This document shows positions 1 through 64,000 of a stretch of DNA of 64,000 nucleotides, piece by piece (the first letter of the stretch is position 1; every line of letters begins with the position of its first letter). The position numbers and the translations under genes are program-made. The notes beneath the pieces were generated by a model, which was not told the DNA's origin, searched no databases, and saw nothing but the letters and a program-made list of their open reading frames with translations. Source of the stretch: Kineosporia babensis (lineage in GTDB: Bacteria; Actinomycetota; Actinomycetes; Actinomycetales; Kineosporiaceae); assembly GCF_021129305.1 (NCBI RefSeq), contig NZ_JAJOMB010000016.1, forward strand, positions 124,001 to 188,000, written 5' to 3'.

Positions 1-1211
1 GCCAGCTGTTTGACCTCGTCGGCGACCACCGCGAAGCCCTTGCCGGCGGTACCGGCGCGGGCCGCCTCGATCGTGGCGTTGAGGGCCAGCAGGTTGGTCT
101 GGGCGGCGATCGCGGTGATCGTGTTGATCACGTCGCTGATCTCGGTGGACGAGCGGCCGAGCTTGTCCACGGTGGAGGCGCGCCCCGCGTTGTCGGCGAT
201 CTCCCGGATCGCGCCGCTCATCTCACCGGCAGCGGTCGAGACCGACTGGATGCTCGAGGTGATCTCGGCCGCCGATCCGCCGGCCACCTCAGCCTGCGCG
301 GAGGTGTCGAGCGCCGAGGAGCGAATGGACGTCGTGGTTGCGGTCAGTTGCTCGGCGGCAGCGGCCAGCGAGTCGGCGTTGCGTCCGATCATGGCCATCG
401 ACGCCCGGGTGACTTCCAGAACCTGGGCCAGTGAGCGGGCCAGGTCGGTGATCTCGTCACGCCCTTCGATCTGCGGGCGTCCGCGCAGGTCACCGCCGGC
501 CAGCCGGTCAAGGTCGACGACGAGCCGGTGCATCGGCCGGGTGACCGATCGGGTGATCAGCGCGGCCAGCGCTCCGGCCAGCAGCAGCGCCACCAGACCG
601 GTGGCCAGCATCAGGACCTTCGCCTGGGTGGCGGCCGACTCGGCAGCGGCAATGGTCGTGGCGGTGCTGCGGTTCACGTCGGCGGTGAGGTCGGACAACT
701 GGGTGGTGACGGCCTGGAACAGCTCGATGGCCCGCCCCAGCACCAGTTCGTCGGCCGCTGCGCGAGCAGTCGGGGTGTCCTGCCGATACCGGGCGATGAT
801 GTCGGCGTCGAGGTTCATGAACTCCTGGAACGCCGTCGAGGTCCGGTCAAGCATCCGGCGTTCCTCGGCGCTCAGATCGTGCTGACGCAGTCGGGCCAGG
901 TCTTGCGTGAACGCTGCGGTGGAGGCCAGGAACGCCTTGCGCGAGCTACCGGAGTCGGACGTCGCGTCCGGGGTGTTGCGAGCGATGTCGAATGCATAGG
1001 CGGTCTGCCAGCCGTTGAAGTCCGCAGTCCGATACGTCGCCGTCCCCACGTCCGACACCAGGGCACCGGCCGAGGCGACTTTCCTGGAGGCCGCGCTCTG
1101 CCGGTCGATCGCCAGCAGGCCTGCGACGACCACGACGCACAGCAGAAGCGCCACCACGGCGAACGCAGACACCAGCCGCACGCCTAAACGCAAAGATCGA
1201 ACCCAGGCCAT
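1..1211 (-). CDS. Methyl-accepting chemotaxis protein (3' end outside window)
   Basis: Membrane chemoreceptor that would signal to CheA/CheW. The reverse strand reads from an ATG at 1211 to the window edge, giving about 403 residues without a stop. It has an N-terminal membrane segment (about residues 10-33), a periplasmic helical sensor region, a second membrane segment (about 195-216), a HAMP linker ([19 protein letters not shown]) and the start of the cytoplasmic signalling coiled coil. The highly conserved hairpin tip is seen as [19 protein letters not shown] followed by [13 protein letters not shown]. The C-terminal adaptation region lies outside the window. The sensory ligand cannot be read from the sequence. 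No strong ribosome site precedes the ATG, so a slightly different start is possible. Family assignment is secure. Confidence 0.93.
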
Positions 1212-1374
1212 GTCTGCCGCATCGGAGCGCGGCGCCCCGAACCTGAGCAGCAGCCGGCGGGACACCGTCCTACCGTCCCGCTTTCCGGGACCTGCGGGCG
1301 ATTGGTGGCGATATGTCACGATCGGGCGCCAGAATGATCCGGCCGCCGTCATCCGAGAAACAGAGGTCGCGTCC

Positions 1375-2190
1375 ATGACTGATCCTCGGCTCTCCGCCGA
1401 CACCACGATCGACTCCGGCGTTCCGCAGTCGGCCCGGATCTGGAACTACTGGCTCGGTGGCACGAACAACTTCGCGGCCGACCGGGCCGCCGGGGACGAG
1501 GTGCTGGCCCGCATCCCGGACATCGCCCTCGGAGCACGGGCCGATCGTGCCTTTCTGCAGCGGGTGGTCCGGTTCCTGATCGCCGAGGCGGACGTCCGCC
1601 AGTTCCTGGACATCGGGGCCGGGCTGCCCACCGAGAACAACACTCACGAAGTTGCCCAGTCCCTCGATCCGGCCTGCCGCGTGGTCTACGTCGACAACGA
1701 CCCACTGGTCCTGGAGCAGGCCCAGGCCCTGCTGGTCAGCACGCCGGAGGGAGCCAGCGACTACGTGCAGGCCGATCTGCGCGAGCCCGCGGCGATCCTG
1801 ACCGCTGCGGCCCGGACCCTGGACTTCAGCCGGCCGGTCGGGCTGATGCTGCTGGGGGTCGTCAACCATCTGATGGACGACGGTCAGGCCCAGAACGCCG
1901 TCGCCCAGCTGGTCTCGGCCATGCCGGCCGGGAGTTACCTCGTCCTGACCCACTCCACCGCCGAGATCCACGGCGACGCGATGCTCGAGGTGATGCACGA
2001 GACCACGCAGCGCGGCGGTACCCCGATCCGGGCCCGCAACCCCGGTGAGATCGCAGTCTTCTTCAAGACCACCGACCTGCTGGAACCCGGCGTGGTCTCC
2101 TGTTCCCGCTGGCGACCCGAGGACGAGGAGACAGACCCGCCCACCGAGGTCTACCTCTTCGGTGGTGTGGGCCGGATCCAGCTCCACTGA
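1375..2190 (+). CDS. SAM-dependent methyltransferase, DUF574/Methyltransf_19 family
   Basis: A 271-residue protein starting at ATG 1375, with AGAGG about 10 bases upstream; the open frame runs further upstream but those residues look non-coding. The N-terminal [17 protein letters not shown] block is the hallmark of the actinobacterial DUF574 methyltransferases. [10 protein letters not shown] is the SAM-binding motif I, and [11 protein letters not shown] follows as the acidic loop. Family members are abundant in streptomycetes and related genera but substrates are mostly unknown. It is divergent from the chemoreceptor gene and transcribed towards the secreted protein at 2357. Family confident, substrate unknown. 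Confidence 0.93.
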
Positions 2191-2356
2191 GCACCCAGGG
2201 TCAGCCCTCCGATCACCCTTCCCGTCAGGACCAACCAGCCCATCCGTCCCCCACCCAACGACTGAGATCGCAGCATCCGCCCCACCGGCAAGAACGGGAC
2301 GTGCCAGCATCCGACGTGCCCTGCCCGACCGCACGTCTATTTGGGGGAACGAAACG

Positions 2357-3439
2357 ATGACGCGTTCACGGCCGGCAATGATGCTCCTGGCCTGCGCAAC
2401 AGCGAGCGCAGCAGCCCTGATGGTCTCGTCCGCAACGGCCTTCGCCGCCGACCAGGCCGGACCCCGTCCTCCGAAGATCAAGGTCCTGAACAGCTCGGTC
2501 GGGGCGCCGTTCCAGTTCGCCTACGGCAAGAAGCAGACCCTGGTCTCGGACGGTGCCACGTCCACGGTGTACAAGCTGTCCAAGAAGAAGCTGAACCCGC
2601 TCTTCACCACCCCCGACGGTCTCAGCGCCGTAGGGATCAACTCGCGCGGCGACATCGCCTACGGCATTCAGCAGGGGGACGCCGAAAGCGGCGGTGCGAC
2701 GACCAGGGCCGAGTTGGTGATCAAGTCCCGCAAGACCACGACGACCGCAGACCTGCTGGCCTACGACGAGAAGAACAACCCCGACCAGGTCAATCAGTAC
2801 GGCATCGACAACCCCACGCCCTGCCAGGAAGCAGCGCTCAAGGACTTCGGTGGGGCCAACTACCCGGGTGGGGTCGACTCGCACCCGTATGCCGTTGCGC
2901 CGCTGGACAAGACGTCGTGGGTGGTGGCCGACGCGGGCAGCAACAACCTGCTCAAGGTCGATGCGAAGGGCAACATCAGCACCCTGGCCGTCCTGCCGCG
3001 TCAGCCCGCACCGATCACCGCCGTGGCCGCCGAGCACATGGGGATGCCGGACTGCGTGGTCGGCGCCGTCTACAACTTCGAGCCGGTCCCGACCGACGTC
3101 GCGGTGACGAAGGACGGCCTGCTGGTCACGTTGCTGCCCGGCGGTTCACACGATCCCGTCGCCGGGGCCCGCGGTTCTCTCGTCCACGTGGACTGGAAGG
3201 GCAAGGTCACCACGGTGGCCGGTGGTCTGCAGGGCGCGGTCAACCTGACCGTCGACCCGAAGGGGAACATCTACGTGGCCGAGCTGGGTGCGGGCCGGAT
3301 CTCGAAGGTGACCGACGGCAAGGTCTCCAAGTACGTGGACCTGCCGAACGCCCTGTCCCTGCAGTTCGCCCATGGCAACCTCTACGCCGGCACCATGGGA
3401 TCAGAGGACGGCCCGGGCACCATCGTCTCGATCCGCTGA
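2357..3439 (+). CDS. Secreted ScyD/ScyE family beta-propeller-like protein
   Basis: A 360-residue exported protein. The first 31 residues form a clear Sec signal peptide: basic MTRSRP, a hydrophobic core, then SSATAFA before the mature ADQAGP. The mature part carries repeated short motifs of the NHL/ScyD type, such as GSNNLLKVDAKGNIS and LTVDPKGNIYVAELGAGRI, suggesting a beta-propeller. Family members in actinobacteria are named after cyanobacterial scytonemin cluster proteins, but there is no scytonemin pathway here, so the role is unknown and extracellular binding is only inferred. A perfect hairpin follows the stop codon, so the gene is probably monocistronic. Confidence 0.85.
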   Translation: MTRSRPAMMLLACATASAAALMVSSATAFAADQAGPRPPKIKVLNSSVGAPFQFAYGKKQTLVSDGATSTVYKLSKKKLNPLFTTPDGLSAVGINSRGDIAYGIQQGDAESGGATTRAELVIKSRKTTTTADLLAYDEKNNPDQVNQYGIDNPTPCQEAALKDFGGANYPGGVDSHPYAVAPLDKTSWVVADAGSNNLLKVDAKGNISTLAVLPRQPAPITAVAAEHMGMPDCVVGAVYNFEPVPTDVAVTKDGLLVTLLPGGSHDPVAGARGSLVHVDWKGKVTTVAGGLQGAVNLTVDPKGNIYVAELGAGRISKVTDGKVSKYVDLPNALSLQFAHGNLYAGTMGSEDGPGTIVSIR

Positions 3440-3445
3440 CTTTGA

Positions 3446-3476
3446 GTGGGGCGCCCGTACCGAGCGGGCGCCCCAC
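3446..3476. terminator. Perfect 12-bp stem hairpin after ScyD-like gene
   Basis: GTGGGGCGCCCG (3446-3457) pairs exactly with CGGGCGCCCCAC (3465-3476) across a 7-base loop, starting 7 bases after the stop codon. No U-tract follows, as is common for actinobacterial intrinsic terminators. Confidence 0.75.
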
Positions 3477-3535
3477 CACCCCAGGCAACCGTCGCGCCGT
3501 CAGCAAGAGTTCAGAAATGTGGTCTGATATCGACG

Positions 3536-3853
3536 GTGGACAGCAAGCTGCTCAGCGCTCAGACCGATACCTGGATCCTGGCGTGCCTCGCCGCCGGCCC
3601 GGCCGGGATGACCCTGCGCGAGATCCGTCAGCGGCTGTGGGAGCAGATCCCCACGGACGTCCGTTCGTCCTGGGAGGTCTTGCTGGTCGGCGACCAGGTC
3701 AGCCGTTCGCTGAACCAGCTGGCCCGTGAAGGCGTCGTCCGGCACGACAAGTACGCGATGCGCTGGGAACTGATCACCCGCGACCAGGAGATGGCCGCGC
3801 CGCCCACCCGAACAGTGCCTGACGGCGAGCAAAGGCACCTGTTCGACGCCTAG
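3536..3853 (+). CDS. Small winged-helix-like protein
   Basis: About 105 residues if GTG 3536 is the start; the open frame extends to 3446 but that part overlaps the terminator hairpin. The sequence has alpha-helical MTLREIRQRLWEQIP and SRSLNQLAREGVVRHDKYAMRWELI, the pattern of a winged helix with a recognition helix followed by a wing. This suggests a DNA-binding or protein-binding regulator, but no specific family is recognised. It precedes the XRE gene at 3903 by about 50 bases and may be co-transcribed with it. Confidence 0.6.
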   Translation: MDSKLLSAQTDTWILACLAAGPAGMTLREIRQRLWEQIPTDVRSSWEVLLVGDQVSRSLNQLAREGVVRHDKYAMRWELITRDQEMAAPPTRTVPDGEQRHLFDA

Positions 3854-3902
3854 TACTGGCAGAACCTGTTTACGGTCGGCGTCCTCTGCCTAGAGTGGCG
3901 CC

Positions 3903-4763
3903 ATGGACGCCCCGGCCGAGCTCACGCACTTCCTCACCACCCGCCGTGGCCGGATTCAGCCTGCTCAGGCGGGGGTCACCCAGGTGCGAGGCCGTCGGCG
4001 GGTACCGGGCCTACGGCGGGAGGAAGTCGCCTATCTGGCCGGTGTGAGCGTCGAGTACTACACCCGGCTGGAGCAGGGGCGGGCCAAGGGCGCCTCGGAG
4101 GAGGTGCTCATCAGCATCGCGAAAGCCCTGCAGCTGAACGAGACCGAACGAGCGCACCTGTTCGACCTGGCCCGGGCGGTGGGCCCGGCCCGTAAGCCCT
4201 CCCGGCCCCGCACCGCAGTGCCGTCGACCCGCCCCGAACTGCAGACCCTGCTGCACACCGTCACCGATGCGGCCGTGCTCATGATCAGCGAGAAGGGAGA
4301 CGTGCTGGGCGCCAACGCACTCGGCCGGGCTCTGTACTCCCCGATGTTCACGGATGCAGCAGTGAGCATGCCCCGCTTCATCTTTCTCGACCCGTCCGCG
4401 CGGATGTTTCACCGGGATTGGGAGAGCGTGGCCGAGACCGTGGTGGGTCTCCTGCGCAGAGCGGCCGGACGTAATCCGTACGACAAGAGCCTGACCGATC
4501 TGGTCGGCGAACTTTCCCTGCGCAGCGACGTTTTCCGGGTTCGCTGGGCGGCGCACGAAGTTCAGCCGCTGACGTCCGGGCGAAAGTCCTTTCGCCATCC
4601 CGAGGTCGGCGATCTGGACCTCGAATACGAATACCTGAGCATCGTCAGCAACGACGAGGTCTTCTGGCTGATGTATTTCGCCGAACCCGGCACTCCGGCG
4701 CACGACAGCCTGCAATTACTGGGGACGCTCGCCGCGGCCGAGCGGACCGGTCACCTTTCATAG
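3903..4763 (+). CDS. XRE family regulator with MmyB-like ligand domain
   Basis: A 286-residue transcriptional regulator. The N-terminal helix-turn-helix shows the signature GLRREEVAYLAGVSVEYYTRLEQGR (given here in family terms: positions about 38-62). Residues from about 105 on form the MmyB-like ligand-binding domain with WHALGRAL-type and FRVRWAAHEV-type segments typical of the family. Such proteins often regulate an adjacent oxidoreductase, but none is adjacent here. The upstream neighbour is the winged-helix protein, and the next gene is convergent. Ligand unknown. Confidence 0.9.
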   Translation: MDAPAELTHFLTTRRGRIQPAQAGVTQVRGRRRVPGLRREEVAYLAGVSVEYYTRLEQGRAKGASEEVLISIAKALQLNETERAHLFDLARAVGPARKPSRPRTAVPSTRPELQTLLHTVTDAAVLMISEKGDVLGANALGRALYSPMFTDAAVSMPRFIFLDPSARMFHRDWESVAETVVGLLRRAAGRNPYDKSLTDLVGELSLRSDVFRVRWAAHEVQPLTSGRKSFRHPEVGDLDLEYEYLSIVSNDEVFWLMYFAEPGTPAHDSLQLLGTLAAAERTGHLS

Positions 4764-4852
4764 GTGGCCGGTCCGCCAGGAAACCTCCGCTGGGCGGCGC
4801 GGGCCGGCGTCCGTTTGCTCTGCTGCTCATCCGATCGAACCGGACTATCCGG

Positions 4853-7458
<2,606 letters not shown>

Positions 7459-7459
<1 letters not shown>

Positions 7460-9087
7460 CACCCTGGGTTCCCCTCCACCGGGCTCTTCGCGCGGTACCA
7501 ACCAGAGGCATCGGTTCGATCCTGACCTTGGTTAACCGTTTCGGGGCGAGCAGGCCTCTCCCCGGCCGGAGACACCACCGGAGCCTCGGGCACGTCGACC
7601 GGGTTCTGCGGCAGATCCACACTCGTACGCAGGCTGATGGGTTTCAGCGCCAGCACGGCCAGGACCCCGAGCGCCGCCACCGCAGCCGCGATCAAGAAGA
7701 GCTGACCGGTCGCATCCGCGTACGCAACCTTCAGGATGTCTCGCACCGGTTCGGGCGTGGCCGGGTCCTGCAGAGCACCGACCACGTTGGCGTTGGGCAG
7801 CTCTTCCGAGACCCGGCTGCTCACCTGCCGCGCCAGCACCGCACCCAGGACGGCCAGTCCGATGGTGCCGCCCAGCGAGCGGAAGAAAGTCACGGTGGAG
7901 GTGGCCGCGCCGATGTCTTTCAGGTGCACCGAGTTCTGTACCAGCAGGATGAAGTTCTGCGCGGTCAGGCCGACCCCGGCGCCGACCATCAGGCTCGCCG
8001 CGGACAGCAGAGGCAGCGGGGTGGAGCGGTCGATCTGACTCAGCCCCAGGAATCCTAGGGTCAGCAGCGCGGTCCCGGTGATCAGGAACGGTTTGATCGC
8101 CCCGGAGCGGCTCAGCAGGTGGCCGCCGATCAGCGAGGCGATGAGGATGCCGATCATCATCGGAATGCTCAGCAGGCCGGACTGCGTGGGGGTGTACTCC
8201 CGGGCCAGCTGGAAGTACTGGCTCAGGAAGACCGTTCCGCCGAACAGCGCGGTCCCGGAGGCCAGCGATCCCAGGATGGCCAGGGCGACCGGGCGCTGAC
8301 CGAGAATGGGCAGGGGCACGATCGGTTCGGCCACCCGCGTCTGCACCCACACGGCCAGCGCGAGCAGCACCACCCCACCGCCGACCAGAGCGGCGCTGGG
8401 CCAGGAGAGCCAGGCGTAGCTGTCGTCGACGAAAGACACCCAGATCAGCAGCGCGCTCACTGCGCCCGAGATCAGGGTGGCCCCGAGGTAGTCGATCTTC
8501 ACCGGGCCGCGGCGGACGACCGGCAGGTGCAGGGTGAACTGCAGGATGGTCAGGGCCGCCACCGCGATCGGCAGGCTGAGCCAGAAGCACCAGCGCCAGC
8601 CCAGCCAGGGCGTGTCCACGATCAGCCCGCCCAGCAGCGGCCCCCCGATCGTGGCCAGGGCAGTCGCGCTGCTCTGGTAGCCGGCGTAACGGCCGCGTTC
8701 CCGGGGAGCGATCATCGCGCCGATCGAGATCTGGACGAGGGTCTGCAGGCCACCCGCCCCCACGCCCTGAACAGCGCGACCGGCGATCAGAACACCCACG
8801 CTCTGGCTGAGGCCGGCCACCACCGCACCCAGCACGAAGATCACCGTCGCGCACTGGACCAGTAGACGTTTGCTGAACAGATCCGCCAGTTTTCCCCAGA
8901 TCGGGGTGGTGGCCGTGGTGGTGAGCAGAGTTGCCGTCACGACCCAGGTGGCCGCGGTCTGGGAACCTTGCAGCGAACCGATCATGCCGGGCAGCGCGGT
9001 GGTGACGACCGTGGCGCTCAGCGTCGAGATGAACAGTGCCGTCAAGAGGCCGCTGAGCGCCTGGAGTGTCTGGCGGTGGGTGTCCAC
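7459..9087 (-). CDS. MFS drug:H+ antiporter, DHA2/EmrB-like
   Basis: A 542-residue integral membrane transporter with about 14 hydrophobic segments. Motif A-like IWGKLADLFSKR follows helix 2, and GRAVQGVGAGGLQTL matches the DHA2 (14-TMS) signature. Typical substrates are hydrophobic drugs or metabolites; the substrate here cannot be told. It starts 3 bases after the aldehyde dehydrogenase stop and its stop overlaps the kinase start, so the three genes form one transcriptional unit. A role in exporting a toxic aldehyde-related compound is only inferred. Confidence 0.93.
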
Positions 9088-9090
9088 GAT

Positions 9091-10545
9091 CTACAGACGA
9101 ATCTGCACCGTCTTGGGGCTCACGAACTCCATCACGCCACCCAGACCACCCTGCCGCCCGTAGCCACTGTTCCGGCGTCCACCGAAACCCAGATGCGGAC
9201 CAGCCGGCGCCACTCCCCCGTTGACCCCGACGTTCCCCGTGTCCAAGGCCGCCGCCACCCGATGCGCCCGGCCGATCTCAGCGGTGAAAACATAGCCGGC
9301 CAGACCGTAATCGGTGTCGTTCGCAATCCCGACCGCAGCGTCCTCGTCGTCGAAGACCTGAACACCGACCACCGGCCCGAACACCTCGTCCCGGGCCAGC
9401 TCTCCGGTGTTGTCCCGCAGCTGGACGACCGTCGGGGCAACGAAGTACCCATCGCTCAGAGCACCGCCGATCCGCTGACCGCCGGTCACCGTCGTCCCAT
9501 AATTCCTTGCCCTGCCGATCATTCCAAGAATCCGGTCCAGCGCGGCCTGACTGATCACCGGCCCCATCGTGACCCCCTCCTCGAACGGATCCCCGGGACG
9601 AGCAGCAGCCACCCGTTCGCTCAACCGCTCGACGAACTGCTCATGCACCGAACGCTGAACCAGGATCCGCGAACCCAAAGTGCAGATCTGCCCGGCATTC
9701 AGCATCAACGCGGAAGCAACCTCGAGCGCCCGGTCCAGATCCCCGTCCTCGAACACCAGAGCAGCTGACTTACCACCCAATTCGAAGACGCAGGGCGTAA
9801 GTTGCGGGGCGGCCGCGGCAGCGATCTGGCGGGCCGAGTTGGGGCTCCCGGTGAAGGTGATCTTGTCGATCCCGGGGTGTGAGACCAGGGCCTGCGACAC
9901 TTTGACATCGGCGACCAGTACATTGAGGACGCCCGCCGGCAGTCCCGCTTCCAGCGCCAGTTCCGCTGCCCGCAGGGACGAGAAAGGCGCCAGCTCCGAG
10001 GGCTTGGCAACGACAGTGCAGCCGGCGGCCAGGGGCGCGGCGACACTCATGCAGAACGCGTTCACCGAGCCGTTCCAGGTCGAGAGGGCGGCCACCACCC
10101 CGTACGGCTCGATCGCGGTGTACTCCAGCACTCCCCGTTCGCTCAACGGCGAGGCCTGCCCGTGCAGCCGGTCCGCCCAGCCCGCCGCCTCCTCCAGCCA
10201 GGCGGCCCCGCCCACCGGCAGATAGCCCGTGAATGCTTTCGGCTGGCCCAGTTCCAGCGCCGCGATGGTAGAAAGCTCCTGCGCATGCTCACGGATCAGT
10301 TGCGCGAAACGCATCAGCACCCGCCGCCGTTCGACCGGATCCCACCGACGCCAGCCGGCCAGCGCAGCGCGAGCAACAGCGACCGCCTCGTCGACCTCGG
10401 CCGTCCCGGCCAGCGACAGACCGGCCTGAGCACGTCCGGTGACCGGGCTGACGTGCTCGTACCAGCCGCCGGAGGCCCGGTCCGGCCGCTGGTCACCGAT
10501 GATGAGCCGGGTTGGGAACAACGCCGTCCGATCGTTGTCGCTCAT
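9091..10545 (-). CDS. NAD(P)-dependent aldehyde dehydrogenase
   Basis: A 484-residue ALDH-superfamily enzyme oxidising an aldehyde to the acid. The active-site Glu lies in FELGGKSAALVF and the catalytic Cys in MLNAGQICTLGSR. The oxyanion Asn is in ALSTWNGSVNAF, and the coenzyme-binding TFTGSPNSAR is present. Length is normal. AGGAGGGATCCGC precedes the ATG. It heads a minus-strand operon with the DHA2 exporter and hybrid kinase. A palindromic TTACCGTAA site lies 25 bases upstream of the start and resembles the operators of the 62-64 kb catabolic cluster. Substrate not identifiable. Confidence 0.95.
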   Translation of the reverse strand: MSDNDRTALFPTRLIIGDQRPDRASGGWYEHVSPVTGRAQAGLSLAGTAEVDEAVAVARAALAGWRRWDPVERRRVLMRFAQLIREHAQELSTIAALELGQPKAFTGYLPVGGAAWLEEAAGWADRLHGQASPLSERGVLEYTAIEPYGVVAALSTWNGSVNAFCMSVAAPLAAGCTVVAKPSELAPFSSLRAAELALEAGLPAGVLNVLVADVKVSQALVSHPGIDKITFTGSPNSARQIAAAAAPQLTPCVFELGGKSAALVFEDGDLDRALEVASALMLNAGQICTLGSRILVQRSVHEQFVERLSERVAAARPGDPFEEGVTMGPVISQAALDRILGMIGRARNYGTTVTGGQRIGGALSDGYFVAPTVVQLRDNTGELARDEVFGPVVGVQVFDDEDAAVGIANDTDYGLAGYVFTAEIGRAHRVAAALDTGNVGVNGGVAPAGPHLGFGGRRNSGYGRQGGLGGVMEFVSPKTVQIRL

Positions 10546-10569
10546 GCGGATCCCTCCTGTGACCGGTCC

Positions 10570-10590
10570 TTACCGTAAGGACTACAGTAA
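10570..10590. promoter_or_regulatory. TetR-type operator upstream of ALDH operon
   Basis: TTACCGTAA (10570-10578) is followed by a second half TACAGTAA (10583-10590). CCTTAC/GTAAGG arms make a 13-bp near-perfect palindrome. The same 9-mer core is found at 61979 and 62082, upstream of genes in the lipid-like catabolic cluster. Protein that binds it is inferred, not shown. Confidence 0.6.
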
Positions 10591-10699
10591 GGACCGCCGG
10601 GTAAGTCAACGCCACATCTTCGGACGGTCGTCGTACTGCACTACCCTTGTCCCCCATGACGCTGACTTCATCGACCCGGACGGACGCCGTCCAGGAAGC

Positions 10700-11614
10700 A
10701 TGACCCGGCCGGCCCCCGTTCCGGTCGAGTTCTGGTCCCTGCCACAGTCCGACTCCCGTGCGCTGTGGTGGTCCATCAGCCCCGAAGGACATCTCGGGAT
10801 CGTCCTGGTTCACCAGCGATTCCTGTACCCACCCGAAGAATCCCCCGGCTGGACATCACCCCGGCCCCGGCTGCCGTTCGAGGCAAGCCTGCTCATCGTG
10901 ACCGAAAAAGGTGCACGGCAAACCCCGCTACCCGATCTCGACTTCAATCCTTTCGAGCTGACGCTGCTGGCCCAGGACCGATTCGTCGTGACCGGCAGCC
11001 TCTGGACCGACCCGGACCGGCGCGGTCACCCGACGGCAATCGAGGGCTCGGTCGGAGGGGCCGGCCGGACCGTGGACCCCCACGGCTTCGGCAGCGACAT
11101 CCCCGCAGCCATCGGAGACACCGGCGGCCGTCTCTGGACGCTGCACGGCGACCAGGGCATCTTCGGTTTCGAGCCCTGGTCGCAGCCCGGCCTGGTCGGC
11201 TGGCACCCCGACGGCCGCCACTTCTGGACGCCCCAAGGCCGCATGCCCGGCGTCGGCAACGGAATCAGTCTTGCCACCGAGAACGACTACGTCTGGGCGC
11301 TTTACCACGCAGGCGCACCCATCCACACCGCCCGCGTCACCCCCGCCACCGGTGATGTCATCAGCTACCCCACCGAGGCCCACCGTTACAGCGGTTTTGC
11401 GGTACGCGGCACCCGCGCCCTGTTCTCGACCCGCCACCGCAACGATCCGACGATCCTGACCTTGACCCGAGCCCGCCTGTGGGACGGACTCTGGGTCGAG
11501 ACCGACCACCACAACGTCAAACTGCCCGGCGCCGTCCATCTGCACTCCCACCAGGGACGCGACGGGGTCCTCTGGCTGCGGGCCGGGGACACCTGGCTAC
11601 ACGTCGATGTCTGA
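10700..11614 (+). CDS. Hypothetical protein (beta-rich, WD/NHL-like pattern)
   Basis: A 304-residue protein starting at ATG 10700, preceded by AGGAAG. It contains recurrent aromatic-rich short strands such as RLWTLHGDQGIFGFEPW, GWHPDGRHFW and DGVLWLRAGDTWLHVDV, suggesting a beta-propeller or repeated beta fold. No signal peptide or membrane segment is seen, so it is probably cytoplasmic. I do not recognise a family. The start codon overlaps the stop of a 15-codon open frame beginning at 10656, described as a finding. Gene call is good on codon bias and length; function unknown. Confidence 0.75.
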   Translation: MTRPAPVPVEFWSLPQSDSRALWWSISPEGHLGIVLVHQRFLYPPEESPGWTSPRPRLPFEASLLIVTEKGARQTPLPDLDFNPFELTLLAQDRFVVTGSLWTDPDRRGHPTAIEGSVGGAGRTVDPHGFGSDIPAAIGDTGGRLWTLHGDQGIFGFEPWSQPGLVGWHPDGRHFWTPQGRMPGVGNGISLATENDYVWALYHAGAPIHTARVTPATGDVISYPTEAHRYSGFAVRGTRALFSTRHRNDPTILTLTRARLWDGLWVETDHHNVKLPGAVHLHSHQGRDGVLWLRAGDTWLHVDV

Positions 11615-11644
11615 CCTGCGAAGTACGACCACAGGATCGTCCGG

Positions 11645-12238
11645 CTATGACGGAAGCCATGCAGCATGACGCTTTTGAAGACGAAGCCGGGTGGCGACGT
11701 CCGGCGCGATGACGTCGCCACCCCCGTCGTAGGGGTGATACAGCCACTCGACGCCCGGCGGGGCGATGATGACGCCTTCGGTGACGTCGTCGGCGACCAG
11801 TAACAGAAGGGCGCGCAAGTCGTCGGCGTCGAGCGCCGTACTGGTCAGATAAAGGTGCACCAGCCACCCGTCGTCCACGGGCACGCCGTTGTCATAGGGC
11901 AGCGACTTCCAGTGCTCAGCCCTCGGAAACGCCGCAGCCAGTCTTCCGTCTCGCTCGGCCGGCTCCGGCGTTTCCGAACCGGAGAGGGTGATCACCCGCA
12001 GATCGTCCGTCGACGTGGCGGTGGTGGCACAGAGTTCACGCAGCAGCGTCCGATGGCGCAGCAGCACCTCTTCGTACTCGATGTCGTCGCTGGCATACCG
12101 CTTGGACTCGGGAAGGCTGTGAAACCGCACCCACGTCGGCGACGCCGATGTGCGCAACCGGTGGCCGAAAGGTTCAGAGTTGGGCCAGTGCCTCGTCCAG
12201 GCCTGATCGAACGCGGCGACGTCGAGCGCTTCTTCCAT
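11645..12238 (-). CDS. DUF3885-like hypothetical protein
   Basis: A 197-residue soluble protein if the ATG at 12238 is used (MEEALDVAAF); a TTG at 12271 would add 11 residues. Neither has a good ribosome site. The central FHSLPESKRYA, then EYEEVLLRHRTLL, and the end YDGGGDVI followed by RHAAWL match my recollection of the DUF3885 family, whose function is unknown. It is divergent from the TetR gene at 12328 and shares the operator-rich 12275-12310 interval with it, so it is a likely target of that regulator. Confidence 0.75.
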   Translation of the reverse strand: MEEALDVAAFDQAWTRHWPNSEPFGHRLRTSASPTWVRFHSLPESKRYASDDIEYEEVLLRHRTLLRELCATTATSTDDLRVITLSGSETPEPAERDGRLAAAFPRAEHWKSLPYDNGVPVDDGWLVHLYLTSTALDADDLRALLLLVADDVTEGVIIAPPGVEWLYHPYDGGGDVIAPDVATRLRLQKRHAAWLPS

Positions 12239-12274
12239 CCGGCAACTTTCGCACAGCAGGAAGGACGACAAAAG

Positions 12275-12310
12275 TTAAGGAACGCTCGTTCTTGACTGAC
12301 CGTTCCTTAA
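12275..12310. promoter_or_regulatory. Nested inverted repeats, likely TetR operator
   Basis: TTAAGGAACG (12275-12284) and CGTTCCTTAA (12301-12310) are perfect 10-bp arms 16 bases apart. Inside lies a shorter palindrome GAACG-CT-CGTTC (12280-12291). The interval separates divergent genes for the DUF3885-like protein and the TetR regulator, the usual place for an autoregulatory operator. Confidence 0.65.
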
Positions 12311-12327
12311 TTGGATAGGTTCGGGTC

Positions 12328-12795
12328 ATGGGACGACCCCGCAGCTTCGACGAGAATCAGGTGATCGCTTCGGCGATAACGCTTTTCGCGAGCCGCTCCT
12401 ACGACTCGGTGTCGGTGGACGACCTGGTCACCCACCTGGGCGTACACCGCAACAGCCTCTACAAGACGTTCGGCAGCAAGCGGGGCCTCTATCTGGCCGC
12501 GCTGCGCCGGCATCTCGACCAGGACGTCCGCCCTCTGACTCACGGCGAGCCCGCGCTGGAGGCGATCGAGGCCGGACGTCTCGATCTGCTCCTGTTCGCC
12601 GCCGTCGAACGAGCACCGGTGGACGAGGAAGTCGCGGCCGAGGTCGCTCGCGCCCTGACCTGGCTGGATGCGGAACTCGGCGGGCTGCTGACGGCAGCCG
12701 CCCTGGGACGCCGCGTCCGCACCAGAGCCGGGGTCAGCACACCGGCTCTGAGCGAGCTCGCCGGTTCCCCGCCCCACCCCGAAACCGCTACCTGA
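12328..12795 (+). CDS. TetR/AcrR family regulator
   Basis: A short (155-residue) TetR-type repressor. The DNA-binding domain occupies residues 1-55: RSFDENQVIASAITLFASR, then DDLVTHLGVHRNSLYKTFGSK, the canonical helix-turn-helix. The C-terminal ligand domain is shorter than the usual 130-140 residues and lacks any recognisable signature. It heads a plus-strand operon with the PH-like gene (20-base gap) and the acetyltransferase gene, and lies beside its probable operator at 12275-12310. Effector unknown. Confidence 0.88.
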   Translation: MGRPRSFDENQVIASAITLFASRSYDSVSVDDLVTHLGVHRNSLYKTFGSKRGLYLAALRRHLDQDVRPLTHGEPALEAIEAGRLDLLLFAAVERAPVDEEVAAEVARALTWLDAELGGLLTAAALGRRVRTRAGVSTPALSELAGSPPHPETAT

Positions 12796-12815
12796 CTCCA
12801 CCGAAGGAGATCGAC

Positions 12816-13172
12816 ATGGCCAAGATCCAGATCACCGCTGACCATGTGATCGTGAAACTGCCGCTCTGGCGCCAGATCCTCTCGCTCTCAACCGGGTTCA
12901 CTATCCCCCTGGAGAACGTACGGGGCGCGACCATGGACCCCGGGGCCGCCGGCGAACCCAAAGGCCTGCGCTCCCCGGGCACTTACATTCCCGGCGTGCT
13001 GACCCTCGGCACCTTCTACCGCGACGGCGAGCGCACGTTCTGGGACGTCCACAACCGCAGTCGCGTCGTCGTCCTCCAGCTCACCGGTGAACGCTACGAC
13101 CGTCTCGTTCTCGAAGTCGAAAACCCCCGCACCGTGGTCGAACACATCGAAGCCGCCACCCGTCCGTCCTGA
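12816..13172 (+). CDS. Small PH-domain-like hypothetical protein
   Basis: A 118-residue protein with an excellent ribosome site (GAAGGAG, 8 bases before ATG 12816). The pattern of beta strands, with KLPLWRQILSLSTGFTIPLENV, then GTFYRDGERTFWDV and YDRLVLEVENP before a terminal helix, is like bacterial pleckstrin-homology proteins that recognise membranes or partner proteins. This is a fold guess. It is in the TetR operon between the regulator and a GNAT enzyme. Confidence 0.7.
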   Translation: MAKIQITADHVIVKLPLWRQILSLSTGFTIPLENVRGATMDPGAAGEPKGLRSPGTYIPGVLTLGTFYRDGERTFWDVHNRSRVVVLQLTGERYDRLVLEVENPRTVVEHIEAATRPS

Positions 13173-13229
13173 CCTGGGCGACGACCCCAGCAGCGTCGAG
13201 CGTGCGATCATCCCACTTCTGGAAAGCGT

Positions 13230-13763
13230 GTGACCGACCAACAGATCCTGACCCGGACCGACCGCCTGATCATCCGCCGGTTCACCACGAGCGACCTGAG
13301 TGACTTCCTGGCCTACCAGGCCGATCCCGTGGTGCGTCGCTTCATCCCGGGTGAGCCGATGTCGCAACGGCAGGCCGCCTCCTATCTCGCTGTGCAGGCT
13401 GCCCTGGACGAGCACGCGGTGAACGCCTGGCACGCCTACGCCGTGGAACATGCCGGCGAACAACGGGTGATCGGCGACGTCGGCATCTGGCTGGCTGAAG
13501 AACCACCCAGGACCGGGGACGTCGGCTTCCAGTTCCATCCCGGTTTCCACGGCCAGGGCTACGCTCGCGAAGCCATGCACGCGTTCTTGCCTCACGTCTT
13601 CGAGACCATGGACGTCGAGACGGTCACCGCCACCTGCGACACCCCCAACACCGCATCCTGGGGCCTGATGAAACGCCTCGGCATGCGCATGGTCAGGCAA
13701 TCTCCGGAGCAGACTCAGTTCGCGCTCACCCACCAGGAATTCGACGGTGCCACCGGCCGTTGA
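13230..13763 (+). CDS. GNAT family N-acetyltransferase
   Basis: A 177-residue acetyltransferase of the RimJ/RimL-like group, starting at GTG 13230 with GGAAAG upstream. It opens with LTRTDRLIIRRFTTSDLSDFLAY, and the acetyl-CoA loop is seen as FHPGFHGQGYAREAMHAF. The last conserved block is TATCDTPNTASWGLMKRLGM. Such enzymes transfer acetyl from acetyl-CoA to an amine of a small molecule or protein N-terminus. Substrate not predictable. It follows the PH-like gene by 57 bases. Confidence 0.9.
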   Translation: MTDQQILTRTDRLIIRRFTTSDLSDFLAYQADPVVRRFIPGEPMSQRQAASYLAVQAALDEHAVNAWHAYAVEHAGEQRVIGDVGIWLAEEPPRTGDVGFQFHPGFHGQGYAREAMHAFLPHVFETMDVETVTATCDTPNTASWGLMKRLGMRMVRQSPEQTQFALTHQEFDGATGR

Positions 13764-13852
13764 TCGCCCCAGAACCGGGCATAATTCCCTCAAGTCCGGA
13801 GGCCTGACCCTCCGAACGCAACGGTCAAGACGCCCGAAGAAGAGGACGTGCT

Positions 13853-14242
13853 GTGCTCGGTATGCCTGGTGACCTGGTCCTGTTCCTCTCCGAGCGGGAT
13901 GCTGACCCGGAGCGGCTGGACACCTTGACCCGGCAGCTGCGAACCCGTCTGCTCGGCACCGACGTCGTTGATGTCCGCCTGGCCTCGGAACTGGCCGCTC
14001 CAGCCGGTTCACGCGGCGTCGACCTCGCAACGGCCGGGGCACTCGTCATCACCCTGGCCGAGGCACTTCCCAGCCTTGGGCAGGCCGTGCAGGTGATCCG
14101 CATGTGGCTCAGCCAGGGGCAGGGCGAAGGCCGCGAGGTCCGGATCGAGCTGGACGGCGACGTACTCGAGCTCTCCCACGCCACCGAACAGCAACAGGAC
14201 GATCTGGTCCAGATCTTCATCCAGAAGCACTCGCCGAACTGA
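13853..14242 (+). CDS. EACC1-like conflict-system component (orphan)
   Basis: A 129-residue protein starting at GTG 13853 after AGAGGA. Its organisation fits the effector-associated constant component EACC1: an N-terminal LTRQLRTRLLGTD helix, a GSRGVDLATAGALVITLAEALP hydrophobic helix, and a terminal strand pair VRIELDGDVLELSH then a helix. EACC1 was described as the constant partner of variable effectors in NTP-dependent conflict systems of multicellular bacteria. No effector or NTPase gene adjoins it: upstream is an acetyltransferase and downstream is a convergent metal exporter. Family call is from remembered pattern, not alignment. Confidence 0.72.
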   Translation: MLGMPGDLVLFLSERDADPERLDTLTRQLRTRLLGTDVVDVRLASELAAPAGSRGVDLATAGALVITLAEALPSLGQAVQVIRMWLSQGQGEGREVRIELDGDVLELSHATEQQQDDLVQIFIQKHSPN

Positions 14243-14263
14243 CCCCTAGCTGCCGTTACGGGT

Positions 14264-14947
14264 TCAGGAGCAGCAGGAGCAGCTCGGCTGGGCTGCCCCT
14301 GCTTCGTTTTCGAACGCCAGGGCGGTGGTGGGCGGGCAGCAGTCATTGCCCTGCCAGGCATTGATGCCTTCGCGCACGGCCACGGCCGCGATGACCAGGG
14401 CTGCGATCGGGTCGGCCCAGGACCAGCCCAGCAGCGAGTTGGCCAGCAGGCCCAGCAGCAGAACCGCAGACAGGTAGGTGCACAGCAGGGTCTGTTTCGA
14501 GTCAGCCACGGCCGAGGCTGAGCCCAGTTGGCGGCCGGTACGGCGCTGGGCATAGGACAGGAAGGGCATCACGGCCAACGAGATGGCGGCCAGCGCGATG
14601 CCGACGGTTGAGTGGCTGGCCTCTTGCGCACCGGTGAGAGCTCGTACCGCGTCGATGGTGACGAAGGTGGCCAAGCCGAAGAAGGAGAGGGCGATGACTC
14701 GTAGGGCGGTGTGCTCGCGGGCTTCGCGTACGGCGTGGTCGCGGGCCGAGAACTGCCAGGCCACCGCGGCGGCCGAGGACACCTCGATGATCGAGTCCAG
14801 TCCGAAACCGATCAGAGCGCTTGAGGATGCGGCCGCGCCGGCGGACAGGGCGACCACTGCCTCGACCACGTTGTAAATGATGGTGGCCGCGACCAGCAGT
14901 CTTACCCGGTGGGTCAGGGTCGCGCGCTCAACCAGGGCCAGGGCCAT
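14264..14947 (-). CDS. CDF-type cation efflux transporter
   Basis: A 227-residue membrane protein of the cation diffusion facilitator type, shorter than canonical CDFs and without the C-terminal cytoplasmic domain. About six hydrophobic segments are seen. Metal-site acidic residues appear in ALIGFGLDSIIEVSSA and AVADSKQTLLC, corresponding to the two DxxxD-like positions. It ends in a Cys-rich tail, PSCSCCS, with another CC near residue 205, possibly soft-metal ligands. Its ATG overlaps the stop of the CmtR-like gene (TGATG), so regulator and exporter are co-translated. Likely exports Cd, Pb or Zn. Confidence 0.88.
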   Translation of the reverse strand: MALALVERATLTHRVRLLVAATIIYNVVEAVVALSAGAAASSSALIGFGLDSIIEVSSAAAVAWQFSARDHAVREAREHTALRVIALSFFGLATFVTIDAVRALTGAQEASHSTVGIALAAISLAVMPFLSYAQRRTGRQLGSASAVADSKQTLLCTYLSAVLLLGLLANSLLGWSWADPIAALVIAAVAVREGINAWQGNDCCPPTTALAFENEAGAAQPSCSCCS

Positions 14948-15279
14948 CAGCAGCAGTCCTTGCCTTCGCGGGCGGACATGCAGGCGTCGGCATCGACAGC
15001 CAGGACGACGTCCAGTAGTTCACTCAGGGCGTGGGACAGGTGGCTGTCGGCGAGTTCGTAGCGCACCCGCCGACCCTCAGGGGCGGCGACGACCAGGCCA
15101 CATCCACGCAGACAGGTCAGGTGGTTGGACAAGGACTGCCGGGTGACGCCGATCGACTCGGCCAGTTCGGCCGGGTAAGCCGGGCCGTTGCGTAACGCCA
15201 TCAGGATCTGCGAACGGGTCGGGTCGGACAGGGCATGGCCGAAGCGCGCGAGCACCTGGCTGTGGGTGACGACCTCCAT
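14947..15279 (-). CDS. cmtR: ArsR/SmtB metal sensor, CmtR-like
   Basis: A 110-residue winged-helix repressor. ATG 15279 (CGGAG upstream) is preferred over 15294, which would overlap the putative operator. LSDPTRSQILMALRNG and the helix-turn-helix VTRQSLSNHLTCLRGCGLVV are very close to mycobacterial CmtR, including both Cys of the CLRGC site that bind Cd(II)/Pb(II) there. More cysteines occur in DADACMSAREGKDCC near the C terminus, matching CmtR's third ligand region. Metal binding should release DNA and induce the downstream CDF exporter. Family strong; metal specificity inferred. Confidence 0.9.
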   Translation of the reverse strand: MEVVTHSQVLARFGHALSDPTRSQILMALRNGPAYPAELAESIGVTRQSLSNHLTCLRGCGLVVAAPEGRRVRYELADSHLSHALSELLDVVLAVDADACMSAREGKDCC

Positions 15280-15289
15280 GCTCCGATAG

Positions 15290-15305
15290 TACACGCCTCA
15301 ATGTA
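15290..15305. promoter_or_regulatory. Possible CmtR-type operator
   Basis: TACA (15290-15293) and TGTA (15302-15305) form an interrupted dyad (N8) 10 bases upstream of the metal-sensor start, in a locally AT-rich stretch. Position fits autoregulation; the match is short. Confidence 0.4.
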
Positions 15306-15479
15306 TTCATCGATAGCTGTACCTTCGGCGAGTGGGGGCCGATACGTTGGCCGATCCGGCCGAAAGGCCGGCTCCGGCACCACCGGGCCGCCGACGTCCG
15401 TTGATTCGTGCTTTTAACCGTCCCGCTTATACCCTTTGCACCCTTCATCGCTCTTCAAAAGACAACAGGGAACTGCGCA

Positions 15480-16031
15480 ATGCTGAGCGTCACACGGTTC
15501 GGAATCATCGGCCTGGCAGGGGTTCTGCTGGCGGGCTGCAGCGGGAGTGACTCGTCGGCGGCATCCGCCGCATCGCCGTCCTCCACTCATCTGGCCGAGG
15601 TCCAGAAGATTCAGGCTGACATCACGCAGCTGCTGGACAGCGCCGAGGGTCTGGAGAACCTCGAGAAGATCTCCGGGCGGCAGGACGAGCTCTTCGCCGA
15701 GCTGGACGCCTGGGCGGTCGAGGCAGGGCCGGAAGGCATCGGGGCAGTTGCTTGTCAGGTGATGCCGGTCGTGCTGCCGGGCCTCGCGGAGAACACACCG
15801 GAGGACCAGGCGATGCTCCTGGGATCGTTCTGGTACGACGCGGTCTGGGCGAGCAAGAAGGCGGACCCGGGAGAGGATGTGTCGTTCGAGGACGTGCAGC
15901 TCGACGCGCAGATGCGCACCGGCTGCCCCGAGGTGCGTCAGGACGTGCTCGACGCCACCGAGGTCACCAGCGTGGACCAGCTGTGGGACGTCACGAAGGC
16001 GCACCTCGAGGCGACCGCCAAGAAGAGCTGA
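15480..16031 (+). CDS. Putative lipoprotein
   Basis: A 183-residue exported protein. From ATG 15480 the signal is MLSVTRFGIIGLAGVLLAGCSGSD, with lipobox LAGC, so it should be lipid-anchored at Cys 20. A Ser/Ala-rich linker follows. The mature part is mostly helical (EVQKIQADITQLLDSAEGLENLEKI) with two further cysteines. No family recognised. It lies convergent with the DUF1963 gene; the two stop codons abut. An upstream in-frame start at 15408 would bury the signal peptide and is unlikely. Confidence 0.75.
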   Translation: MLSVTRFGIIGLAGVLLAGCSGSDSSAASAASPSSTHLAEVQKIQADITQLLDSAEGLENLEKISGRQDELFAELDAWAVEAGPEGIGAVACQVMPVVLPGLAENTPEDQAMLLGSFWYDAVWASKKADPGEDVSFEDVQLDAQMRTGCPEVRQDVLDATEVTSVDQLWDVTKAHLEATAKKS

Positions 16032-16814
16032 TCAGTCGTTGACGTTGGCGCTCACCCGCACGGCGTCGAGCCGGCCGGCGGACAGGTCCTGGGTCAGGAT
16101 CGCGTACGTCAGCCGGTATTCCTCGGCCGGGTCGCTGTTGGCCGACAGCAGCACCCGGCACTCGTTGTGCAGGCGGGCCTCGATCTCCTGCTTCTGCTCG
16201 AAGGTCTGCCCCTGGCCGAGAACTTCGGCCATCTCCCACTCGGGTGTCATCTCGCCGTTCGGGTAACCGCCCAACGCGAAGACGTCGTGCACAGGGCTCT
16301 CCTCCTGCTGCACGGCGTCGTGGAGCCGGCGGAAGTCTTCGAACTCGTCGTCCGGGAAATAGCTGCTGTCCCAGGCTGCTTCGATCCGCGGGGTGGCGTA
16401 GTAGTCGATTCGCTCGTAGGCGTCGCCGGGCCCGGACCGAGGTGCGGCCGCGGCCGGATCCGCCACGTGGATGACGCGGCCCTCGTCGGTGTCCGGGGTG
16501 TCCCAGCCATCCCAGAAGAACAGCAGTTCCCCGCCCGTGGGATAGGGCAGATCCAGGTGCTCGCGGGGAATCGCGGAGCAGTCGAGCGCACCGAGAAACG
16601 CCAGCTCGCCGGGCCATTCGATCTCGGCGGGCAACCGCGGATCGCCTCCGTAACGGAAGACGACCCCAGCGTCATTGGCCTCGGTGTGCAGTGCCACCCG
16701 GGGACGCAGGGTGCTCAGGTAGCTCTCGACCACGGCCTGCGACGCATCGCGCTCAGCTGCCACCTGGCGAAACCGTTCCTTGAACTGGGCAAGCGAATAG
16801 CCGGTGTGCGTCAT
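16032..16814 (-). CDS. DUF1963 / YwqG family protein
   Basis: A 260-residue cytoplasmic protein. The [16 protein letters not shown] segment, then [23 protein letters not shown] and [14 protein letters not shown] form the characteristic order of the DUF1963 (YwqG) family. The family is widespread and often sits beside toxins or immunity genes, but its biochemical role is not established. Neighbours are a lipoprotein gene (convergent) and the DUF1348 unit (divergent). Confidence 0.82.
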
Positions 16815-16889
16815 CCGGGGAACCTATCAAGGACGGCTGTCCTGGAGTGCACTCCGAGCTTCTACCGTTGGAGCCGCCTCGACCACTTG

Positions 16890-16901
16890 TACCGATCGGT
16901 A
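16890..16901. promoter_or_regulatory. Perfect palindrome, likely TetR operator
   Basis: TACCGATCGGTA is a perfect 12-bp palindrome 15 bases upstream of the DUF1348 gene that is followed by a TetR gene. This layout is typical for a TetR repressor controlling its own operon. Confidence 0.6.
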
Positions 16902-16916
16902 AAGGCGCGTAGCGTC

Positions 16917-18913
<1,997 letters not shown>

Positions 18914-18918
18914 GCGCC

Positions 18919-18954
18919 CCGGGTCGAGAGGGGCGCTCGCCCCTCTCGACCCGG
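18919..18954. terminator. Perfect 17-bp stem terminator
   Basis: 18919-18935 and 18938-18954 are exact reverse complements, leaving only CT at the tip, 6 bases beyond the hydrolase stop. This is the longest perfect hairpin noticed in the window. Confidence 0.8.
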
Positions 18955-19048
18955 CCGCCGTCCCTGCGATGATCGCCTGGGCTTGCGGCCTCCACCGGGC
19001 CGATCAGAATTGTCGACGTCCGCCTCGCCCATCGCGGTCAGGTTCGGG

Positions 19049-19077
19049 TTGACATCCGGATCGGGAAACACATCTGG
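19049..19077 (+). promoter_or_regulatory. Candidate promoter of the FAD oxidoreductase gene
   Basis: A consensus -35 hexamer TTGACA at 19049-19054 lies about 60 bases upstream of the ATG at 19117. The -10 region is poor (ATCTGG or ACATCT), so this is a weak prediction. Confidence 0.3.
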
Positions 19078-19116
19078 GCTCCGTGCACCTGAACTGGAAC
19101 TCAGGAGGAGTTGTCC

Positions 19117-20490
19117 ATGGTGTCCGCAGCAGACGTTGTCGCACTTCGTGCCCAGGTGAGCGGCCAGGTGCTGCTGCCGGGTGAGCCCGGGCACGACATC
19201 GAGGCCTTCACTTTCAACCTGCTGACTCCGCTGAATCCGGCCGTCGTGGTGGCGGCGAGCAGTCCGCAGGACGTCCAGGCAGCTGTGCGGTTCGCGGCCG
19301 ATAATGCCCTCGGTGTTGCGGTCCGCGGTGGTGGGCACGTTCAGCCCGATCCGGCCTCGTCGGCGGTCCTGATCACCCTGGATGCAATGAATTCCGTTGT
19401 CATCGAACCAGAGACCCGGACGGCCCGGATCACCGGCACTCCGCGCTGGCAGGACGTTCTTGATGCAACGTCCGGGTCGGGCCTGGCCCCGGTCTGCGGT
19501 TCGGCGCCCACCGTCGGCGTCGTGGGTTACTTGCTCGGCGGTGGTCAGAGCCCGGTCCTGGGCCGGTCTCACGGATACGGCTCCGACCACGTCACCCGGA
19601 TCGAAATGGTCACGGCGGACGGCGAACTCCAGGTCGTCACGGCCGAGCACGAGCTCTTTTTCGCGCTGCGCGGCTCCAAGGGCAACCTCGGCGTGGTCAC
19701 GGCGGTGGAGTTCACCCTGTTCCCGGTGAGCGAGATCTACGGCGGAGGCCTGTATCTGCCCGGCGAACGCCTCGCCGAGATTTTGCCTGCCTGGCGCGAC
19801 TGGGCCGAGACTCTGCCGGAGGCGGCGTCCACCTCAGTAGCGATCCAGCGTCTGCCCCCGTTGCCGGACCTTCCGCCGCCGCTGCAGGGTGCATTCGTGG
19901 TGCACATCCGGTTCTCCTACGTCGGCGACGCCGGCCAGGGGGCAGCCCTGCTCGCACCGATGCGCGACCTGGGACCTGCTCTGATCGACACGGTTGGGGT
20001 CATGCCGTACGCAGCTGTCGGCGCGATCCACAGCGATCCGGCGCTACCGGTGCCGTACTGCGACCGCAGCATCGGCCTGCGCGAATTGTCCGACCAGACC
20101 CTGAACACCTTGATCGGCCTGGCCGGCCCGGACTCGGACTGCCCGCTGGCCAGCGTGGAGTTGCGGGCCCTGGGCGGCGCTCTGGACCGTCCCCCGGCCC
20201 AAGCGGACGCGGTGTCCAGCCGAGGGCTGGCCTACCAATGGTTCGCTTTCGGCGTCGGCGGACCGGAAGATGCACCCGGCCTACGTGCCTACCTGGCTCG
20301 GTGCATCGACGAACTGACGCCGTGGGCCGACGAGCGGCGACTTCTCACGTTCCTGTCCCCGGACGAAGGCGGAACCCGTGACGAACTGTCCGCCATCTAC
20401 GGGCCGGAGGTGTACGAGCGGCTGCTGATCGTGAAGCAGAAATACGATCCACAGAACATGTTCCGCTCCAACCACAACATCCTCGCCTAA
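19117..20490 (+). CDS. FAD-linked oxidoreductase with BBE domain
   Basis: A 457-residue flavoprotein of the berberine-bridge/6-hydroxynicotine oxidase type. ATG 19117 is preferred because AGGAGGAG lies just before it. The FAD-binding PCMH fold is seen in GVAVRGGGHVQ, VGVVGYLLGGGQSPVLGRSHGYGSDHV and GSKGNLGVVTAVEF. The His of VRGGGH is the usual site of covalent FAD attachment; the second (Cys) site normally CGGVGIGG-like is GYLLGGG here, so single covalent linkage is likely. The C terminus YDPQNMFRSNHNI is the BBE signature. It likely oxidises an alcohol, amine or sugar; substrate unknown. The HAD gene follows directly. Confidence 0.93.
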   Translation: MVSAADVVALRAQVSGQVLLPGEPGHDIEAFTFNLLTPLNPAVVVAASSPQDVQAAVRFAADNALGVAVRGGGHVQPDPASSAVLITLDAMNSVVIEPETRTARITGTPRWQDVLDATSGSGLAPVCGSAPTVGVVGYLLGGGQSPVLGRSHGYGSDHVTRIEMVTADGELQVVTAEHELFFALRGSKGNLGVVTAVEFTLFPVSEIYGGGLYLPGERLAEILPAWRDWAETLPEAASTSVAIQRLPPLPDLPPPLQGAFVVHIRFSYVGDAGQGAALLAPMRDLGPALIDTVGVMPYAAVGAIHSDPALPVPYCDRSIGLRELSDQTLNTLIGLAGPDSDCPLASVELRALGGALDRPPAQADAVSSRGLAYQWFAFGVGGPEDAPGLRAYLARCIDELTPWADERRLLTFLSPDEGGTRDELSAIYGPEVYERLLIVKQKYDPQNMFRSNHNILA

Positions 20491-20491
20491 C

Positions 20492-21172
20492 GTGCCCACG
20501 TTCGGAGCGGTTCAGGGCGTGATGTTCGATTCCGGCGGGGTGCTGACCGGCCCGATCGGTGGTCGCTGGAATCCGCGGTACGACTTCGAGGCCATCGTGA
20601 TGGCGCATGCGCCGGACACCCCCACCGACCGGTTCCCCGACGCCATCGCGGCCGGCGATCGGTTCCTCGCCTCCGGCGCCACGACCCCGGCCCGGTCCGA
20701 GTATCACCGTACGATGCTGCGCGAACTCGGAATGCCGCAGCCGTCGTTGCCCCTGCTGAACGAACTCGAGGCGCCCGCGGCCGGGCCGGTGCTGAAACTG
20801 TTCCCCGACGTACTGCGCACTCTCGATCAGCTGCGCCAATGGGACGTGCGCATGTGCGTCGTCTCGGACAACTGGGCGGCCGGTATGGCCGAGATGTTTG
20901 CCGAGCTCGGAATTGCGCACTATTTCGAAGAATTCGTGATCTCCGAGGATCTGGGATGCAACAAGCCCGACCCCCGGATGTACGAGGCCGGGCGCCGCTG
21001 TCTGGACCTGCCCGCCGACCGGTGCCTCTTCATCGACGACGATCCGGCCCTCGCACAGGCCGCGGCCGACCTCGGGTTCCAGGCCGTCACGCTGGACCGG
21101 AGCCTGACATCGCCCCCTACCGAATCCGTCATCGCCTCGCTGGACGACCTGGTCGCACTCGTCCGCCGTTGA
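20492..21172 (+). CDS. HAD superfamily hydrolase
   Basis: A 226-residue haloacid dehalogenase-like enzyme starting at GTG 20492, one base after the oxidoreductase stop and so probably co-translated. Motif I is MFDSGGVLTG: the nucleophile Asp is present, but the usual second Asp (DxD) is Gly, as in FDFGGV-type subfamilies. Motif II is CVVSDNWA, motif III the Lys in GCNKPDPRMY, and motif IV FIDDDPALAQAA. It is most likely a phosphatase or epoxide-hydrolase-N-like HAD. Its substrate may relate to the neighbouring flavoenzyme. Confidence 0.9.
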   Translation: MPTFGAVQGVMFDSGGVLTGPIGGRWNPRYDFEAIVMAHAPDTPTDRFPDAIAAGDRFLASGATTPARSEYHRTMLRELGMPQPSLPLLNELEAPAAGPVLKLFPDVLRTLDQLRQWDVRMCVVSDNWAAGMAEMFAELGIAHYFEEFVISEDLGCNKPDPRMYEAGRRCLDLPADRCLFIDDDPALAQAAADLGFQAVTLDRSLTSPPTESVIASLDDLVALVRR

Positions 21173-21323
21173 CCCACTCCCGCAATTGATGCGGCCAGCC
21201 ACTGGCAGAACTGTTCCGGGCCCCAGCCGGTCTGGTTCACCAGCAGGGAGTAGTTCACCTGATGAACGCGGTGGGCGTGCAGCCGGACCGGTTCGCTTAC
21301 TCGATCCGGTCCGCAACGGCCCT

Positions 21324-21353
21324 GGCGGCGGCGAGGAGTGACCTCCCGCCGCC
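21324..21353. terminator. Hairpin terminator after DUF4132 gene
   Basis: GGCGGCGG (21324-21331) pairs with CCGCCGCC (21346-21353), and GAGG/CCTC extends the stem inward, leaving one bulged C and an AGTGA loop. It lies 10 bases downstream of the minus-strand DUF4132 stop. Confidence 0.65.
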
Positions 21354-21362
21354 GCCAACGGG

Positions 21363-24300
21363 TTATGCGGTGACGCCGGTGACTTCGCCGAGATCGCGCA
21401 GGATCTCCGAAACGGCGACCGGATCAGGGCCCTTCACGTCGCCGTTGCTGCGCAGGAGCACCGAGTGGAGTTGCTGGTCCTCGAACTCGGTCGGGATCCC
21501 GATGATGAAGCCCGGATCCAGTACCACCGTGCAGGAGGTTCCGGAGGCGAAGGTGACCTCGATGCTGCCCTGCACACCGGCGTCCATCGGGCTCTCTCGC
21601 TGCCATCCCCGTCGTTCCAGGCCGAGCAGCTTGCCGGCCGGCACCTTCAGCCCCTCGAACTGCTCGAGGTGGCCGGACTCGGCGCTGCCCGGGCTCAGGG
21701 TGAACACCGAACGGGACAGCTGCGCGAAGGGCTGCAGGATCTCGTAGTCGGCGAAAACCTCGGTCCAGGCGGACACGTCGTCCAGATGCCTCGGATGCAC
21801 GACGCCCAGCACGGCGTCATCGGCCAGGACGACCTCTTCGTCGCTCACGTCGGCGAAGCTGCTGTCCTCGGCCACCCGCAGCGAGCCGGTCAGCCGGCCC
21901 TGCTCGTCGTACAGCCCCCAGACCAGCCGCCGCACGATGTGCCGCAGCAGCGGATGAGCGACGAAGAGCTGACGGAACTCTGCACCGCTCCACCGGCGCT
22001 GGTTCACCATGGCGAACTCCAGGCGGGCGATCACGTCCGTCGCGACCCGGCGAACGTCCTTCTTCAGCGCGGAGAACTGCTTGTACGCCGCGGGAGCCAG
22101 TTCCGGGTCGTCCTTGGCGCCTGGTTTGGGCAGCGTCTTGAGCCGTTTGCCGGCCGCGTCGGCGACGAACGGCTTCAGCTGCTCGTCGAACCCGACCACG
22201 AACTGCCGGGGCCCGTAGTCGAGGCGCAGGCTGCCGTCGTCCGCCAGGCCCAGCCCCGGGACCAGGCGGTCGGCCAGCTGATCGGCGGTCAGGCCGAGAT
22301 CGTCGGCGACCTCCGACATCTTCTCCTGGGCCCTGGTCTTCAGGCCCTTGAACTTGGCCCGCTGCGCGATGGTGTGCAGGTGCATCAGCGCCACATCGGT
22401 GCCGATCGTCGCCAGCACGCCCAGCCCGGCGACTGCCCGCTGGTGGCCACCTTCTCCGGGCCAGGCCAGGATCATCGGGGTCAGCCGACGCACCGCCTCG
22501 TCGTCACCGGCCAGGGCCACGGCATCGAGCGTCCAGTTCTCCTTGGGCTCGGCCCCGGCACCGAGCCAGCCCTCGAACAGGGCCCAGGCGAAGGCGGCCA
22601 GGTCGTCGGTGTTCACCGTCTCCTTGACCATGTCCAGCCCGGCGTACGGCTGGTCCATCCGGCTCAACGCGAACATCGTGATCAGGTACGTGACGGCGGT
22701 GTCCGGCAACACCGAGGAGCCATCCTTCACCCGCACCGACGGCAGCAGCCCGGGCAGGGCCCAGACCGGTTGATCCGGCACCTTCGCCGGCAGCACCATG
22801 AGCGGATCCCGCGCCAGCAACTCATCGATTGCCGCGGCCGCGGGGGCCCCGTAGCTCTGCGCGGCTTCCCGCACGGCCGCGCCTTCGCCTCGCGTGTTCA
22901 GCAGTACCAGCGCAGCCTCGGCCTGTCGGCGGGCCACCCCAGCTTTCCCCAGAGCCTGCGGCACCAGGGCGAGCGAGGCGTCGGCCGAGTGCCGCAGCAA
23001 CCAGGTGGTGGCCACTCCTCGTGCGCTCTTGCGTTGGGCAAGCCACTCGGCCGTCTTCACCGCCAGTTCCGGGGAGAACAGCGGCGCCAGAACGCGATAC
23101 GTGTCGGCCGGGCGAGCCTCGACCCGCAGGATCATGGGCGCGATGGCATCGGCGCCGAACCGGGCGACGATTGGGGCCAGTTCGTTCCAGCCGACCCAGT
23201 TGTCCGGTGCGTAACCGGGCAGCACCCGCCGGGCCAGGTCTTCGGGGGCCTCCAGCAAGAACGAGAGATTGTCGTACCAGTAGCCCCCGTGTTCATTGAT
23301 TCTTGCCGCTCGTTCCTCCCAGCTGCCGAGCGTTGCCGGATCACTGCGGTAGGTCAGGTACCCGCGCGGCACTTCGGCGAATGCCTCTTGTTCCCCGTCT
23401 CGCCAGTGCACGGCCGGCTGGGCCAGGCAGACCAGCCCGGTGATCACCTTCGGCCTGGCGGTCTTGACCCGGTTCAGCCACGGCGGCGAAACCAGCAGCG
23501 AAGGAAGGGCATCCGCGGCGGCCTCAACCGTCGTCGCGGCATCGTCCAGAAGACCCTGAGCTCGTTGCGCTGCCTGGGCCGGCAAGTCCGGCATCAGTGC
23601 GGCGGCCAGGTCGCGGTGCCCCAGCAGGTGGGCCCGCAGCAACTGCCCCAGTTCGGGTCCGGCCTCGGCCAGCAACCGCACCCCGCGCTCCGGATAGCGC
23701 GTCAAGGCTTCCTGCAGGGCCTGCGGCACGTACCGCTTACCGAAGCGCTCGATCAGCGCCCGCATCGCCTCATCCGAGGGAATCTGGGCCACGGCCAACA
23801 GCAGCCGACGCTCCCGGTCGCTGTCGATGTGCGTGTCCTCGTACCAGTCCAGAAGCGTGTCCAGCAGCTCGGCCCCGACCCCGTCGAGCAGCGTCGCGAC
23901 CTGAGTGTGGGTATCCGTGACCCGCCAGCGGAACCCCCACCGGGGCTGGTACACCGCGTCCAGCCGATTGAGCTGCTCCACCTCGGTCACCGCCTGAGTC
24001 AGCGCCACCGCCCGGTACACGTCGTTCTGCGTGGCGACGGTCGCGGCCACGCACTCCTCGACCCAGTCGGGTTCCCCGGGCGCCAGCAAGGTGGTGGCCA
24101 GCCGGTGATACTCATGCCGGTGACGATGCTTGGCCAGTTCGCTCACCACCCCCGCGTACTCCTCGGGCTCCGCGGCCGCCAGTGCAGCCCGCACCCGGAA
24201 CAGGTAGGCCAGGTGAAAGCCCTGCCACCAGTGGTTGCGGTCCTGTCCCGGTCGCATCGGGTAGATCTTGGCGGCGTCGCGGCCATCCCCCGCCAGCGCC

Positions 24301-24656
24301 ATCAGCTCGACCACCGCATGTGCCGCGAAAGCCAGCCCACGCTCGGCGATCCAGAGGTCGGCGAACGGCACCTTGCGGACGTCCACGCCGTGCCGGTCGA
24401 GCAGTGCGGTCGCCACCACTGCGGCCCCCAGCGGCGTAGCGTCGGCCCGGTCGTCGAGCCAGGCCAGCCCGGCCTCACCCAGCTCAGGGGCCTGGCTGCG
24501 GCCCAACGCCGGCCTCAGGTCCTCAAGGTCCTGGCCGAGCGCGCTCTGGACCATGTGCCGCGGCTGGGCGACCGGGGTGAACGGCCCCACCCCGAGACTG
24601 CCTCGCCGGGACGACAACTGACGCTGCCAGCCAGCACTGAACTCGAAGTCACGCAT
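21363..24656 (-). CDS. DUF4132 domain giant protein
   Basis: A 1097-residue cytoplasmic protein. ATG 24656 has GGAGGA about 10 bases upstream; the open frame continues to 25550 but overlaps a plus-strand gene and is not used. The middle is helical, HEAT/armadillo-like (many repeats of 35-40 residues with Ala and Leu). The C-terminal third from about 830 (LYDEQGRLTGSLRVAEDSSFADVSDEEV, VGVVHPRHLDDVSAWTEVFADYEILQPFAQL) is the DUF4132 domain, also seen in E. coli MolR-like proteins. Function unknown in all members. It is divergent from an unrecognised gene at 24738. Confidence 0.9.
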   Translation of the reverse strand: MRDFEFSAGWQRQLSSRRGSLGVGPFTPVAQPRHMVQSALGQDLEDLRPALGRSQAPELGEAGLAWLDDRADATPLGAAVVATALLDRHGVDVRKVPFADLWIAERGLAFAAHAVVELMALAGDGRDAAKIYPMRPGQDRNHWWQGFHLAYLFRVRAALAAAEPEEYAGVVSELAKHRHRHEYHRLATTLLAPGEPDWVEECVAATVATQNDVYRAVALTQAVTEVEQLNRLDAVYQPRWGFRWRVTDTHTQVATLLDGVGAELLDTLLDWYEDTHIDSDRERRLLLAVAQIPSDEAMRALIERFGKRYVPQALQEALTRYPERGVRLLAEAGPELGQLLRAHLLGHRDLAAALMPDLPAQAAQRAQGLLDDAATTVEAAADALPSLLVSPPWLNRVKTARPKVITGLVCLAQPAVHWRDGEQEAFAEVPRGYLTYRSDPATLGSWEERAARINEHGGYWYDNLSFLLEAPEDLARRVLPGYAPDNWVGWNELAPIVARFGADAIAPMILRVEARPADTYRVLAPLFSPELAVKTAEWLAQRKSARGVATTWLLRHSADASLALVPQALGKAGVARRQAEAALVLLNTRGEGAAVREAAQSYGAPAAAAIDELLARDPLMVLPAKVPDQPVWALPGLLPSVRVKDGSSVLPDTAVTYLITMFALSRMDQPYAGLDMVKETVNTDDLAAFAWALFEGWLGAGAEPKENWTLDAVALAGDDEAVRRLTPMILAWPGEGGHQRAVAGLGVLATIGTDVALMHLHTIAQRAKFKGLKTRAQEKMSEVADDLGLTADQLADRLVPGLGLADDGSLRLDYGPRQFVVGFDEQLKPFVADAAGKRLKTLPKPGAKDDPELAPAAYKQFSALKKDVRRVATDVIARLEFAMVNQRRWSGAEFRQLFVAHPLLRHIVRRLVWGLYDEQGRLTGSLRVAEDSSFADVSDEEVVLADDAVLGVVHPRHLDDVSAWTEVFADYEILQPFAQLSRSVFTLSPGSAESGHLEQFEGLKVPAGKLLGLERRGWQRESPMDAGVQGSIEVTFASGTSCTVVLDPGFIIGIPTEFEDQQLHSVLLRSNGDVKGPDPVAVSEILRDLGEVTGVTA

Positions 24657-24737
24657 GGTCCTGGATCCTCCGCCTGAGAAGCGCCTCGTCGATACGTTGG
24701 GGAACCCTAGCCACGGGGTCCGACAAAATCGCGGCCA

Positions 24738-25502
24738 ATGCAACTGACCAGGACAAACAGCAGCCGGTTGACGATCTCCGGAAGGCCTGCGAGAGTCCGG
24801 GACCTCAGTTCCCGGATCGAGGAGTTCGTCGTGCCTGCAGCCGTTTTCCGACCAGAGGTGCTGGACGAGACCGGCGGTGTCCGTTGGGCCACCCAGGCCT
24901 CGCAGAGCCTTGGTTTCGGCCTGCACGTGGTTCGCGATCTCGAGCCCCGCCAGGCCCTGGTCATGGTGGGCGGCAAGTTCGTCCGGGAGCTGGATCCGGG
25001 CGAACTGCCCGCTCGCCCTGACGGGAACTGGCTGAATGTTCTGCATCAGGCCACGGGCACGACCGACGAAGGCGCCCTGATCCTGGCCGGCCAGGGCACA
25101 TCGGGCTGGTCCTTCGCCTTCGACCTCAGCGGCCTGACCGCGATGGACGACGAGTTCGACCTGCCGGGCATGCCGGGCAGCACCTTTCGGGCCAAGATCG
25201 TCGCCCAGCTGCCGCCCGGCCCACTGACCCGAGCCCTGTTCAGTTGCAGCGTCAACGGCGACGAGCACCTGATGTTCTCGGATGGCAGCGAGGACTCGAT
25301 GTTCCGCCTCGCCTGGACAGACACACTGCCCCCGGAGGAATTCCCGCCGCCCCTGCGCCCGGCCGCCGAGGCCGCCGGCGTCCACCCGGACGAGAACGAT
25401 TTCGACACCTATCAGGGCCTGCGGACCATCTGCGCCCTCGCCGGACTGGCCTGGACCCCCGAGGAATTCCGCAACCAGCGGCTCGCCATGGGATATTTCT
25501 GA
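24738..25502 (+). CDS. Unrecognised 254-residue protein
   Basis: I do not recognise a family. The protein is soluble, without a signal peptide or membrane segment, acidic in the C-terminal half, and rich in Pro and Asp. Segments such as WSFAFDLSGLTAMDDEFD and LFSCSVNGDEHLMFSDGSEDS suggest a beta-sandwich. The reading frame is long, has actinobacterial codon bias, and sits between the divergent DUF4132 gene (81-base gap) and the GPP34 gene. Proximity to DUF4132 may be functional, but this is inference. Confidence 0.7.
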   Translation: MQLTRTNSSRLTISGRPARVRDLSSRIEEFVVPAAVFRPEVLDETGGVRWATQASQSLGFGLHVVRDLEPRQALVMVGGKFVRELDPGELPARPDGNWLNVLHQATGTTDEGALILAGQGTSGWSFAFDLSGLTAMDDEFDLPGMPGSTFRAKIVAQLPPGPLTRALFSCSVNGDEHLMFSDGSEDSMFRLAWTDTLPPEEFPPPLRPAAEAAGVHPDENDFDTYQGLRTICALAGLAWTPEEFRNQRLAMGYF

Positions 25503-25593
25503 TCTCGAACCGAAATTGAGGACGGTGTGGGCACCCCACGCTGCCCGCACAGCTCACACCTGAGTCAGGTTCTACAGAGATTGTGGAGGCATC

Positions 25594-26334
25594 ATGGCCG
25601 CCGGCCACCGGCCCGAAGAGTTCCTGATCGCCGAGGACCTGATGCTCCTCCTGCTCGACGACACGAAGGGCACCATCATCGGTGGAGGAGCAGCGCCGTA
25701 CCTGCTGGCCGGTGCCCTACTGTCCGATCTGGCCCTGCTGGAGCGAATTGAGCTGGGCCCGAAGGAAGGCCTCTTCAGACAGCGCAAGCTCCTACCCCGC
25801 GGCCAGGGCCGGCTATCCAATCCGCTGCTGCAGCAAGCTCTCGACGAGGTGGCCCACAAGCCTCGGCCCGCGCAGTCGATCGTGAACAAGCTCGAGGACG
25901 GCCTGGATGAGCAGGTACCGGTCCGGCTCGTCGAGCGCGGTCTGGTCCGGCAAGAGGAGAAAACGCTCCTGCGCTTCATCTCCCAGACCATCTACCCCAG
26001 CGTCGACGTCACCCGCAAACAGGCCGTCCGCAACGAGATCCGAGGCGTACTGGAGCACGGACTCACCGCCCGGCCCCACATCGCCGCCCTGATTGCCCTG
26101 CTGTCCGCCGCGGGCTCCCTCAAACGAGTCTTCAAGGATCAGGGCCTGCCCTGGTCAACCGAGGTCAGGCAGCGGGCCCGGGAGATCCAGAAGGGTGACT
26201 GGGGCTCGGGAGTGATCAGCGCAGCCGTGGCGGCGTGTGTGTCCTCGATCGCCCGCGACGCTGCCTCGGCCGGGAACCACAGCAGCTCCAGCGGTGGCGA
26301 CGGTGGTGGGGATGGCGGAGGAGGAGGCGACTGA
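25594..26334 (+). CDS. GPP34 (Golgi phosphoprotein 3-like) family protein
   Basis: A 246-residue GPP34 protein. TGGAGG lies 6 bases before ATG 25594. Typical features are LIAEDLMLLLLDDTKGTIIG at the start, LLAGALLSDLALLERI, and the basic loop region in the middle; the C-terminal helix block AVRNEIRGVLEHG leads to ALIALLSAAG. In eukaryotes the fold binds PI4P at Golgi membranes; bacterial members are common in actinomycetes and of unknown role. The protein ends in an unusual Ser/Gly/Asp-rich tail (about 17 residues), probably disordered. Confidence 0.92.
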   Translation: MAAGHRPEEFLIAEDLMLLLLDDTKGTIIGGGAAPYLLAGALLSDLALLERIELGPKEGLFRQRKLLPRGQGRLSNPLLQQALDEVAHKPRPAQSIVNKLEDGLDEQVPVRLVERGLVRQEEKTLLRFISQTIYPSVDVTRKQAVRNEIRGVLEHGLTARPHIAALIALLSAAGSLKRVFKDQGLPWSTEVRQRAREIQKGDWGSGVISAAVAACVSSIARDAASAGNHSSSSGGDGGGDGGGGGD

Positions 26335-26483
26335 GGCCATCGCCACGATGAGCGTGCCGGGCAACCAGCAGGGCAAGCCCACACAACCGCCACCACGGGT
26401 CTGCCAACACTGGCACCTGACGCTCCGAAAGCTCCCTGGAATCTGCTCTTCCGCGAGAAGGAGCGCACCTCTAGCAGAGGCGC

Positions 26484-27041
26484 TCACAGCCCAGTGAGCA
26501 GCGCTTTCGCCCCGGCGGTGGCCGCGTCCGCCGAACTTTGCTGCCCCGTAGCTCGGGCCAGGATGAAGGCGCCCTCGACCACGGCGAGCAATGCAGCTGC
26601 CGTACTGACCGGGTCCAGCGACGAAGGCAGCGACCCGTCCTCCTGCCCTTCACGAACCACGTTCTCCAGCAGGTCGGCCAACTCGGTGAACGCCACCCTC
26701 AGCGAGCTCTGGAGTTCCGGATCGGCCAGCACGCCGGCGTCATAGGCGAACCCGCCCACCCGGCAGCCCTCGAGCGCTGAGTCTGCGGATTTGAGGAACG
26801 CCAACAAGCGCTCCCTGCCGGTGGGCAGTCCAGCCATGGCCGCCTGGACCGCCTCGAGCAGGTCGCGGCCGTTCTCGTCCACGACCTCCTTGCCGAGCCC
26901 GGTCTTGGACGGGAAGTGGTGGTAGTAACTGCCCTGGCCAACCCCTGAATCCGCCATCACCTGCTTCGGGCTGGTCGTCGAGTAGCCGTTGCGCCAGAAC
27001 ATCCGCTTGGCCGAGTCGACGATCCTGCGCCTGTTGTCCAT
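26484..27041 (-). CDS. TetR/AcrR family regulator
   Basis: A 185-residue repressor. HTH: RIVDSAKRMFWRNGYSTTS then QVMADSGVGQGSYYHHFPSK. The C-terminal helix AALLAVVEGAFILARATGQ is as in the TetR_C subgroup found with quinone/aldehyde stress genes. It is divergent from the alpha/beta hydrolase gene, and a clear palindrome (27087-27102) lies between them, so it most likely represses both. One Cys (ALEGCRVGG) could be a redox or electrophile sensor, which is speculation. Confidence 0.9.
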   Translation of the reverse strand: MDNRRRIVDSAKRMFWRNGYSTTSPKQVMADSGVGQGSYYHHFPSKTGLGKEVVDENGRDLLEAVQAAMAGLPTGRERLLAFLKSADSALEGCRVGGFAYDAGVLADPELQSSLRVAFTELADLLENVVREGQEDGSLPSSLDPVSTAAALLAVVEGAFILARATGQQSSADAATAGAKALLTGL

Positions 27042-27086
27042 GGCGGGACCCTAGCACCGCACCATACCTACCTTGAGGGTTGCCGC

Positions 27087-27102
27087 CATACCTAGAGGTA
27101 TG
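27087..27102. promoter_or_regulatory. TetR operator between regulator and hydrolase
   Basis: CATACCT-AG-AGGTATG is a palindrome with perfect 7-bp arms. A third copy of the half-site CATACCTA starts at 27063. It lies in the divergent intergenic region of the TetR (26484) and hydrolase (27148) genes. Confidence 0.75.
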
Positions 27103-27147
27103 TATGGTCGAAGACGTTCGCCCCCGAGCCGGAAACGGAGACCAGCC

Positions 27148-28029
<882 letters not shown>

Positions 28030-28042
28030 GCCGGCAGACGTC

Positions 28043-28070
28043 CCGGCCGGCTCCCCCACGAGCCGGCCGG
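28043..28070. terminator. Perfect 11-bp hairpin inside hydrolase-DsbA operon
   Basis: CCGGCCGGCTC (28043-28053) and GAGCCGGCCGG (28060-28070) are exact complements with a 6-base loop. It stands between two genes that otherwise look co-transcribed and may act as a partial terminator or RNA processing/stability element. Confidence 0.55.
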
Positions 28071-28092
28071 TAGCCCGCGACCAGAAGGAGAA

Positions 28093-28839
28093 ATGGCTTC
28101 GATGAACCTCAGCGCGACTGCGACCGCCGACATCAACTTCTATTTCGATCCGATCTGCCCGTTCGCCTGGATGACCAGTAAATGGATCCGGATGGTCCAG
28201 GCCCAGCGCGACTACACCGTCGACTGGCGGTTCATCTCCCTGCGCCTGATCAACGCCCACATCGATTACGACAGCCACTTCCCGCCGGAGTACGAGGCCC
28301 AGCACACGGCCGGCCTGCGGCTCCTGCGCGTGGCCGCGGCGGCCCGCGAACAGCACGGCCGCGCCGCAATAGGCCCGCTGTACGCCGCGTTCGGGGCCCG
28401 GATCCTGGAGACGCTGCCGAACGAGAACCGCAAGCCGGGTTGGCAGGGCGCCCCCGAGCTGGCCGCCGACGCCCTGGCTGAGGCCGGCCTGCCGGTCTCG
28501 TTCACGGAGTACCTGGACGACGTCTCCCGAGACGCCGAGATCCAGGCCGAGTCGGACGAGGCGCTGTCGTTGACGGGTAAGGACGTCGGTACGCCGATCG
28601 TGCATTTCGAGCCGCCCGAGGGGGTCGCCTTCTTCGGGCCGGTGATCAGTCGGCTGCCGGACGAGGATCAGGCCGCGGTGCTGTGGGACCACGTCCTCGG
28701 TCTGGCCCGCTTCCCCGGCTTCGCAGAGCTCAAGCGCAGCCTGCGGGAACAGCCTCAGCTGCCGTCGTTCGGGGTCACCACGCAAAAACCGGGCCGGGTC
28801 GAGGACTGGCACGCCGGAAGCCGGCGCCTCAAGAAGTAA
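28093..28839 (+). CDS. DsbA-like, mycothiol-dependent nitroreductase Rv2466c family
   Basis: A 248-residue thioredoxin-fold protein. AGAAGGAG lies just before ATG 28093. INFYFDPICPFAWMTSKWIR corresponds to the active-site segment of Rv2466c, where the motif is CPWC. Here it is CPFA, so only the nucleophilic Cys remains and the resolving Cys is missing. TGKDVGTPIVHF is the cis-Pro loop. Rv2466c reduces via mycothiol; a one-Cys form could work by a monothiol mechanism. It pairs with the epoxide hydrolase-like enzyme, fitting detoxification of electrophiles. Length and order are normal for the family. Confidence 0.85.
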   Translation: MASMNLSATATADINFYFDPICPFAWMTSKWIRMVQAQRDYTVDWRFISLRLINAHIDYDSHFPPEYEAQHTAGLRLLRVAAAAREQHGRAAIGPLYAAFGARILETLPNENRKPGWQGAPELAADALAEAGLPVSFTEYLDDVSRDAEIQAESDEALSLTGKDVGTPIVHFEPPEGVAFFGPVISRLPDEDQAAVLWDHVLGLARFPGFAELKRSLREQPQLPSFGVTTQKPGRVEDWHAGSRRLKK

Positions 28840-28844
28840 ACCCG

Positions 28845-29417
28845 TCAAGGCTGCGGCGACGTCCGGTTGACGGCCTGGTCACCGAACGGCCCGAACAGGT
28901 GCAGGATCTCGACCGCCTCGTCGCCGGTTGGCCCGAACCAGTGCGGCTTTGCGGTGTCGAACTCGGCCAGTTCCCCAGGAGCAAGCTGGTATTCGTGCTC
29001 GCCGAGGACCAACTGAAGTCGCCCGGCCAGCACGTACAGCCACTCGTAGCCTGGATGACTGGTCAGCCGGCGCTCGCGCGGGCCGAGAAGCTGCTTGAAC
29101 ACCTGCACCCGGCCCGGGTAGCGGGTGATCGGCACCAGCACGCTGCCCTGCCGGTGGTGGCGCGGTTCGAGGTGGATCCGGGGATCGCCCGAGGCCGGAG
29201 CCGCGACCAGCTGGTCCAGCGCGACGTGCAGGGCCTGCGCCAGCGGGATCAGCAGGTCCAGGGTGGGCCGGCGCAGGCCGCTCTCGAGCCTGGAGAGGGT
29301 GCTCACCGACAGGCCGGTCTCCTCGGCCAGGGACTTCAGCGTGCGCCCGCGCGCCTTGCGGGCCGAGTGCAGCCTCGGCCCGATGCCCTCCAGGATCGTG
29401 TTCACGTCGACGGCCAT
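28845..29417 (-). CDS. XRE family regulator with C-terminal cupin
   Basis: A 190-residue regulator (start ATG 29417; ATG 29426 also possible). HTH: LKSLAEETGLSVSTLSRLESGLRRPTLD. A cupin domain occupies about 95-180: HPGYEWLYVLAGRLQLVLGEHEYQLAPGELAEF, then PHWFGPTGDEAVEILHLF. Regulators of this form usually control a neighbouring transporter or enzyme in response to a small ligand held in the cupin. The divergent MFS gene at 29487 is the obvious target; two inverted repeats lie between. Confidence 0.9.
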   Translation of the reverse strand: MAVDVNTILEGIGPRLHSARKARGRTLKSLAEETGLSVSTLSRLESGLRRPTLDLLIPLAQALHVALDQLVAAPASGDPRIHLEPRHHRQGSVLVPITRYPGRVQVFKQLLGPRERRLTSHPGYEWLYVLAGRLQLVLGEHEYQLAPGELAEFDTAKPHWFGPTGDEAVEILHLFGPFGDQAVNRTSPQP

Positions 29418-29427
29418 GACGAGCATT

Positions 29428-29442
29428 TTGCAGTTCTCGCAA
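29428..29442. promoter_or_regulatory. Inverted repeat, likely XRE operator
   Basis: TTGC (29428-29431) and GCAA (29439-29442) flank GTTCTC, which is itself mirrored by GAGAAC at 29451-29456. The position, next to the XRE start and upstream of the MFS gene, suits an operator. Confidence 0.5.
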
Positions 29443-29462
29443 CTTCCCTGGAGAACCTGGGG

Positions 29463-29483
29463 CGGTGATCCCGATGATCACCG
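29463..29483. promoter_or_regulatory. Perfect 8-bp inverted repeat just before the MFS start
   Basis: CGGTGATC-CCGAT-GATCACCG ends 3 bases before ATG 29487. It could be a second operator, or an mRNA hairpin that hides the ribosome site, as no clear Shine-Dalgarno is present elsewhere. Confidence 0.5.
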
Positions 29484-29486
29484 TCC

Positions 29487-30875
29487 ATGAGCACCGCTAC
29501 TTCCTTGAGCGCGGCCCGGCGCTGGAGCATCCTCGCCGTCTGCGCGAGCGCCATGTTCCTGGTCGGCCTCGACACCACGATCGTCAACGTGGCCCTGCCC
29601 GAGATCGGCCGCGGCCTGACGGCCACAACCTCCGGCCTGCAATGGGTCGTCGACGCCTACACCGTCGTCTTCGCCGGCCTGCTGATCAGCGCGGGTGCGC
29701 TGGCCGACCGGTTCGGGCGGCGGCGCGTCTTCCTGATCGGATTGACGACGTTCGGGCTGGCATCGGTGGGATGTGCGGTGGCGCCCTCGCTGGGATCCCT
29801 GATCGGGTTTCGCGTGCTGCAGGGCGTCGGGGCCTCGATGCTGGGCCCGGTCGCCCTCGGGATCGTGGTCAACGCCATGCCCGATCCCCGCGAGCGAGCC
29901 CGGGCGATCGGCATCTGGGCCTCGGTCTTCGGGTTGAGCATGGCCACCGGTCCGGTCCTCGGTGGCGCCCTGACCACGGCCTTCGGCTGGCGCTCGGTGT
30001 TCTGGGTGGTGGTCCCCACGGCCGCCGCAGCCATCGCGCTCGTCCTGTGGATCGTCCCGGAGTCGCGCCCCGCCACCGGCCGACGGCTCGACCCGCCCGG
30101 CCAGGTCCTGCTGATCGCCTTGATCGTCGGCACCGTCTGGGTCCTGATCGAGGCGCCGGAACTGGGCTGGGGCTCACCGCCGATCCTCACCGGCTACCTG
30201 GTGGTCGCCCTGCTGCTGGCCGGCTTCGCCCGAGTGGAGTCACGGCGGGCCTACCCGGTGATCGACCCTCGGCTGTTTCGCCACTCTGGTTTCGCCGCCG
30301 CCGGAATCGGTGCCCTGGCCGTCTTCGTGGCCCTGAACATCGTGCTCTTCCTGATCACGTTCTACCTCCAGGTCGCCCAGGACTGGTCGCCGCTCAAGGC
30401 CGGGGCCGTCAGCCTGCCGCTCGCCATCTGCGCCACAGTCTGTGCTCCCCTGGCCGGTCACCTCGTCGCCCGCATTGGCGCCCGGCCTCCCCTCTACCTG
30501 GCCAGCGGGGCCTTCGCTGCCGGTGGCGTCATCCTGCTGGCGGCCGGCAGCGCTCCGGCAACGACGATGCTCCTGTGCGCCAATGCCCTGATCGGCGTGG
30601 GAGTCGGCTTCGCGAACGCCCCGATCACCAACGCCGCAGTGAACAGCCTGCCTCGGGAACGAGCCGGAGTGGCCGGTGGCATCACCTCATCCGCCCGGCA
30701 GGTGGGCGCCAGCCTCGGCATCGCCGTCGCCGGAGGCCTTTTCACCGGCCACACTCCGGAAACCCTCGGCGCCGCAATGCGACCCGGCTGGGTGATCGTC
30801 GTCCTGTGCGGTCTGGTCCTGCTCGCCATCGGTGCCGCCGAGAACCCCTACCGGTCGAAGGCGTCCACCACGTGA
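29487..30875 (+). CDS. MFS drug efflux transporter, DHA2 family
   Basis: A 462-residue transporter with about 14 hydrophobic segments. LDTTIVNVALPEIG is the DHA2 motif D1, LADRFGRRRVF motif A, and GFRVLQGVGASMLGPVA the motif C-like region. It is divergent from the XRE-cupin regulator and preceded by inverted repeats. Role is likely antibiotic or metabolite export. Substrate not predictable. Confidence 0.93.
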   Translation: MSTATSLSAARRWSILAVCASAMFLVGLDTTIVNVALPEIGRGLTATTSGLQWVVDAYTVVFAGLLISAGALADRFGRRRVFLIGLTTFGLASVGCAVAPSLGSLIGFRVLQGVGASMLGPVALGIVVNAMPDPRERARAIGIWASVFGLSMATGPVLGGALTTAFGWRSVFWVVVPTAAAAIALVLWIVPESRPATGRRLDPPGQVLLIALIVGTVWVLIEAPELGWGSPPILTGYLVVALLLAGFARVESRRAYPVIDPRLFRHSGFAAAGIGALAVFVALNIVLFLITFYLQVAQDWSPLKAGAVSLPLAICATVCAPLAGHLVARIGARPPLYLASGAFAAGGVILLAAGSAPATTMLLCANALIGVGVGFANAPITNAAVNSLPRERAGVAGGITSSARQVGASLGIAVAGGLFTGHTPETLGAAMRPGWVIVVLCGLVLLAIGAAENPYRSKASTT

Positions 30876-30892
30876 ACGACCTAGGCCCGGGC

Positions 30893-31522
30893 TCAGGGGC
30901 GGATGGTCAGGAAGGGCATCCGCTGCTTGGCGAAGTCGATGGCCGGGCCCAGCACCAGGATGGTCAGAATCGTGCCCGGGCCCACCGCCCCGCCCAGCAG
31001 CCAGCCCACCAGCGCGCCCGAGCCCTGCAGCACGCTGTAACTCCAGCGGAACGGCAGGGGCGGATCCCAGGCCAGGGCGGCCGCCTCGGCCGGACCGGCT
31101 CCGGTGTCGCTGCCCAGGTATCCGGCCACCCCGATCGCCAGCACCGGCACGGCCGCCACCAGCAGGACCACGCGAACAGCCAGATGGTCCGGCGCCTCCA
31201 GCACACTCATCAGCGCGGACACCGTGAAGCCGACCACGATCGGCTGGGTGAGGGTGCCCAGCCCGGGCTTCTGCCCGCGCAGCCAGGCCATGATCACGAA
31301 GAACACCCCGACGCAGATGTTGACCACGGCGAAGGGCGCACCCGTGGTCAGAGTGATCCCGCTGATCAGGGTGGAGTAGCCGTCCGAACCCAGAGATGCG
31401 AGCAGGAACAGCGCCACCCCCGCGCCCAGAACGGCACAAGAAACCACCAGATGGACGATTCGGCCCACCGTGATCCGGGGGCGGGTGTTACTGGTCTTGC
31501 TGTTGGTGCTTTTCGGGTCCAC
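30893..31522 (-). CDS. YczE/YitT-like integral membrane protein
   Basis: About 209 residues from GTG 31522, which follows AGTAGGG; the open frame goes on to 31684 but the added part is low-complexity and unlikely. Five to six hydrophobic helices are seen. GITLTTGAPFAVVNICVGVFFV and RGQKPGLGTLTQPIVVGF match the YczE/YyaS/YitT family. In Bacillus YczE affects surfactin production; the general activity is unknown. It is divergent from a TetR gene that may control it. Confidence 0.8.
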   Translation of the reverse strand: MDPKSTNSKTSNTRPRITVGRIVHLVVSCAVLGAGVALFLLASLGSDGYSTLISGITLTTGAPFAVVNICVGVFFVIMAWLRGQKPGLGTLTQPIVVGFTVSALMSVLEAPDHLAVRVVLLVAAVPVLAIGVAGYLGSDTGAGPAEAAALAWDPPLPFRWSYSVLQGSGALVGWLLGGAVGPGTILTILVLGPAIDFAKQRMPFLTIRP

Positions 31523-31733
31523 TGCGGCAACCCTACTGGTGAGCTGCGGCCCGGATTGACGCCCTCCGGAGCAGTACGCCCGGTCACCGTCGTCCCTGCA
31601 CTCGTCCGCCGCACCGGCGGCCTCCGACTCCGGCGTGCTGCGCCGGGCTGCGGCCACAACCTCATCCCTGACCTCAAGGGCCATGGAGGATCGGCGCCCA
31701 TGACACTAGGCTGCCCGTCTCGAGGAGGTCGGT

Positions 31734-32390
31734 TTGCAGTCACCACCATCTACCACCGACAGTGGTCGGGCCCCTCTCCCGCGTCACCAGCGCGCGGTTC
31801 GGGAACGGGCCCGCAAGCTCACCCCGGAACGTGAGGCGGCCGTGCTGGACGCTGCCCTGGCGGTCCTCGGCCGGGCCGGCTTCGACGGCTTCACTCTCGC
31901 CGCGGTCTGTGCGGCGTCCGGAGCCAGTTCCAAGACCGTGCTGCGCCGCTGGCCCGACCTGACCACTCTGACCGCGGCCGTCCTGATCCACGCCGTCGAT
32001 CGTGAACTCCAGCGCCCGATCGCCGTGATCGAGGCCGGAGACCTGCGTTCCGACCTGGTCGAGAATCTCCAGGCGCACGCCCGATCGGAACGCGCCGGCC
32101 CCCGACTGGTCGAAGGCCTGCTCCGGGCGGCCCGGACGACGGGAGATCTCGGAGAGCGCGCGCAGGCGGTTCTCGCCGGGCACGAGACGGCCCGCTGCCG
32201 GGAGATCCTCTCGGCAGCAGTGGACCGCGGTGAGCTCAGGACGGCTGCCTCGGCCGAAGCGGTCGCCGAGCTGAGCCGTTCGTTCCTGCTCCACGAGATC
32301 CTGACCAAAGGCACCCGCCCCACCCCGCAGCACATCGTGGCGTTCGTCGACACGGTGATCCTGCCTGTCCTGAGATCAAACGCCGCCTGA
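31734..32390 (+). CDS. TetR/AcrR family regulator
   Basis: A 218-residue regulator starting at TTG 31734, which has a strong GAGGAGG at 7-13 bases upstream. HTH: FTLAAVCAASGASSKTVLRRWPD, with preceding EREAAVLDAALAVLGRAGFDG. The C-terminal half has the TetR_C_16-like helices (SDLVENLQAHA, GLLRAARTTGDLG). Divergent from the YczE-like gene. Effector unknown. Confidence 0.87.
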   Translation: MQSPPSTTDSGRAPLPRHQRAVRERARKLTPEREAAVLDAALAVLGRAGFDGFTLAAVCAASGASSKTVLRRWPDLTTLTAAVLIHAVDRELQRPIAVIEAGDLRSDLVENLQAHARSERAGPRLVEGLLRAARTTGDLGERAQAVLAGHETARCREILSAAVDRGELRTAASAEAVAELSRSFLLHEILTKGTRPTPQHIVAFVDTVILPVLRSNAA

Positions 32391-32430
32391 GCGTGCTCTT
32401 GGCCGACAGTCCCGGGAATGTCCCTTGCCA

Positions 32431-33729
32431 TCAGGGAAGACGCAGAACCCAGGTGTCATTCGTCAAAGTGCCGCGGTAGGACTTGAAGGAGGCTCCGCCG
32501 AAAGTGATCACCTGATCATCGATGATGATGGCAGCCGCATCCTGGGTCGGGAAACCCTCAGGCGGTTGAGGTATCGAGGTCCAGACCCGCGAAGCGACAT
32601 CCAGGATCTGACCGCTGTCCAGAATTTTCCCCGATCCAGCGGCCTCGAGTTGCGGATGGACGCGGGCCAGCCCGGATGGCCGGTTCATGTCCGGCACGCG
32701 CTTCCAGGCTTTGGTCACCGGGTCGAGAATTCCCCCGGTTGCGCTGACCGAGCCGTCCTGATCGACCGTTTGCGTAGAGGGGTTGACGATTCGGCCGCCT
32801 TCCCACCACCAGGTCGGCTCGGAGTCGACGATGCCGGACGTCGCCACCCGTTCCCAGGTCTTGGTTTTCGCCTTCCACTGCGCCGCGCCCCAGGGGGCCC
32901 AGCCCTGATCGTCGTGCCCGTAAGGCCCGACGGCCAGGAGCACGAGGTCCCCGGTATCGGTGGCCAGAAGGTTGCGGTCCTGGGACGGGGCCAGAGGGTC
33001 ACGCGGGAGAGACGACCACGTTCGGGAAGCGATGTCGTAGAACTGGTCTGCCGTCCAGGACTTGGCGTGTGCCCCGGCATAGGCGACCAGGCGATCCGTA
33101 CCGACCGCTCGGACGGTGTCCACCGAGTGCGGCGGAGCCGGCAGCCGGGCCCACCGATCCTGAGAGAGTGAATACTCCCAAAGCTGCGGTTCGCCAACGG
33201 GCCGGGGCCGGGTGAGCACATAGATCGTGGTGCCGGAGGACGCGGCCGAGATGTTGGCCATCCCGATCGGCGCCCGGGCGATGCTGCGCCAGGTATCGCG
33301 ATCAGGCTCGTACACGGCTCCGTCCTTGAGCCCATCGCCCTGAGGCGCCACACACCCAGCGCTCGGCGGGCACGGGTCGGCGGCGCTACCGCCCAAGACC
33401 ACGACCACGTCTCCCACTTGCACCAGCGTGGGGTTGCTCCGAGGAGACAAAGGTGACCGAGCCGCCCGCTCCCACACCAGCGTCCGTTGTGCAGTGGTCG
33501 GTTGATCCTCCGGCTCCGGAGCAAAGACCTGGATCGAAACCACGGTCGCTACCGCTGCCACCACCACGACGATGACCGCGACCCCCGCCCGTCGCAACCG
33601 TCGGCGTCGACGGCCCCGCCGCACAGCATCCCGCACGATCGGCTCCGGGACGTCCTGAGCCTCCAAAGGGTCAGAAGCCAGTGCCCGACGAAGGAGGATT
33701 TCGGTCTGATGGTCTTTGCGTTCGGTCAT
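32431..33729 (-). CDS. Kelch-like beta-propeller protein with one membrane anchor
   Basis: A 432-residue protein; GGGAGG precedes ATG 33729. The N terminus is cytoplasmic and strongly basic (RRGRRRRRLRRAG), then a single hydrophobic helix VAVIVVVVAAVATVVSIQVF (about residues 48-68). The outside part has several kelch-like repeats, e.g. DTWRSIARAPIG, LWEYSLSQDRWARLPAPP, TWSSLPRDP, and TWERVATSG, fitting a surface beta-propeller. The arrangement is common next to ECF sigma factors in actinobacteria, but none is nearby. Role unknown. Confidence 0.85.
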   Translation of the reverse strand: MTERKDHQTEILLRRALASDPLEAQDVPEPIVRDAVRRGRRRRRLRRAGVAVIVVVVAAVATVVSIQVFAPEPEDQPTTAQRTLVWERAARSPLSPRSNPTLVQVGDVVVVLGGSAADPCPPSAGCVAPQGDGLKDGAVYEPDRDTWRSIARAPIGMANISAASSGTTIYVLTRPRPVGEPQLWEYSLSQDRWARLPAPPHSVDTVRAVGTDRLVAYAGAHAKSWTADQFYDIASRTWSSLPRDPLAPSQDRNLLATDTGDLVLLAVGPYGHDDQGWAPWGAAQWKAKTKTWERVATSGIVDSEPTWWWEGGRIVNPSTQTVDQDGSVSATGGILDPVTKAWKRVPDMNRPSGLARVHPQLEAAGSGKILDSGQILDVASRVWTSIPQPPEGFPTQDAAAIIIDDQVITFGGASFKSYRGTLTNDTWVLRLP

Positions 33730-34120
33730 TTCAGCCTCCCTGACTTTCGTCGGCCGGGAGTGACCTCTCGACAGTCCGTACGTCCTGGCCCTTGCGTATG
33801 TTGCAGGCCGGATGAACGTTTTTCGGGGATCTCAGGACGGGTGACGACGGTGATTCCCGATGGAATGCACCAATCCGGGCGACGTGGATCCGGAGTCGAG
33901 CAATGGACGGGGTGCTCGCCTTGAGCGGTCACCTACAGCTGGGCGGCCGGAGAGTTCCAGGGCGCAAGATCAAGCTAGGGATAGCGTAGGGCCATGGCGG
34001 CCAGGGTTTCGGGTGTCCAGTAGGACACGCTCACGGTGATCTCCAGCGGCCCCGAGCGCATGTGTAGCGCTCGCGGTGGGATCGGTGCCGTCTTCAAAGT
34101 CGTCGGCGGAGGGGAACCGT
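33730..34120. other. 391-base stretch without a supported gene
   Basis: Contains the ribosome site of the kelch gene at its left end and a hairpin at its right end. Short frames on both strands here have poor codon bias and no ribosome site. I see no RNA gene or repeat. Confidence 0.6.
34053..34073. terminator. Hairpin downstream of XRE/MmyB gene
   Basis: CGAGCGC (34053-34059) and GCGCTCG (34067-34073) form a 7-bp stem with a 7-base loop, 47 bases beyond the minus-strand stop at 34121. Confidence 0.5.
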
Positions 34121-34978
34121 TCAGCCGAGGTCGGAGGCGTCCATCCGCTGGGTGCCGATCACGCCCAGCAGCTTGAGGGTTTCGAGCTCGGGGGTACCCG
34201 GACCGGCGGTGTAGAGCACGACGTGCTGGTCGCGTTCGGGCACGGCGAGCACGTCGCAGCGCAGTTCCAGGCGGCCGACCGCGGGGTGGACGAACGTCTT
34301 CAGGTGGTTGGGCACGCCCACGACCTCTGCGGCCTGCCAGTGCTGGGCGAACTCTGGACTGCGACGGCGGAGGTCCTGGATCAGGTGCTGAGTGGCCTGG
34401 TCCTGGGGGTAGCGGGCCACGGTGGTGCGCAGCCGGCCGGCGGCGTGGCTGGCGAAGTGGTTGTCGTGCAGGATGTTTGCACCGTTCAGGCGATCTCGAA
34501 CCTCCGGCAGGAAGTAGTAGCGCAGGAGGTTGCGCTCGCCCGTCGGCAGTGCGGTGAAGTCACCCAGCACCGCGGCGGCGAGGTGGTTCCAGGCCAGCAC
34601 GTCATACTTCGCGTCGTGCACCACGGCCACGGTGTCGGGCAGACGCTCGATCAGGTCGTGGATGTGGTCGGGCACGTCGGCGGGTGGGCCGGGCGGCACG
34701 CTGAACGCTTCTCCGGCCAGGGCGTAGGCGTGACGGCGCTGCTGATCGTCCAGACGCAGAGCGCGGGCGAGGGCGGCGAGCACCTGGCGCGAGGGCATCG
34801 AGCCGCGGCCCTGCTCCAGCCGGGTGTAGTGCTGGGTCGAGATGTGGGCCAGCCCGGCAACCTCTTCGCGGCGCAGTCCGGGCGTGCGGCGCGGGCCGGT
34901 CGCCGGCAGGCCCGCATCTTCCGGGGTCAGGCGTTCGCGGTGCAGGCGCAGGAACGCGCCGAGTTCTCTGTGGTCCAC
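34121..34978 (-). CDS. XRE family regulator with MmyB-like ligand domain
   Basis: A 285-residue regulator. HTH: GLRREEVAGLAHISTQHYTRLE near residues 33-55. The remaining part is the MmyB-like domain with VLAWNHLAAAVLGDF, NLLRYYFL and VGRLELRCDVLAVP. It is divergent from an SDR oxidoreductase, and members of this family very often regulate a divergent SDR gene. The gap (34979-35065) contains the 8-bp palindrome GCCTAGGC, a possible operator core. Confidence 0.92.
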   Translation of the reverse strand: MDHRELGAFLRLHRERLTPEDAGLPATGPRRTPGLRREEVAGLAHISTQHYTRLEQGRGSMPSRQVLAALARALRLDDQQRRHAYALAGEAFSVPPGPPADVPDHIHDLIERLPDTVAVVHDAKYDVLAWNHLAAAVLGDFTALPTGERNLLRYYFLPEVRDRLNGANILHDNHFASHAAGRLRTTVARYPQDQATQHLIQDLRRRSPEFAQHWQAAEVVGVPNHLKTFVHPAVGRLELRCDVLAVPERDQHVVLYTAGPGTPELETLKLLGVIGTQRMDASDLG

Positions 34979-35065
34979 GTCTTCAATGATGAACGCTGAA
35001 AGGTCCGGTGTGAGGGGTACAGCCTAGGCCTGCCTGTTCCTCACCGGGCTGCGCAGGATTCAGAC

Positions 35066-35815
35066 ATGAGCACATTGCTGGACGGAAAGATCGCCCTGGT
35101 CACCGGGGCGAGCAGGGGTATCGGCGCGGCGGCCGCCCGGTTGTTCGCCACCGAGGGGGCCACCGTGGTCCTGAGCGGACGAGACGAAGCCGCGCTGAAA
35201 GACGTCACCCATTCGATCGGTTCGCAGGCTTCGTACGTGGTGGCGGACATGGCCGAAGTGCCGGACATCGAGCGCCTGGTGGCCACGGTTCTGCAGCGGC
35301 ACGGCCGGCTGGACGCGGCGTTCAACAACGCCGGAATGGGTGAGCCGCCCGCGAACGTCGCCGACACCACCGAGGAGGTCTTCGACCGGGTCACGCGGGT
35401 CAACTACAAGGCCGTCTACTTCGCGGTCGCCGCCGAGGTGCGCGCCATGCGGGCCAGTGGCGGCGGGACGATCGTGAACACCAGCAGCATCGGCAGTCTG
35501 CTGGCCAATCCGGCCCTGCCTGCGTACGGCGGGGCCAAGCGGGCGGTGAACAGCCTGACCGCCAGCGCCGCCGTGCAGTACGCGGCCGAGGGCATCCGGA
35601 TCAACGCGATCGCGCCCGGGCTGACGATGACCCAGATGATCGAGGACTGGGAGAAGGCCACGCCCGGGATCATCGAGCACGGTACGGCGGCCATCCCGCT
35701 GGGACGTCCGGCCCGGCCCGAGGAGATGGCTGAGGCCGCCGCCTGGCTGCTGAGTGACCGGTCCTCCTTCGTCACCGGCGTGGTGCTGCCGGTAACCGGT
35801 GGACAGTCCCTCTGA
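35066..35815 (+). CDS. SDR family NAD(P)-dependent oxidoreductase
   Basis: A 249-residue classical short-chain dehydrogenase. The cofactor motif TGASRGIG, the NNAG motif (AAFNNAGMG), the catalytic Ser in VNTSSIGS and YGGAK (YxxxK) are all present. GLTMTQM is the usual C-terminal segment. It likely reduces or oxidises a ketone/alcohol. It is divergent from, and probably controlled by, the XRE/MmyB regulator. Confidence 0.95.
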   Translation: MSTLLDGKIALVTGASRGIGAAAARLFATEGATVVLSGRDEAALKDVTHSIGSQASYVVADMAEVPDIERLVATVLQRHGRLDAAFNNAGMGEPPANVADTTEEVFDRVTRVNYKAVYFAVAAEVRAMRASGGGTIVNTSSIGSLLANPALPAYGGAKRAVNSLTASAAVQYAAEGIRINAIAPGLTMTQMIEDWEKATPGIIEHGTAAIPLGRPARPEEMAEAAAWLLSDRSSFVTGVVLPVTGGQSL

Positions 35816-35858
35816 CACTCGGCTGGACGGCGTTGGCGGATTTCCGCACCGGCTCAGA

Positions 35859-36863
35859 TCAGTCCCGGTCGAACAGCATGATCGTGCCGGTCTGGCCCCG
35901 CACGATCTGCCGGAAGAACCTGGTGACCTGACGGTAGGCGTCGTCCACCTGGATGGTCCGTTCTACGCCCCGCCGGGTGTGCACGAAGACGTGGGCGCGG
36001 CGGGGAAGGATCGGCCGGGGCAAGCCGCAGACCAGTTCCGCGTAGCGCTCGAATCCCTGCGGCCCGGTGCGGGGCATCCAGCGAGCGCAGTCCTTGAACA
36101 GGTCGGACAAGACCGGGCTCAGGCCCGCCCGGTGGCCCACCGTCTCGACGAAGACGGCCCAGACCGCCTCGTCGATCACGCCGGCCCAGGTCATGCCCGA
36201 GCTGCGCAGGTGGACCACCCGGTCCCAGTAGCGGCTCTGCCGGGGAACTTGCTGCAGATCGCTGTTGGCCCGCACCCAGACGTCCCCCCAGGCATCGGCA
36301 AACTCCAGGCACAGGAACCGCACCGAGCCCCCGGCCTGGCCGGCCGGAACTCTTCGGCGGCCGTCGACGACCGCGGTGCGGACCGGGGCGTCCAGGACGA
36401 AGTTCAGCCTGCTCTCGGGGGCCAGGACCGAGAACTGCGAGGACTGCTCGAAGTGCACGTCCCAGCCTTGGGCCGGGACGAGGTGGAGCTGCCAGGCGTA
36501 GATCGGGACGCGCCCGGCGTTGGCCAGGACGATCTCGTAGTCGTCGGTATCCGGTTTCCCGTACTCGACCCAGGACGAGATCTTCAGAGCTTCGGTCCGC
36601 CGCTCCAGCGACGTGTTCTCTTTCCCGGTGGCGACGAACTGCCGGGACGCGACGACGACCGCCAGAAAGGTCCCTACCCCGGAAACCCACTCCCCCAGAG
36701 AGCCCGCCTCGACCCCCGAAGGCAACACCGCGACCAAACCAACGGTGACCGCTATTGCCACGGCCCAGCGTCCCCAATTACTGAACGGAAGCCGCCAATG
36801 CCGCGTCACCGTCCACGGCGGCGGTTCTTCCGGTTCGGCTTCCTCATTGCTGCCGCTGGTCAT
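35859..36863 (-). CDS. Membrane-anchored hypothetical protein
   Basis: About 334 residues from ATG 36863 (GGTGG upstream); the open frame reaches 36965. Two hydrophobic helices lie near residues 30-65 (WAVAIAVTVGLVAVLPSG and VSGVGTFLAVVVASRQFV), followed by a short basic/acidic linker and a soluble domain. That domain has VLANAGRVPIYAWQLHLVPA, suggesting a beta-sandwich near the membrane, and ends in QTGTIMLFDRD. I do not recognise a family for the whole. The gene lies convergent with the SDR gene. Confidence 0.7.
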   Translation of the reverse strand: MTSGSNEEAEPEEPPPWTVTRHWRLPFSNWGRWAVAIAVTVGLVAVLPSGVEAGSLGEWVSGVGTFLAVVVASRQFVATGKENTSLERRTEALKISSWVEYGKPDTDDYEIVLANAGRVPIYAWQLHLVPAQGWDVHFEQSSQFSVLAPESRLNFVLDAPVRTAVVDGRRRVPAGQAGGSVRFLCLEFADAWGDVWVRANSDLQQVPRQSRYWDRVVHLRSSGMTWAGVIDEAVWAVFVETVGHRAGLSPVLSDLFKDCARWMPRTGPQGFERYAELVCGLPRPILPRRAHVFVHTRRGVERTIQVDDAYRQVTRFFRQIVRGQTGTIMLFDRD

Positions 36864-36997
36864 TTCTGCCACCAGGCCCCCGCCTCTGAAGTTCCGAGCT
36901 CCCAGTGTGCTCAGAGACGGATCAATGCTTGGGGGTTTTCGGGAATCCCGGCCCAGCGGCGGCAACCGAGGTGTTCATCGGAAGCCGCCGCCGGGCT

Positions 36998-37930
36998 TCA
37001 GGCCGGCAGGATGATGACCTTGCCGGCGATGCGTCCGGCCGCAGCCTCGGTGTGCAGGGCAGGCAGTTCGGTCAGCGGGATCCGGCGGGTGACCTCGACC
37101 GTCAGCGCCTGCTCATCGACCAGGGACACCAGCTCGGCCAGGCGCTCGTGGTTGGGCCGGACGAACACGGTGGCTGCGCTGACGCCGCGGGCCTCGTCAC
37201 TTGGGGTGGCCATGAACGCGGTGGTGCTGACCACCTTGCCGCCGTCGCGGACCAGGGCCACGAACGCGGTGAACTGCTCGGGGGTGATCGGGGCGAGGTT
37301 GAGCAGCACGTCGACCGGTTCCGTAACCGCATTGAGGACGTCGGTGGTGGTGTAGTCGATGATGTCGTCGGCTCCGGCGGCCCGGACTGCGTTGACGCTG
37401 CGAGCGGTGGCGGTGGCCACGACGTGCACGCCGGCCCGCTTGGCCAGGGCGATGGCGTACTTGCCGACCACGCCGCCGGCGCCATTGATGAACACCCGCT
37501 GTCCGGCCTTCAGATCACCGTCGTCGAAGAGGGCCTGCCAGGCCGTCAACGCCACCGACGGCAGAGCTGCCGCGTCGGCCAGCGGGATCTTGGTCGGGGC
37601 CGTGACCAGCCGGTCGGCCGGGGTGATCAGGTATTCCGCGGCGCCACCGTCACGCTCCATCGGCAGGAAACCAATCACCTCCTCGCCCACCTGCAGGCCG
37701 TCCACGCCTTCGCCGAGCGCGTCGACCGTGCCGGAGACGTCGTAGCCGGGCACGTGCGGCAGGACGACCGGGATCGGCAGGAAGCCGGCGCGCATTCCGT
37801 TGTCCGCCGCGTTGAATGCCGAAGCCGCCACGCGCAGCCGAACCTGCCCGGCGCCGGGGGTGGGCTGCTCGATGTCCTCGTAACGCAGGACCTCGGGACC
37901 GCCGACCTCGTGGAAACGCACTGCCTTCAT
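36998..37930 (-). CDS. NADP-dependent quinone oxidoreductase (MDR superfamily)
   Basis: A 310-residue medium-chain reductase without the structural zinc loop. MKAVRFHEVGGPEVLRYEDI is the characteristic start, PGYDVSGTVDALGEGV follows, and the Rossmann motif is INGAGGVVGKYAIALAK. C-terminal AAAGRIAGKVIILPA completes the fold. It would reduce quinones or enones with NADPH. A monocistronic gene; the start is 73 bases from the MFS stop of the next operon. Confidence 0.93.
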   Translation of the reverse strand: MKAVRFHEVGGPEVLRYEDIEQPTPGAGQVRLRVAASAFNAADNGMRAGFLPIPVVLPHVPGYDVSGTVDALGEGVDGLQVGEEVIGFLPMERDGGAAEYLITPADRLVTAPTKIPLADAAALPSVALTAWQALFDDGDLKAGQRVFINGAGGVVGKYAIALAKRAGVHVVATATARSVNAVRAAGADDIIDYTTTDVLNAVTEPVDVLLNLAPITPEQFTAFVALVRDGGKVVSTTAFMATPSDEARGVSAATVFVRPNHERLAELVSLVDEQALTVEVTRRIPLTELPALHTEAAAGRIAGKVIILPA

Positions 37931-38003
37931 CGCTGAACCCTGCTCTCGTTCGTGTTTCCACCGGTTGTGGAGACGTCAACCAACTTCGCAGGTTGCGCAG
38001 CGA

Positions 38004-39494
38004 TCATCCTGGGCCGGATTGGCCCACCTTGCCGACCGGCCCGGAAGGGGCCCGGCTGAGCGCGGCTCGCCGGGGGATGGCCAGGCCGGCCAGGGCGGAG
38101 ACCAGCCCAGCCACGGCGCAGATCCAGAAGCCGCTGGTGAAACCGCCCGGACCTGGTGCCCCGTTCGAGAACGATGCGGCCAGGGCAGTGGCCACCAGGG
38201 CCGTGCCGAGACTGCCGCCGAGCGATCGGGCCAGCGTGTTCACCCCGGTCGCGATGCCGATCCGGTCGGGGCTGACGTGCTCGACGGTGGCGTTGGCCAG
38301 GGCCGCGAACGCCAGCCCCATCCCCGTGCCCAGGCCGAAGCTGCAGGCCAGCAGGTGCCAGTGCTGGGAGTGCACGACCGCCGGCAGGGCCATCGAGACG
38401 GCCACGACCACGGCTCCCAGAACGATCGGCAGCCGGTTGCCGTAGCGGCGGCTGATCCGGCCGGAAAGTGGGCCGCACAGCAGCGAGGTCACGGCCGAGG
38501 GCAGCAGGAAAAGTCCGGCCACGGTGACGGATTCGCCGAATCCGGTCGGGGTGGGCGCGGTCAGCAGCTGCGGGATGAGCAAGAAGCTGCCGAACAGCGA
38601 GAAGCCGATGCACAGGGCCGACAGGTTGGTCGCCCACACGGCCCGCTGCCTGAGCACCCGTGGGTCGATCAGGGGGTGGGGCGCGCGGGTCTCGCTCAGC
38701 CACCAGACCATGCACAACGCTCCGGCGAGGGCCAGCAGGGTCAGGACGCGTGCGCTGGTCCAGCCCCACGTCCCGGCCCGGCTCAGCCCCACCAGGAGGC
38801 AGACGAGCCATCCGGTCAGGAGGATCGGCGGCAGGGGGGAGATCGCGCCGCGGGCCCGGGTTCGTGAGGTAGGTAGCCAGTACCAGGCACCGGCCAGGAC
38901 CAGCAGAGTGAGGAGGGCCGGAATCCAGAAGAGCCAGCGCCAGCCAAGAGTCTGGATGATCGGCCCGGCCAGCACGATGCCGATACCACCCCCGACGCCC
39001 AACGTCCCGGACAGCAGGCCGATACCCGGCGCCACCCGCTCGGGCGGAAGCTCGTCGCGGACAATGCCGAACGACAGCGGGTACAGGGATCCGGCCGCCC
39101 CCTGGATGATGCGCCCCGCGATCAGCACCCCCATGTTCGGCGCGGCGGCCGCCACCACGCCCCCGGCCGCCAGGAGGAACAGCACGGCCAGCAGGAGGTT
39201 ACGCCGTCCGTAGAGGTCGCCCAGCCGACCGGCCAGCGGGGTGGCGACGGCGGCCGACAGCAGGTACCCGGTCAGGACCCAGCTGGCGATCGCGGGGTCG
39301 GCGCCGAGGTCGGCCCCCATGGTTCCCAGGGCCGGGTTGACCAGTGACTGCAGCACCGAGAAGTTTCCGGCGCCCAGGGCCAGCAAGGACAAGAGCAGAA
39401 CTGGGGACGGGCCTGGGCGCCCGGGTGGGCGGGTCGCCTCGACCGGTGGGTCACCGGGGATCAGGGACGATTCACCGGCCGAGGCGTTGTTCAT
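38004..39494 (-). CDS. MFS transporter, DHA2 family (last gene of amidohydrolase operon)
   Basis: A 496-residue transporter with about 14 hydrophobic segments; LAGRLGDLYGRRNLL is motif A and GRIIQGAAGSLYPLSFG the DHA2-like motif. Its ATG overlaps the stop of the dihydroorotase-like gene (ATGA). It closes the eight-gene operon that starts at 47125. It could export the product or protect against a toxic substrate of the pathway; direction is not certain. Confidence 0.92.
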   Translation of the reverse strand: MNNASAGESSLIPGDPPVEATRPPGRPGPSPVLLLSLLALGAGNFSVLQSLVNPALGTMGADLGADPAIASWVLTGYLLSAAVATPLAGRLGDLYGRRNLLLAVLFLLAAGGVVAAAAPNMGVLIAGRIIQGAAGSLYPLSFGIVRDELPPERVAPGIGLLSGTLGVGGGIGIVLAGPIIQTLGWRWLFWIPALLTLLVLAGAWYWLPTSRTRARGAISPLPPILLTGWLVCLLVGLSRAGTWGWTSARVLTLLALAGALCMVWWLSETRAPHPLIDPRVLRQRAVWATNLSALCIGFSLFGSFLLIPQLLTAPTPTGFGESVTVAGLFLLPSAVTSLLCGPLSGRISRRYGNRLPIVLGAVVVAVSMALPAVVHSQHWHLLACSFGLGTGMGLAFAALANATVEHVSPDRIGIATGVNTLARSLGGSLGTALVATALAASFSNGAPGPGGFTSGFWICAVAGLVSALAGLAIPRRAALSRAPSGPVGKVGQSGPG

Positions 39495-40972
39495 CGGGCG
39501 GCCGGTGCGGTGACGGAGGTGGGCCGGGCCACGTACCGTCCGATCGGTGTGCCGGTGACCGTCCCCCGGGTGAGCACCCGGTTTCCGCGCACGAAGGTGT
39601 CGGTGACGGTGGCCCCGACCTCGAACCCGTCGAACGGCGTGTACTCCTGGGTGGACTCGGACTCGGCCGGGTCGACGGTGAAGGAACGGTTCGGGTCGAC
39701 CAAGGCGAGGTCCGCGTCGTAGCCGACCGCGATCGTCCCCTTGTTCCCCAGCCCGTACCGCTGGGCCGGGTTCCAGGAGGTCAGGGCCGCGATCTGGCGC
39801 AGCGAAAGTCCCCGCTTGGTGCCCTCGCCGACCAGCCCGGGCAGCAGGTACTCCGCTCCCCCGAAGCCGGACTTGGCCGCGAACACGTCCTCGCGCGGGT
39901 CACCGAACTTCTTCTCGTCCTTGCAGCAGGCGTGGTCGCTGACCACCCAGCTGACGTCACCGGCCAGCAGGTGCTCCCAGAGCGCCTCGACGTCGGCGCG
40001 CGGGCGCAGCGGCGGATTGACCTTGCCGCCGATCCCGGCCGCGGTGTCGATGTCGGCCAGCAGGTGCCCGATCGTCACCTCCCGGCGGAAGTCCAGGTGC
40101 GGGAAGGTGTTGGCCATCAGCATCGCCGCCCGCATCGCCTTCGCCGAGGACAGGTGCAGCAGGTTGATGTTGGCCAGGTTGGTCTCGTCGGCCAGCACCG
40201 CCGCGATGCTGACCGCCAGCGCCTCGGAGTGCTGCGGGCGGGAGGCGCTGTAGGCGGCCAGGCCGGACAGCGTGCCCTCCTGCTCGACCAGCCTGGTGTA
40301 GGCGCTCATGATCTCGGCGGTCTCGCAGTGCAGGGACAACGAGATCGCGTCGGCCAGGTCGGGGAAACGCTCGCGGGCCGCCTGCACACCCCGCATCACG
40401 AACTCGAAGTGGGCCAGGTCGTACCGCTCGTCCGGCGGGGTCATCAGGAAGCTGGACTGGTCGGCGGAGCGCCCGTGCAGGCCGTGCGAGCCGTAGAACA
40501 TGAAGATCTTGAACGAGGAGACCCCGAACTCCTCGATCAGCGCCGGGATCTCGTCGATGTGCTGGTTCATCATCGGCGCCAGGTGGAAGGCGTAGTCGAT
40601 GTACGAGCGGTCCTGCGCGGCGGCCAGCACCTTGGGGAAGAACTCGCGGTAGGGCCCGCCCTGGTTCAGGTAGTACTGGCCGGTGCGCATGTAGGTCAGG
40701 CCGGTGGTGACGCCGCCCTGGGCGCTCGCGCGGCTTTCGGTGGCGGTGTCGTCGCTCAGCGGGTTGTAGATGCCCCAGTGCTGGTGGGCGTCCACCACAC
40801 CGGGGAAGGCCAGCAGGCCCTGGCCGTCCACGACGTTCGGCACGCCCTCCACGTCGAGGCCGGCCTCGATCTTCACGAACTTGCCGTCCGCGATCCCCAG
40901 ATCGAGCAGTTCCCCGGAGTCCGGGCCGGCGTCGGGACGGACGACGGTGACGTTCTTGATGACGGTGTCCAC
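39491..40972 (-). CDS. Dihydroorotase/hydantoinase-like amidohydrolase
   Basis: A 493-residue metal-dependent cyclic amidohydrolase. GTG 40972, with AAAGG upstream, is 11 bases after the preceding stop. Metal ligand motif HxH is in GVVDAHQHWGIYNP, with another His in SLSLHCETAEIM, one in INLLHLSSAK, and the Asp in WVVSDHACCKDEKKFG. SFKIFMFYG holds the Lys that is carboxylated in hydantoinases. Reaction would be hydrolysis of a cyclic amide (hydantoin, dihydropyrimidine, allantoin or similar). It acts with a second amidohydrolase and an ABC importer in one operon. Confidence 0.92.
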   Translation of the reverse strand: MDTVIKNVTVVRPDAGPDSGELLDLGIADGKFVKIEAGLDVEGVPNVVDGQGLLAFPGVVDAHQHWGIYNPLSDDTATESRASAQGGVTTGLTYMRTGQYYLNQGGPYREFFPKVLAAAQDRSYIDYAFHLAPMMNQHIDEIPALIEEFGVSSFKIFMFYGSHGLHGRSADQSSFLMTPPDERYDLAHFEFVMRGVQAARERFPDLADAISLSLHCETAEIMSAYTRLVEQEGTLSGLAAYSASRPQHSEALAVSIAAVLADETNLANINLLHLSSAKAMRAAMLMANTFPHLDFRREVTIGHLLADIDTAAGIGGKVNPPLRPRADVEALWEHLLAGDVSWVVSDHACCKDEKKFGDPREDVFAAKSGFGGAEYLLPGLVGEGTKRGLSLRQIAALTSWNPAQRYGLGNKGTIAVGYDADLALVDPNRSFTVDPAESESTQEYTPFDGFEVGATVTDTFVRGNRVLTRGTVTGTPIGRYVARPTSVTAPAAR

Positions 40973-40983
40973 GATCGGGCCTT

Positions 40984-41913
40984 TCAGACGGTGGGGAGCG
41001 GAACGGTTCCGGGCGCCGGCATCTCGTGCTCGAGCTCGGGCAGGCCGAACAGGCGACGGCCGTTGTGGGCGAAGAGCTTGTCGCGGATCTCGTCGGACAG
41101 GTCCATCGCGTCGATGTCGGCGAAGGTCTGTTCCAGGTCCATGCTCAGGTAGTTGGTGGCGAACACGGCCCGGTTGCTGGTGCTGTTGAAGTTCGGGTTG
41201 CCCTTGTCCGAGCGGTCCTTCGACCAGGGGTGCTGACCGCCGAAGCCGGTGCCCTTGATGAAGCGGATCAGGTCCTCGTGCCACAGCTCGGTCGGGAAGC
41301 CGTCGGCGCCGACGTAGAAGTTCGGCCGGAACTCGGCGTAGGCCATCAGTTCCCGCTCCCACGGGTAGCCGCAGTGCGTGGCCACCAGCTTCAGGTCGGG
41401 GAAGTCGGCGGCCACCCGGTCGAAGAACTGCGGGTGCCCCATCGAGCGCGGCGCCTTGGCGGCCATGCACTCGACCTGGAACGGCACGCCGAGTTCTTCG
41501 GCCTTGGCGTAGTACGGGTAGTAGAGGCGGTCGTCGGCCGGCACCTGCGACCACGACGAGTAGGTGTGCGCGCCGACGAAACCCCAGTCGCGCACCGCCT
41601 CCTCGAACAGCCGGACGCCGGGCATCTTGTTCAGCGGGTCGATCCCGGCCGTGGCGAACAACCGGTTCGGGCTCTTGGCCACGAAGTCCCGCAGGAACTC
41701 GTACGACATGCCCCAGTGCTGGCCGTACTTGCGGGCCGGGATCACCGACTGGCCGATGCCGTAGTGATCCATCCGCTGCAGCAGCTGCTCCAGCGAGAGC
41801 GGGTTCAGGATGCTGGGCACGCGCAGGTGCGGGGGCACCTCGCTGATGTCCTTGACCGCGCCCTCGGGGGTGACGGGAACCAGGACGTCGACGATCGGGA
41901 TACGGGGTTTCAT
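40984..41913 (-). CDS. Amidohydrolase_2 family TIM-barrel protein
   Basis: A 309-residue metal-dependent hydrolase or decarboxylase. ATG 41913 has AAGGAG upstream and overlaps the ATPase stop (ATGA). HCGYPWERELMAYA is the typical metal-binding His motif of the amidohydrolase_2 family. The usual N-terminal DxHxH is replaced by IVDVLVPV, so part of the metal site may be missing or different. FATNYLSMDLEQTF and KLFAHNGRRLFGL near the end match the family. Related proteins decarboxylate salicylate-type or acroyl acids, so decarboxylation is possible. Confidence 0.85.
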   Translation of the reverse strand: MKPRIPIVDVLVPVTPEGAVKDISEVPPHLRVPSILNPLSLEQLLQRMDHYGIGQSVIPARKYGQHWGMSYEFLRDFVAKSPNRLFATAGIDPLNKMPGVRLFEEAVRDWGFVGAHTYSSWSQVPADDRLYYPYYAKAEELGVPFQVECMAAKAPRSMGHPQFFDRVAADFPDLKLVATHCGYPWERELMAYAEFRPNFYVGADGFPTELWHEDLIRFIKGTGFGGQHPWSKDRSDKGNPNFNSTSNRAVFATNYLSMDLEQTFADIDAMDLSDEIRDKLFAHNGRRLFGLPELEHEMPAPGTVPLPTV

Positions 41914-42767
41914 GACGCTCCTTGAATCTTGGTGCAGGAAGGCATGACCAGATGTCCCGGCCCGACCTCGGTCAGGGTGGGAACGGTCGTGGTCGCAGGA
42001 CACGGCGAGACCTCCGCCGTGCAGTACGGGCCCAGTGAGCAGGCGTGCTCACGGATGGCTGGTTCGGGCAGCGGGTCGCCCACGGCGGCGGCCAGGAGAG
42101 CCTGGGTGTACGGGTGCTGGGCTTCGTCCCAGACTGCTTGGGACGGGCCGATTTCCACCAGCCGGCCTCGGTGCAGGACGGCGATCCGGTCGGCCAGGTA
42201 CGCCGCCGCGGGCAGGTCGTGCGTCACCAGGACACTGGTCAGCCCGCGCTCGGCCCGCAGATCCTGCAGCAGGCGCAGCACCTGGGCCTGCACCGACGGG
42301 TCCAGGGCGGAGGTCGGCTCGTCCAGCACCAGCAGGTCCGGCTGGGCGACGAGCGCCCGGGCGATGCTCACCCGCTGCTGCTGACCACCGCTCAGCGCCG
42401 ACGGCCGCCGCTCCAGCACGGCCTCGTCCAGGGCCACGGCCCGGATCGCCGACCGGATCAGGGCATCCCGATCACCCTCCACCTTACCCACGGTCAGGGG
42501 CTCGGCGACAATCCGGGCCACGCTCATCCGCGGGTTCAGCGAGTCGGCCGGGTCCTGTGCGACGTACGCGGTCCGGGTCTGCCCATCGCGGCGAAACGCT
42601 CCGGAGGTCAGGCGTTCTTGTCCGAGCATGATCCGGGCCAGCGTGGACTTGCCCGAGCCGCTCTCTCCGATCACGGCCAGGCACTCCCCCGACCCGACCC
42701 GCAGGCTGACCCCGTCCAAGGCGACATTCGCGCCGTAGACCATCCGCGCGTCCTCAAGTTCGATCAT
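41910..42767 (-). CDS. Oligopeptide-type ABC transporter ATPase (second)
   Basis: A 285-residue ATPase of the DppF/OppF type. Walker A is GESGSGKSTLAR, the signature ALSGGQQQRVSIARAL and Walker B LLVLDEPTSALD. The C-terminal part (PEPAIREHACSLGPYC then C) is the oligopeptide-ATPase extension, with Cys residues similar to those near an iron-sulfur or metal site in such proteins. Its ATG overlaps the stop of the DppD-like ATPase (ATGA). Energises the permeases at 43642-45548. Confidence 0.94.
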   Translation of the reverse strand: MIELEDARMVYGANVALDGVSLRVGSGECLAVIGESGSGKSTLARIMLGQERLTSGAFRRDGQTRTAYVAQDPADSLNPRMSVARIVAEPLTVGKVEGDRDALIRSAIRAVALDEAVLERRPSALSGGQQQRVSIARALVAQPDLLVLDEPTSALDPSVQAQVLRLLQDLRAERGLTSVLVTHDLPAAAYLADRIAVLHRGRLVEIGPSQAVWDEAQHPYTQALLAAAVGDPLPEPAIREHACSLGPYCTAEVSPCPATTTVPTLTEVGPGHLVMPSCTKIQGAS

Positions 42768-43645
42768 CAGGCCGCCCCCACCATCGCGACGAAGTGGCCG
42801 GGCGCCTTCTCGATCAGTCCGCCCGACGGATCCGGGCCGGGCTCGGGCAGCGCCAGCGGATGTCCCGGCCGAGGAACCGCGGCGATCAGGCTGCGGGTGT
42901 ACGGATGCAGCGGATCCTCCAGAACTGCGGTTGCGGGTCCGTGTTCGACCAGGACGCCGGACCGGAACACCGCGATCCGGGTGGCCATCCGCCGGGCCAA
43001 CTGCAGATTGTGCGTGACCAGCAGCAGGCAGGCTTGCGTGCGGCGCTGCGACTCCAGCAGCAGATCCGCCACCCGGACCGTGACCAGCGGATCCAGGCCC
43101 GAGGTGGGCTCGTCCGCCACCAGCAGCGGCTTTCCGGCGAACGTGGCCAGCGCGATGCACACCCGCTGCGCCATCCCACCGCTGAGCTCGTGCGGGTAAC
43201 GCCTGAGCACCGATTCCGGCTCCCGCAGCCCCAGATCGGTCAGCGCGCGCACCGCCTCGGCCCGCCAGTCGCTACCGAAACCGAACTGCCGGAAATGCTC
43301 GCCCACGGTCAGGACCGGAACCAGTGAACGCTGGGTCAGCTGCGGAACGTAGCCCACCTGCCGAAAACGCCACCGGGTGGCTTCTTTCGCCGGTGCCCGG
43401 ACCGGGTCGAACGGCTGATCGCCGGCCCGGACCGAGATGCTGCCCTCGACCGCGGCGGAAGCGGGCAGCAACCCCAGAAGCGATGCCAGCAGAGTCGATT
43501 TGCCGGAACCGCTCTCCCCCACGATCGCCTGCACCTCGCCCCGGCCGATCTGCAGGTTCACATCGCGCAGGGCGGTCACTTCGCCCTGGCGGGAGTGGTA
43601 TTTGACGGTCAGGCTGTCGATGTCGACGATGGGTTCCGGATTCAT
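42767..43645 (-). CDS. Oligopeptide-type ABC transporter ATPase (first)
   Basis: A 292-residue ATPase of the DppD/OppD type. Walker A VGESGSGKSTLLAS, signature HELSGGMAQRVCIAL and Walker B LLVADEPTSGLD are intact. Its ATG 43645 overlaps the stop of the permease (ATGA). It pairs with the following DppF-like ATPase. Substrate not deducible; the coding of two amidohydrolases in the same operon suggests a cyclic amide or small peptide-like compound. Confidence 0.94.
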   Translation of the reverse strand: MNPEPIVDIDSLTVKYHSRQGEVTALRDVNLQIGRGEVQAIVGESGSGKSTLLASLLGLLPASAAVEGSISVRAGDQPFDPVRAPAKEATRWRFRQVGYVPQLTQRSLVPVLTVGEHFRQFGFGSDWRAEAVRALTDLGLREPESVLRRYPHELSGGMAQRVCIALATFAGKPLLVADEPTSGLDPLVTVRVADLLLESQRRTQACLLLVTHNLQLARRMATRIAVFRSGVLVEHGPATAVLEDPLHPYTRSLIAAVPRPGHPLALPEPGPDPSGGLIEKAPGHFVAMVGAA

Positions 43646-44526
43646 CGGGATCCTCCCCGGATCTGCTCGACGTGGCCCTGCAGGCGGTGTGACAGTTCGC
43701 TGAAGGCCAGGACGACGGTGAACAGCGCCAGAGAGGGGAAGACCACCATCCACCACTGGTTCAGTGGCAGCAGCGGGATGCCGGCCTTGATCATCGATCC
43801 CCAGCTGGCACTGCCCGGCTCGGACAGGCCCAGGAAGCTCAGCGCGCCGACCGAGGCGATGGCGTAGCCGACCGACAGCGAGAACTGCGGGAACAGCACT
43901 CCGGTGACGTTGGGCAGGATGTGCCGCCACCGGATCGTCCGCTCACTGACCCCGTAAACCCTGGCCACCGCAACGTATCCACGCTTGCGGACCAGCCGGG
44001 CCTCGGCCTGGACCAGGCGGATGAACAGTGGCGTGTTGATCGCCGCAATGATGACGACCAGGATCGTGCGGGACGTGCCGACCAGTCCGATCACGGCGAC
44101 GGCGACGACGAGCAGCGGCACGGCCTGGAAGACGTCCAGGCCCCGGGTCGCCAGCGCGGAAAGCCTTCCTTCACTGCTCATCAGGATGCCCAGCCAGGTG
44201 CCGGTCACGGCTGCGACCAGGGCGCCGGACAGCGCCATCAGCACGTCGAACTTCGCGGCGTAGACGGTGCGGGACAGCACGTCGTAGCCGTCCTGGTCGA
44301 CGCCGAAGAGGTAGCCGCCGCCGGGTGCGTGCAGCAGGACGCCCGGATCGGCGACCGTCGGGCTGTGCGGGAAGAGCCCGCTCAGCGACCAGCCGACCAG
44401 GAACACGATCCAGCCCAGGCAGCCCAGGATCACCGGATCCCGAAAGATCCTTGTGGATCTGGCTTTCGGGGGTGGTGCCGGGGCGTCGATGATGGACGGT
44501 GTGGTCACCGTGGTCGGGGCGCTCAC
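43642..44526 (-). CDS. ABC transporter permease, DppC-like
   Basis: A 294-residue inner-membrane permease starting at GTG 44526, which overlaps the DppB-like stop (GTGA). It has a cytoplasmic N terminus, about six hydrophobic helices and the EAA-loop segment RKRGYVAVARVYGVSERTIRWRHILPN. GVDQDGYDVLSRTVYAAK is the conserved DppC periplasmic segment. Works with the 44523 permease as a heterodimer. Confidence 0.93.
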   Translation of the reverse strand: MSAPTTVTTPSIIDAPAPPPKARSTRIFRDPVILGCLGWIVFLVGWSLSGLFPHSPTVADPGVLLHAPGGGYLFGVDQDGYDVLSRTVYAAKFDVLMALSGALVAAVTGTWLGILMSSEGRLSALATRGLDVFQAVPLLVVAVAVIGLVGTSRTILVVIIAAINTPLFIRLVQAEARLVRKRGYVAVARVYGVSERTIRWRHILPNVTGVLFPQFSLSVGYAIASVGALSFLGLSEPGSASWGSMIKAGIPLLPLNQWWMVVFPSLALFTVVLAFSELSHRLQGHVEQIRGGSR

Positions 44527-45548
44527 GATGCGGTCCGCGGGTCCAGGAGCACGGCGACGATGTCGGCCAGCAGGTAGATCACCATCGTGCCGACCGCGGC
44601 GAAGAGCACGAACGCCTGGACGACGGGCAGGTCGTTCTGGGTGATCGCGTTCAGGCCCCACTGCCCGATGCCGTTCCAGGAGAAGACCTGTTCGATCAGC
44701 ATGGATCCTCCGATCAGTTCGGCGGCGACGATCCCGCCGACGGTCGCGATGCCGGGGCGGGCGGTGCGCAGCGCGTTGCGCACCACGGTGCGGCGGGCCA
44801 GGCCGTTGCCGTCCCCGAAGGCGGAGAACTCGGCGGCCAGGGCCGAGCGCATCGCGCTGGCGGTGATCCGGGCGAACGGCACCGACGCGATCAGGCCGAT
44901 CGAGAGCACCGGGAGCACCAGGTGAGCGACCGCGTTCCCCATGGCGTCCCAGCGCGCGGCGAGCACCGCGTCCACCATTACCGCCCCGGTGCGCACCGGC
45001 GGCGCCGGAATGTTCGCGTCGAGCTGACCGGTCGGCGAGGGCAGGACCGGTACGAGCACGACCAGCAGCAGGATGCCCGCAACGGCCAGGACGAACACCG
45101 GAAGTCCTTGCAGGACGGTGACGATCAGGCGGACCCAGCGGCTGAGGTTGTCGCGGGCCGCCAGGATTCCCAGGCCGATCCCGAGGCCGGCGGCCAGCAG
45201 GAAGCCGGGCACGACCAGGACCAGTGTGCTGGTGACGTGCCCGAGCAGTTCGCCTGAGACGTCGGCGCCGGTGTAGTAGCTGGTGCCGAGGGCGCCGGTG
45301 AAGATGCCCCCGAGCAGGTCGAGGAAGCGCACGAGCAGGGGCTGGTCCAGGCCCAGCGCGGCCCGCTCGGCGGCGATCTGCTCGGGGGTGGCCAGATCGC
45401 CCAGGCGGGCCCCGACCGGGTCCGAGGGGATGGCGTTGATCAGGAAGAACGTGGCGGTGACGACGATCAGGACGCCGATCGGGATCATCGCCAGGCGGCG
45501 GCCGACATATCCGGCCCGGCCACCACCCTGGCTCAGGGTCTTCAGCAT
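44523..45548 (-). CDS. ABC transporter permease, DppB-like
   Basis: A 341-residue permease with six predicted hydrophobic helices. VGRRLAMIPIGVLIVVTATFFLINAIPSDP is typical for the DppB N terminus (residues about 15-44). The EAA-type loop is ARRTVVRNALRTARPGIATVGG, and FSWNGIGQWGLNAITQNDLPVVQAF is the conserved C-terminal region. It overlaps the binding protein stop by 7 bases. Confidence 0.94.
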   Translation of the reverse strand: MLKTLSQGGGRAGYVGRRLAMIPIGVLIVVTATFFLINAIPSDPVGARLGDLATPEQIAAERAALGLDQPLLVRFLDLLGGIFTGALGTSYYTGADVSGELLGHVTSTLVLVVPGFLLAAGLGIGLGILAARDNLSRWVRLIVTVLQGLPVFVLAVAGILLLVVLVPVLPSPTGQLDANIPAPPVRTGAVMVDAVLAARWDAMGNAVAHLVLPVLSIGLIASVPFARITASAMRSALAAEFSAFGDGNGLARRTVVRNALRTARPGIATVGGIVAAELIGGSMLIEQVFSWNGIGQWGLNAITQNDLPVVQAFVLFAAVGTMVIYLLADIVAVLLDPRTAS

Positions 45549-47125
45549 GGTGCGGCCGTGGCCGGGTCGAAGTAGCGGGCGATGCTCATCGGACCGGGGC
45601 AGACCGACGCCGGGTAGACGTACTGGTTGCTCGACTCCACCAGCGGGATGTCGATCATGTTGTCGTTGGCGCTGCGGATCCCCGGGGCGATCGCGGCCAG
45701 CCGGTCCTCACCGGTGAGGTTCAGCGCTTCCTTGACCGCCGCGTCCACGCCGGCGTCAGAGTCCTTCATGTAGTTGGACAGGCCACCGGTGGAGTGGAAG
45801 GCGTTGAGGAAGAACACCGGGTCGGCCACCAGCGGCGCCTCCAGCCGGATGAACGCCTCGTACTTGCCCTCGTGATAGGCGGCGGTGAAGTCGGCCGCGC
45901 TGGCGACGGTGGCCACCTCGACGCTGATCCCGGCCGCGGCCAGTTGCTGCTTCAGGGCGGTCAGCAGGGACTCGGCCGGAACCGGGCTGATCGAGGCCTG
46001 GTTGGTGGTGATGGTGAAGGACAGGTCGCTGTACCCGGCCTCGGCCAGGGCCTGCCGGGCCGCGGCGGCGTCGTGCTCGAAGTACTCCGACGTGGAGTTC
46101 TGCGCCGGGATCTTGGTGGAGACCAGCGAGGTGGAGACGGTGCCCAGGCCGGAGTAGGGGCCGGCCAGCAGGGCCGCGCGGTCGACGGCCTGGGAGATGG
46201 CGCGGCGTACCACCGGGTCCTGGAACGCCTTGACGTCCTTGTTCAGCTCGAGCATGTCCTGCGCCTGGGAGGGCATGTCGAGCACCTGGACGTTCTGGTC
46301 CTTGGCCAGGGTGCTGATCGTGCTCAGCGGCAGGCCCGAGACCATCTGTGCCTGGCCGGTCTTGGCCATCACCACGCGGGCGGCCGGATCGGCGACCGCC
46401 TGGACGTTCACCGTCGGGTAGGCGATCTCGCCGTCGTAGTTCGGGTTGGCCTTCAGCGTGATGCTGGTGCCCGGGGTGAAGGCGCTGACCTGGTAGGGGC
46501 CGTAGGAGGCGGTGTTCGCGGACAGCCAGTCCGTGGCCCACGGGTCGGCGTCGGTGGCGTGTGCCTGCACCGCCTCGGAGTCCAGGACGGAGAAGCGGTA
46601 GGAGTCCAGGGTCTGCGCCGACAGCGCGTTGACCTTGGCGTTGATCTTCACCTCGTGCTCGCCGAGGACCGTCACCGGGTTCTTCGGGTCGATCCCCGCG
46701 TTGGTCATCAGCGACAGGGCGATCGGGTCCTCCAGACCGAGAATGCGATCGAAGGTGTAGACCACGTCGTCGGCGCTCAGGGTGTTGCCGGCCGCGCTGC
46801 GAGCCTCGCCGAGCTGCAGGGTGATGCCGTCGTCGGCCACGCGGTAGTCCGTGGCCAGCGCGGGCTTGAGGTCGTCCGGGCCGGGCACCTGCCCGTTCGT
46901 CTCGTCGAAGCTCTGGTACTGCAGCAGGGTCGCCTTGACCGGGTCGTGGGCGAAGCGGTGCGAGATGTTGTCGTACTTCGAGGGTTCCAGCGTGGTGGTC
47001 ACGGCGTCGGTGGCGATCGTGAACGCGGTCCCGGCCGCGCCCGCCGAGGACGACGGCGATCCGCTGCAGCCGGCCAGCACGAGCGGGAAGGCGCACAGCA
47101 GCGCCGCACTCCAGGGGGTTCTCAT
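45542..47125 (-). CDS. ABC transporter substrate-binding lipoprotein (SBP_bac_5 / OppA-DppA type)
   Basis: A 527-residue extracytoplasmic binding protein. MRTPWSAALLCAFPLVLAGC is a lipoprotein signal with lipobox LAGC; a Ser/Ala linker follows. The family 5 pattern is seen in LGEARSAAGNTLSADDVVYTFDRIL (ADDVV is the hallmark), TASYGPYQVSAFTPGTSITLKANPNYDG, and AFQDPVVRRAISQAVDRAALL. It delivers substrate to the DppB/C-like permeases. First gene of the eight-gene operon, divergent from the IclR regulator. Confidence 0.95.
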   Translation of the reverse strand: MRTPWSAALLCAFPLVLAGCSGSPSSSAGAAGTAFTIATDAVTTTLEPSKYDNISHRFAHDPVKATLLQYQSFDETNGQVPGPDDLKPALATDYRVADDGITLQLGEARSAAGNTLSADDVVYTFDRILGLEDPIALSLMTNAGIDPKNPVTVLGEHEVKINAKVNALSAQTLDSYRFSVLDSEAVQAHATDADPWATDWLSANTASYGPYQVSAFTPGTSITLKANPNYDGEIAYPTVNVQAVADPAARVVMAKTGQAQMVSGLPLSTISTLAKDQNVQVLDMPSQAQDMLELNKDVKAFQDPVVRRAISQAVDRAALLAGPYSGLGTVSTSLVSTKIPAQNSTSEYFEHDAAAARQALAEAGYSDLSFTITTNQASISPVPAESLLTALKQQLAAAGISVEVATVASAADFTAAYHEGKYEAFIRLEAPLVADPVFFLNAFHSTGGLSNYMKDSDAGVDAAVKEALNLTGEDRLAAIAPGIRSANDNMIDIPLVESSNQYVYPASVCPGPMSIARYFDPATAAPC

Positions 47126-47222
47126 CGGTATCTCCCGGCGGTGAGCCTCGGGGACTTGTTCCTCTGAACGGAACAGCCAATGGCCCAGAACTCTGGCACC
47201 ACAGTTGTCGGTTCAACAAGGG

Positions 47223-47262
47223 AGTTCCTGGTCAACTCTGTAAACAATGGATTTCCGGAACT
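47223..47262. promoter_or_regulatory. Candidate IclR binding region
   Basis: AGTTCC (47223-47228) and GGAACT (47257-47262) are perfect arms, and the second lies in the 8-bp palindrome TTCCGGAA (47253-47260). The region is AT-richer than its surroundings and lies between the divergent binding protein and IclR genes. Confidence 0.45.
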
Positions 47263-47380
47263 TTCCTGGCCTGCCGAGCCTTCGAGTCATGTTCCGCACA
47301 GAGGAACGCTGCTACTGTCCCTGCTCCGGGACATCTCCGGTCGGGCCGGCGCCCGGGCCGGGAACAGAGAGAGGTATGCG

Positions 47381-48157
47381 ATGGCGGAGGCCTCAGGCAC
47401 CGAAGCGGCGGGGCGGGTGGCCGACGTGCTGCTGCTGTTCGCGGACGGCCCGCAGTCGCTGGGGGTCACCGAGGTCGCCCGTCAGCTCGACCTTTCCAAG
47501 GCCGTGGTGCACCGCATCCTCACCACGCTGGTCGATCGCCACCTGCTGGCCACCGACCCCGGCGTGCGCGGCTACCGACTGGGCTCGGGAGCCGCTGCCC
47601 TGGGAGCCCGGGCGCTACGGGAGTCCCGGCTGCGGGCCGAGGCGATGCCGGTCCTGCGGGAGCTGAGCCAGGTCACCGGCGAAACCGCCACCGTATCGGC
47701 CCGGGTCGCCGACGGCCGGGTCTACCTGGACCAGATCGAGAGCTCCCAGGAGATCAAGATGACCGTCGAGGTCGGCCGCCGGTACCCCTTGCACGCAGGC
47801 AGTTCCAGCAACTGCATTCTGGCCTTCCTGGCCGAGCGCGAGCGGGAGGACATCCTCACCGCCGAGTTCACCGCGCTCACCGACCGCACCATTCTGGACG
47901 CCGACACCCTGCGCGAGCGCCTCACGCAGATCCGCGAGCAGGGCTACGCCACCTCAGCCAGTGAGCGTCAGCTCGGGGCCGGAGCGGTCGCCGCGCCGGT
48001 GTTCGGGGTCGACGGCTCCGTCATCGGGTCCATCTCGGTCTGCGGTCCCACGCCCCGGGTCGACGACGAGACTCGCCAGAAGCTCGCCCCGCTGGTCCGG
48101 ACGGCCGCGGACACCATTTCGCGCAGGCTCGGCTGGCGCGGCGGCCTGCCCGCCTGA
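47381..48157 (+). CDS. IclR family regulator
   Basis: A 258-residue regulator from ATG 47381 (GAGAGAGG upstream). Winged helix: LGVTEVARQLDLSKAVVHRILTTLVDRHLLATD. The effector domain starts near residue 85, with TATVSARVADGRVYLDQIES, LHAGSSSNCILAFL and LGAGAVAAPVFGVDGSVIGSISVCGP. IclR proteins respond to small carboxylates or amide catabolites. It faces the eight-gene transport/amidohydrolase operon and probably controls it. Confidence 0.93.
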   Translation: MAEASGTEAAGRVADVLLLFADGPQSLGVTEVARQLDLSKAVVHRILTTLVDRHLLATDPGVRGYRLGSGAAALGARALRESRLRAEAMPVLRELSQVTGETATVSARVADGRVYLDQIESSQEIKMTVEVGRRYPLHAGSSSNCILAFLAEREREDILTAEFTALTDRTILDADTLRERLTQIREQGYATSASERQLGAGAVAAPVFGVDGSVIGSISVCGPTPRVDDETRQKLAPLVRTAADTISRRLGWRGGLPA

Positions 48158-48194
48158 CCGCCCTGATCCGCGCCCAAAATCCCTGAGGGGAAAC

Positions 48195-48236
48195 ATGAAC
48201 CACAAACCCGACCCGAACGTCCCGTCGTGGGAGTGA
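48195..48236 (+). CDS. Mini-ORF leading the MFS gene
   Basis: ATG 48195 is preceded by GAGGGGAAAC, a good ribosome site. It would encode a 13-residue peptide, MNHKPDPNVPSWE. Its TGA stop overlaps the MFS GTG start at 48233 (GTGA), while the MFS start lacks its own ribosome site. This fits translational coupling. Whether the peptide itself has a role is unknown. Confidence 0.5.
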   Translation: MNHKPDPNVPSWE

Positions 48237-49639
48237 CCGAAACTCCCACCCCGGCCGCCGCCACCCAGCTACCCCGCTCCCTCGCCTGGGCGCTGGGCAG
48301 TGGAACGATCCTGCAGGGGCTCAACTCCGCCGTGATCGCGGTCGCCCTGATCCCGATCGCCGAGCACTACGGCACCTCTGCGGCCATCCCGTGGCTGGTC
48401 AGCGGCCTGTACATCGCGGCCGCGGTGGGCTCCCCCACCGGCGGGCGGCTGGCCGACCTGTTCGGCCCGCGCCGGGTGTACCAGGTCGGCCTGCTGATCA
48501 TCGTGATCGCTTCACTGCTAGGACCTTTCGCCCCGTCGGCCGAGTGGCTGGTGGCCGACCGGGTGCTGCTCGGCCTGGGGACCTCGCTGCAGTTCCCGGC
48601 CGCCATGGCGATCATCCGGCGTGAGGCCGACCGGCGCGGCAGTACCGTCTCCGGTGCGATCGGGGTGATCGCCCTGTGCGGGCAGACGAGCGCCGCGCTC
48701 TCGCCCACGCTGGGTGGTGTGATCGTGGTTCTGGCCGGCTGGCAGGGCATCTTCTGGGCCAACCTGCCGCTGGTGGCCAGTTCTGCGTTCTGGGTGTGGC
48801 GCGCCGTTCCGGCCGACCCGCCCCGGCCCCGGCCGCGCGCCGCCCTGCGTCAGGTCGATCTGCCCGGCGCCGCGCTCTTCGTCGCTGCCTTGGCTCTGGC
48901 CATGTTCATGCTGCTGTCCCTCGGCCAGCGCCTGCGCTGGTGGCTCCTGCCGGTCTGCGGGCTCCTCGTGGTTCTGCTCGTGCTGCGCGAACGACGCGCC
49001 ACCACACCTTTTCTCGACCTGCGCCTGCTCGCCGAGCATCCTCGGATCCTGAGCACCTGCCTGCGCGGCATGGTCACCTTCATCGCCTTCTACACCGTCT
49101 TCTACGGCCTGCCCCAGTGGCTGGAGGTGGGTCGCGGCCTCGGCCCGGCCGAGGCCGGACTGCTGATGTTCCCGGTCTTCGGCGTGGGGGTGCTCTCCAC
49201 CGTCCTGGCCACCCGCCTGTCCTCCCGCTGGGGTCCGCACCGCCTTCTGCTCCTGGGCAATTCGGCGCTCATCGTGACCGGCCTGCTCCTGACCCTGATC
49301 GCCGGCCCGGACACTCATCTGCTCCTGCTGGTCCTGGCCAACGCCCTGCTCGGCATCCCCACCGGCTTCAACAATCTCGGCAACCAGCTGGTCCTGCACG
49401 AAGGTTCACCTGCACAGGCGGCCGGCAGCGCCAGCGGCCTCTACCGCACCGCGCAGTACATCGGGGCAGCCCTGTCCGCCGTTCTGGTGGCGCACGTGGT
49501 ACCGACCGATACCTCGGCCGGGAGCGCTGCAATGGCCGACGGTGTCGCCGGTATCGGAATCTGCCTGATGGTCATCGGCACCGTCCTCCTGCTGGCCGGG
49601 CTGGTGACGAGCAGGCGCAGACGTCGGGCGAACCGCTAG
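48233..49639 (+). CDS. MFS transporter, DHA2-like
   Basis: A 468-residue transporter from GTG 48233 (an alternative GTG lies 6 bases upstream). It has about 14 hydrophobic segments, LADLFGPRRVYQVG as motif A and LGLGTSLQFPAAMAI as motif C-like segment. It probably exports small hydrophobic compounds. The mini-ORF at 48195 likely drives its translation. The ABC-2 permease gene starts 12 bases after its stop, suggesting one transcript. Confidence 0.92.
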   Translation: MTETPTPAAATQLPRSLAWALGSGTILQGLNSAVIAVALIPIAEHYGTSAAIPWLVSGLYIAAAVGSPTGGRLADLFGPRRVYQVGLLIIVIASLLGPFAPSAEWLVADRVLLGLGTSLQFPAAMAIIRREADRRGSTVSGAIGVIALCGQTSAALSPTLGGVIVVLAGWQGIFWANLPLVASSAFWVWRAVPADPPRPRPRAALRQVDLPGAALFVAALALAMFMLLSLGQRLRWWLLPVCGLLVVLLVLRERRATTPFLDLRLLAEHPRILSTCLRGMVTFIAFYTVFYGLPQWLEVGRGLGPAEAGLLMFPVFGVGVLSTVLATRLSSRWGPHRLLLLGNSALIVTGLLLTLIAGPDTHLLLLVLANALLGIPTGFNNLGNQLVLHEGSPAQAAGSASGLYRTAQYIGAALSAVLVAHVVPTDTSAGSAAMADGVAGIGICLMVIGTVLLLAGLVTSRRRRRANR

Positions 49640-49651
49640 GATTCCGGAGTA

Positions 49652-50464
49652 ATGTCTGCTCGGGTATGGTTTCGCATCCACCGGCGCCTGTTCGTAGCCG
49701 GGTGGCGGCGCGGATCCCAGTACCGGGCGGCGGCACTGGGCGGGCTGATCGCGAACGCTACGTTCGGTTTTCTCAAGGCCAGCGTCCTGGTGGCTGCAGT
49801 CCGGGCCGGCGGCGGTGAACTCGGAGGCTATGACGCCGCATCGATCACCGCCTACACCTGGCTGTCGCAGGCTTTCCTGGGCTCGGTGAACCTCTCCGGT
49901 CGCAGTGATCTGGCGGTCCGGATGAAGGACGGCAGCATCGCCGTGGACCTGCTGCGCCCGGTGGATCTGCAGACTGCCAGTACTGCTCAGGAGGTGGGGC
50001 GGGCGCTGTTCGCCCTGCTCCCGCGCGGCATCCCGCTGATCGCCCTCGGCGTGCTGGTCGGCGGAATGCGCCTGCCGATCGATCGGGTGAGCCTGGCGTT
50101 GGGGGCGCTCAGCATTCTGGCCGGGACGACGCTGTCCTTTCTCGTGGTGTATCTCGTTGCCATCGCCGGTTTCTGGATCGTTGAGACGCGTGGACTCCAG
50201 ACCGCGTACATGATCACCGCGCATTTTCTGGCCGGTCTTTTCGTGCCGGTGACGCTCTTTCCCGGCTGGCTGCTCACGCTGGCGTGGGCCACGCCCTTCC
50301 CGTCCATGCTGCAGACCCCGATCGACGTCGTCTCCGGTCGGCTGGAAGGGCTGTCGGCCATGTCGGTGGTGGCCGTTCAGCTGGCCTGGATCGCGGGAGC
50401 GCTTGTGCTCGGGCAGCTGATCACCCGTGCCGGCCGGCGCCGCCTGGAGGTGCAGGGTGGCTGA
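49652..50464 (+). CDS. ABC-2 type permease (first of pair)
   Basis: A 270-residue membrane protein with about six hydrophobic helices. It matches the ABC-2 (DUF990-like) exporters: RGSQYRAAALGGLIANATFGFLKASVLV, then GRSDLAVRMKDGSIAVDLLRPVDLQ and PIDVVSGRL. Such permeases need a partner permease and an ATPase. The partner follows with an 8-base overlap but is truncated, and no ATPase gene is nearby. The system is therefore probably not functional. Family call from remembered pattern. Confidence 0.85.
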   Translation: MSARVWFRIHRRLFVAGWRRGSQYRAAALGGLIANATFGFLKASVLVAAVRAGGGELGGYDAASITAYTWLSQAFLGSVNLSGRSDLAVRMKDGSIAVDLLRPVDLQTASTAQEVGRALFALLPRGIPLIALGVLVGGMRLPIDRVSLALGALSILAGTTLSFLVVYLVAIAGFWIVETRGLQTAYMITAHFLAGLFVPVTLFPGWLLTLAWATPFPSMLQTPIDVVSGRLEGLSAMSVVAVQLAWIAGALVLGQLITRAGRRRLEVQGG

Positions 50465-51011
50465 GCTCCTGCGGCCCTATCGAGTGCTTCTGGGTGCTCG
50501 GGTCCGGGCCCAGCACAGTTATCGGGCCAGTTTCGCGCTCGACCTGGTCACCTCGCTGCTGATCGGGCTGGTGGAACTGGCCGAAGTCTGGGTGCTGTAT
50601 CGCGCGGTGGACGGGATCGGCGGCCTGGACCTGACCTCCGCCCTTCTGGTGTTCGGCCTGGCCGACACCGCCTTCAGCATCGCCGATCTCCTGGTCGGGC
50701 ACGTGGACACCCTGCCGCAGTACCTCCGCGCCGGGACGTTCGACGTCTTCTGTCTGAGACCGCAACCCCTGCTCGCCCAGCTGATCACCAGCGACATCAG
50801 CCTGCGGCGCCTGAGCCGGGTCGGCGTCGGGGTCACCGTGCTGGTCGTGGCCGTCCTCGCCAACGACGTGCCCCTCACCCCGGAGAACATCCTGTTGCTC
50901 CTGCTGAGTCTGCTCACGGGATCGGCCATCTGCATCGGCATTTTCGTCGCAGCCGCGGGCGCCCAGTTCTTCCTGATCGACGCGTCCGAGTTGACATCCT
51001 CCCGGCCCTGA
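50457..51011 (+). pseudogene. ABC-2 permease (second of pair), truncated by IS605 element
   Basis: GTG 50457 overlaps the preceding permease. Residues 1-178 have the ABC-2 pattern (SFALDLVTSLLIGLVELAEVWVLY, DTLPQYLRAGTFDVFCLRPQP). After GAG at 50988-50990 the frame enters the TnpB right end, adding LTSSRP and a stop. Normal partners are about 260 residues, so roughly the last third, with the final membrane helices, is missing. It is not found on the other side of the element. Confidence 0.85.
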
Positions 51012-51150
51012 AGAGCCAGGATTCCAACGACTCACGCGACCGTGGGGACGCGTTTTCGTTGAGGTTCACGCTTCACCGACCGGGCCGACTTCACCCTGTC
51101 TCCACGCGCTGTCACCGCAAGCCCTGCGGCGATACTCCTGATATTACGAG
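50991..51150 (-). ncRNA. Predicted omega RNA (TnpB guide RNA scaffold)
   Basis: TnpB proteins use an RNA from the 3' end of their own gene and the element's right end. The terminal hairpin and conserved GAGGATGTCAA end are present. The guide would be read from 50971-50990 on the minus strand, i.e. the permease sequence. The 5' limit is a guess. Confidence 0.5.
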
Positions 51151-52231
51151 CAGCATTCACGTCAGCGTGCGCCTGATGCCCGCAGGCCACACACCGGAAC
51201 ACCGCTTGCCTCTTGCGGTTCTCCGGTGCGCGGTGCCCGCAGGCGTGACAAGTCTGCGACGTGAACGCCGGGTCGATCCTCACGACCCGCCCAGGTGCCT
51301 TGTGTTCCAGACGAGCCACCAGCAGGCCCCATCCGGCAGCGAGGATGCCCCTATTCAACCCCGCTTTCTGCCGGACGTTACGGCCTGGCTTGGTCATGGT
51401 GCCGCGCGCCGAGCCGGTCATGCCCTTCACGTTCAGGTCCTCGACACCGATCACGTCGAACCCGCGGGCCAGACCAGTGCTGGTCTTCTCCGCCCAGTCC
51501 TTACGCCGGTCAGCCTCACGGACCCGCAAGCGGGCGATCTGCCTCTTGACCCGCTCACGCCGACCGGAGCCCTTCCGGGCCCGGACCAGACGCCGCTGAA
51601 GTCTGAGGAGCCGCTGCGCCTCCCGGCGCCGCAGGCCGGCTGGGGACGACAGTTCACCCGTGGACAACGCCGCGGCGACCTTCACACCTCGGTCTACGCC
51701 CACCACATCACCAGTGCCCGGCGCCGGGACCGGGTCAGGGACCGCAGCAAACGCAATGTGCCAGCGCCCGGCCCGATCCCGGGTCACCCGATACGACTTG
51801 AAGTCAGGCAGAGCACGGGAACGTTTAAACCGTACCCAGCCCACCTTCGGCACATTCACCGCCGACCAACGACCGTTGTCCCGCCGCACCCGCTGCGCTT
51901 CGGCGCCGACGATCCGGAAACCTTCATGCTGGCCGCGTTTGCGCCAGGTCGGCCTACCGTGGGTACCGGCGAAGAAGTTCTGCCACGCCTGGCCATGGTC
52001 ACGCAGCGCCTGCTGCTGCACCGTGACCGAACCAGCCGCCAGCCAGGCAAACTCACGACGCGCCTCGGTCAACTGCCGAGCCTGCGCCACGTAGTTCGGG
52101 GTATGCGGTCGGTCCCGGCGCCACATGTTCCGCTGCTCCAGCGCCAGGTTCCACACGTACCGGGCATGCCCACACGCCTCCAGCAACAGCACCTGCTGCG
52201 CCGCAGTCGGGTACAGCCGGAACCGGGACAT
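51032..52231 (-). CDS. tnpB: IS605 OrfB / TnpB RNA-guided nuclease
   Basis: A 399-residue TnpB. The RuvC-like catalytic residues are in GVDRGVKVAAAL (Asp), IGVEDLNVKGM (Glu) and HADVNAARNI (Asp). The zinc finger is CHACGH and CVACGH. The N-terminal FRLYPTAAQQVLLLEACGHARYVWNLAL is the usual OrfB_IS605 helix-turn-helix domain. All motifs are intact, so an active RNA-guided nuclease is plausible. The ORF lies within the element and overlaps the omega RNA at its 3' end. Confidence 0.95.
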   Translation of the reverse strand: MSRFRLYPTAAQQVLLLEACGHARYVWNLALEQRNMWRRDRPHTPNYVAQARQLTEARREFAWLAAGSVTVQQQALRDHGQAWQNFFAGTHGRPTWRKRGQHEGFRIVGAEAQRVRRDNGRWSAVNVPKVGWVRFKRSRALPDFKSYRVTRDRAGRWHIAFAAVPDPVPAPGTGDVVGVDRGVKVAAALSTGELSSPAGLRRREAQRLLRLQRRLVRARKGSGRRERVKRQIARLRVREADRRKDWAEKTSTGLARGFDVIGVEDLNVKGMTGSARGTMTKPGRNVRQKAGLNRGILAAGWGLLVARLEHKAPGRVVRIDPAFTSQTCHACGHRAPENRKRQAVFRCVACGHQAHADVNAARNIRSIAAGLAVTARGDRVKSARSVKREPQRKRVPTVA

Positions 52232-52265
52232 ATGTTCGAACCTACCACTAACCGTTCGTCACCAA

Positions 52266-52379
52266 AACCAACGGAACGCACCCACCAGCGTCCAGCCCAT
52301 CCGCGCCGACCGACAAGCCAACGACGAGACGCTCGGGTCGGCTCGGTGGGACCACGCGGAGTCGTTGCTGTCGAAATAA
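52266..52379 (+). pseudogene. Possible gene remnant next to IS605 left end
   Basis: Open frame to TAA 52377-52379 with coding-like composition (RNAPTSVQPIRADRQ, ETLGSARWDHAESLL). The stop overlaps the MFS start (TAATG), as in true operons of this window, so this may be the tail of a gene lost when the element arrived. I cannot name the family and it does not fit the missing permease C-terminus. Confidence 0.35.
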
Positions 52380-53614
52380 TGGACGTTGTGCTCACCGATG
52401 CGCGTCACCTCCCCTCCCTGCCCCGCACCTACTACCTCTGGCTCGGCGGCGCGATGGCCTCCCTGATCGGCGACTCCATGCTGTATTTCGCGCTGGCCTG
52501 GGCCGCCACCGCGCACGGCGGAGCCGTCGCCGGGCTGGTCCTGACGGCCATCAACCTGCCGCGCGTCATGCTCCTGCTGGTCGGTGGGGCGCTGGGTGAC
52601 CGTCTCGGGGCGCGCCGGGTGATGATCGCCGGTGACAGCGTCATGCTCGTGGCGTCCGTACTGCTGGCGGCGCTCGCCTATCACCTGGGCGCCGAACCCT
52701 GGCTGCTGATCGGCGTGGGTGTCGTGATCGGAACCGTGGACGCCTTCTACCTGCCGGCCTCCGGATCGATGCCCCGCCGGCTGGTCGGCCCCGCAGGTCT
52801 TCCGCGGGCCCTGGCCCTGCGCCAGAGCGGGTCCCAGCTGATCTCGATGGGGGCCGGCCCGCTGGGCGGAATCCTGGTCGGCGCAGCCGGTCTGGCCGGA
52901 ACCGCGCTGGTCAACGCCGTCACCTTCGCTCTCGTCCTGGTCATCCTGATCGTCGTGCGACCGAACCAGGAACTGCCCCCGGCGCACGCCCGGCAGCCCG
53001 TCCTGCGCGAAGCTGCCGACGGAATCCGCCTCGGCGTCGCCGACCCGATCCTGCGGCCTGCCCTGCTGCTGGTCGGTGCCGCAGCCGGCTTCTTGCTGCC
53101 GATCATGTCGCTGCTCCTGCCCTTGCTTGCCCGGCAGCACGATTGGAGTGCCACCGCCACCGGCCTGGTGGTGGGAGCACAGGGTCTGGGCATGGTGGCC
53201 GTCACCTTGACCGTGGTGCGCCGGGGGCAGTTCAGCCGCCCCGGTCTGGTCGCCTGCCGCGGACTCCTGCTGGCCGGCCTGGGAATTGGGGCCCTGACCG
53301 CAGCTCCGGGCCCCGGCGCGGCCCTGGCCGCCGGCCTCCTCATCGGTGTGGGCAACGGCTTGTTCGCCTCGCACATCGCCCCGCTCATCATGACCGTGAC
53401 CCCGCAGAGCCATCTTTCCCGGATCCAGGCGCTCCTCACCCTGGTCCAGAGCCTGCCCCTGCTGCTGATGAACAACGTCCTGGGCAACCTCGCCACCTTC
53501 ACCGGACCGGCCCTGACGCTGTTCATCTGCTGCATCGCCGTCATCGCCACGGGCCTGGCCGCGCTCACCTCAGAACCCCTCACACGGCTGAGCGCCAGCC
53601 GGGCAGATCAGTAA
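52379..53614 (+). CDS. MFS transporter (DHA3-like)
   Basis: A 411-residue transporter with about 12 hydrophobic segments. The ATG at 52379 overlaps a TAA stop. GGALGDRLGARRVMIAGD is motif A; LPRALALRQSGSQLISMGAGPLGG corresponds to the region after the cytoplasmic loop. This arrangement is like macrolide/siderophore exporters (MFS_3). The open frame continues far upstream through the IS element, but that part is not coding. It converges with the ferredoxin reductase gene, overlapping by 35 bases. Confidence 0.9.
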   Translation: MDVVLTDARHLPSLPRTYYLWLGGAMASLIGDSMLYFALAWAATAHGGAVAGLVLTAINLPRVMLLLVGGALGDRLGARRVMIAGDSVMLVASVLLAALAYHLGAEPWLLIGVGVVIGTVDAFYLPASGSMPRRLVGPAGLPRALALRQSGSQLISMGAGPLGGILVGAAGLAGTALVNAVTFALVLVILIVVRPNQELPPAHARQPVLREAADGIRLGVADPILRPALLLVGAAAGFLLPIMSLLLPLLARQHDWSATATGLVVGAQGLGMVAVTLTVVRRGQFSRPGLVACRGLLLAGLGIGALTAAPGPGAALAAGLLIGVGNGLFASHIAPLIMTVTPQSHLSRIQALLTLVQSLPLLLMNNVLGNLATFTGPALTLFICCIAVIATGLAALTSEPLTRLSASRADQ

Positions 53615-54809
53615 CCGGCGTCAGGTCGACCACCGCCTGGCGCCATCTCCGCAGAGCCTTGGCCATACCGGCTCCGGCAACCGCGCTCACCCGCCCGTCG
53701 TCCACGTACAGGCCAACGAAACGCCTTTCGTCCAAGGATCCTTCAACCACCTCGAAAGCACCGCTGGGAACACCGTGCACCTGAAGCTTGAAGTCGTACT
53801 GGTCGCTCCAGAAGTACGGCACCATCGGCTCGGCCGCAGCAGCCGCCGTGGTGATGAAGGGCCGGCGCGCCAGGATGTCCGCCGCGACCACCTGGGCATG
53901 CTGATTGGCGGTGAACCGATGCTCCACCCGGATCCAACGCGCGTGCCGGGGCGAGTACCAGGCCGCAACGTCGCCGACCGCCCAGACCCCGTCCTGGGCC
54001 CGGCCGTGCTCGTCACACCGCACTCCGCCGGACTCGGCGAGCAAGACCCCCGAACCATCAAGCCATTCCACGCACGGCACCGCGCCGATCGCCACCACCA
54101 CGACGTCTGCGTCCAACTCCCGGCCGTCGGTCAGCCGCAGCCCGCTCACCCGACCGTCCACCGACAAGAATCCGGCCACCGACCGGCCGAGGTACCAGGC
54201 GACCCCGTGCTCCCGGTGCAGATCCGCGACCAAGGCGCCCAGATCGTCTCCAATGACATTGCGCAGCGGCAACTCCATGGGCTCGACCAGCGCAACCGAA
54301 GCCCCGAGAAGACGGCAGGTGGCGGCGATCTCGCACCCCAGGAAGCCACCCCCGACAACCGCGACCCGGCTGTCGGGCCGCAGTTCCGAGCGTAAACCAA
54401 CCAGATCGTCCATGGTTCGGAGCAGGTGCACGCCCCGAAGATCATGCCCGAACGGCAAACGGCGAGGCGTCATGCCGGTGGCGATCACCAGCGCGTCGTA
54501 CTCCACCGAAGCCGAATCGTCCAGAGTAAGCGCCTGTTCAGCAGTGTTCAGCCCGGTCGCCCGTACTCCCGGCCGGTAGGCGACGCCCGCGCTCCGCAAC
54601 TGCTCCCGGGTACGTAACACAGCCCGATCGTCCGTCCATGATCCCGAAAGCAGTTGCTTGGAAAGCGGTGGACGGTCGTAGGGATCGTGCAGTTCGTCGC
54701 CCAGCAGCACCAGCTCGTCCTCGAAACCACCGGCCCGCAGCGCCTCGGCCGTGGCCAGACCGGCTGCCCCGGCACCGACGATCACCGTGCGCGAAGTGCG
54801 CGAGGCCAT
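53580..54809 (-). CDS. Ferredoxin/rubredoxin reductase, FAD-dependent
   Basis: A 409-residue flavoprotein. VIVGAGAAGLATAEALR is the FAD-binding Rossmann motif, VAVVGGGFLGCEIAATCR the NAD(P)H-binding motif and DGVWAVGDVAAW the second FAD motif. The C-terminal reductase domain shows PMVPYFWSDQYDFKLQVHG, the hallmark of putidaredoxin-reductase-like proteins. It passes electrons from NAD(P)H to the ferredoxin encoded just upstream; its ATG overlaps the ferredoxin stop (TGATG). Together they serve the cytochrome P450 at 55115. Confidence 0.95.
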   Translation of the reverse strand: MASRTSRTVIVGAGAAGLATAEALRAGGFEDELVLLGDELHDPYDRPPLSKQLLSGSWTDDRAVLRTREQLRSAGVAYRPGVRATGLNTAEQALTLDDSASVEYDALVIATGMTPRRLPFGHDLRGVHLLRTMDDLVGLRSELRPDSRVAVVGGGFLGCEIAATCRLLGASVALVEPMELPLRNVIGDDLGALVADLHREHGVAWYLGRSVAGFLSVDGRVSGLRLTDGRELDADVVVVAIGAVPCVEWLDGSGVLLAESGGVRCDEHGRAQDGVWAVGDVAAWYSPRHARWIRVEHRFTANQHAQVVAADILARRPFITTAAAAAEPMVPYFWSDQYDFKLQVHGVPSGAFEVVEGSLDERRFVGLYVDDGRVSAVAGAGMAKALRRWRQAVVDLTPVTDLPGWRSAV

Positions 54810-55006
54810 CAGGCGTCCTCGGCGAACAGTGCCGCCGCCGGGCAGAGAGCCACTGCGTTGCGGGCGATCTCGAGCTGAGCGGGCGGTGGCTGCTCCTGCA
54901 GGATCTCGACCACCCCGTCATCGTCCCGTTGGTCGAAAAGTTCGGGGGCCACCAGAACACAGCGCCCGGCACCGATGCACTTGTCCTGATCTGCTGAAAG
55001 CTTCAT
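54809..55006 (-). CDS. P450-type ferredoxin (3Fe-4S)
   Basis: A 65-residue electron carrier. DKCIGAGRCVLVAPELFDQ and ALCPAAAL provide three cluster cysteines in the CxxxxxC...CP pattern, as in 3Fe-4S ferredoxins next to actinobacterial P450s. It is divergent from the P450 gene (108-base gap) and translationally coupled to its reductase. It likely donates electrons to that P450. Confidence 0.93.
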   Translation of the reverse strand: MKLSADQDKCIGAGRCVLVAPELFDQRDDDGVVEILQEQPPPAQLEIARNAVALCPAAALFAEDA

Positions 55007-55114
55007 CGCTGACTCCTGCCGACGTCCACGGACGGGCGGGGAGAGACCTTGCGCCCGTTTTCCGGCTTACGTACGGTCTAAACAACTCAGGCACTCATCT
55101 TAGAAGGTGGACAT

Positions 55115-56341
55115 ATGCCGAGCAACAGCCCCCACCGCGCCGAAGCCTCCGCCGAGAGCGGCTGTCCGGTTCACGGCACCCTGGAATGGCCTTTCGTGCC
55201 GGACTCCGCGCTGGTACCGCCTGCCGAGTGGACCCAGCTGCGGGCCGAGTGCCCGGTGGCCAGCATCCATTCCGACCTGTACGACGACTCGCTGCTGATC
55301 ACCCGGTACGAGGACGTCAGTGCGCTGCTCAGCGACGGGCGGTTCTGGCGTAAGGCCGCGCCCGGCGAAAGCGGCGTGCGTGGAGCCCAGCTGGAGTCGC
55401 TGGCCAGCGACGAGGGGCACATGCGCTGGCGCCGGCTGCTGAGCCGCTTGTTCACGGCCAAGCGGATGCAGGCCCTGCGCCCGCGGATCACCGAGCTGAC
55501 CAACGAGCTGGTCGACGACATGATCGCCGGTGGCTCACCGGCGGATCTGCGCAAGTCGTTGGGCTTTCCGGTGCCGGTGTACGTGATCTGCGAGCTGCTG
55601 GGCGTGCCGCACGAGCACCGGGCCCAGTTCTCCAGCTGGTCGGACTACTTCCTGAGCGTGTCCAAGTACACCCCGCAGCAGGTCACCGCGGCGATGACCG
55701 AGATGGTCGAGTACATGCGCGAGCACGTCCGGATCAAGCGCGCCGATCCCGGGGACGACCTGATCTCGCAGCTGATCACCGTGGTGGACGCGCAGGACGG
55801 CCGGATGTCCGAGGCCGAGATGGTGCAGACCGCGCAGACTCTGCTGATCGCCGGGCACGAGAGCACCTCGAACATGATCGGCAAGATCGTCGCCCGGCTG
55901 CTGGCCGACCACCGCCGCTGGGAACAGCTGGTGGCCGACCCTTCGCTGGTGCCGAACGCGATCGAAGAAGGCCTGCGGATGGACACCACGCTCACCGTCG
56001 GCCTGCACCGGCACGTCACCCAGGAGACCGAACTGGCCGGGACGACCGTGAAACCCGACACCACCGTGGTGATCTCCACGTCTGCGGCCAACCGGGACGA
56101 GCAGGCGTTCGAGCGACCGGAGGAGATGGACCTGAACCGTAACCCGAATCCGCACCTGACTTTCAGCGTGGGGCCGCGCTCGTGTCTGGGCCAGTCGCTG
56201 GCCCGGGTCGAGCTGCAGACCGTGGTCTCGGTGCTGCTGGAACGGCTGCCCACGCTGGCGCTGGCGGTCCCGCCGGAGGATCTGGAACTGCGCAAGGGCC
56301 TGATGGTCGGTGGGCTGGAGGCAGTACCGGTGCGCTGGTGA
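55115..56341 (+). CDS. Cytochrome P450
   Basis: A 408-residue soluble class I monooxygenase. AAGGTGG is 6 bases before ATG 55115. The heme Cys is in FSVGPRSCLGQSLARVEL, the I-helix oxygen motif in LIAGHESTSNMIGK, and the EEGLR block is the ExxR motif. It hydroxylates an unknown hydrophobic substrate, using the divergent ferredoxin pair. The TetR gene at 56345 follows after 3 bases. Position in a cluster with acyl-CoA dehydrogenases and hydratases suggests a catabolic hydroxylase. Confidence 0.96.
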   Translation: MPSNSPHRAEASAESGCPVHGTLEWPFVPDSALVPPAEWTQLRAECPVASIHSDLYDDSLLITRYEDVSALLSDGRFWRKAAPGESGVRGAQLESLASDEGHMRWRRLLSRLFTAKRMQALRPRITELTNELVDDMIAGGSPADLRKSLGFPVPVYVICELLGVPHEHRAQFSSWSDYFLSVSKYTPQQVTAAMTEMVEYMREHVRIKRADPGDDLISQLITVVDAQDGRMSEAEMVQTAQTLLIAGHESTSNMIGKIVARLLADHRRWEQLVADPSLVPNAIEEGLRMDTTLTVGLHRHVTQETELAGTTVKPDTTVVISTSAANRDEQAFERPEEMDLNRNPNPHLTFSVGPRSCLGQSLARVELQTVVSVLLERLPTLALAVPPEDLELRKGLMVGGLEAVPVRW

Positions 56342-56344
56342 ACG

Positions 56345-57049
56345 ATGATGTTGCCCATGACGGATTCCCAGCGGCCGCGAGTGCCCCGCCGGCAGCAGGC
56401 CAAGGCCACGCGTGAGCTCCTGCTGACCACGGCGGAGCGGTTGTACGCGGAGAACGGGCTGGCCGCGGTGTCGAGCCGGCAGATCATCGAAGCGGCTGGG
56501 GTGGGCAACAATTCGGCGCTGGCGTACCACGTCGGCACCCGGGACGACCTGCTCCGTGCGATTGCCCGCTCGCACGGAGAGGTCATCTCCGGCCTGACCA
56601 GGCGCAAGCTGGACGCGGTGCGGGACGAGCAGAACGCCCGTGAGGTGGTCGCCGCCATCGTCCAGCCCTACACGATGCACCTGACCGGGCTCGGGCATCC
56701 CAGCTGGTTCGCCCGGTTCACCGCCCAGCTGGCCGCCGACCCGGTGTTCAGCCGGGAGGTGCACCAGGACCCGGACGTGATCGATCAGGTCAACGTCAGC
56801 CTGACCAAGCTGCTGGCCGCGCACGGCCCGATCTCCGACGAGCACGCCACCCTGCGCCGGCAGATGCTCCGGCTGACCGTGGTGCACACCTGCGCCGAGT
56901 ACGAACGCCAGTCGGCCGGGAGCGGGGTCCCGGCCGACTGGCCCGATATCGGTGAGGCGCTGACCGATGCGGTCACGGGGTTGCTGACTGCCCCTGCGGA
57001 TCGAGCGGAGGCGGGTTCGCGCCGTCGGAACGGTGGCGCTGCACGGTGA
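56345..57049 (+). CDS. TetR/AcrR family regulator
   Basis: A 234-residue regulator; ATG 56345 is 3 bases past the P450 stop, with 56357 as alternative. HTH: SSRQIIEAAGVGNNSALAYHVGTRDDLL, a GNNSALAYH type seen in TetR regulators of terpenoid or steroid genes. The C-terminal half starts FTAQLAADPVFSREVHQDPDVIDQ. Co-transcribed with the P450. The end overlaps the convergent VOC gene by 77 bases. Target likely P450 promoter; effector unknown. Confidence 0.9.
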   Translation: MMLPMTDSQRPRVPRRQQAKATRELLLTTAERLYAENGLAAVSSRQIIEAAGVGNNSALAYHVGTRDDLLRAIARSHGEVISGLTRRKLDAVRDEQNAREVVAAIVQPYTMHLTGLGHPSWFARFTAQLAADPVFSREVHQDPDVIDQVNVSLTKLLAAHGPISDEHATLRRQMLRLTVVHTCAEYERQSAGSGVPADWPDIGEALTDAVTGLLTAPADRAEAGSRRRNGGAAR

Positions 57050-57953
57050 AGTCCTTCTCGAACAGTTCCAGCCGGATGCCGTCCGGGTCGCGGAAGCACA
57101 AGGTCCGGCGGGGTTTCCAGCCCGGCCCGTAGTCCCACTCCTCGATCTCGCCGGCTCCCAGGATCGCCCGGCAGGCTTCGATGTCGTCCACCTCGAAGCC
57201 GATCCGGGCGATGCCCAGGTTGTTGGCCTGCTCGTACGGGGTGAGGGTGTCCGGGGTCGGGGCGGGGTGGTGGAACTGCGACAGGTCGATGTGGAACGGC
57301 CCGCCGGCCCGCCCGGTGTACAGGTGGCTGTCCCACTGGCTGAGCACCGAGCCCGGCCCTTGTGAGCTCTCGACCGGCTGGGGCGGCACGCTCTCGCTGG
57401 CCAGGTGCAGGCCGAGAACGTTGCTGTAGAAGTCCATCGAGCGCTCGATGTCGCGCACCGAGGGGTTGGTGTGGATCAGCGTCTCGTGGATCTCGGTCGC
57501 TTCCTCGATCTGCTGGGCGGGGAAGGAGATGATCACCCCGTCCGGGTCCTGGATGCTCGTATAGCCGCGGTAGATCAAATGATTGGACGGTTCGACTCCG
57601 GCACCTTTGAGCTGCTGGAGTTTGCTGCGGGCGCTGGTGGTGATGAAGGCCATCTTGGCCAGGCCCACGTGCCAGAACACCGGGTAGGCCTGGCCCACCG
57701 GCCTCGGGCTGGTCCATTCGATCAGGTGCACCTGCATGGGCAGCGCGCCGGAGCGGTCGTCCAGGGCGTAACCGCGGAACGATCCCTCGGCGATGCCGAG
57801 GCTGTGGAAGGTCTGCTCCGGGGCGTCGATCGAAGTGAGGACGCGTAGTGGCGTCAGGTTTTCGTAGAAGGCGCGCGAGCGTTCGGCGTCGGAGACGTTG
57901 ACCACGAGGTAGGCGATCCGGTTGATCCGGTCGGCCAGAGGTGAGCGCTGCAT
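56973..57953 (-). CDS. Two-domain VOC (glyoxalase/extradiol-dioxygenase fold) protein
   Basis: A 326-residue protein from ATG 57953, whose AGAAGGGA ribosome site overlaps the end of the MFS gene. Domain 1 starts INRIAYLVVNVSDAERSRAFYENL; domain 2 starts LIHTNPSVRDIERSMDFYSNVLGL. Candidate metal ligands are His in LIHTN, His in FHIDLSQF and Glu in RLELFEKDF. Extradiol dioxygenases have this two-module form, but isomerases and lyases do too. It ends the four-gene operon acyl-CoA dehydrogenases-MFS-VOC. Confidence 0.88.
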   Translation of the reverse strand: MQRSPLADRINRIAYLVVNVSDAERSRAFYENLTPLRVLTSIDAPEQTFHSLGIAEGSFRGYALDDRSGALPMQVHLIEWTSPRPVGQAYPVFWHVGLAKMAFITTSARSKLQQLKGAGVEPSNHLIYRGYTSIQDPDGVIISFPAQQIEEATEIHETLIHTNPSVRDIERSMDFYSNVLGLHLASESVPPQPVESSQGPGSVLSQWDSHLYTGRAGGPFHIDLSQFHHPAPTPDTLTPYEQANNLGIARIGFEVDDIEACRAILGAGEIEEWDYGPGWKPRRTLCFRDPDGIRLELFEKDFTVQRHRSDGANPPPLDPQGQSATP

Positions 57954-57966
57954 GCTCGTCCCTTCT

Positions 57967-59610
57967 CTAGACATGGGCCCCGCCGCGGGCCGGGGTGCGC
58001 CCCGAGCGCAGGGCCAGGCCGATCCCGAAGGCGATCAGGCAGGGCAGCGCGCCCAGCAGCAGGTAGGACTGGGTGAAGGCGTCCTGGGTGTGGATGCTCG
58101 CGATCTCCGAGACCTTTTCCCCGCCGTCCGGCAGCGCGCTGATCAGCCGGAGCGGGTGGGCGGCGAGCAGCGATCCGAGCAGGGCGGTGAAGGCGGCCAG
58201 GCCGATCGAGCTGAACGACTGCACCATGCCGGTGCTCACGCCCTGCAGCCCGGCCGGTACCGAGTCGATGATCAGGTTGGGCCAGGCGGCGTAGAAGAAC
58301 CCGGCGCCGAGGCCGAACAGGATGCCGATCAGGGCCTGCTGCTGCCAGTGCTCGTGCCAGACCGACCACAGGCCGCAGGCCAGGGCAGCCGAGGCGGTGC
58401 CGATCAGCAGCGGCAGCCGGGCCCCGTAGCGGCGGGCGATGTAACCGCCGAGCGGGGCGAAGGCCACGGCGAAGAGGCTGAGCCAGATGGTCACCAGCAG
58501 GGCCAGCTGCATGACCGAGAAGCCGCTGCCGTAGCTCACCGCGCCCTCCAGCCGCACGCTCGAGCCGAGCGCGTCCACGCTGGTGCCGGCCTGGGCCGCG
58601 ATCGGTTCCAGGATCGAGGCCCGTAGTTCCGGCTCCTCGGGGGTGCGGAAGATGAAGGCCGTGTTCACCCCGATCGCGCTCTGCGCCCCGGTGACCAGGA
58701 AGATGCAGCACATCACGAGCAGCACCTGGGGTGAGCGCAGCAGGGTCAGCGGCATCATCGGCACCCGGACCCGGGCCTCCCAGGCCAGGAAGGCCACGAT
58801 CAGCACGAGCCCGCCGGCCAGGAAGGCCAGGGCTGCGGCATCGGTCCAGCCCCAGGTGGAGCCCCGGCTGAGGTATACCAGCACCCCGGCCACCCCGGTC
58901 CCGAACAACGCAGCCCCGACCACGTCGAGCCGGTCGCGCACCCGTACCGGTGACTCCGGCACCACGAAGAAGAGCACGACCGCGGTGACGATCATGTAGA
59001 TGAACATGAACCAGTACACCGAGCGCCAGCTGAACGCATCCGTCAGGGCCCCGCACAGGATCGGCCCGAGCAGCCCGGCCACCGCCAGGCCGGTGCCGAT
59101 GAACCCGACCGCGACCGGGATCCAGGTGCGCGGCAGCAGGTCTCGCACCAGGCCGTAGTTGATCACGGTCATCCCCAGGGCGACCGACTCCAGTCCGCGC
59201 CCGGCCAGGAAGACCGGCCACGAGGTGGTGACCGCGCACAGCAGGGAGCCCACGATGAACAGCCCGGCACAGGTGAGCAGCAGGCGTTTCTTGCCCCACA
59301 GGTCGCCGGACTTGCCGATCAGCGCGATCGTGGCCCCGCCGATCAGCCCGGTCACGCTGACCGCCCAGCTGAGGTTGCCGGCGCTCTGCCCGAAGGCCAG
59401 GCCGAGGTCGGGCAGGATGATCGAGGTCATCCCGATCTGCAGCGGTACCACCTCGGTGAGCAGGATGATCGAGACCATCACCGCCACCAGCCGGGCTCGG
59501 GAGGCGTTGACGAGCCGTCCGGCGTCCTCGTCGACGGTGTGCCGGCGAGCCTGCTCGAGGGCGTCGGCCGGATCGTCGGCCGCGGCGGTCTGGGTGGGTT
59601 TCTCGGTCAT
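57967..59610 (-). CDS. MFS transporter
   Basis: A 547-residue transporter with about 14 hydrophobic segments, longer than usual because of a loop between residues about 330-380 (PEEPELRASILEPIAAQAG). ATG 59610 with AGGAC upstream is preferred to 59625. IGKSGDLWGKKRLLL is motif A. Operon with acyl-CoA dehydrogenases upstream and VOC downstream suggests uptake of the catabolic substrate, or efflux of a product. Direction not known. Confidence 0.9.
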   Translation of the reverse strand: MTEKPTQTAAADDPADALEQARRHTVDEDAGRLVNASRARLVAVMVSIILLTEVVPLQIGMTSIILPDLGLAFGQSAGNLSWAVSVTGLIGGATIALIGKSGDLWGKKRLLLTCAGLFIVGSLLCAVTTSWPVFLAGRGLESVALGMTVINYGLVRDLLPRTWIPVAVGFIGTGLAVAGLLGPILCGALTDAFSWRSVYWFMFIYMIVTAVVLFFVVPESPVRVRDRLDVVGAALFGTGVAGVLVYLSRGSTWGWTDAAALAFLAGGLVLIVAFLAWEARVRVPMMPLTLLRSPQVLLVMCCIFLVTGAQSAIGVNTAFIFRTPEEPELRASILEPIAAQAGTSVDALGSSVRLEGAVSYGSGFSVMQLALLVTIWLSLFAVAFAPLGGYIARRYGARLPLLIGTASAALACGLWSVWHEHWQQQALIGILFGLGAGFFYAAWPNLIIDSVPAGLQGVSTGMVQSFSSIGLAAFTALLGSLLAAHPLRLISALPDGGEKVSEIASIHTQDAFTQSYLLLGALPCLIAFGIGLALRSGRTPARGGAHV

Positions 59611-59638
59611 GGTCGTCCTCGCCATTGATGGAGCGCCA

Positions 59639-60829
59639 TTAAGAAGTGGGGCCCTGCCGCACCTGACGGAACGGCACACCCTTGTCGGCGGAGGCTTCCC
59701 TCGGCATGCCGAGCACCCGCTCGGCGATCACGTTGCGGGCCATCTCGGTGCTGCCGCCGCCCAGGCTCAGCCCTTGCCGGCCCAGGTAGCGCAACGCCCA
59801 CGAGCCGGAGTCGGTGACCCCGGCGGGCCCGGCCAGCTCGAGCCCGCAGTCGATCTCCGCCTGCTGGGCCTCGGCGTGGAACAGGCGGATGTACGACATG
59901 GCCGCATCCGGCAGTTCCCCGTCGACCAGCCGCTGGGTCAGGTCCTCGGCCAGCGCGGAGTGCACCAGGTGCAGTACCTCGCTGCGGGCCAGCAGGTCGC
60001 GAGCCCGTTCCGAATCGGCCTGGCCGCTCTCCCGCACCAGGTCGGTCAGGGTGCCGTCGCGGGTCATCTGTCCCTGCCGGACCCCGCTGACGAAAGGCGA
60101 GGCCCCGCCCACGGCCGCCCGCTCGTGGTAGAGCAGGCGGGTGGCCACGGCCCAGCCCCCGTTCACCTCGCCCAGCACCGCCGAGGAGGGCAGCCGCACG
60201 TCGTCGAAGAACTCCTCGCAGAACTCGTGGCTGCCGTTCAGCATCTGGATCGGGTTGACCTGCACCCCCGGCTGCCGGATCCGCATCAGGAACATGGTCA
60301 GGCCCTGGTGCTTGGGCACGTCCCAGTCGGTGCGGGCCAGCACCATCGCCCAGTCCGCCGTGTCGGCGCTGGAGGACCAGGTCTTGGCCCCGTTCAGCAG
60401 CCAGCCGTCCGCGGTGCGCTCGGCCCGGGTGAGCACCCCGGCCAGGTCCGAGCCGCCGGAAGGTTCCGAAAGGAACTGGCAGAACAGCAGTTCCCCGGCG
60501 ATCGCGGCCGGCAGGAACTCCTTCTTCTGCTCCTCGGAACCGGTGTCCAGCAAGGTAGGACCGCAGATCGTCAGCGTGGGAAAGTTCAGCCGCACCGGCA
60601 TCTCGTAATCGAGTGCCTCCTCGTTGAAAACCCGCTGGTGCTGCGGCGTCAGTCCTTGCCCGCCGTACTCCCGGGGGTAGCAGAGCCCGGCGAAGCCGCC
60701 CTCGTACAGCTGTCGCTGCAGTTGCCGGCCGCGATCCCAGTCGAACTCGCCCTCCGTTGAAGCCTTGGGCAGATTGGCTGCCAGCCACTCCCGGGCCCGC
60801 AGCCGGAACTGTTCCAGGTTCTCGCTCAC
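59639..60829 (-). CDS. Acyl-CoA dehydrogenase (larger partner)
   Basis: A 396-residue FAD enzyme of the acyl-CoA dehydrogenase family starting at GTG 60829, overlapping the preceding gene's stop (GTGA). FLSEPSGGSDLAGVLTRAER and NGAKTWSSSADTADWAMVLART are the FAD/substrate motifs; GRQGLSLGGGSTEMARNVIAERVLGMPRE is the conserved C-terminal helix. The partner gene at 60826 encodes a shorter, divergent homologue, so a heteromeric enzyme is probable, as in FadE26/27 or FadE28/29 of cholesterol degradation. Reaction would be alpha-beta dehydrogenation of a bulky acyl-CoA. Confidence 0.93.
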   Translation of the reverse strand: MSENLEQFRLRAREWLAANLPKASTEGEFDWDRGRQLQRQLYEGGFAGLCYPREYGGQGLTPQHQRVFNEEALDYEMPVRLNFPTLTICGPTLLDTGSEEQKKEFLPAAIAGELLFCQFLSEPSGGSDLAGVLTRAERTADGWLLNGAKTWSSSADTADWAMVLARTDWDVPKHQGLTMFLMRIRQPGVQVNPIQMLNGSHEFCEEFFDDVRLPSSAVLGEVNGGWAVATRLLYHERAAVGGASPFVSGVRQGQMTRDGTLTDLVRESGQADSERARDLLARSEVLHLVHSALAEDLTQRLVDGELPDAAMSYIRLFHAEAQQAEIDCGLELAGPAGVTDSGSWALRYLGRQGLSLGGGSTEMARNVIAERVLGMPREASADKGVPFRQVRQGPTS

Positions 60830-61944
60830 GCAGCCGCCTCCCGATCCAGCAGCAAGGACGCCACCACCTGGCGATGCTCGTACGGTGTGCCGTAGGTCTG
60901 GCGGGCCAGCATCGCCCGCCGCAGATACAGGTGCAGGTCGTGTTCCATGGTCTGGCTCAGGCCTCCGAGCAGCTGGGCGCAGTCCTGCATGATCTCCAGG
61001 CTCACCTCCCCCACATACGATTTGGCCGCGCTGACCAGCAGAGCAGCGTCTGCCTCGGTGTCCTGCACGGCTCTGGCCGCCCTGAGCGCGATCGCCCGGG
61101 CCGCGTGCTGATGGGTGGCCAGGTCGGCGTAGCGGTGTTTCAGCGCCTGATAAGAGGCCAGCGGACGCCCGAACGAGTACCGCTCGAAAGCCCATTGGGT
61201 GGCCAGATCCAGTACCCGCCCGCTACCGCCGACCGTCTCCGCCACCTGCAACACGTTCAGAACCTGCTGCAACCGGGCCACGATCGGTTCGACGTCAGGC
61301 CCTTGCGCCACCAGGGTTCCCCGGCCGTCGTTCACCGCAAGATCGGCGAAAGGCCTGGCCGGATCGATGGATTGCGTCGGCCTGACGGTCACGCCCGGCG
61401 CATGGGTGTCGATCAGCACGAGCACGGGTCTTTCCTGGGTGGCTGCTCGCACCAGTACCAGGTCGGCGTGAGCGCCGAACTCCACTGCGAGTGCGGTGCC
61501 GTTCAGCAGCAATCCGTCCCGGCCCGGCTGCGCCGACAACGACGTCGCGGGTGGGTGGGCCCAGGTCGCCACCCGCTCGCCGGCCATCAGTTCCGACAAC
61601 CAACGGACGTCCACCCCGGGTTGGGCTTTCGGGTGCACCAGGGCGGCCAGCACGGAATTGAGGACGTTCGTGGGGCCGGGAACCGCCAGCTCACCGAGGA
61701 TTTCGGTGAGGGCGAAAAGGTCGAGCAGCGCTTCGCCGGTGAGGCTGCCGCCGCCGTGTTCCTCGGGCACCAGCAGCGAGGTCCAGCCCAGCTCGGTGAC
61801 CTGCCGCCACCAGGGCCGGTCCAGCCCCTGTCCTTCCCGCCACCAGGTTCGTAGCTGGGTGGTCGAGGCCTGCGCCTCGGCGAACTTGCGGGTGGTGTCG
61901 AGGAACATCCTCAGCTCGGTGGACCGCGCCGTTGCACTCGCCAT
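60826..61944 (-). CDS. Acyl-CoA dehydrogenase (shorter partner)
   Basis: A 372-residue homologue; ATG 61944 has GGAGG 8-12 bases upstream. TSLLVPEEHGGGSLTGEALLDLFALTEILGELAVPG is the N-terminal helical domain. AFERYSFGRPLASYQALKHRYADLA and YVGEVSLEIMQDCAQLLGG are C-terminal family motifs. The middle beta domain is poorly conserved, as in the second subunits of heteromeric steroid acyl-CoA dehydrogenases. First gene of the operon, with a TTACTGTAA operator 35 bases upstream. Confidence 0.9.
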   Translation of the reverse strand: MASATARSTELRMFLDTTRKFAEAQASTTQLRTWWREGQGLDRPWWRQVTELGWTSLLVPEEHGGGSLTGEALLDLFALTEILGELAVPGPTNVLNSVLAALVHPKAQPGVDVRWLSELMAGERVATWAHPPATSLSAQPGRDGLLLNGTALAVEFGAHADLVLVRAATQERPVLVLIDTHAPGVTVRPTQSIDPARPFADLAVNDGRGTLVAQGPDVEPIVARLQQVLNVLQVAETVGGSGRVLDLATQWAFERYSFGRPLASYQALKHRYADLATHQHAARAIALRAARAVQDTEADAALLVSAAKSYVGEVSLEIMQDCAQLLGGLSQTMEHDLHLYLRRAMLARQTYGTPYEHRQVVASLLLDREAAA

Positions 61945-61978
61945 TCCAGACCTCCGGAACCGGACGATTCGGTCGCCA

Positions 61979-62000
61979 TTACTGTAAGGCTCACAGTTAC
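61979..62000. promoter_or_regulatory. TetR-type operator upstream of dehydrogenase operon
   Basis: TTACTGTAA (61979-61987) with a second half CACAGTTAC (61992-62000). ACTGTAAG-GC-TCACAGT is a near-perfect dyad. 35 bases in front of the acyl-CoA dehydrogenase start at 61944. Confidence 0.65.
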
Positions 62001-62081
62001 GTCGGCGACAGGGTTGCGAGCCGGGCCGGGGACGAACGGTCCGGCCGCGGCGGCCGCTGATGACGGTTGCTACCGTTGCGA

Positions 62082-62090
62082 TTACAGTAA
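62082..62090. promoter_or_regulatory. TetR-type operator upstream of TetR gene
   Basis: TTACAGTAA is the reverse complement of the 61979 core. It lies 53 bases upstream of the mini-ORF that leads the TetR gene, consistent with autoregulation. Confidence 0.6.
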
Positions 62091-62142
62091 ATCTGCAGCT
62101 CCGGGCCCGGAGCGGCACCGGAGCAGAGAGAAGGCAGGCACC

Positions 62143-62199
62143 GTGAAGGCCGAACCCAGCAGCCGCACCGCCCTCCGCCGGCCGGGCCGGCAGCCGTGA
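62143..62199 (+). CDS. Mini-ORF leading the TetR gene
   Basis: GTG 62143 follows AGAGAGAAGGCAGG, a strong ribosome site. It would encode 18 residues (MKAEPSSRTALRRPGRQP). Its TGA overlaps the TetR GTG at 62196 (GTGA), which has no Shine-Dalgarno. Translational coupling is likely. The alternative is that the TetR protein starts earlier by frameshift, which I see no reason for. Confidence 0.5.
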   Translation: MKAEPSSRTALRRPGRQP

Positions 62200-62897
62200 G
62201 CGGCCCGCAGGCCCGGTCGCGGCGTCCCCGAGGTTCGATCGACCCGGAGAAGATTCTCGACGGGGCCTTCGAACTGGCCGAGCGCGACGGGCTCGACAAC
62301 CTGTCCATGCCGAGCCTGGCCGCTCACCTCGGCCTGGGCGTGACCAGCATCTACTGGCATTTCCGGAGCAAGGAGGAACTGCTCAGCCGGATGGCCCTGC
62401 GGGCGATGGAGACGGTCGGCAGCCGGATGCCGGGCCTCGACGGCCGCGACCCGCAGCAGTGGCGGGCCTTCCTGCACGAGTACGCCACCACGTTCCGCCA
62501 GGTGCATTCCGAGGCCGGGCTGCTGGCCGAGATCACCCGGCTGCGGGTGGGCATCTACGGCAAGGAGGCCACCGCCCATGTCTTCCGCAACTACGAGAAG
62601 ATCCTGGCCTACCTGACCGCCGCCGGCTTCCGTCTCGAAACCGGCTGGTACGTGTACTGTTCGATCACCCTGTACGTCAACGGCTTCGTCCTCAACGAGA
62701 CCCAGAGGCTCCGGAACGGCGCTCCCCCGGTCGGACGTCAGCAGTTGGGCCTGCTCGACGTTGATTCGACGCCGCTGCTGGCCGAACTGGTCGGCCGGGA
62801 GCCGGTGATCCTGGACCTGACCGGCGACAACAGCTTCAAGTTCGGCCTGGACCTGGTGCTCGACCGGGCCGAGCAGATCCTGCTCGGGAGTCAGTGA
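62196..62897 (+). CDS. TetR/AcrR family regulator of catabolic cluster
   Basis: A 233-residue regulator starting at GTG 62196. HTH: NLSMPSLAAHLGLGVTSIYWHFRSKEELLSRM, exceptionally close to TetR class consensus (VTSIYWHFRSK). The C-terminal domain has FRQVHSEAGLLAEITRLRVGI and WYVYCSITLYVNGFVLNETQR. It is flanked by TTACTGTAA sites at 61979, 62082 and 63846, so it is the best candidate to bind them. It overlaps the MaoC-like gene tail by 7 bases. Likely inducer an acyl-CoA, by analogy. Confidence 0.92.
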   Translation: MSGPQARSRRPRGSIDPEKILDGAFELAERDGLDNLSMPSLAAHLGLGVTSIYWHFRSKEELLSRMALRAMETVGSRMPGLDGRDPQQWRAFLHEYATTFRQVHSEAGLLAEITRLRVGIYGKEATAHVFRNYEKILAYLTAAGFRLETGWYVYCSITLYVNGFVLNETQRLRNGAPPVGRQQLGLLDVDSTPLLAELVGREPVILDLTGDNSFKFGLDLVLDRAEQILLGSQ

Positions 62898-63283
62898 TCC
62901 AGTTCGACGGTGGCGGTGCCGGTGGCCAGTCGCTGCTGCTCTTGGTCGAGCACGGTCAGGGCGATCTCGACCCGTTCGGCGCCGACCTGGGTGATCTCGC
63001 CGGTGGCGGTCACCTCGCCGCCGGTGTCGGGGCTGCGGAACTGCACCGACAGGCCGCCGACCCGGCCGCTGCGGTCCTGCTCCTCGAGCCACTGCCGCAG
63101 CAGGCAGTGCAGGTAGGCCACCTGCAGGTTCCCCATCCCGAAGGCGCCCGGCATCCCGGCCGCCCGGCCCGCCTCATGGTCCATGTGGATCGGCACGAAC
63201 TCGCTGTTCACCGCCGCGTAGCGGTTCCAGGCGGCGAAGCCGGTGCGGCGCCGGAACTGCCCGATCGAATCGCCTTCTCTCAC
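62891..63283 (-). CDS. MaoC-like hot-dog hydratase
   Basis: A 130-residue single hot-dog protein. FVPIHMDHEAGRAAGMPGAFGMGNL carries the hydratase 2 motif (D..H.D.E.A...G), and VQFRSPDTGG, then ATGTATVELDH finish the fold. It corresponds in size and form to ChsH1/HadB-type subunits, which need a second hot-dog partner. The partner gene, 63309, lies 25 bases upstream. Expected reaction is hydration of a 2-enoyl-CoA made by the dehydrogenases. Confidence 0.92.
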   Translation of the reverse strand: MREGDSIGQFRRRTGFAAWNRYAAVNSEFVPIHMDHEAGRAAGMPGAFGMGNLQVAYLHCLLRQWLEEQDRSGRVGGLSVQFRSPDTGGEVTATGEITQVGAERVEIALTVLDQEQQRLATGTATVELDH

Positions 63284-63308
63284 AATGCCCTCCCGCGTCG
63301 GGATCGCG

Positions 63309-63809
63309 TCAGTATCGAATCAGCGTGAACCGAGAGCGTTTGACCAGCTCACCGCCCTGGTTACGCCACACGTCCTCAGTTGTGCTCAGCAGCATCCGCC
63401 CCAGCCGCCCGTCCCGTTCGGTGTACCCGGCCAGCGAGCTCTCGCTGGTGATCACGTCGCCGGAGCGCACCGGCACGCCGTAGTCCTCCGAGATACCGCC
63501 GTTGAGCTGGAACTTCAGGCCCGGTCCGGCCACCCCGATCTGCTTCTCGGTGCGATCGGGATCGTTGCCTTCCACCCCCTCGGAGGCCGGATGGCGTTTC
63601 TGGTCGGCCACCGCCCAGGCGAACGGATTGAATTCCGCGGGCGCCACGTCCTCGTCCAGATAGCGCTGCGGGGGCGGTTGCGGCCAGTAGACGGCGATCG
63701 CCCAGCGCCGGATGTCCGACGCAGTGACCGGGTAACTCACCCGCCGCAAGATCCGCGTGCCCACGGCTGCCTGCATGTCTGGTGTCACGAAGGTGCTGCC
63801 GGACTCCAC
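63309..63809 (-). CDS. FAS1-like/MaoC N-terminal-type hot-dog dehydratase
   Basis: About 166 residues from GTG 63809; the frame continues to TTG 63881 but would then cover the 63846 operator. VSYPVTASDIRRWAIAVYWPQPPP is the signature of the MaoC N-terminal/FAS1-like domain (HadA, ChsH2-N). GLKFQLNGGISEDYGVPVRSGDVITSESSLAGYTERDG follows. It has the structural but not the catalytic half of an R-hydratase and should pair with the MaoC-like protein. Start codon uncertain. Confidence 0.9.
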   Translation of the reverse strand: MESGSTFVTPDMQAAVGTRILRRVSYPVTASDIRRWAIAVYWPQPPPQRYLDEDVAPAEFNPFAWAVADQKRHPASEGVEGNDPDRTEKQIGVAGPGLKFQLNGGISEDYGVPVRSGDVITSESSLAGYTERDGRLGRMLLSTTEDVWRNQGGELVKRSRFTLIRY

Positions 63810-63845
63810 GGCCACCTGCTCTCGGGTCGACAACAGTCCAGACCC

Positions 63846-63867
63846 ATACTGTAAGAACAACGGTAAA
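63846..63867. promoter_or_regulatory. TetR-type operator upstream of hydratase pair
   Basis: TACTGTAA (63847-63854) followed by ACGGTAAAT (63860-63868 region) forms a dyad matching the 61979 site. It is 37 bases in front of the preferred hydratase start, the same spacing as at the dehydrogenase operon (35 bases). Confidence 0.6.
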
Positions 63868-63940
63868 TCTGGAAGGCGCAAATCCCTTCACCGCACGAAC
63901 GATTCGGATCGCCCCAGGGGCGTTGACGCCTGCCGCTCCT

Positions 63941-63959
63941 AACTGTAAGCCTTACTGTT
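63941..63959. promoter_or_regulatory. TetR-type operator at right edge
   Basis: AACTGTAAG (63941-63949) and CTTACTGTT (63951-63959) give a clear dyad about a central C. A possible -35 TTGACG (63923-63928 region) sits ahead of it on the plus strand. It probably serves a gene beyond the window. Confidence 0.6.
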
Positions 63960-64000
63960 GGGCGCGCGGGCTTCTGCTTCTGATCCCGGATCGAGCGCCG

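Follow-up and report, generated by a model that had tools for sequence, protein, structure and literature searches.

A TetR-family protein predicted to control a catabolic regulon through a 19-bp operator in Kineosporia babensis

The 64-kb stretch of DNA analysed here, referred to as the window, encodes a TetR-family protein (gene start at 62196) that is very probably the pathway-specific, autoregulated local repressor of a catabolic regulon, acting through five operators (O1 to O5) and released from them by a metabolite. Computed here were the operator sites, their restriction to this part of the genome and the co-occurrence of recognition helix and operator in relatives. An orphan TetR protein gains a defined predicted operator, a list of targets and a testable class of ligands. 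The kind of system, an autoregulated catabolic TetR repressor, is known. A literature search found no description of the operator in the titles and abstracts of the papers listed; papers containing the strings TACTGTAA or TACTGTA may hold one.

The operator and its place in the genome

The operator spans 19 bp and has the form WACNGT-N7-ACNGTW, with two ACNGT half-sites whose centres lie 12 bp apart and A or T at both ends. Pairs of ACNGT at this spacing occur exactly five times in the window (10572, 61981, 62072, 63848 and 63942), and the corresponding operators are listed in Table 1. A preliminary description of this DNA had reported four dyads, all of which are present where it placed them, and its distances of 35 and 37 bp from core to start codon (O1 and O3) were reproduced. 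The fifth site at 10571–10589 had been missed, and the proposed dyad length of 17 bp is corrected to 19 bp, the extent of the shared ACNGT pair with its W ends. The 9-mer TTAC(T/C)GTAA, previously taken as the common core, is exact at 61979 (plus strand) and 62082 (minus strand) and carries one mismatch at 63846 and 63940. Being exact at just two of those four sites, the 9-mer alone was ruled out as the operator.

Table 1. Predicted operators and genes of the putative regulon (window numbering)
Feature	Coordinates	Strand	Sequence or remarks
O1	61980..61998	.	TACTGTAAGGCTCACAGTT; 35 bp upstream of acyl-CoA dehydrogenase ATG 61944 (minus)
O2	62071..62089	.	TACCGTTGCGATTACAGTA; precedes TetR gene
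O3	63847..63865	.	TACTGTAAGAACAACGGTA; 37 bp upstream of MaoC N-half GTG 63809 (31 if GTG 63815)
O4	63941..63959	.	AACTGTAAGCCTTACTGTT; 79 bp before acyl-CoA synthetase operon ATG (64039)
O5	10571..10589	.	TACCGTAAGGACTACAGTA; 25 bp upstream of aldehyde dehydrogenase ATG 10545
TetR regulator, 233 aa	62196..62897	+	TetR_N + TetR_C_1 (PF02909); recognition helix GVTSIYW
Acyl-CoA dehydrogenase, small-subunit-like	60826..61944	-	best NCBIfam match IpdE2, below cutoff
Acyl-CoA dehydrogenase, large-subunit-like	59639..60829	-	PimC-like, below cutoff; GTG start overlaps preceding stop (GTGA)
MFS transporter	57967..59625	-	contiguous, same strand; ATG 59625 is a candidate start
Two-domain VOC/glyoxalase-fold protein	56973..57974	-	presumed last gene of O1 operon
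MaoC-type hydratase N-half	63309..63809	-	FAS1_DH_region
MaoC-type hydratase C-half	62891..63283	-	MaoC_dehydratas, 27.5 bits, cutoff 27
Aldehyde dehydrogenase	9091..10545	-	downstream of O5
MFS transporter	7459..9087	-	same strand, 3 bp after aldehyde dehydrogenase

Scored with a matrix derived from the five sites of the window, O1 to O5 reach 27.5, 24.4, 25.6, 27.4 and 28.0, respectively, and 24.5, 21.5, 22.1, 21.7 and 26.3 in a leave-one-out calculation; beyond these operators, a full-matrix scan of a 93-kb stretch found nothing above 11.8. Over the 89 contigs of the 9.4-Mb genome, the strict pattern WACNGTN7ACNGTW was found 16 times, as against three for the reversed control, and five of the 16 fall within the window, a clustering with a binomial P of 6e-8. 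The earlier judgement that the dyads are too many for chance is borne out by these numbers. The sequence TACTGTAANNNTTACAGTA, at up to three mismatches, matches exactly O1 to O5 in the same genome (three places for the reversed control); it was not chosen blind, as it was read from sites of relatives found with the window-trained matrix, and three mismatches were chosen as the limit in the knowledge that the window sites had two to three. None of the other 11 strict places, six of which were fetched (L003–L008) and examined by pattern scan, lies within three mismatches of TACTGTAANNNTTACAGTA. A random density over the genome, named in the preliminary description as the finding that would speak against its proposal, was thus seen neither with the strict pattern nor with TACTGTAANNNTTACAGTA. 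With no other good copy detected in the genome, the operator could find use as a clean sensor part for GC-rich hosts.

Relatives of the TetR protein and of its operator

The 62196 protein scores above cutoff with two Pfam models, PF00440 for the TetR family (53.4 bits, cutoff 24) and PF02909 for the tetracycline-repressor-like domain TetR_C_1 (46.5 bits, cutoff 21), and six NCBIfam models match it, all below cutoff. Among solved structures, tetracycline repressors and their engineered variants are nearest to it by sequence. No orthologue was found in 57 genomes of close relatives, including five others of the genus; 51 of them match the protein at E <= 0.001, the best-scoring match being 31% identical (E 3.7e-16). 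At E <= 1e-20, matches were obtained in 36 of 394 genomes of the class, its own included, and the best matches elsewhere are 32–41% identical. A strict search for WACNGTRAGNCTYACNGTW in the same 394 genomes matched three, namely its own (two sites), G214 (one site), in which no TetR match at E <= 1e-20 was found, and G190, whose site precedes the matched part of the TetR homologue by about 156 bp.

For the comparison of operators, 40 homologue stretches (L076–L115; up to 20 kb each, 741 kb) were taken from 33 of the 35 other genomes, G093 and G298 being left out, and the fetched homologues are 29–42% identical to the 62196 protein. The matrix from the five window sites found 61 sites of at least 18 bits in 31 of the 40 stretches, as against 0, 0, 1, 0 and 0 in five Markov simulations of them, and none in 34 control loci, which consist of 33 fetched loci with weaker TetR relatives and one window flank and comprise less sequence (214 kb) than the test loci. 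At a threshold of 12 bits, 131 sites in 37 of the 40 stretches compare with two to five per simulation and ten in the controls. A single control site reaches 15 (16.3 in L019, from a low-GC genome); L019 is one of 14 distant loci obtained in a scan of genome contigs, and the only one of them with a site of at least 15. Nine of the 40 stretches, L113, L087 and L115 among them, lack a site of at least 18 bits; all 40 have the helix, and the operator may have drifted in these members. L113 carries the closest relatives of the enzymes (MaoC halves, 52% and 56% identical; dehydrogenases, 41% and 43%).

The sites are not spread evenly over these loci. When the locus on a Rhodococcus plasmid is included, 56 of 63 sites of at least 18 bits lie outside core coding sequence, though the latter makes up 75% of bases, and seven lie inside; by crude gene calling, 42 of the 63 are located 11–53 bp from a start codon. 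A strict search for WACNGTNANNNTNACNGTW matched 13 of 15 homologue-bearing genomes and two of 15 that lack a homologue (Fisher P = 1.5e-4), a comparison that was not blind, both sets, the former drawn from the 35 other genomes with a match, having been hand-picked after sites near many homologues were known. In the homologue-bearing genomes, WACNGTNANNNTNACNGTW occurs at 43 places, 36 of which (hand count) share a contig with a homologue and are at most 100 kb away from it. G152 and G368, the two homologue-bearing genomes that lack a strict site, both belong to genus g101, and the stretch from G368 (L090) contains matrix sites of 22.1 and 20.9 despite the lack of a strict one. In a de novo count of dyads over 41 stretches, the three forms of the operator rank 6th, 8th and 10th by loci-weighted score. 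Their observed/expected ratios (1657–3315) are the highest among the best 15 dyads, and their counts in the controls are 0, 1 and 0; the dyads ranked above them are rich in GC, are present about once per locus and probably represent conserved coding sequence.

The genes accompanying the operator vary. Relatives of the P450 and of the aldehyde dehydrogenase are both present in seven of 41 stretches searched, and one annotated stretch of this kind has sites before the P450, the aldehyde dehydrogenase and other genes. The clusters of genus g44 and of Rhodococcus differ in their enzymes. In Rhodococcus sp. YL-1, plasmid pYLL1 carries a TetR gene whose product is 38.8% identical to the 62196 protein, together with genes for a hydratase, a thiolase, an aldehyde dehydrogenase, a 3-hydroxyacyl-CoA dehydrogenase, a MaoC protein and a VOC protein. 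Sites are located there before the thiolase gene (25.6), between two hydratase genes (19.6), before the TetR gene (15.9), before the 3-hydroxyacyl-CoA dehydrogenase gene (16.8) and, at 5964, at the end of a hypothetical gene (16.6). A Streptomyces plasmid (L117) carries two TetR relatives side by side, with a best site of 15.2.

A recognition helix of the form GV[TA]S[I/L/T]YW was found in 44 of 68 TetR proteins (the 62196 protein and 43 of 67 relatives extracted from the loci), and these 44 form a single clade without intruders (support 0.93). No site above 13.2 was found in the mostly shorter loci of the 24 TetR proteins with other helices. The 62196 protein and its operators fit the clade defined here by helix and operator together, i.e., GVTS(I/L)YW with WACNGT-N7-ACNGTW near the gene, and the GVTS form of the helix is encoded once in the genome. 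The preliminary description had regarded this protein as the natural candidate regulator, a view upheld by the co-occurrence of helix and operator across genera and by the uniqueness of the helix; its prediction as the binder of O1 to O5 is strongly supported by these sequence comparisons. It seems somewhat more probable than its opposite that the clade represents an uncharacterised TetR subfamily with a fixed GVTS-I/L-YW/TACTGTAAnnnTTACAGTA code, spread over beta-oxidation clusters in several actinomycete genera. Since the code transfers to other genera, regulons there become predictable.

Two TetR paralogues located 16–30 kb apart were found in eight of the 35 other genomes matching at E <= 1e-20, seven of them among the 23 homologue-bearing genomes (4.6–7.5 Mb) of genus g44 (family f22), and such paired paralogues may share operators. 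In genome size and gene content, these 23 genomes resemble those of mycobacteria. A third half-site exactly 12 bp beyond the operator is present in 13 of 122 flanks of the relatives' sites, as compared with 0–3 of 122 for almost every other outside offset, which suggests that dimers might stack cooperatively on extended arrays. A second peak in the flanks (11 at offset 5) is unexplained.

Comparison with known TetR regulators

Comparison of the operator with six known sequences, those of BkaR, MftR and AlkU (IR2), taken from papers, and those of KstR, KstR2 and tetO, gave no match. KstR and KstR2 are TetR repressors of beta-oxidation-type enzymes in actinomycetes. O1 to O5 miss 3–5 of 8 and 5–7 of 10 bases of their operators, in agreement with the preliminary description, which had not associated the motif with either, and the KstR model (NF033703) matches the 62196 protein weakly, at 19.5 bits with a cutoff of 280, which leaves the protein outside that family. 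The tetracycline repressor TetR shares both Pfam domains with the 62196 protein and provides its best relatives in NCBIfam (NF010319) and in the PDB (2ns7 and others). However, the NF010319 score of 84.2 bits falls short of the cutoff of 265, so that the protein is not classed as a tetracycline resistance repressor; O1 to O5 miss 7–9 of 15 bases of the tetO core, and the 62196 gene, unlike that of the tetracycline repressor, is linked to catabolic enzymes.

In its layout, the proposed regulon resembles that of BkaR (Rv2506/MSMEG_4718) of mycobacteria, described as an autoregulated TetR repressor that adjoins the divergent catabolic operon it controls and binds, as a dimer, a few further sites besides two palindromes within the shared intergenic region (PMC3920632). 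Autoregulation, a divergent operon, paired intergenic palindromes and binding as a dimer would be common to both. By contrast, the BkaR operator core quoted there, GTTA(N)T(N4)A(N)TAAC, is unlike O1 to O5, all five of which miss 5–6 of its ten specified bases, and the 62196 system does not fall under BkaR. MftR is a TetR repressor with long-chain acyl-CoA effectors and a 27-bp mycofactocin operator (PMC8728441), and O1 to O5 miss 4–5 of the ten bases of the palindrome given there, T-N2-GGCA-N5-TGCC-N2-A. MftR2 (NF038211) is the second-best NCBIfam match of the 62196 protein, at 30.2 bits and thus well short of the cutoff of 285 required for assignment. AlkU of Rhodococcus jostii RHA1 is likewise a TetR repressor, in this case of an oxidation pathway, for which two inverted repeats have been proposed (PMC6921075); O1 to O5 miss 9–12 of 18 bases of one of these, IR2. 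A further set of mycobacterial TetR motifs is presented as logos and not in the text, and one of them could therefore be this operator (PMC4482099).

Proposed regulation and degradation route

Binding, repression, ligand release, operon structure and the pathway itself are predictions. In the proposed model, a TetR dimer would bind the 19-bp, TACTGTAAnnnTTACAGTA-like operator at five places. O1 and O2 would serve the divergently transcribed acyl-CoA dehydrogenase operon and TetR gene, with O2 providing autoregulation, and O3 and O4 the operons of the MaoC hydratase and of acyl-CoA synthetase-thiolase-DUF35-SDR, which are likewise divergent; as the centres of O1 and O2 are 91 bp apart and those of O3 and O4 94 bp, two operators lie within each divergent promoter pair. 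O5 would serve the aldehyde dehydrogenase-MFS operon, 51 kb off. The preliminary description of a TetR regulon across a catabolic island is retained in substance, but the regulon appears wider, extending to O5 and past the window edge. The bound repressor would cover the promoter and block RNA polymerase until binding of a substrate or CoA-ester intermediate to its C-terminal domain frees the operator. Autoregulation and release by a substrate or CoA ester correspond to the general working of TetR regulators, for which BkaR (PMC3920632) and MftR (PMC8728441) provide worked-out cases.

Between the operators and the start codons of the enzyme operons lie 25–79 bp. A TTGACG hexamer (63923–63928) precedes O4 by 12 bp and a TTGACT hexamer precedes O5 by 14 bp, which, with the usual spacer, would place the -10 box inside both operators, so that a bound repressor would be expected to block RNA polymerase. 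No good -35 hexamer was found within 30 bp upstream of O1, O2 or O3, and a consensus sigma-70 scan of 61900–64000 returned no promoter; occlusion at these three sites is therefore proposed from position alone. No standard terminators were found in 61900–64000.

The same observations bear on whether the protein might instead act as an activator, or as activator and repressor both, at some promoters. The distance of 79 bp between O4 and its start codon and the lack of good -35 hexamers at O1 to O3 would suit this reading, activated promoters often lacking a good -35 hexamer. It is nevertheless unlikely, given the position of O4 and O5 at the expected -10 box, the closeness to start codons of two-thirds of the relatives' sites (42 of 63) and the kinship of the protein with tetracycline repressors among solved structures. 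Still less probable is binding of the dyads by another regulator, such as the second TetR encoded at 56345 behind the P450 gene. This protein does sit within the same island and has a weak relative (29%) near the site-bearing locus L090; however, a relative is listed in just one of 41 stretches searched, no operator precedes the P450-TetR pair in the window, and across genera the operator tracks the 62196-type helix, whose GVTS form is unique in the genome.

That the dyads merely arose by chance, or belong to a repeat family with no part in regulation, can be regarded as extremely improbable. Half-sites are easily over-read, given that ACNGT alone is palindromic, and a search with the loose palindrome WACNGTWAGNCTWACNGTW at three mismatches, uninformative in itself, gave 26 places as against 75 for its reversed control. 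Against this stand the confinement of the operators to the locus, their promoter positions and their company with the regulator in other genera.

The regulon is taken to comprise the acyl-CoA dehydrogenase pair with its MFS transporter and VOC protein, the TetR gene, the two-subunit MaoC hydratase, the synthetase-thiolase-DUF35-SDR operon and the aldehyde dehydrogenase with its MFS transporter, the operon structure being predicted. This target list outlines a CoA-dependent degradation route for a putatively fatty-acid-like compound, in which an aldehyde would be converted to the acid and the CoA ester, followed by dehydrogenation, hydration and cleavage, the last step by a thiolase-fold protein resembling Ltp2, together with its DUF35 partner. 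For such a route, a retro-aldol or thiolytic end is predicted. The operon facing O4 starts 39 bp past the window edge and encodes an NDP-forming acyl-CoA synthetase, the thiolase-fold protein, its DUF35 partner and an SDR. Sequence comparison places the thiolase-fold protein closest to PDB 4u4e and Ltp2 (6ok1), the DUF35 partner closest to 9myr_B and ChsH2(DUF35) (6ok1_B), and the synthetase closest to a DMSP lyase and ADP-forming CoA ligases.

Operator sites and TetR paralogues in related genomes

An additional half-site, located exactly 12 bp outside the dyad, was identified in 13 of the 122 flanks of the relatives' operator sites, while nearly all other outside offsets carried a half-site in only 0-3 of these flanks. 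A second peak is present at offset 5 beyond the dyad (11 flanks, n = 122). At the threshold used for the relatives, none of the five window operators exhibits a third half-site at +12 bp.

Two paralogous TetR genes situated 16-30 kb apart were listed in eight genomes. Within each of the seven genomes in which both stretches were read (L076/L077, L078/L079, L081/L082, L084/L085, L091/L092, L100/L101 and L104/L105), the paralogues carry identical recognition helices. The closest relatives seen of the window MaoC pair (52% and 56%) and of the window dehydrogenases (41% and 43%) are found in L113 (G217:C206, in a 2.3 Mb genome), where they adjoin a GVTSLYW-type TetR; nevertheless, no operator was detectable in this locus.

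Gene context within the window

Window pattern and matrix scans revealed no operator of the WACNGT-N7-ACNGTW type upstream of the P450/second TetR pair, and the 384-aa ORF is without Pfam match. The hybrid histidine kinase gene lies directly 3' of the aldehyde dehydrogenase-MFS transporter (ALDH-MFS) pair, which is predicted to be governed by operator O5, and may be co-transcribed with it. The TGA stop codon of a leader ORF shares bases with the start codon of the TetR gene (GTGA), so that TetR translation might be coupled to this ORF.

Coordinates of additional features in the window and in related loci
Feature	Position	Remarks
Hybrid histidine kinase	4853-7501	same strand as ALDH-MFS pair; two receiver-domain stretches
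IS605 OrfB/TnpB-type gene and 384-aa ORF	51032-53413	ORF 5' of IS605 gene, same strand
Ferredoxin-reductase-like gene	53580-54809	
P450 and second TetR gene	55115-57049	co-directional, 3 bp apart
Leader ORF	62143-62199	18 codons, GTG start; AGAAGG immediately 5'
Dyad with third half-site, L088	9132-9162	
Dyad with third half-site, L081	2662-2692	
Dyad with third half-site, L098, L101 and others
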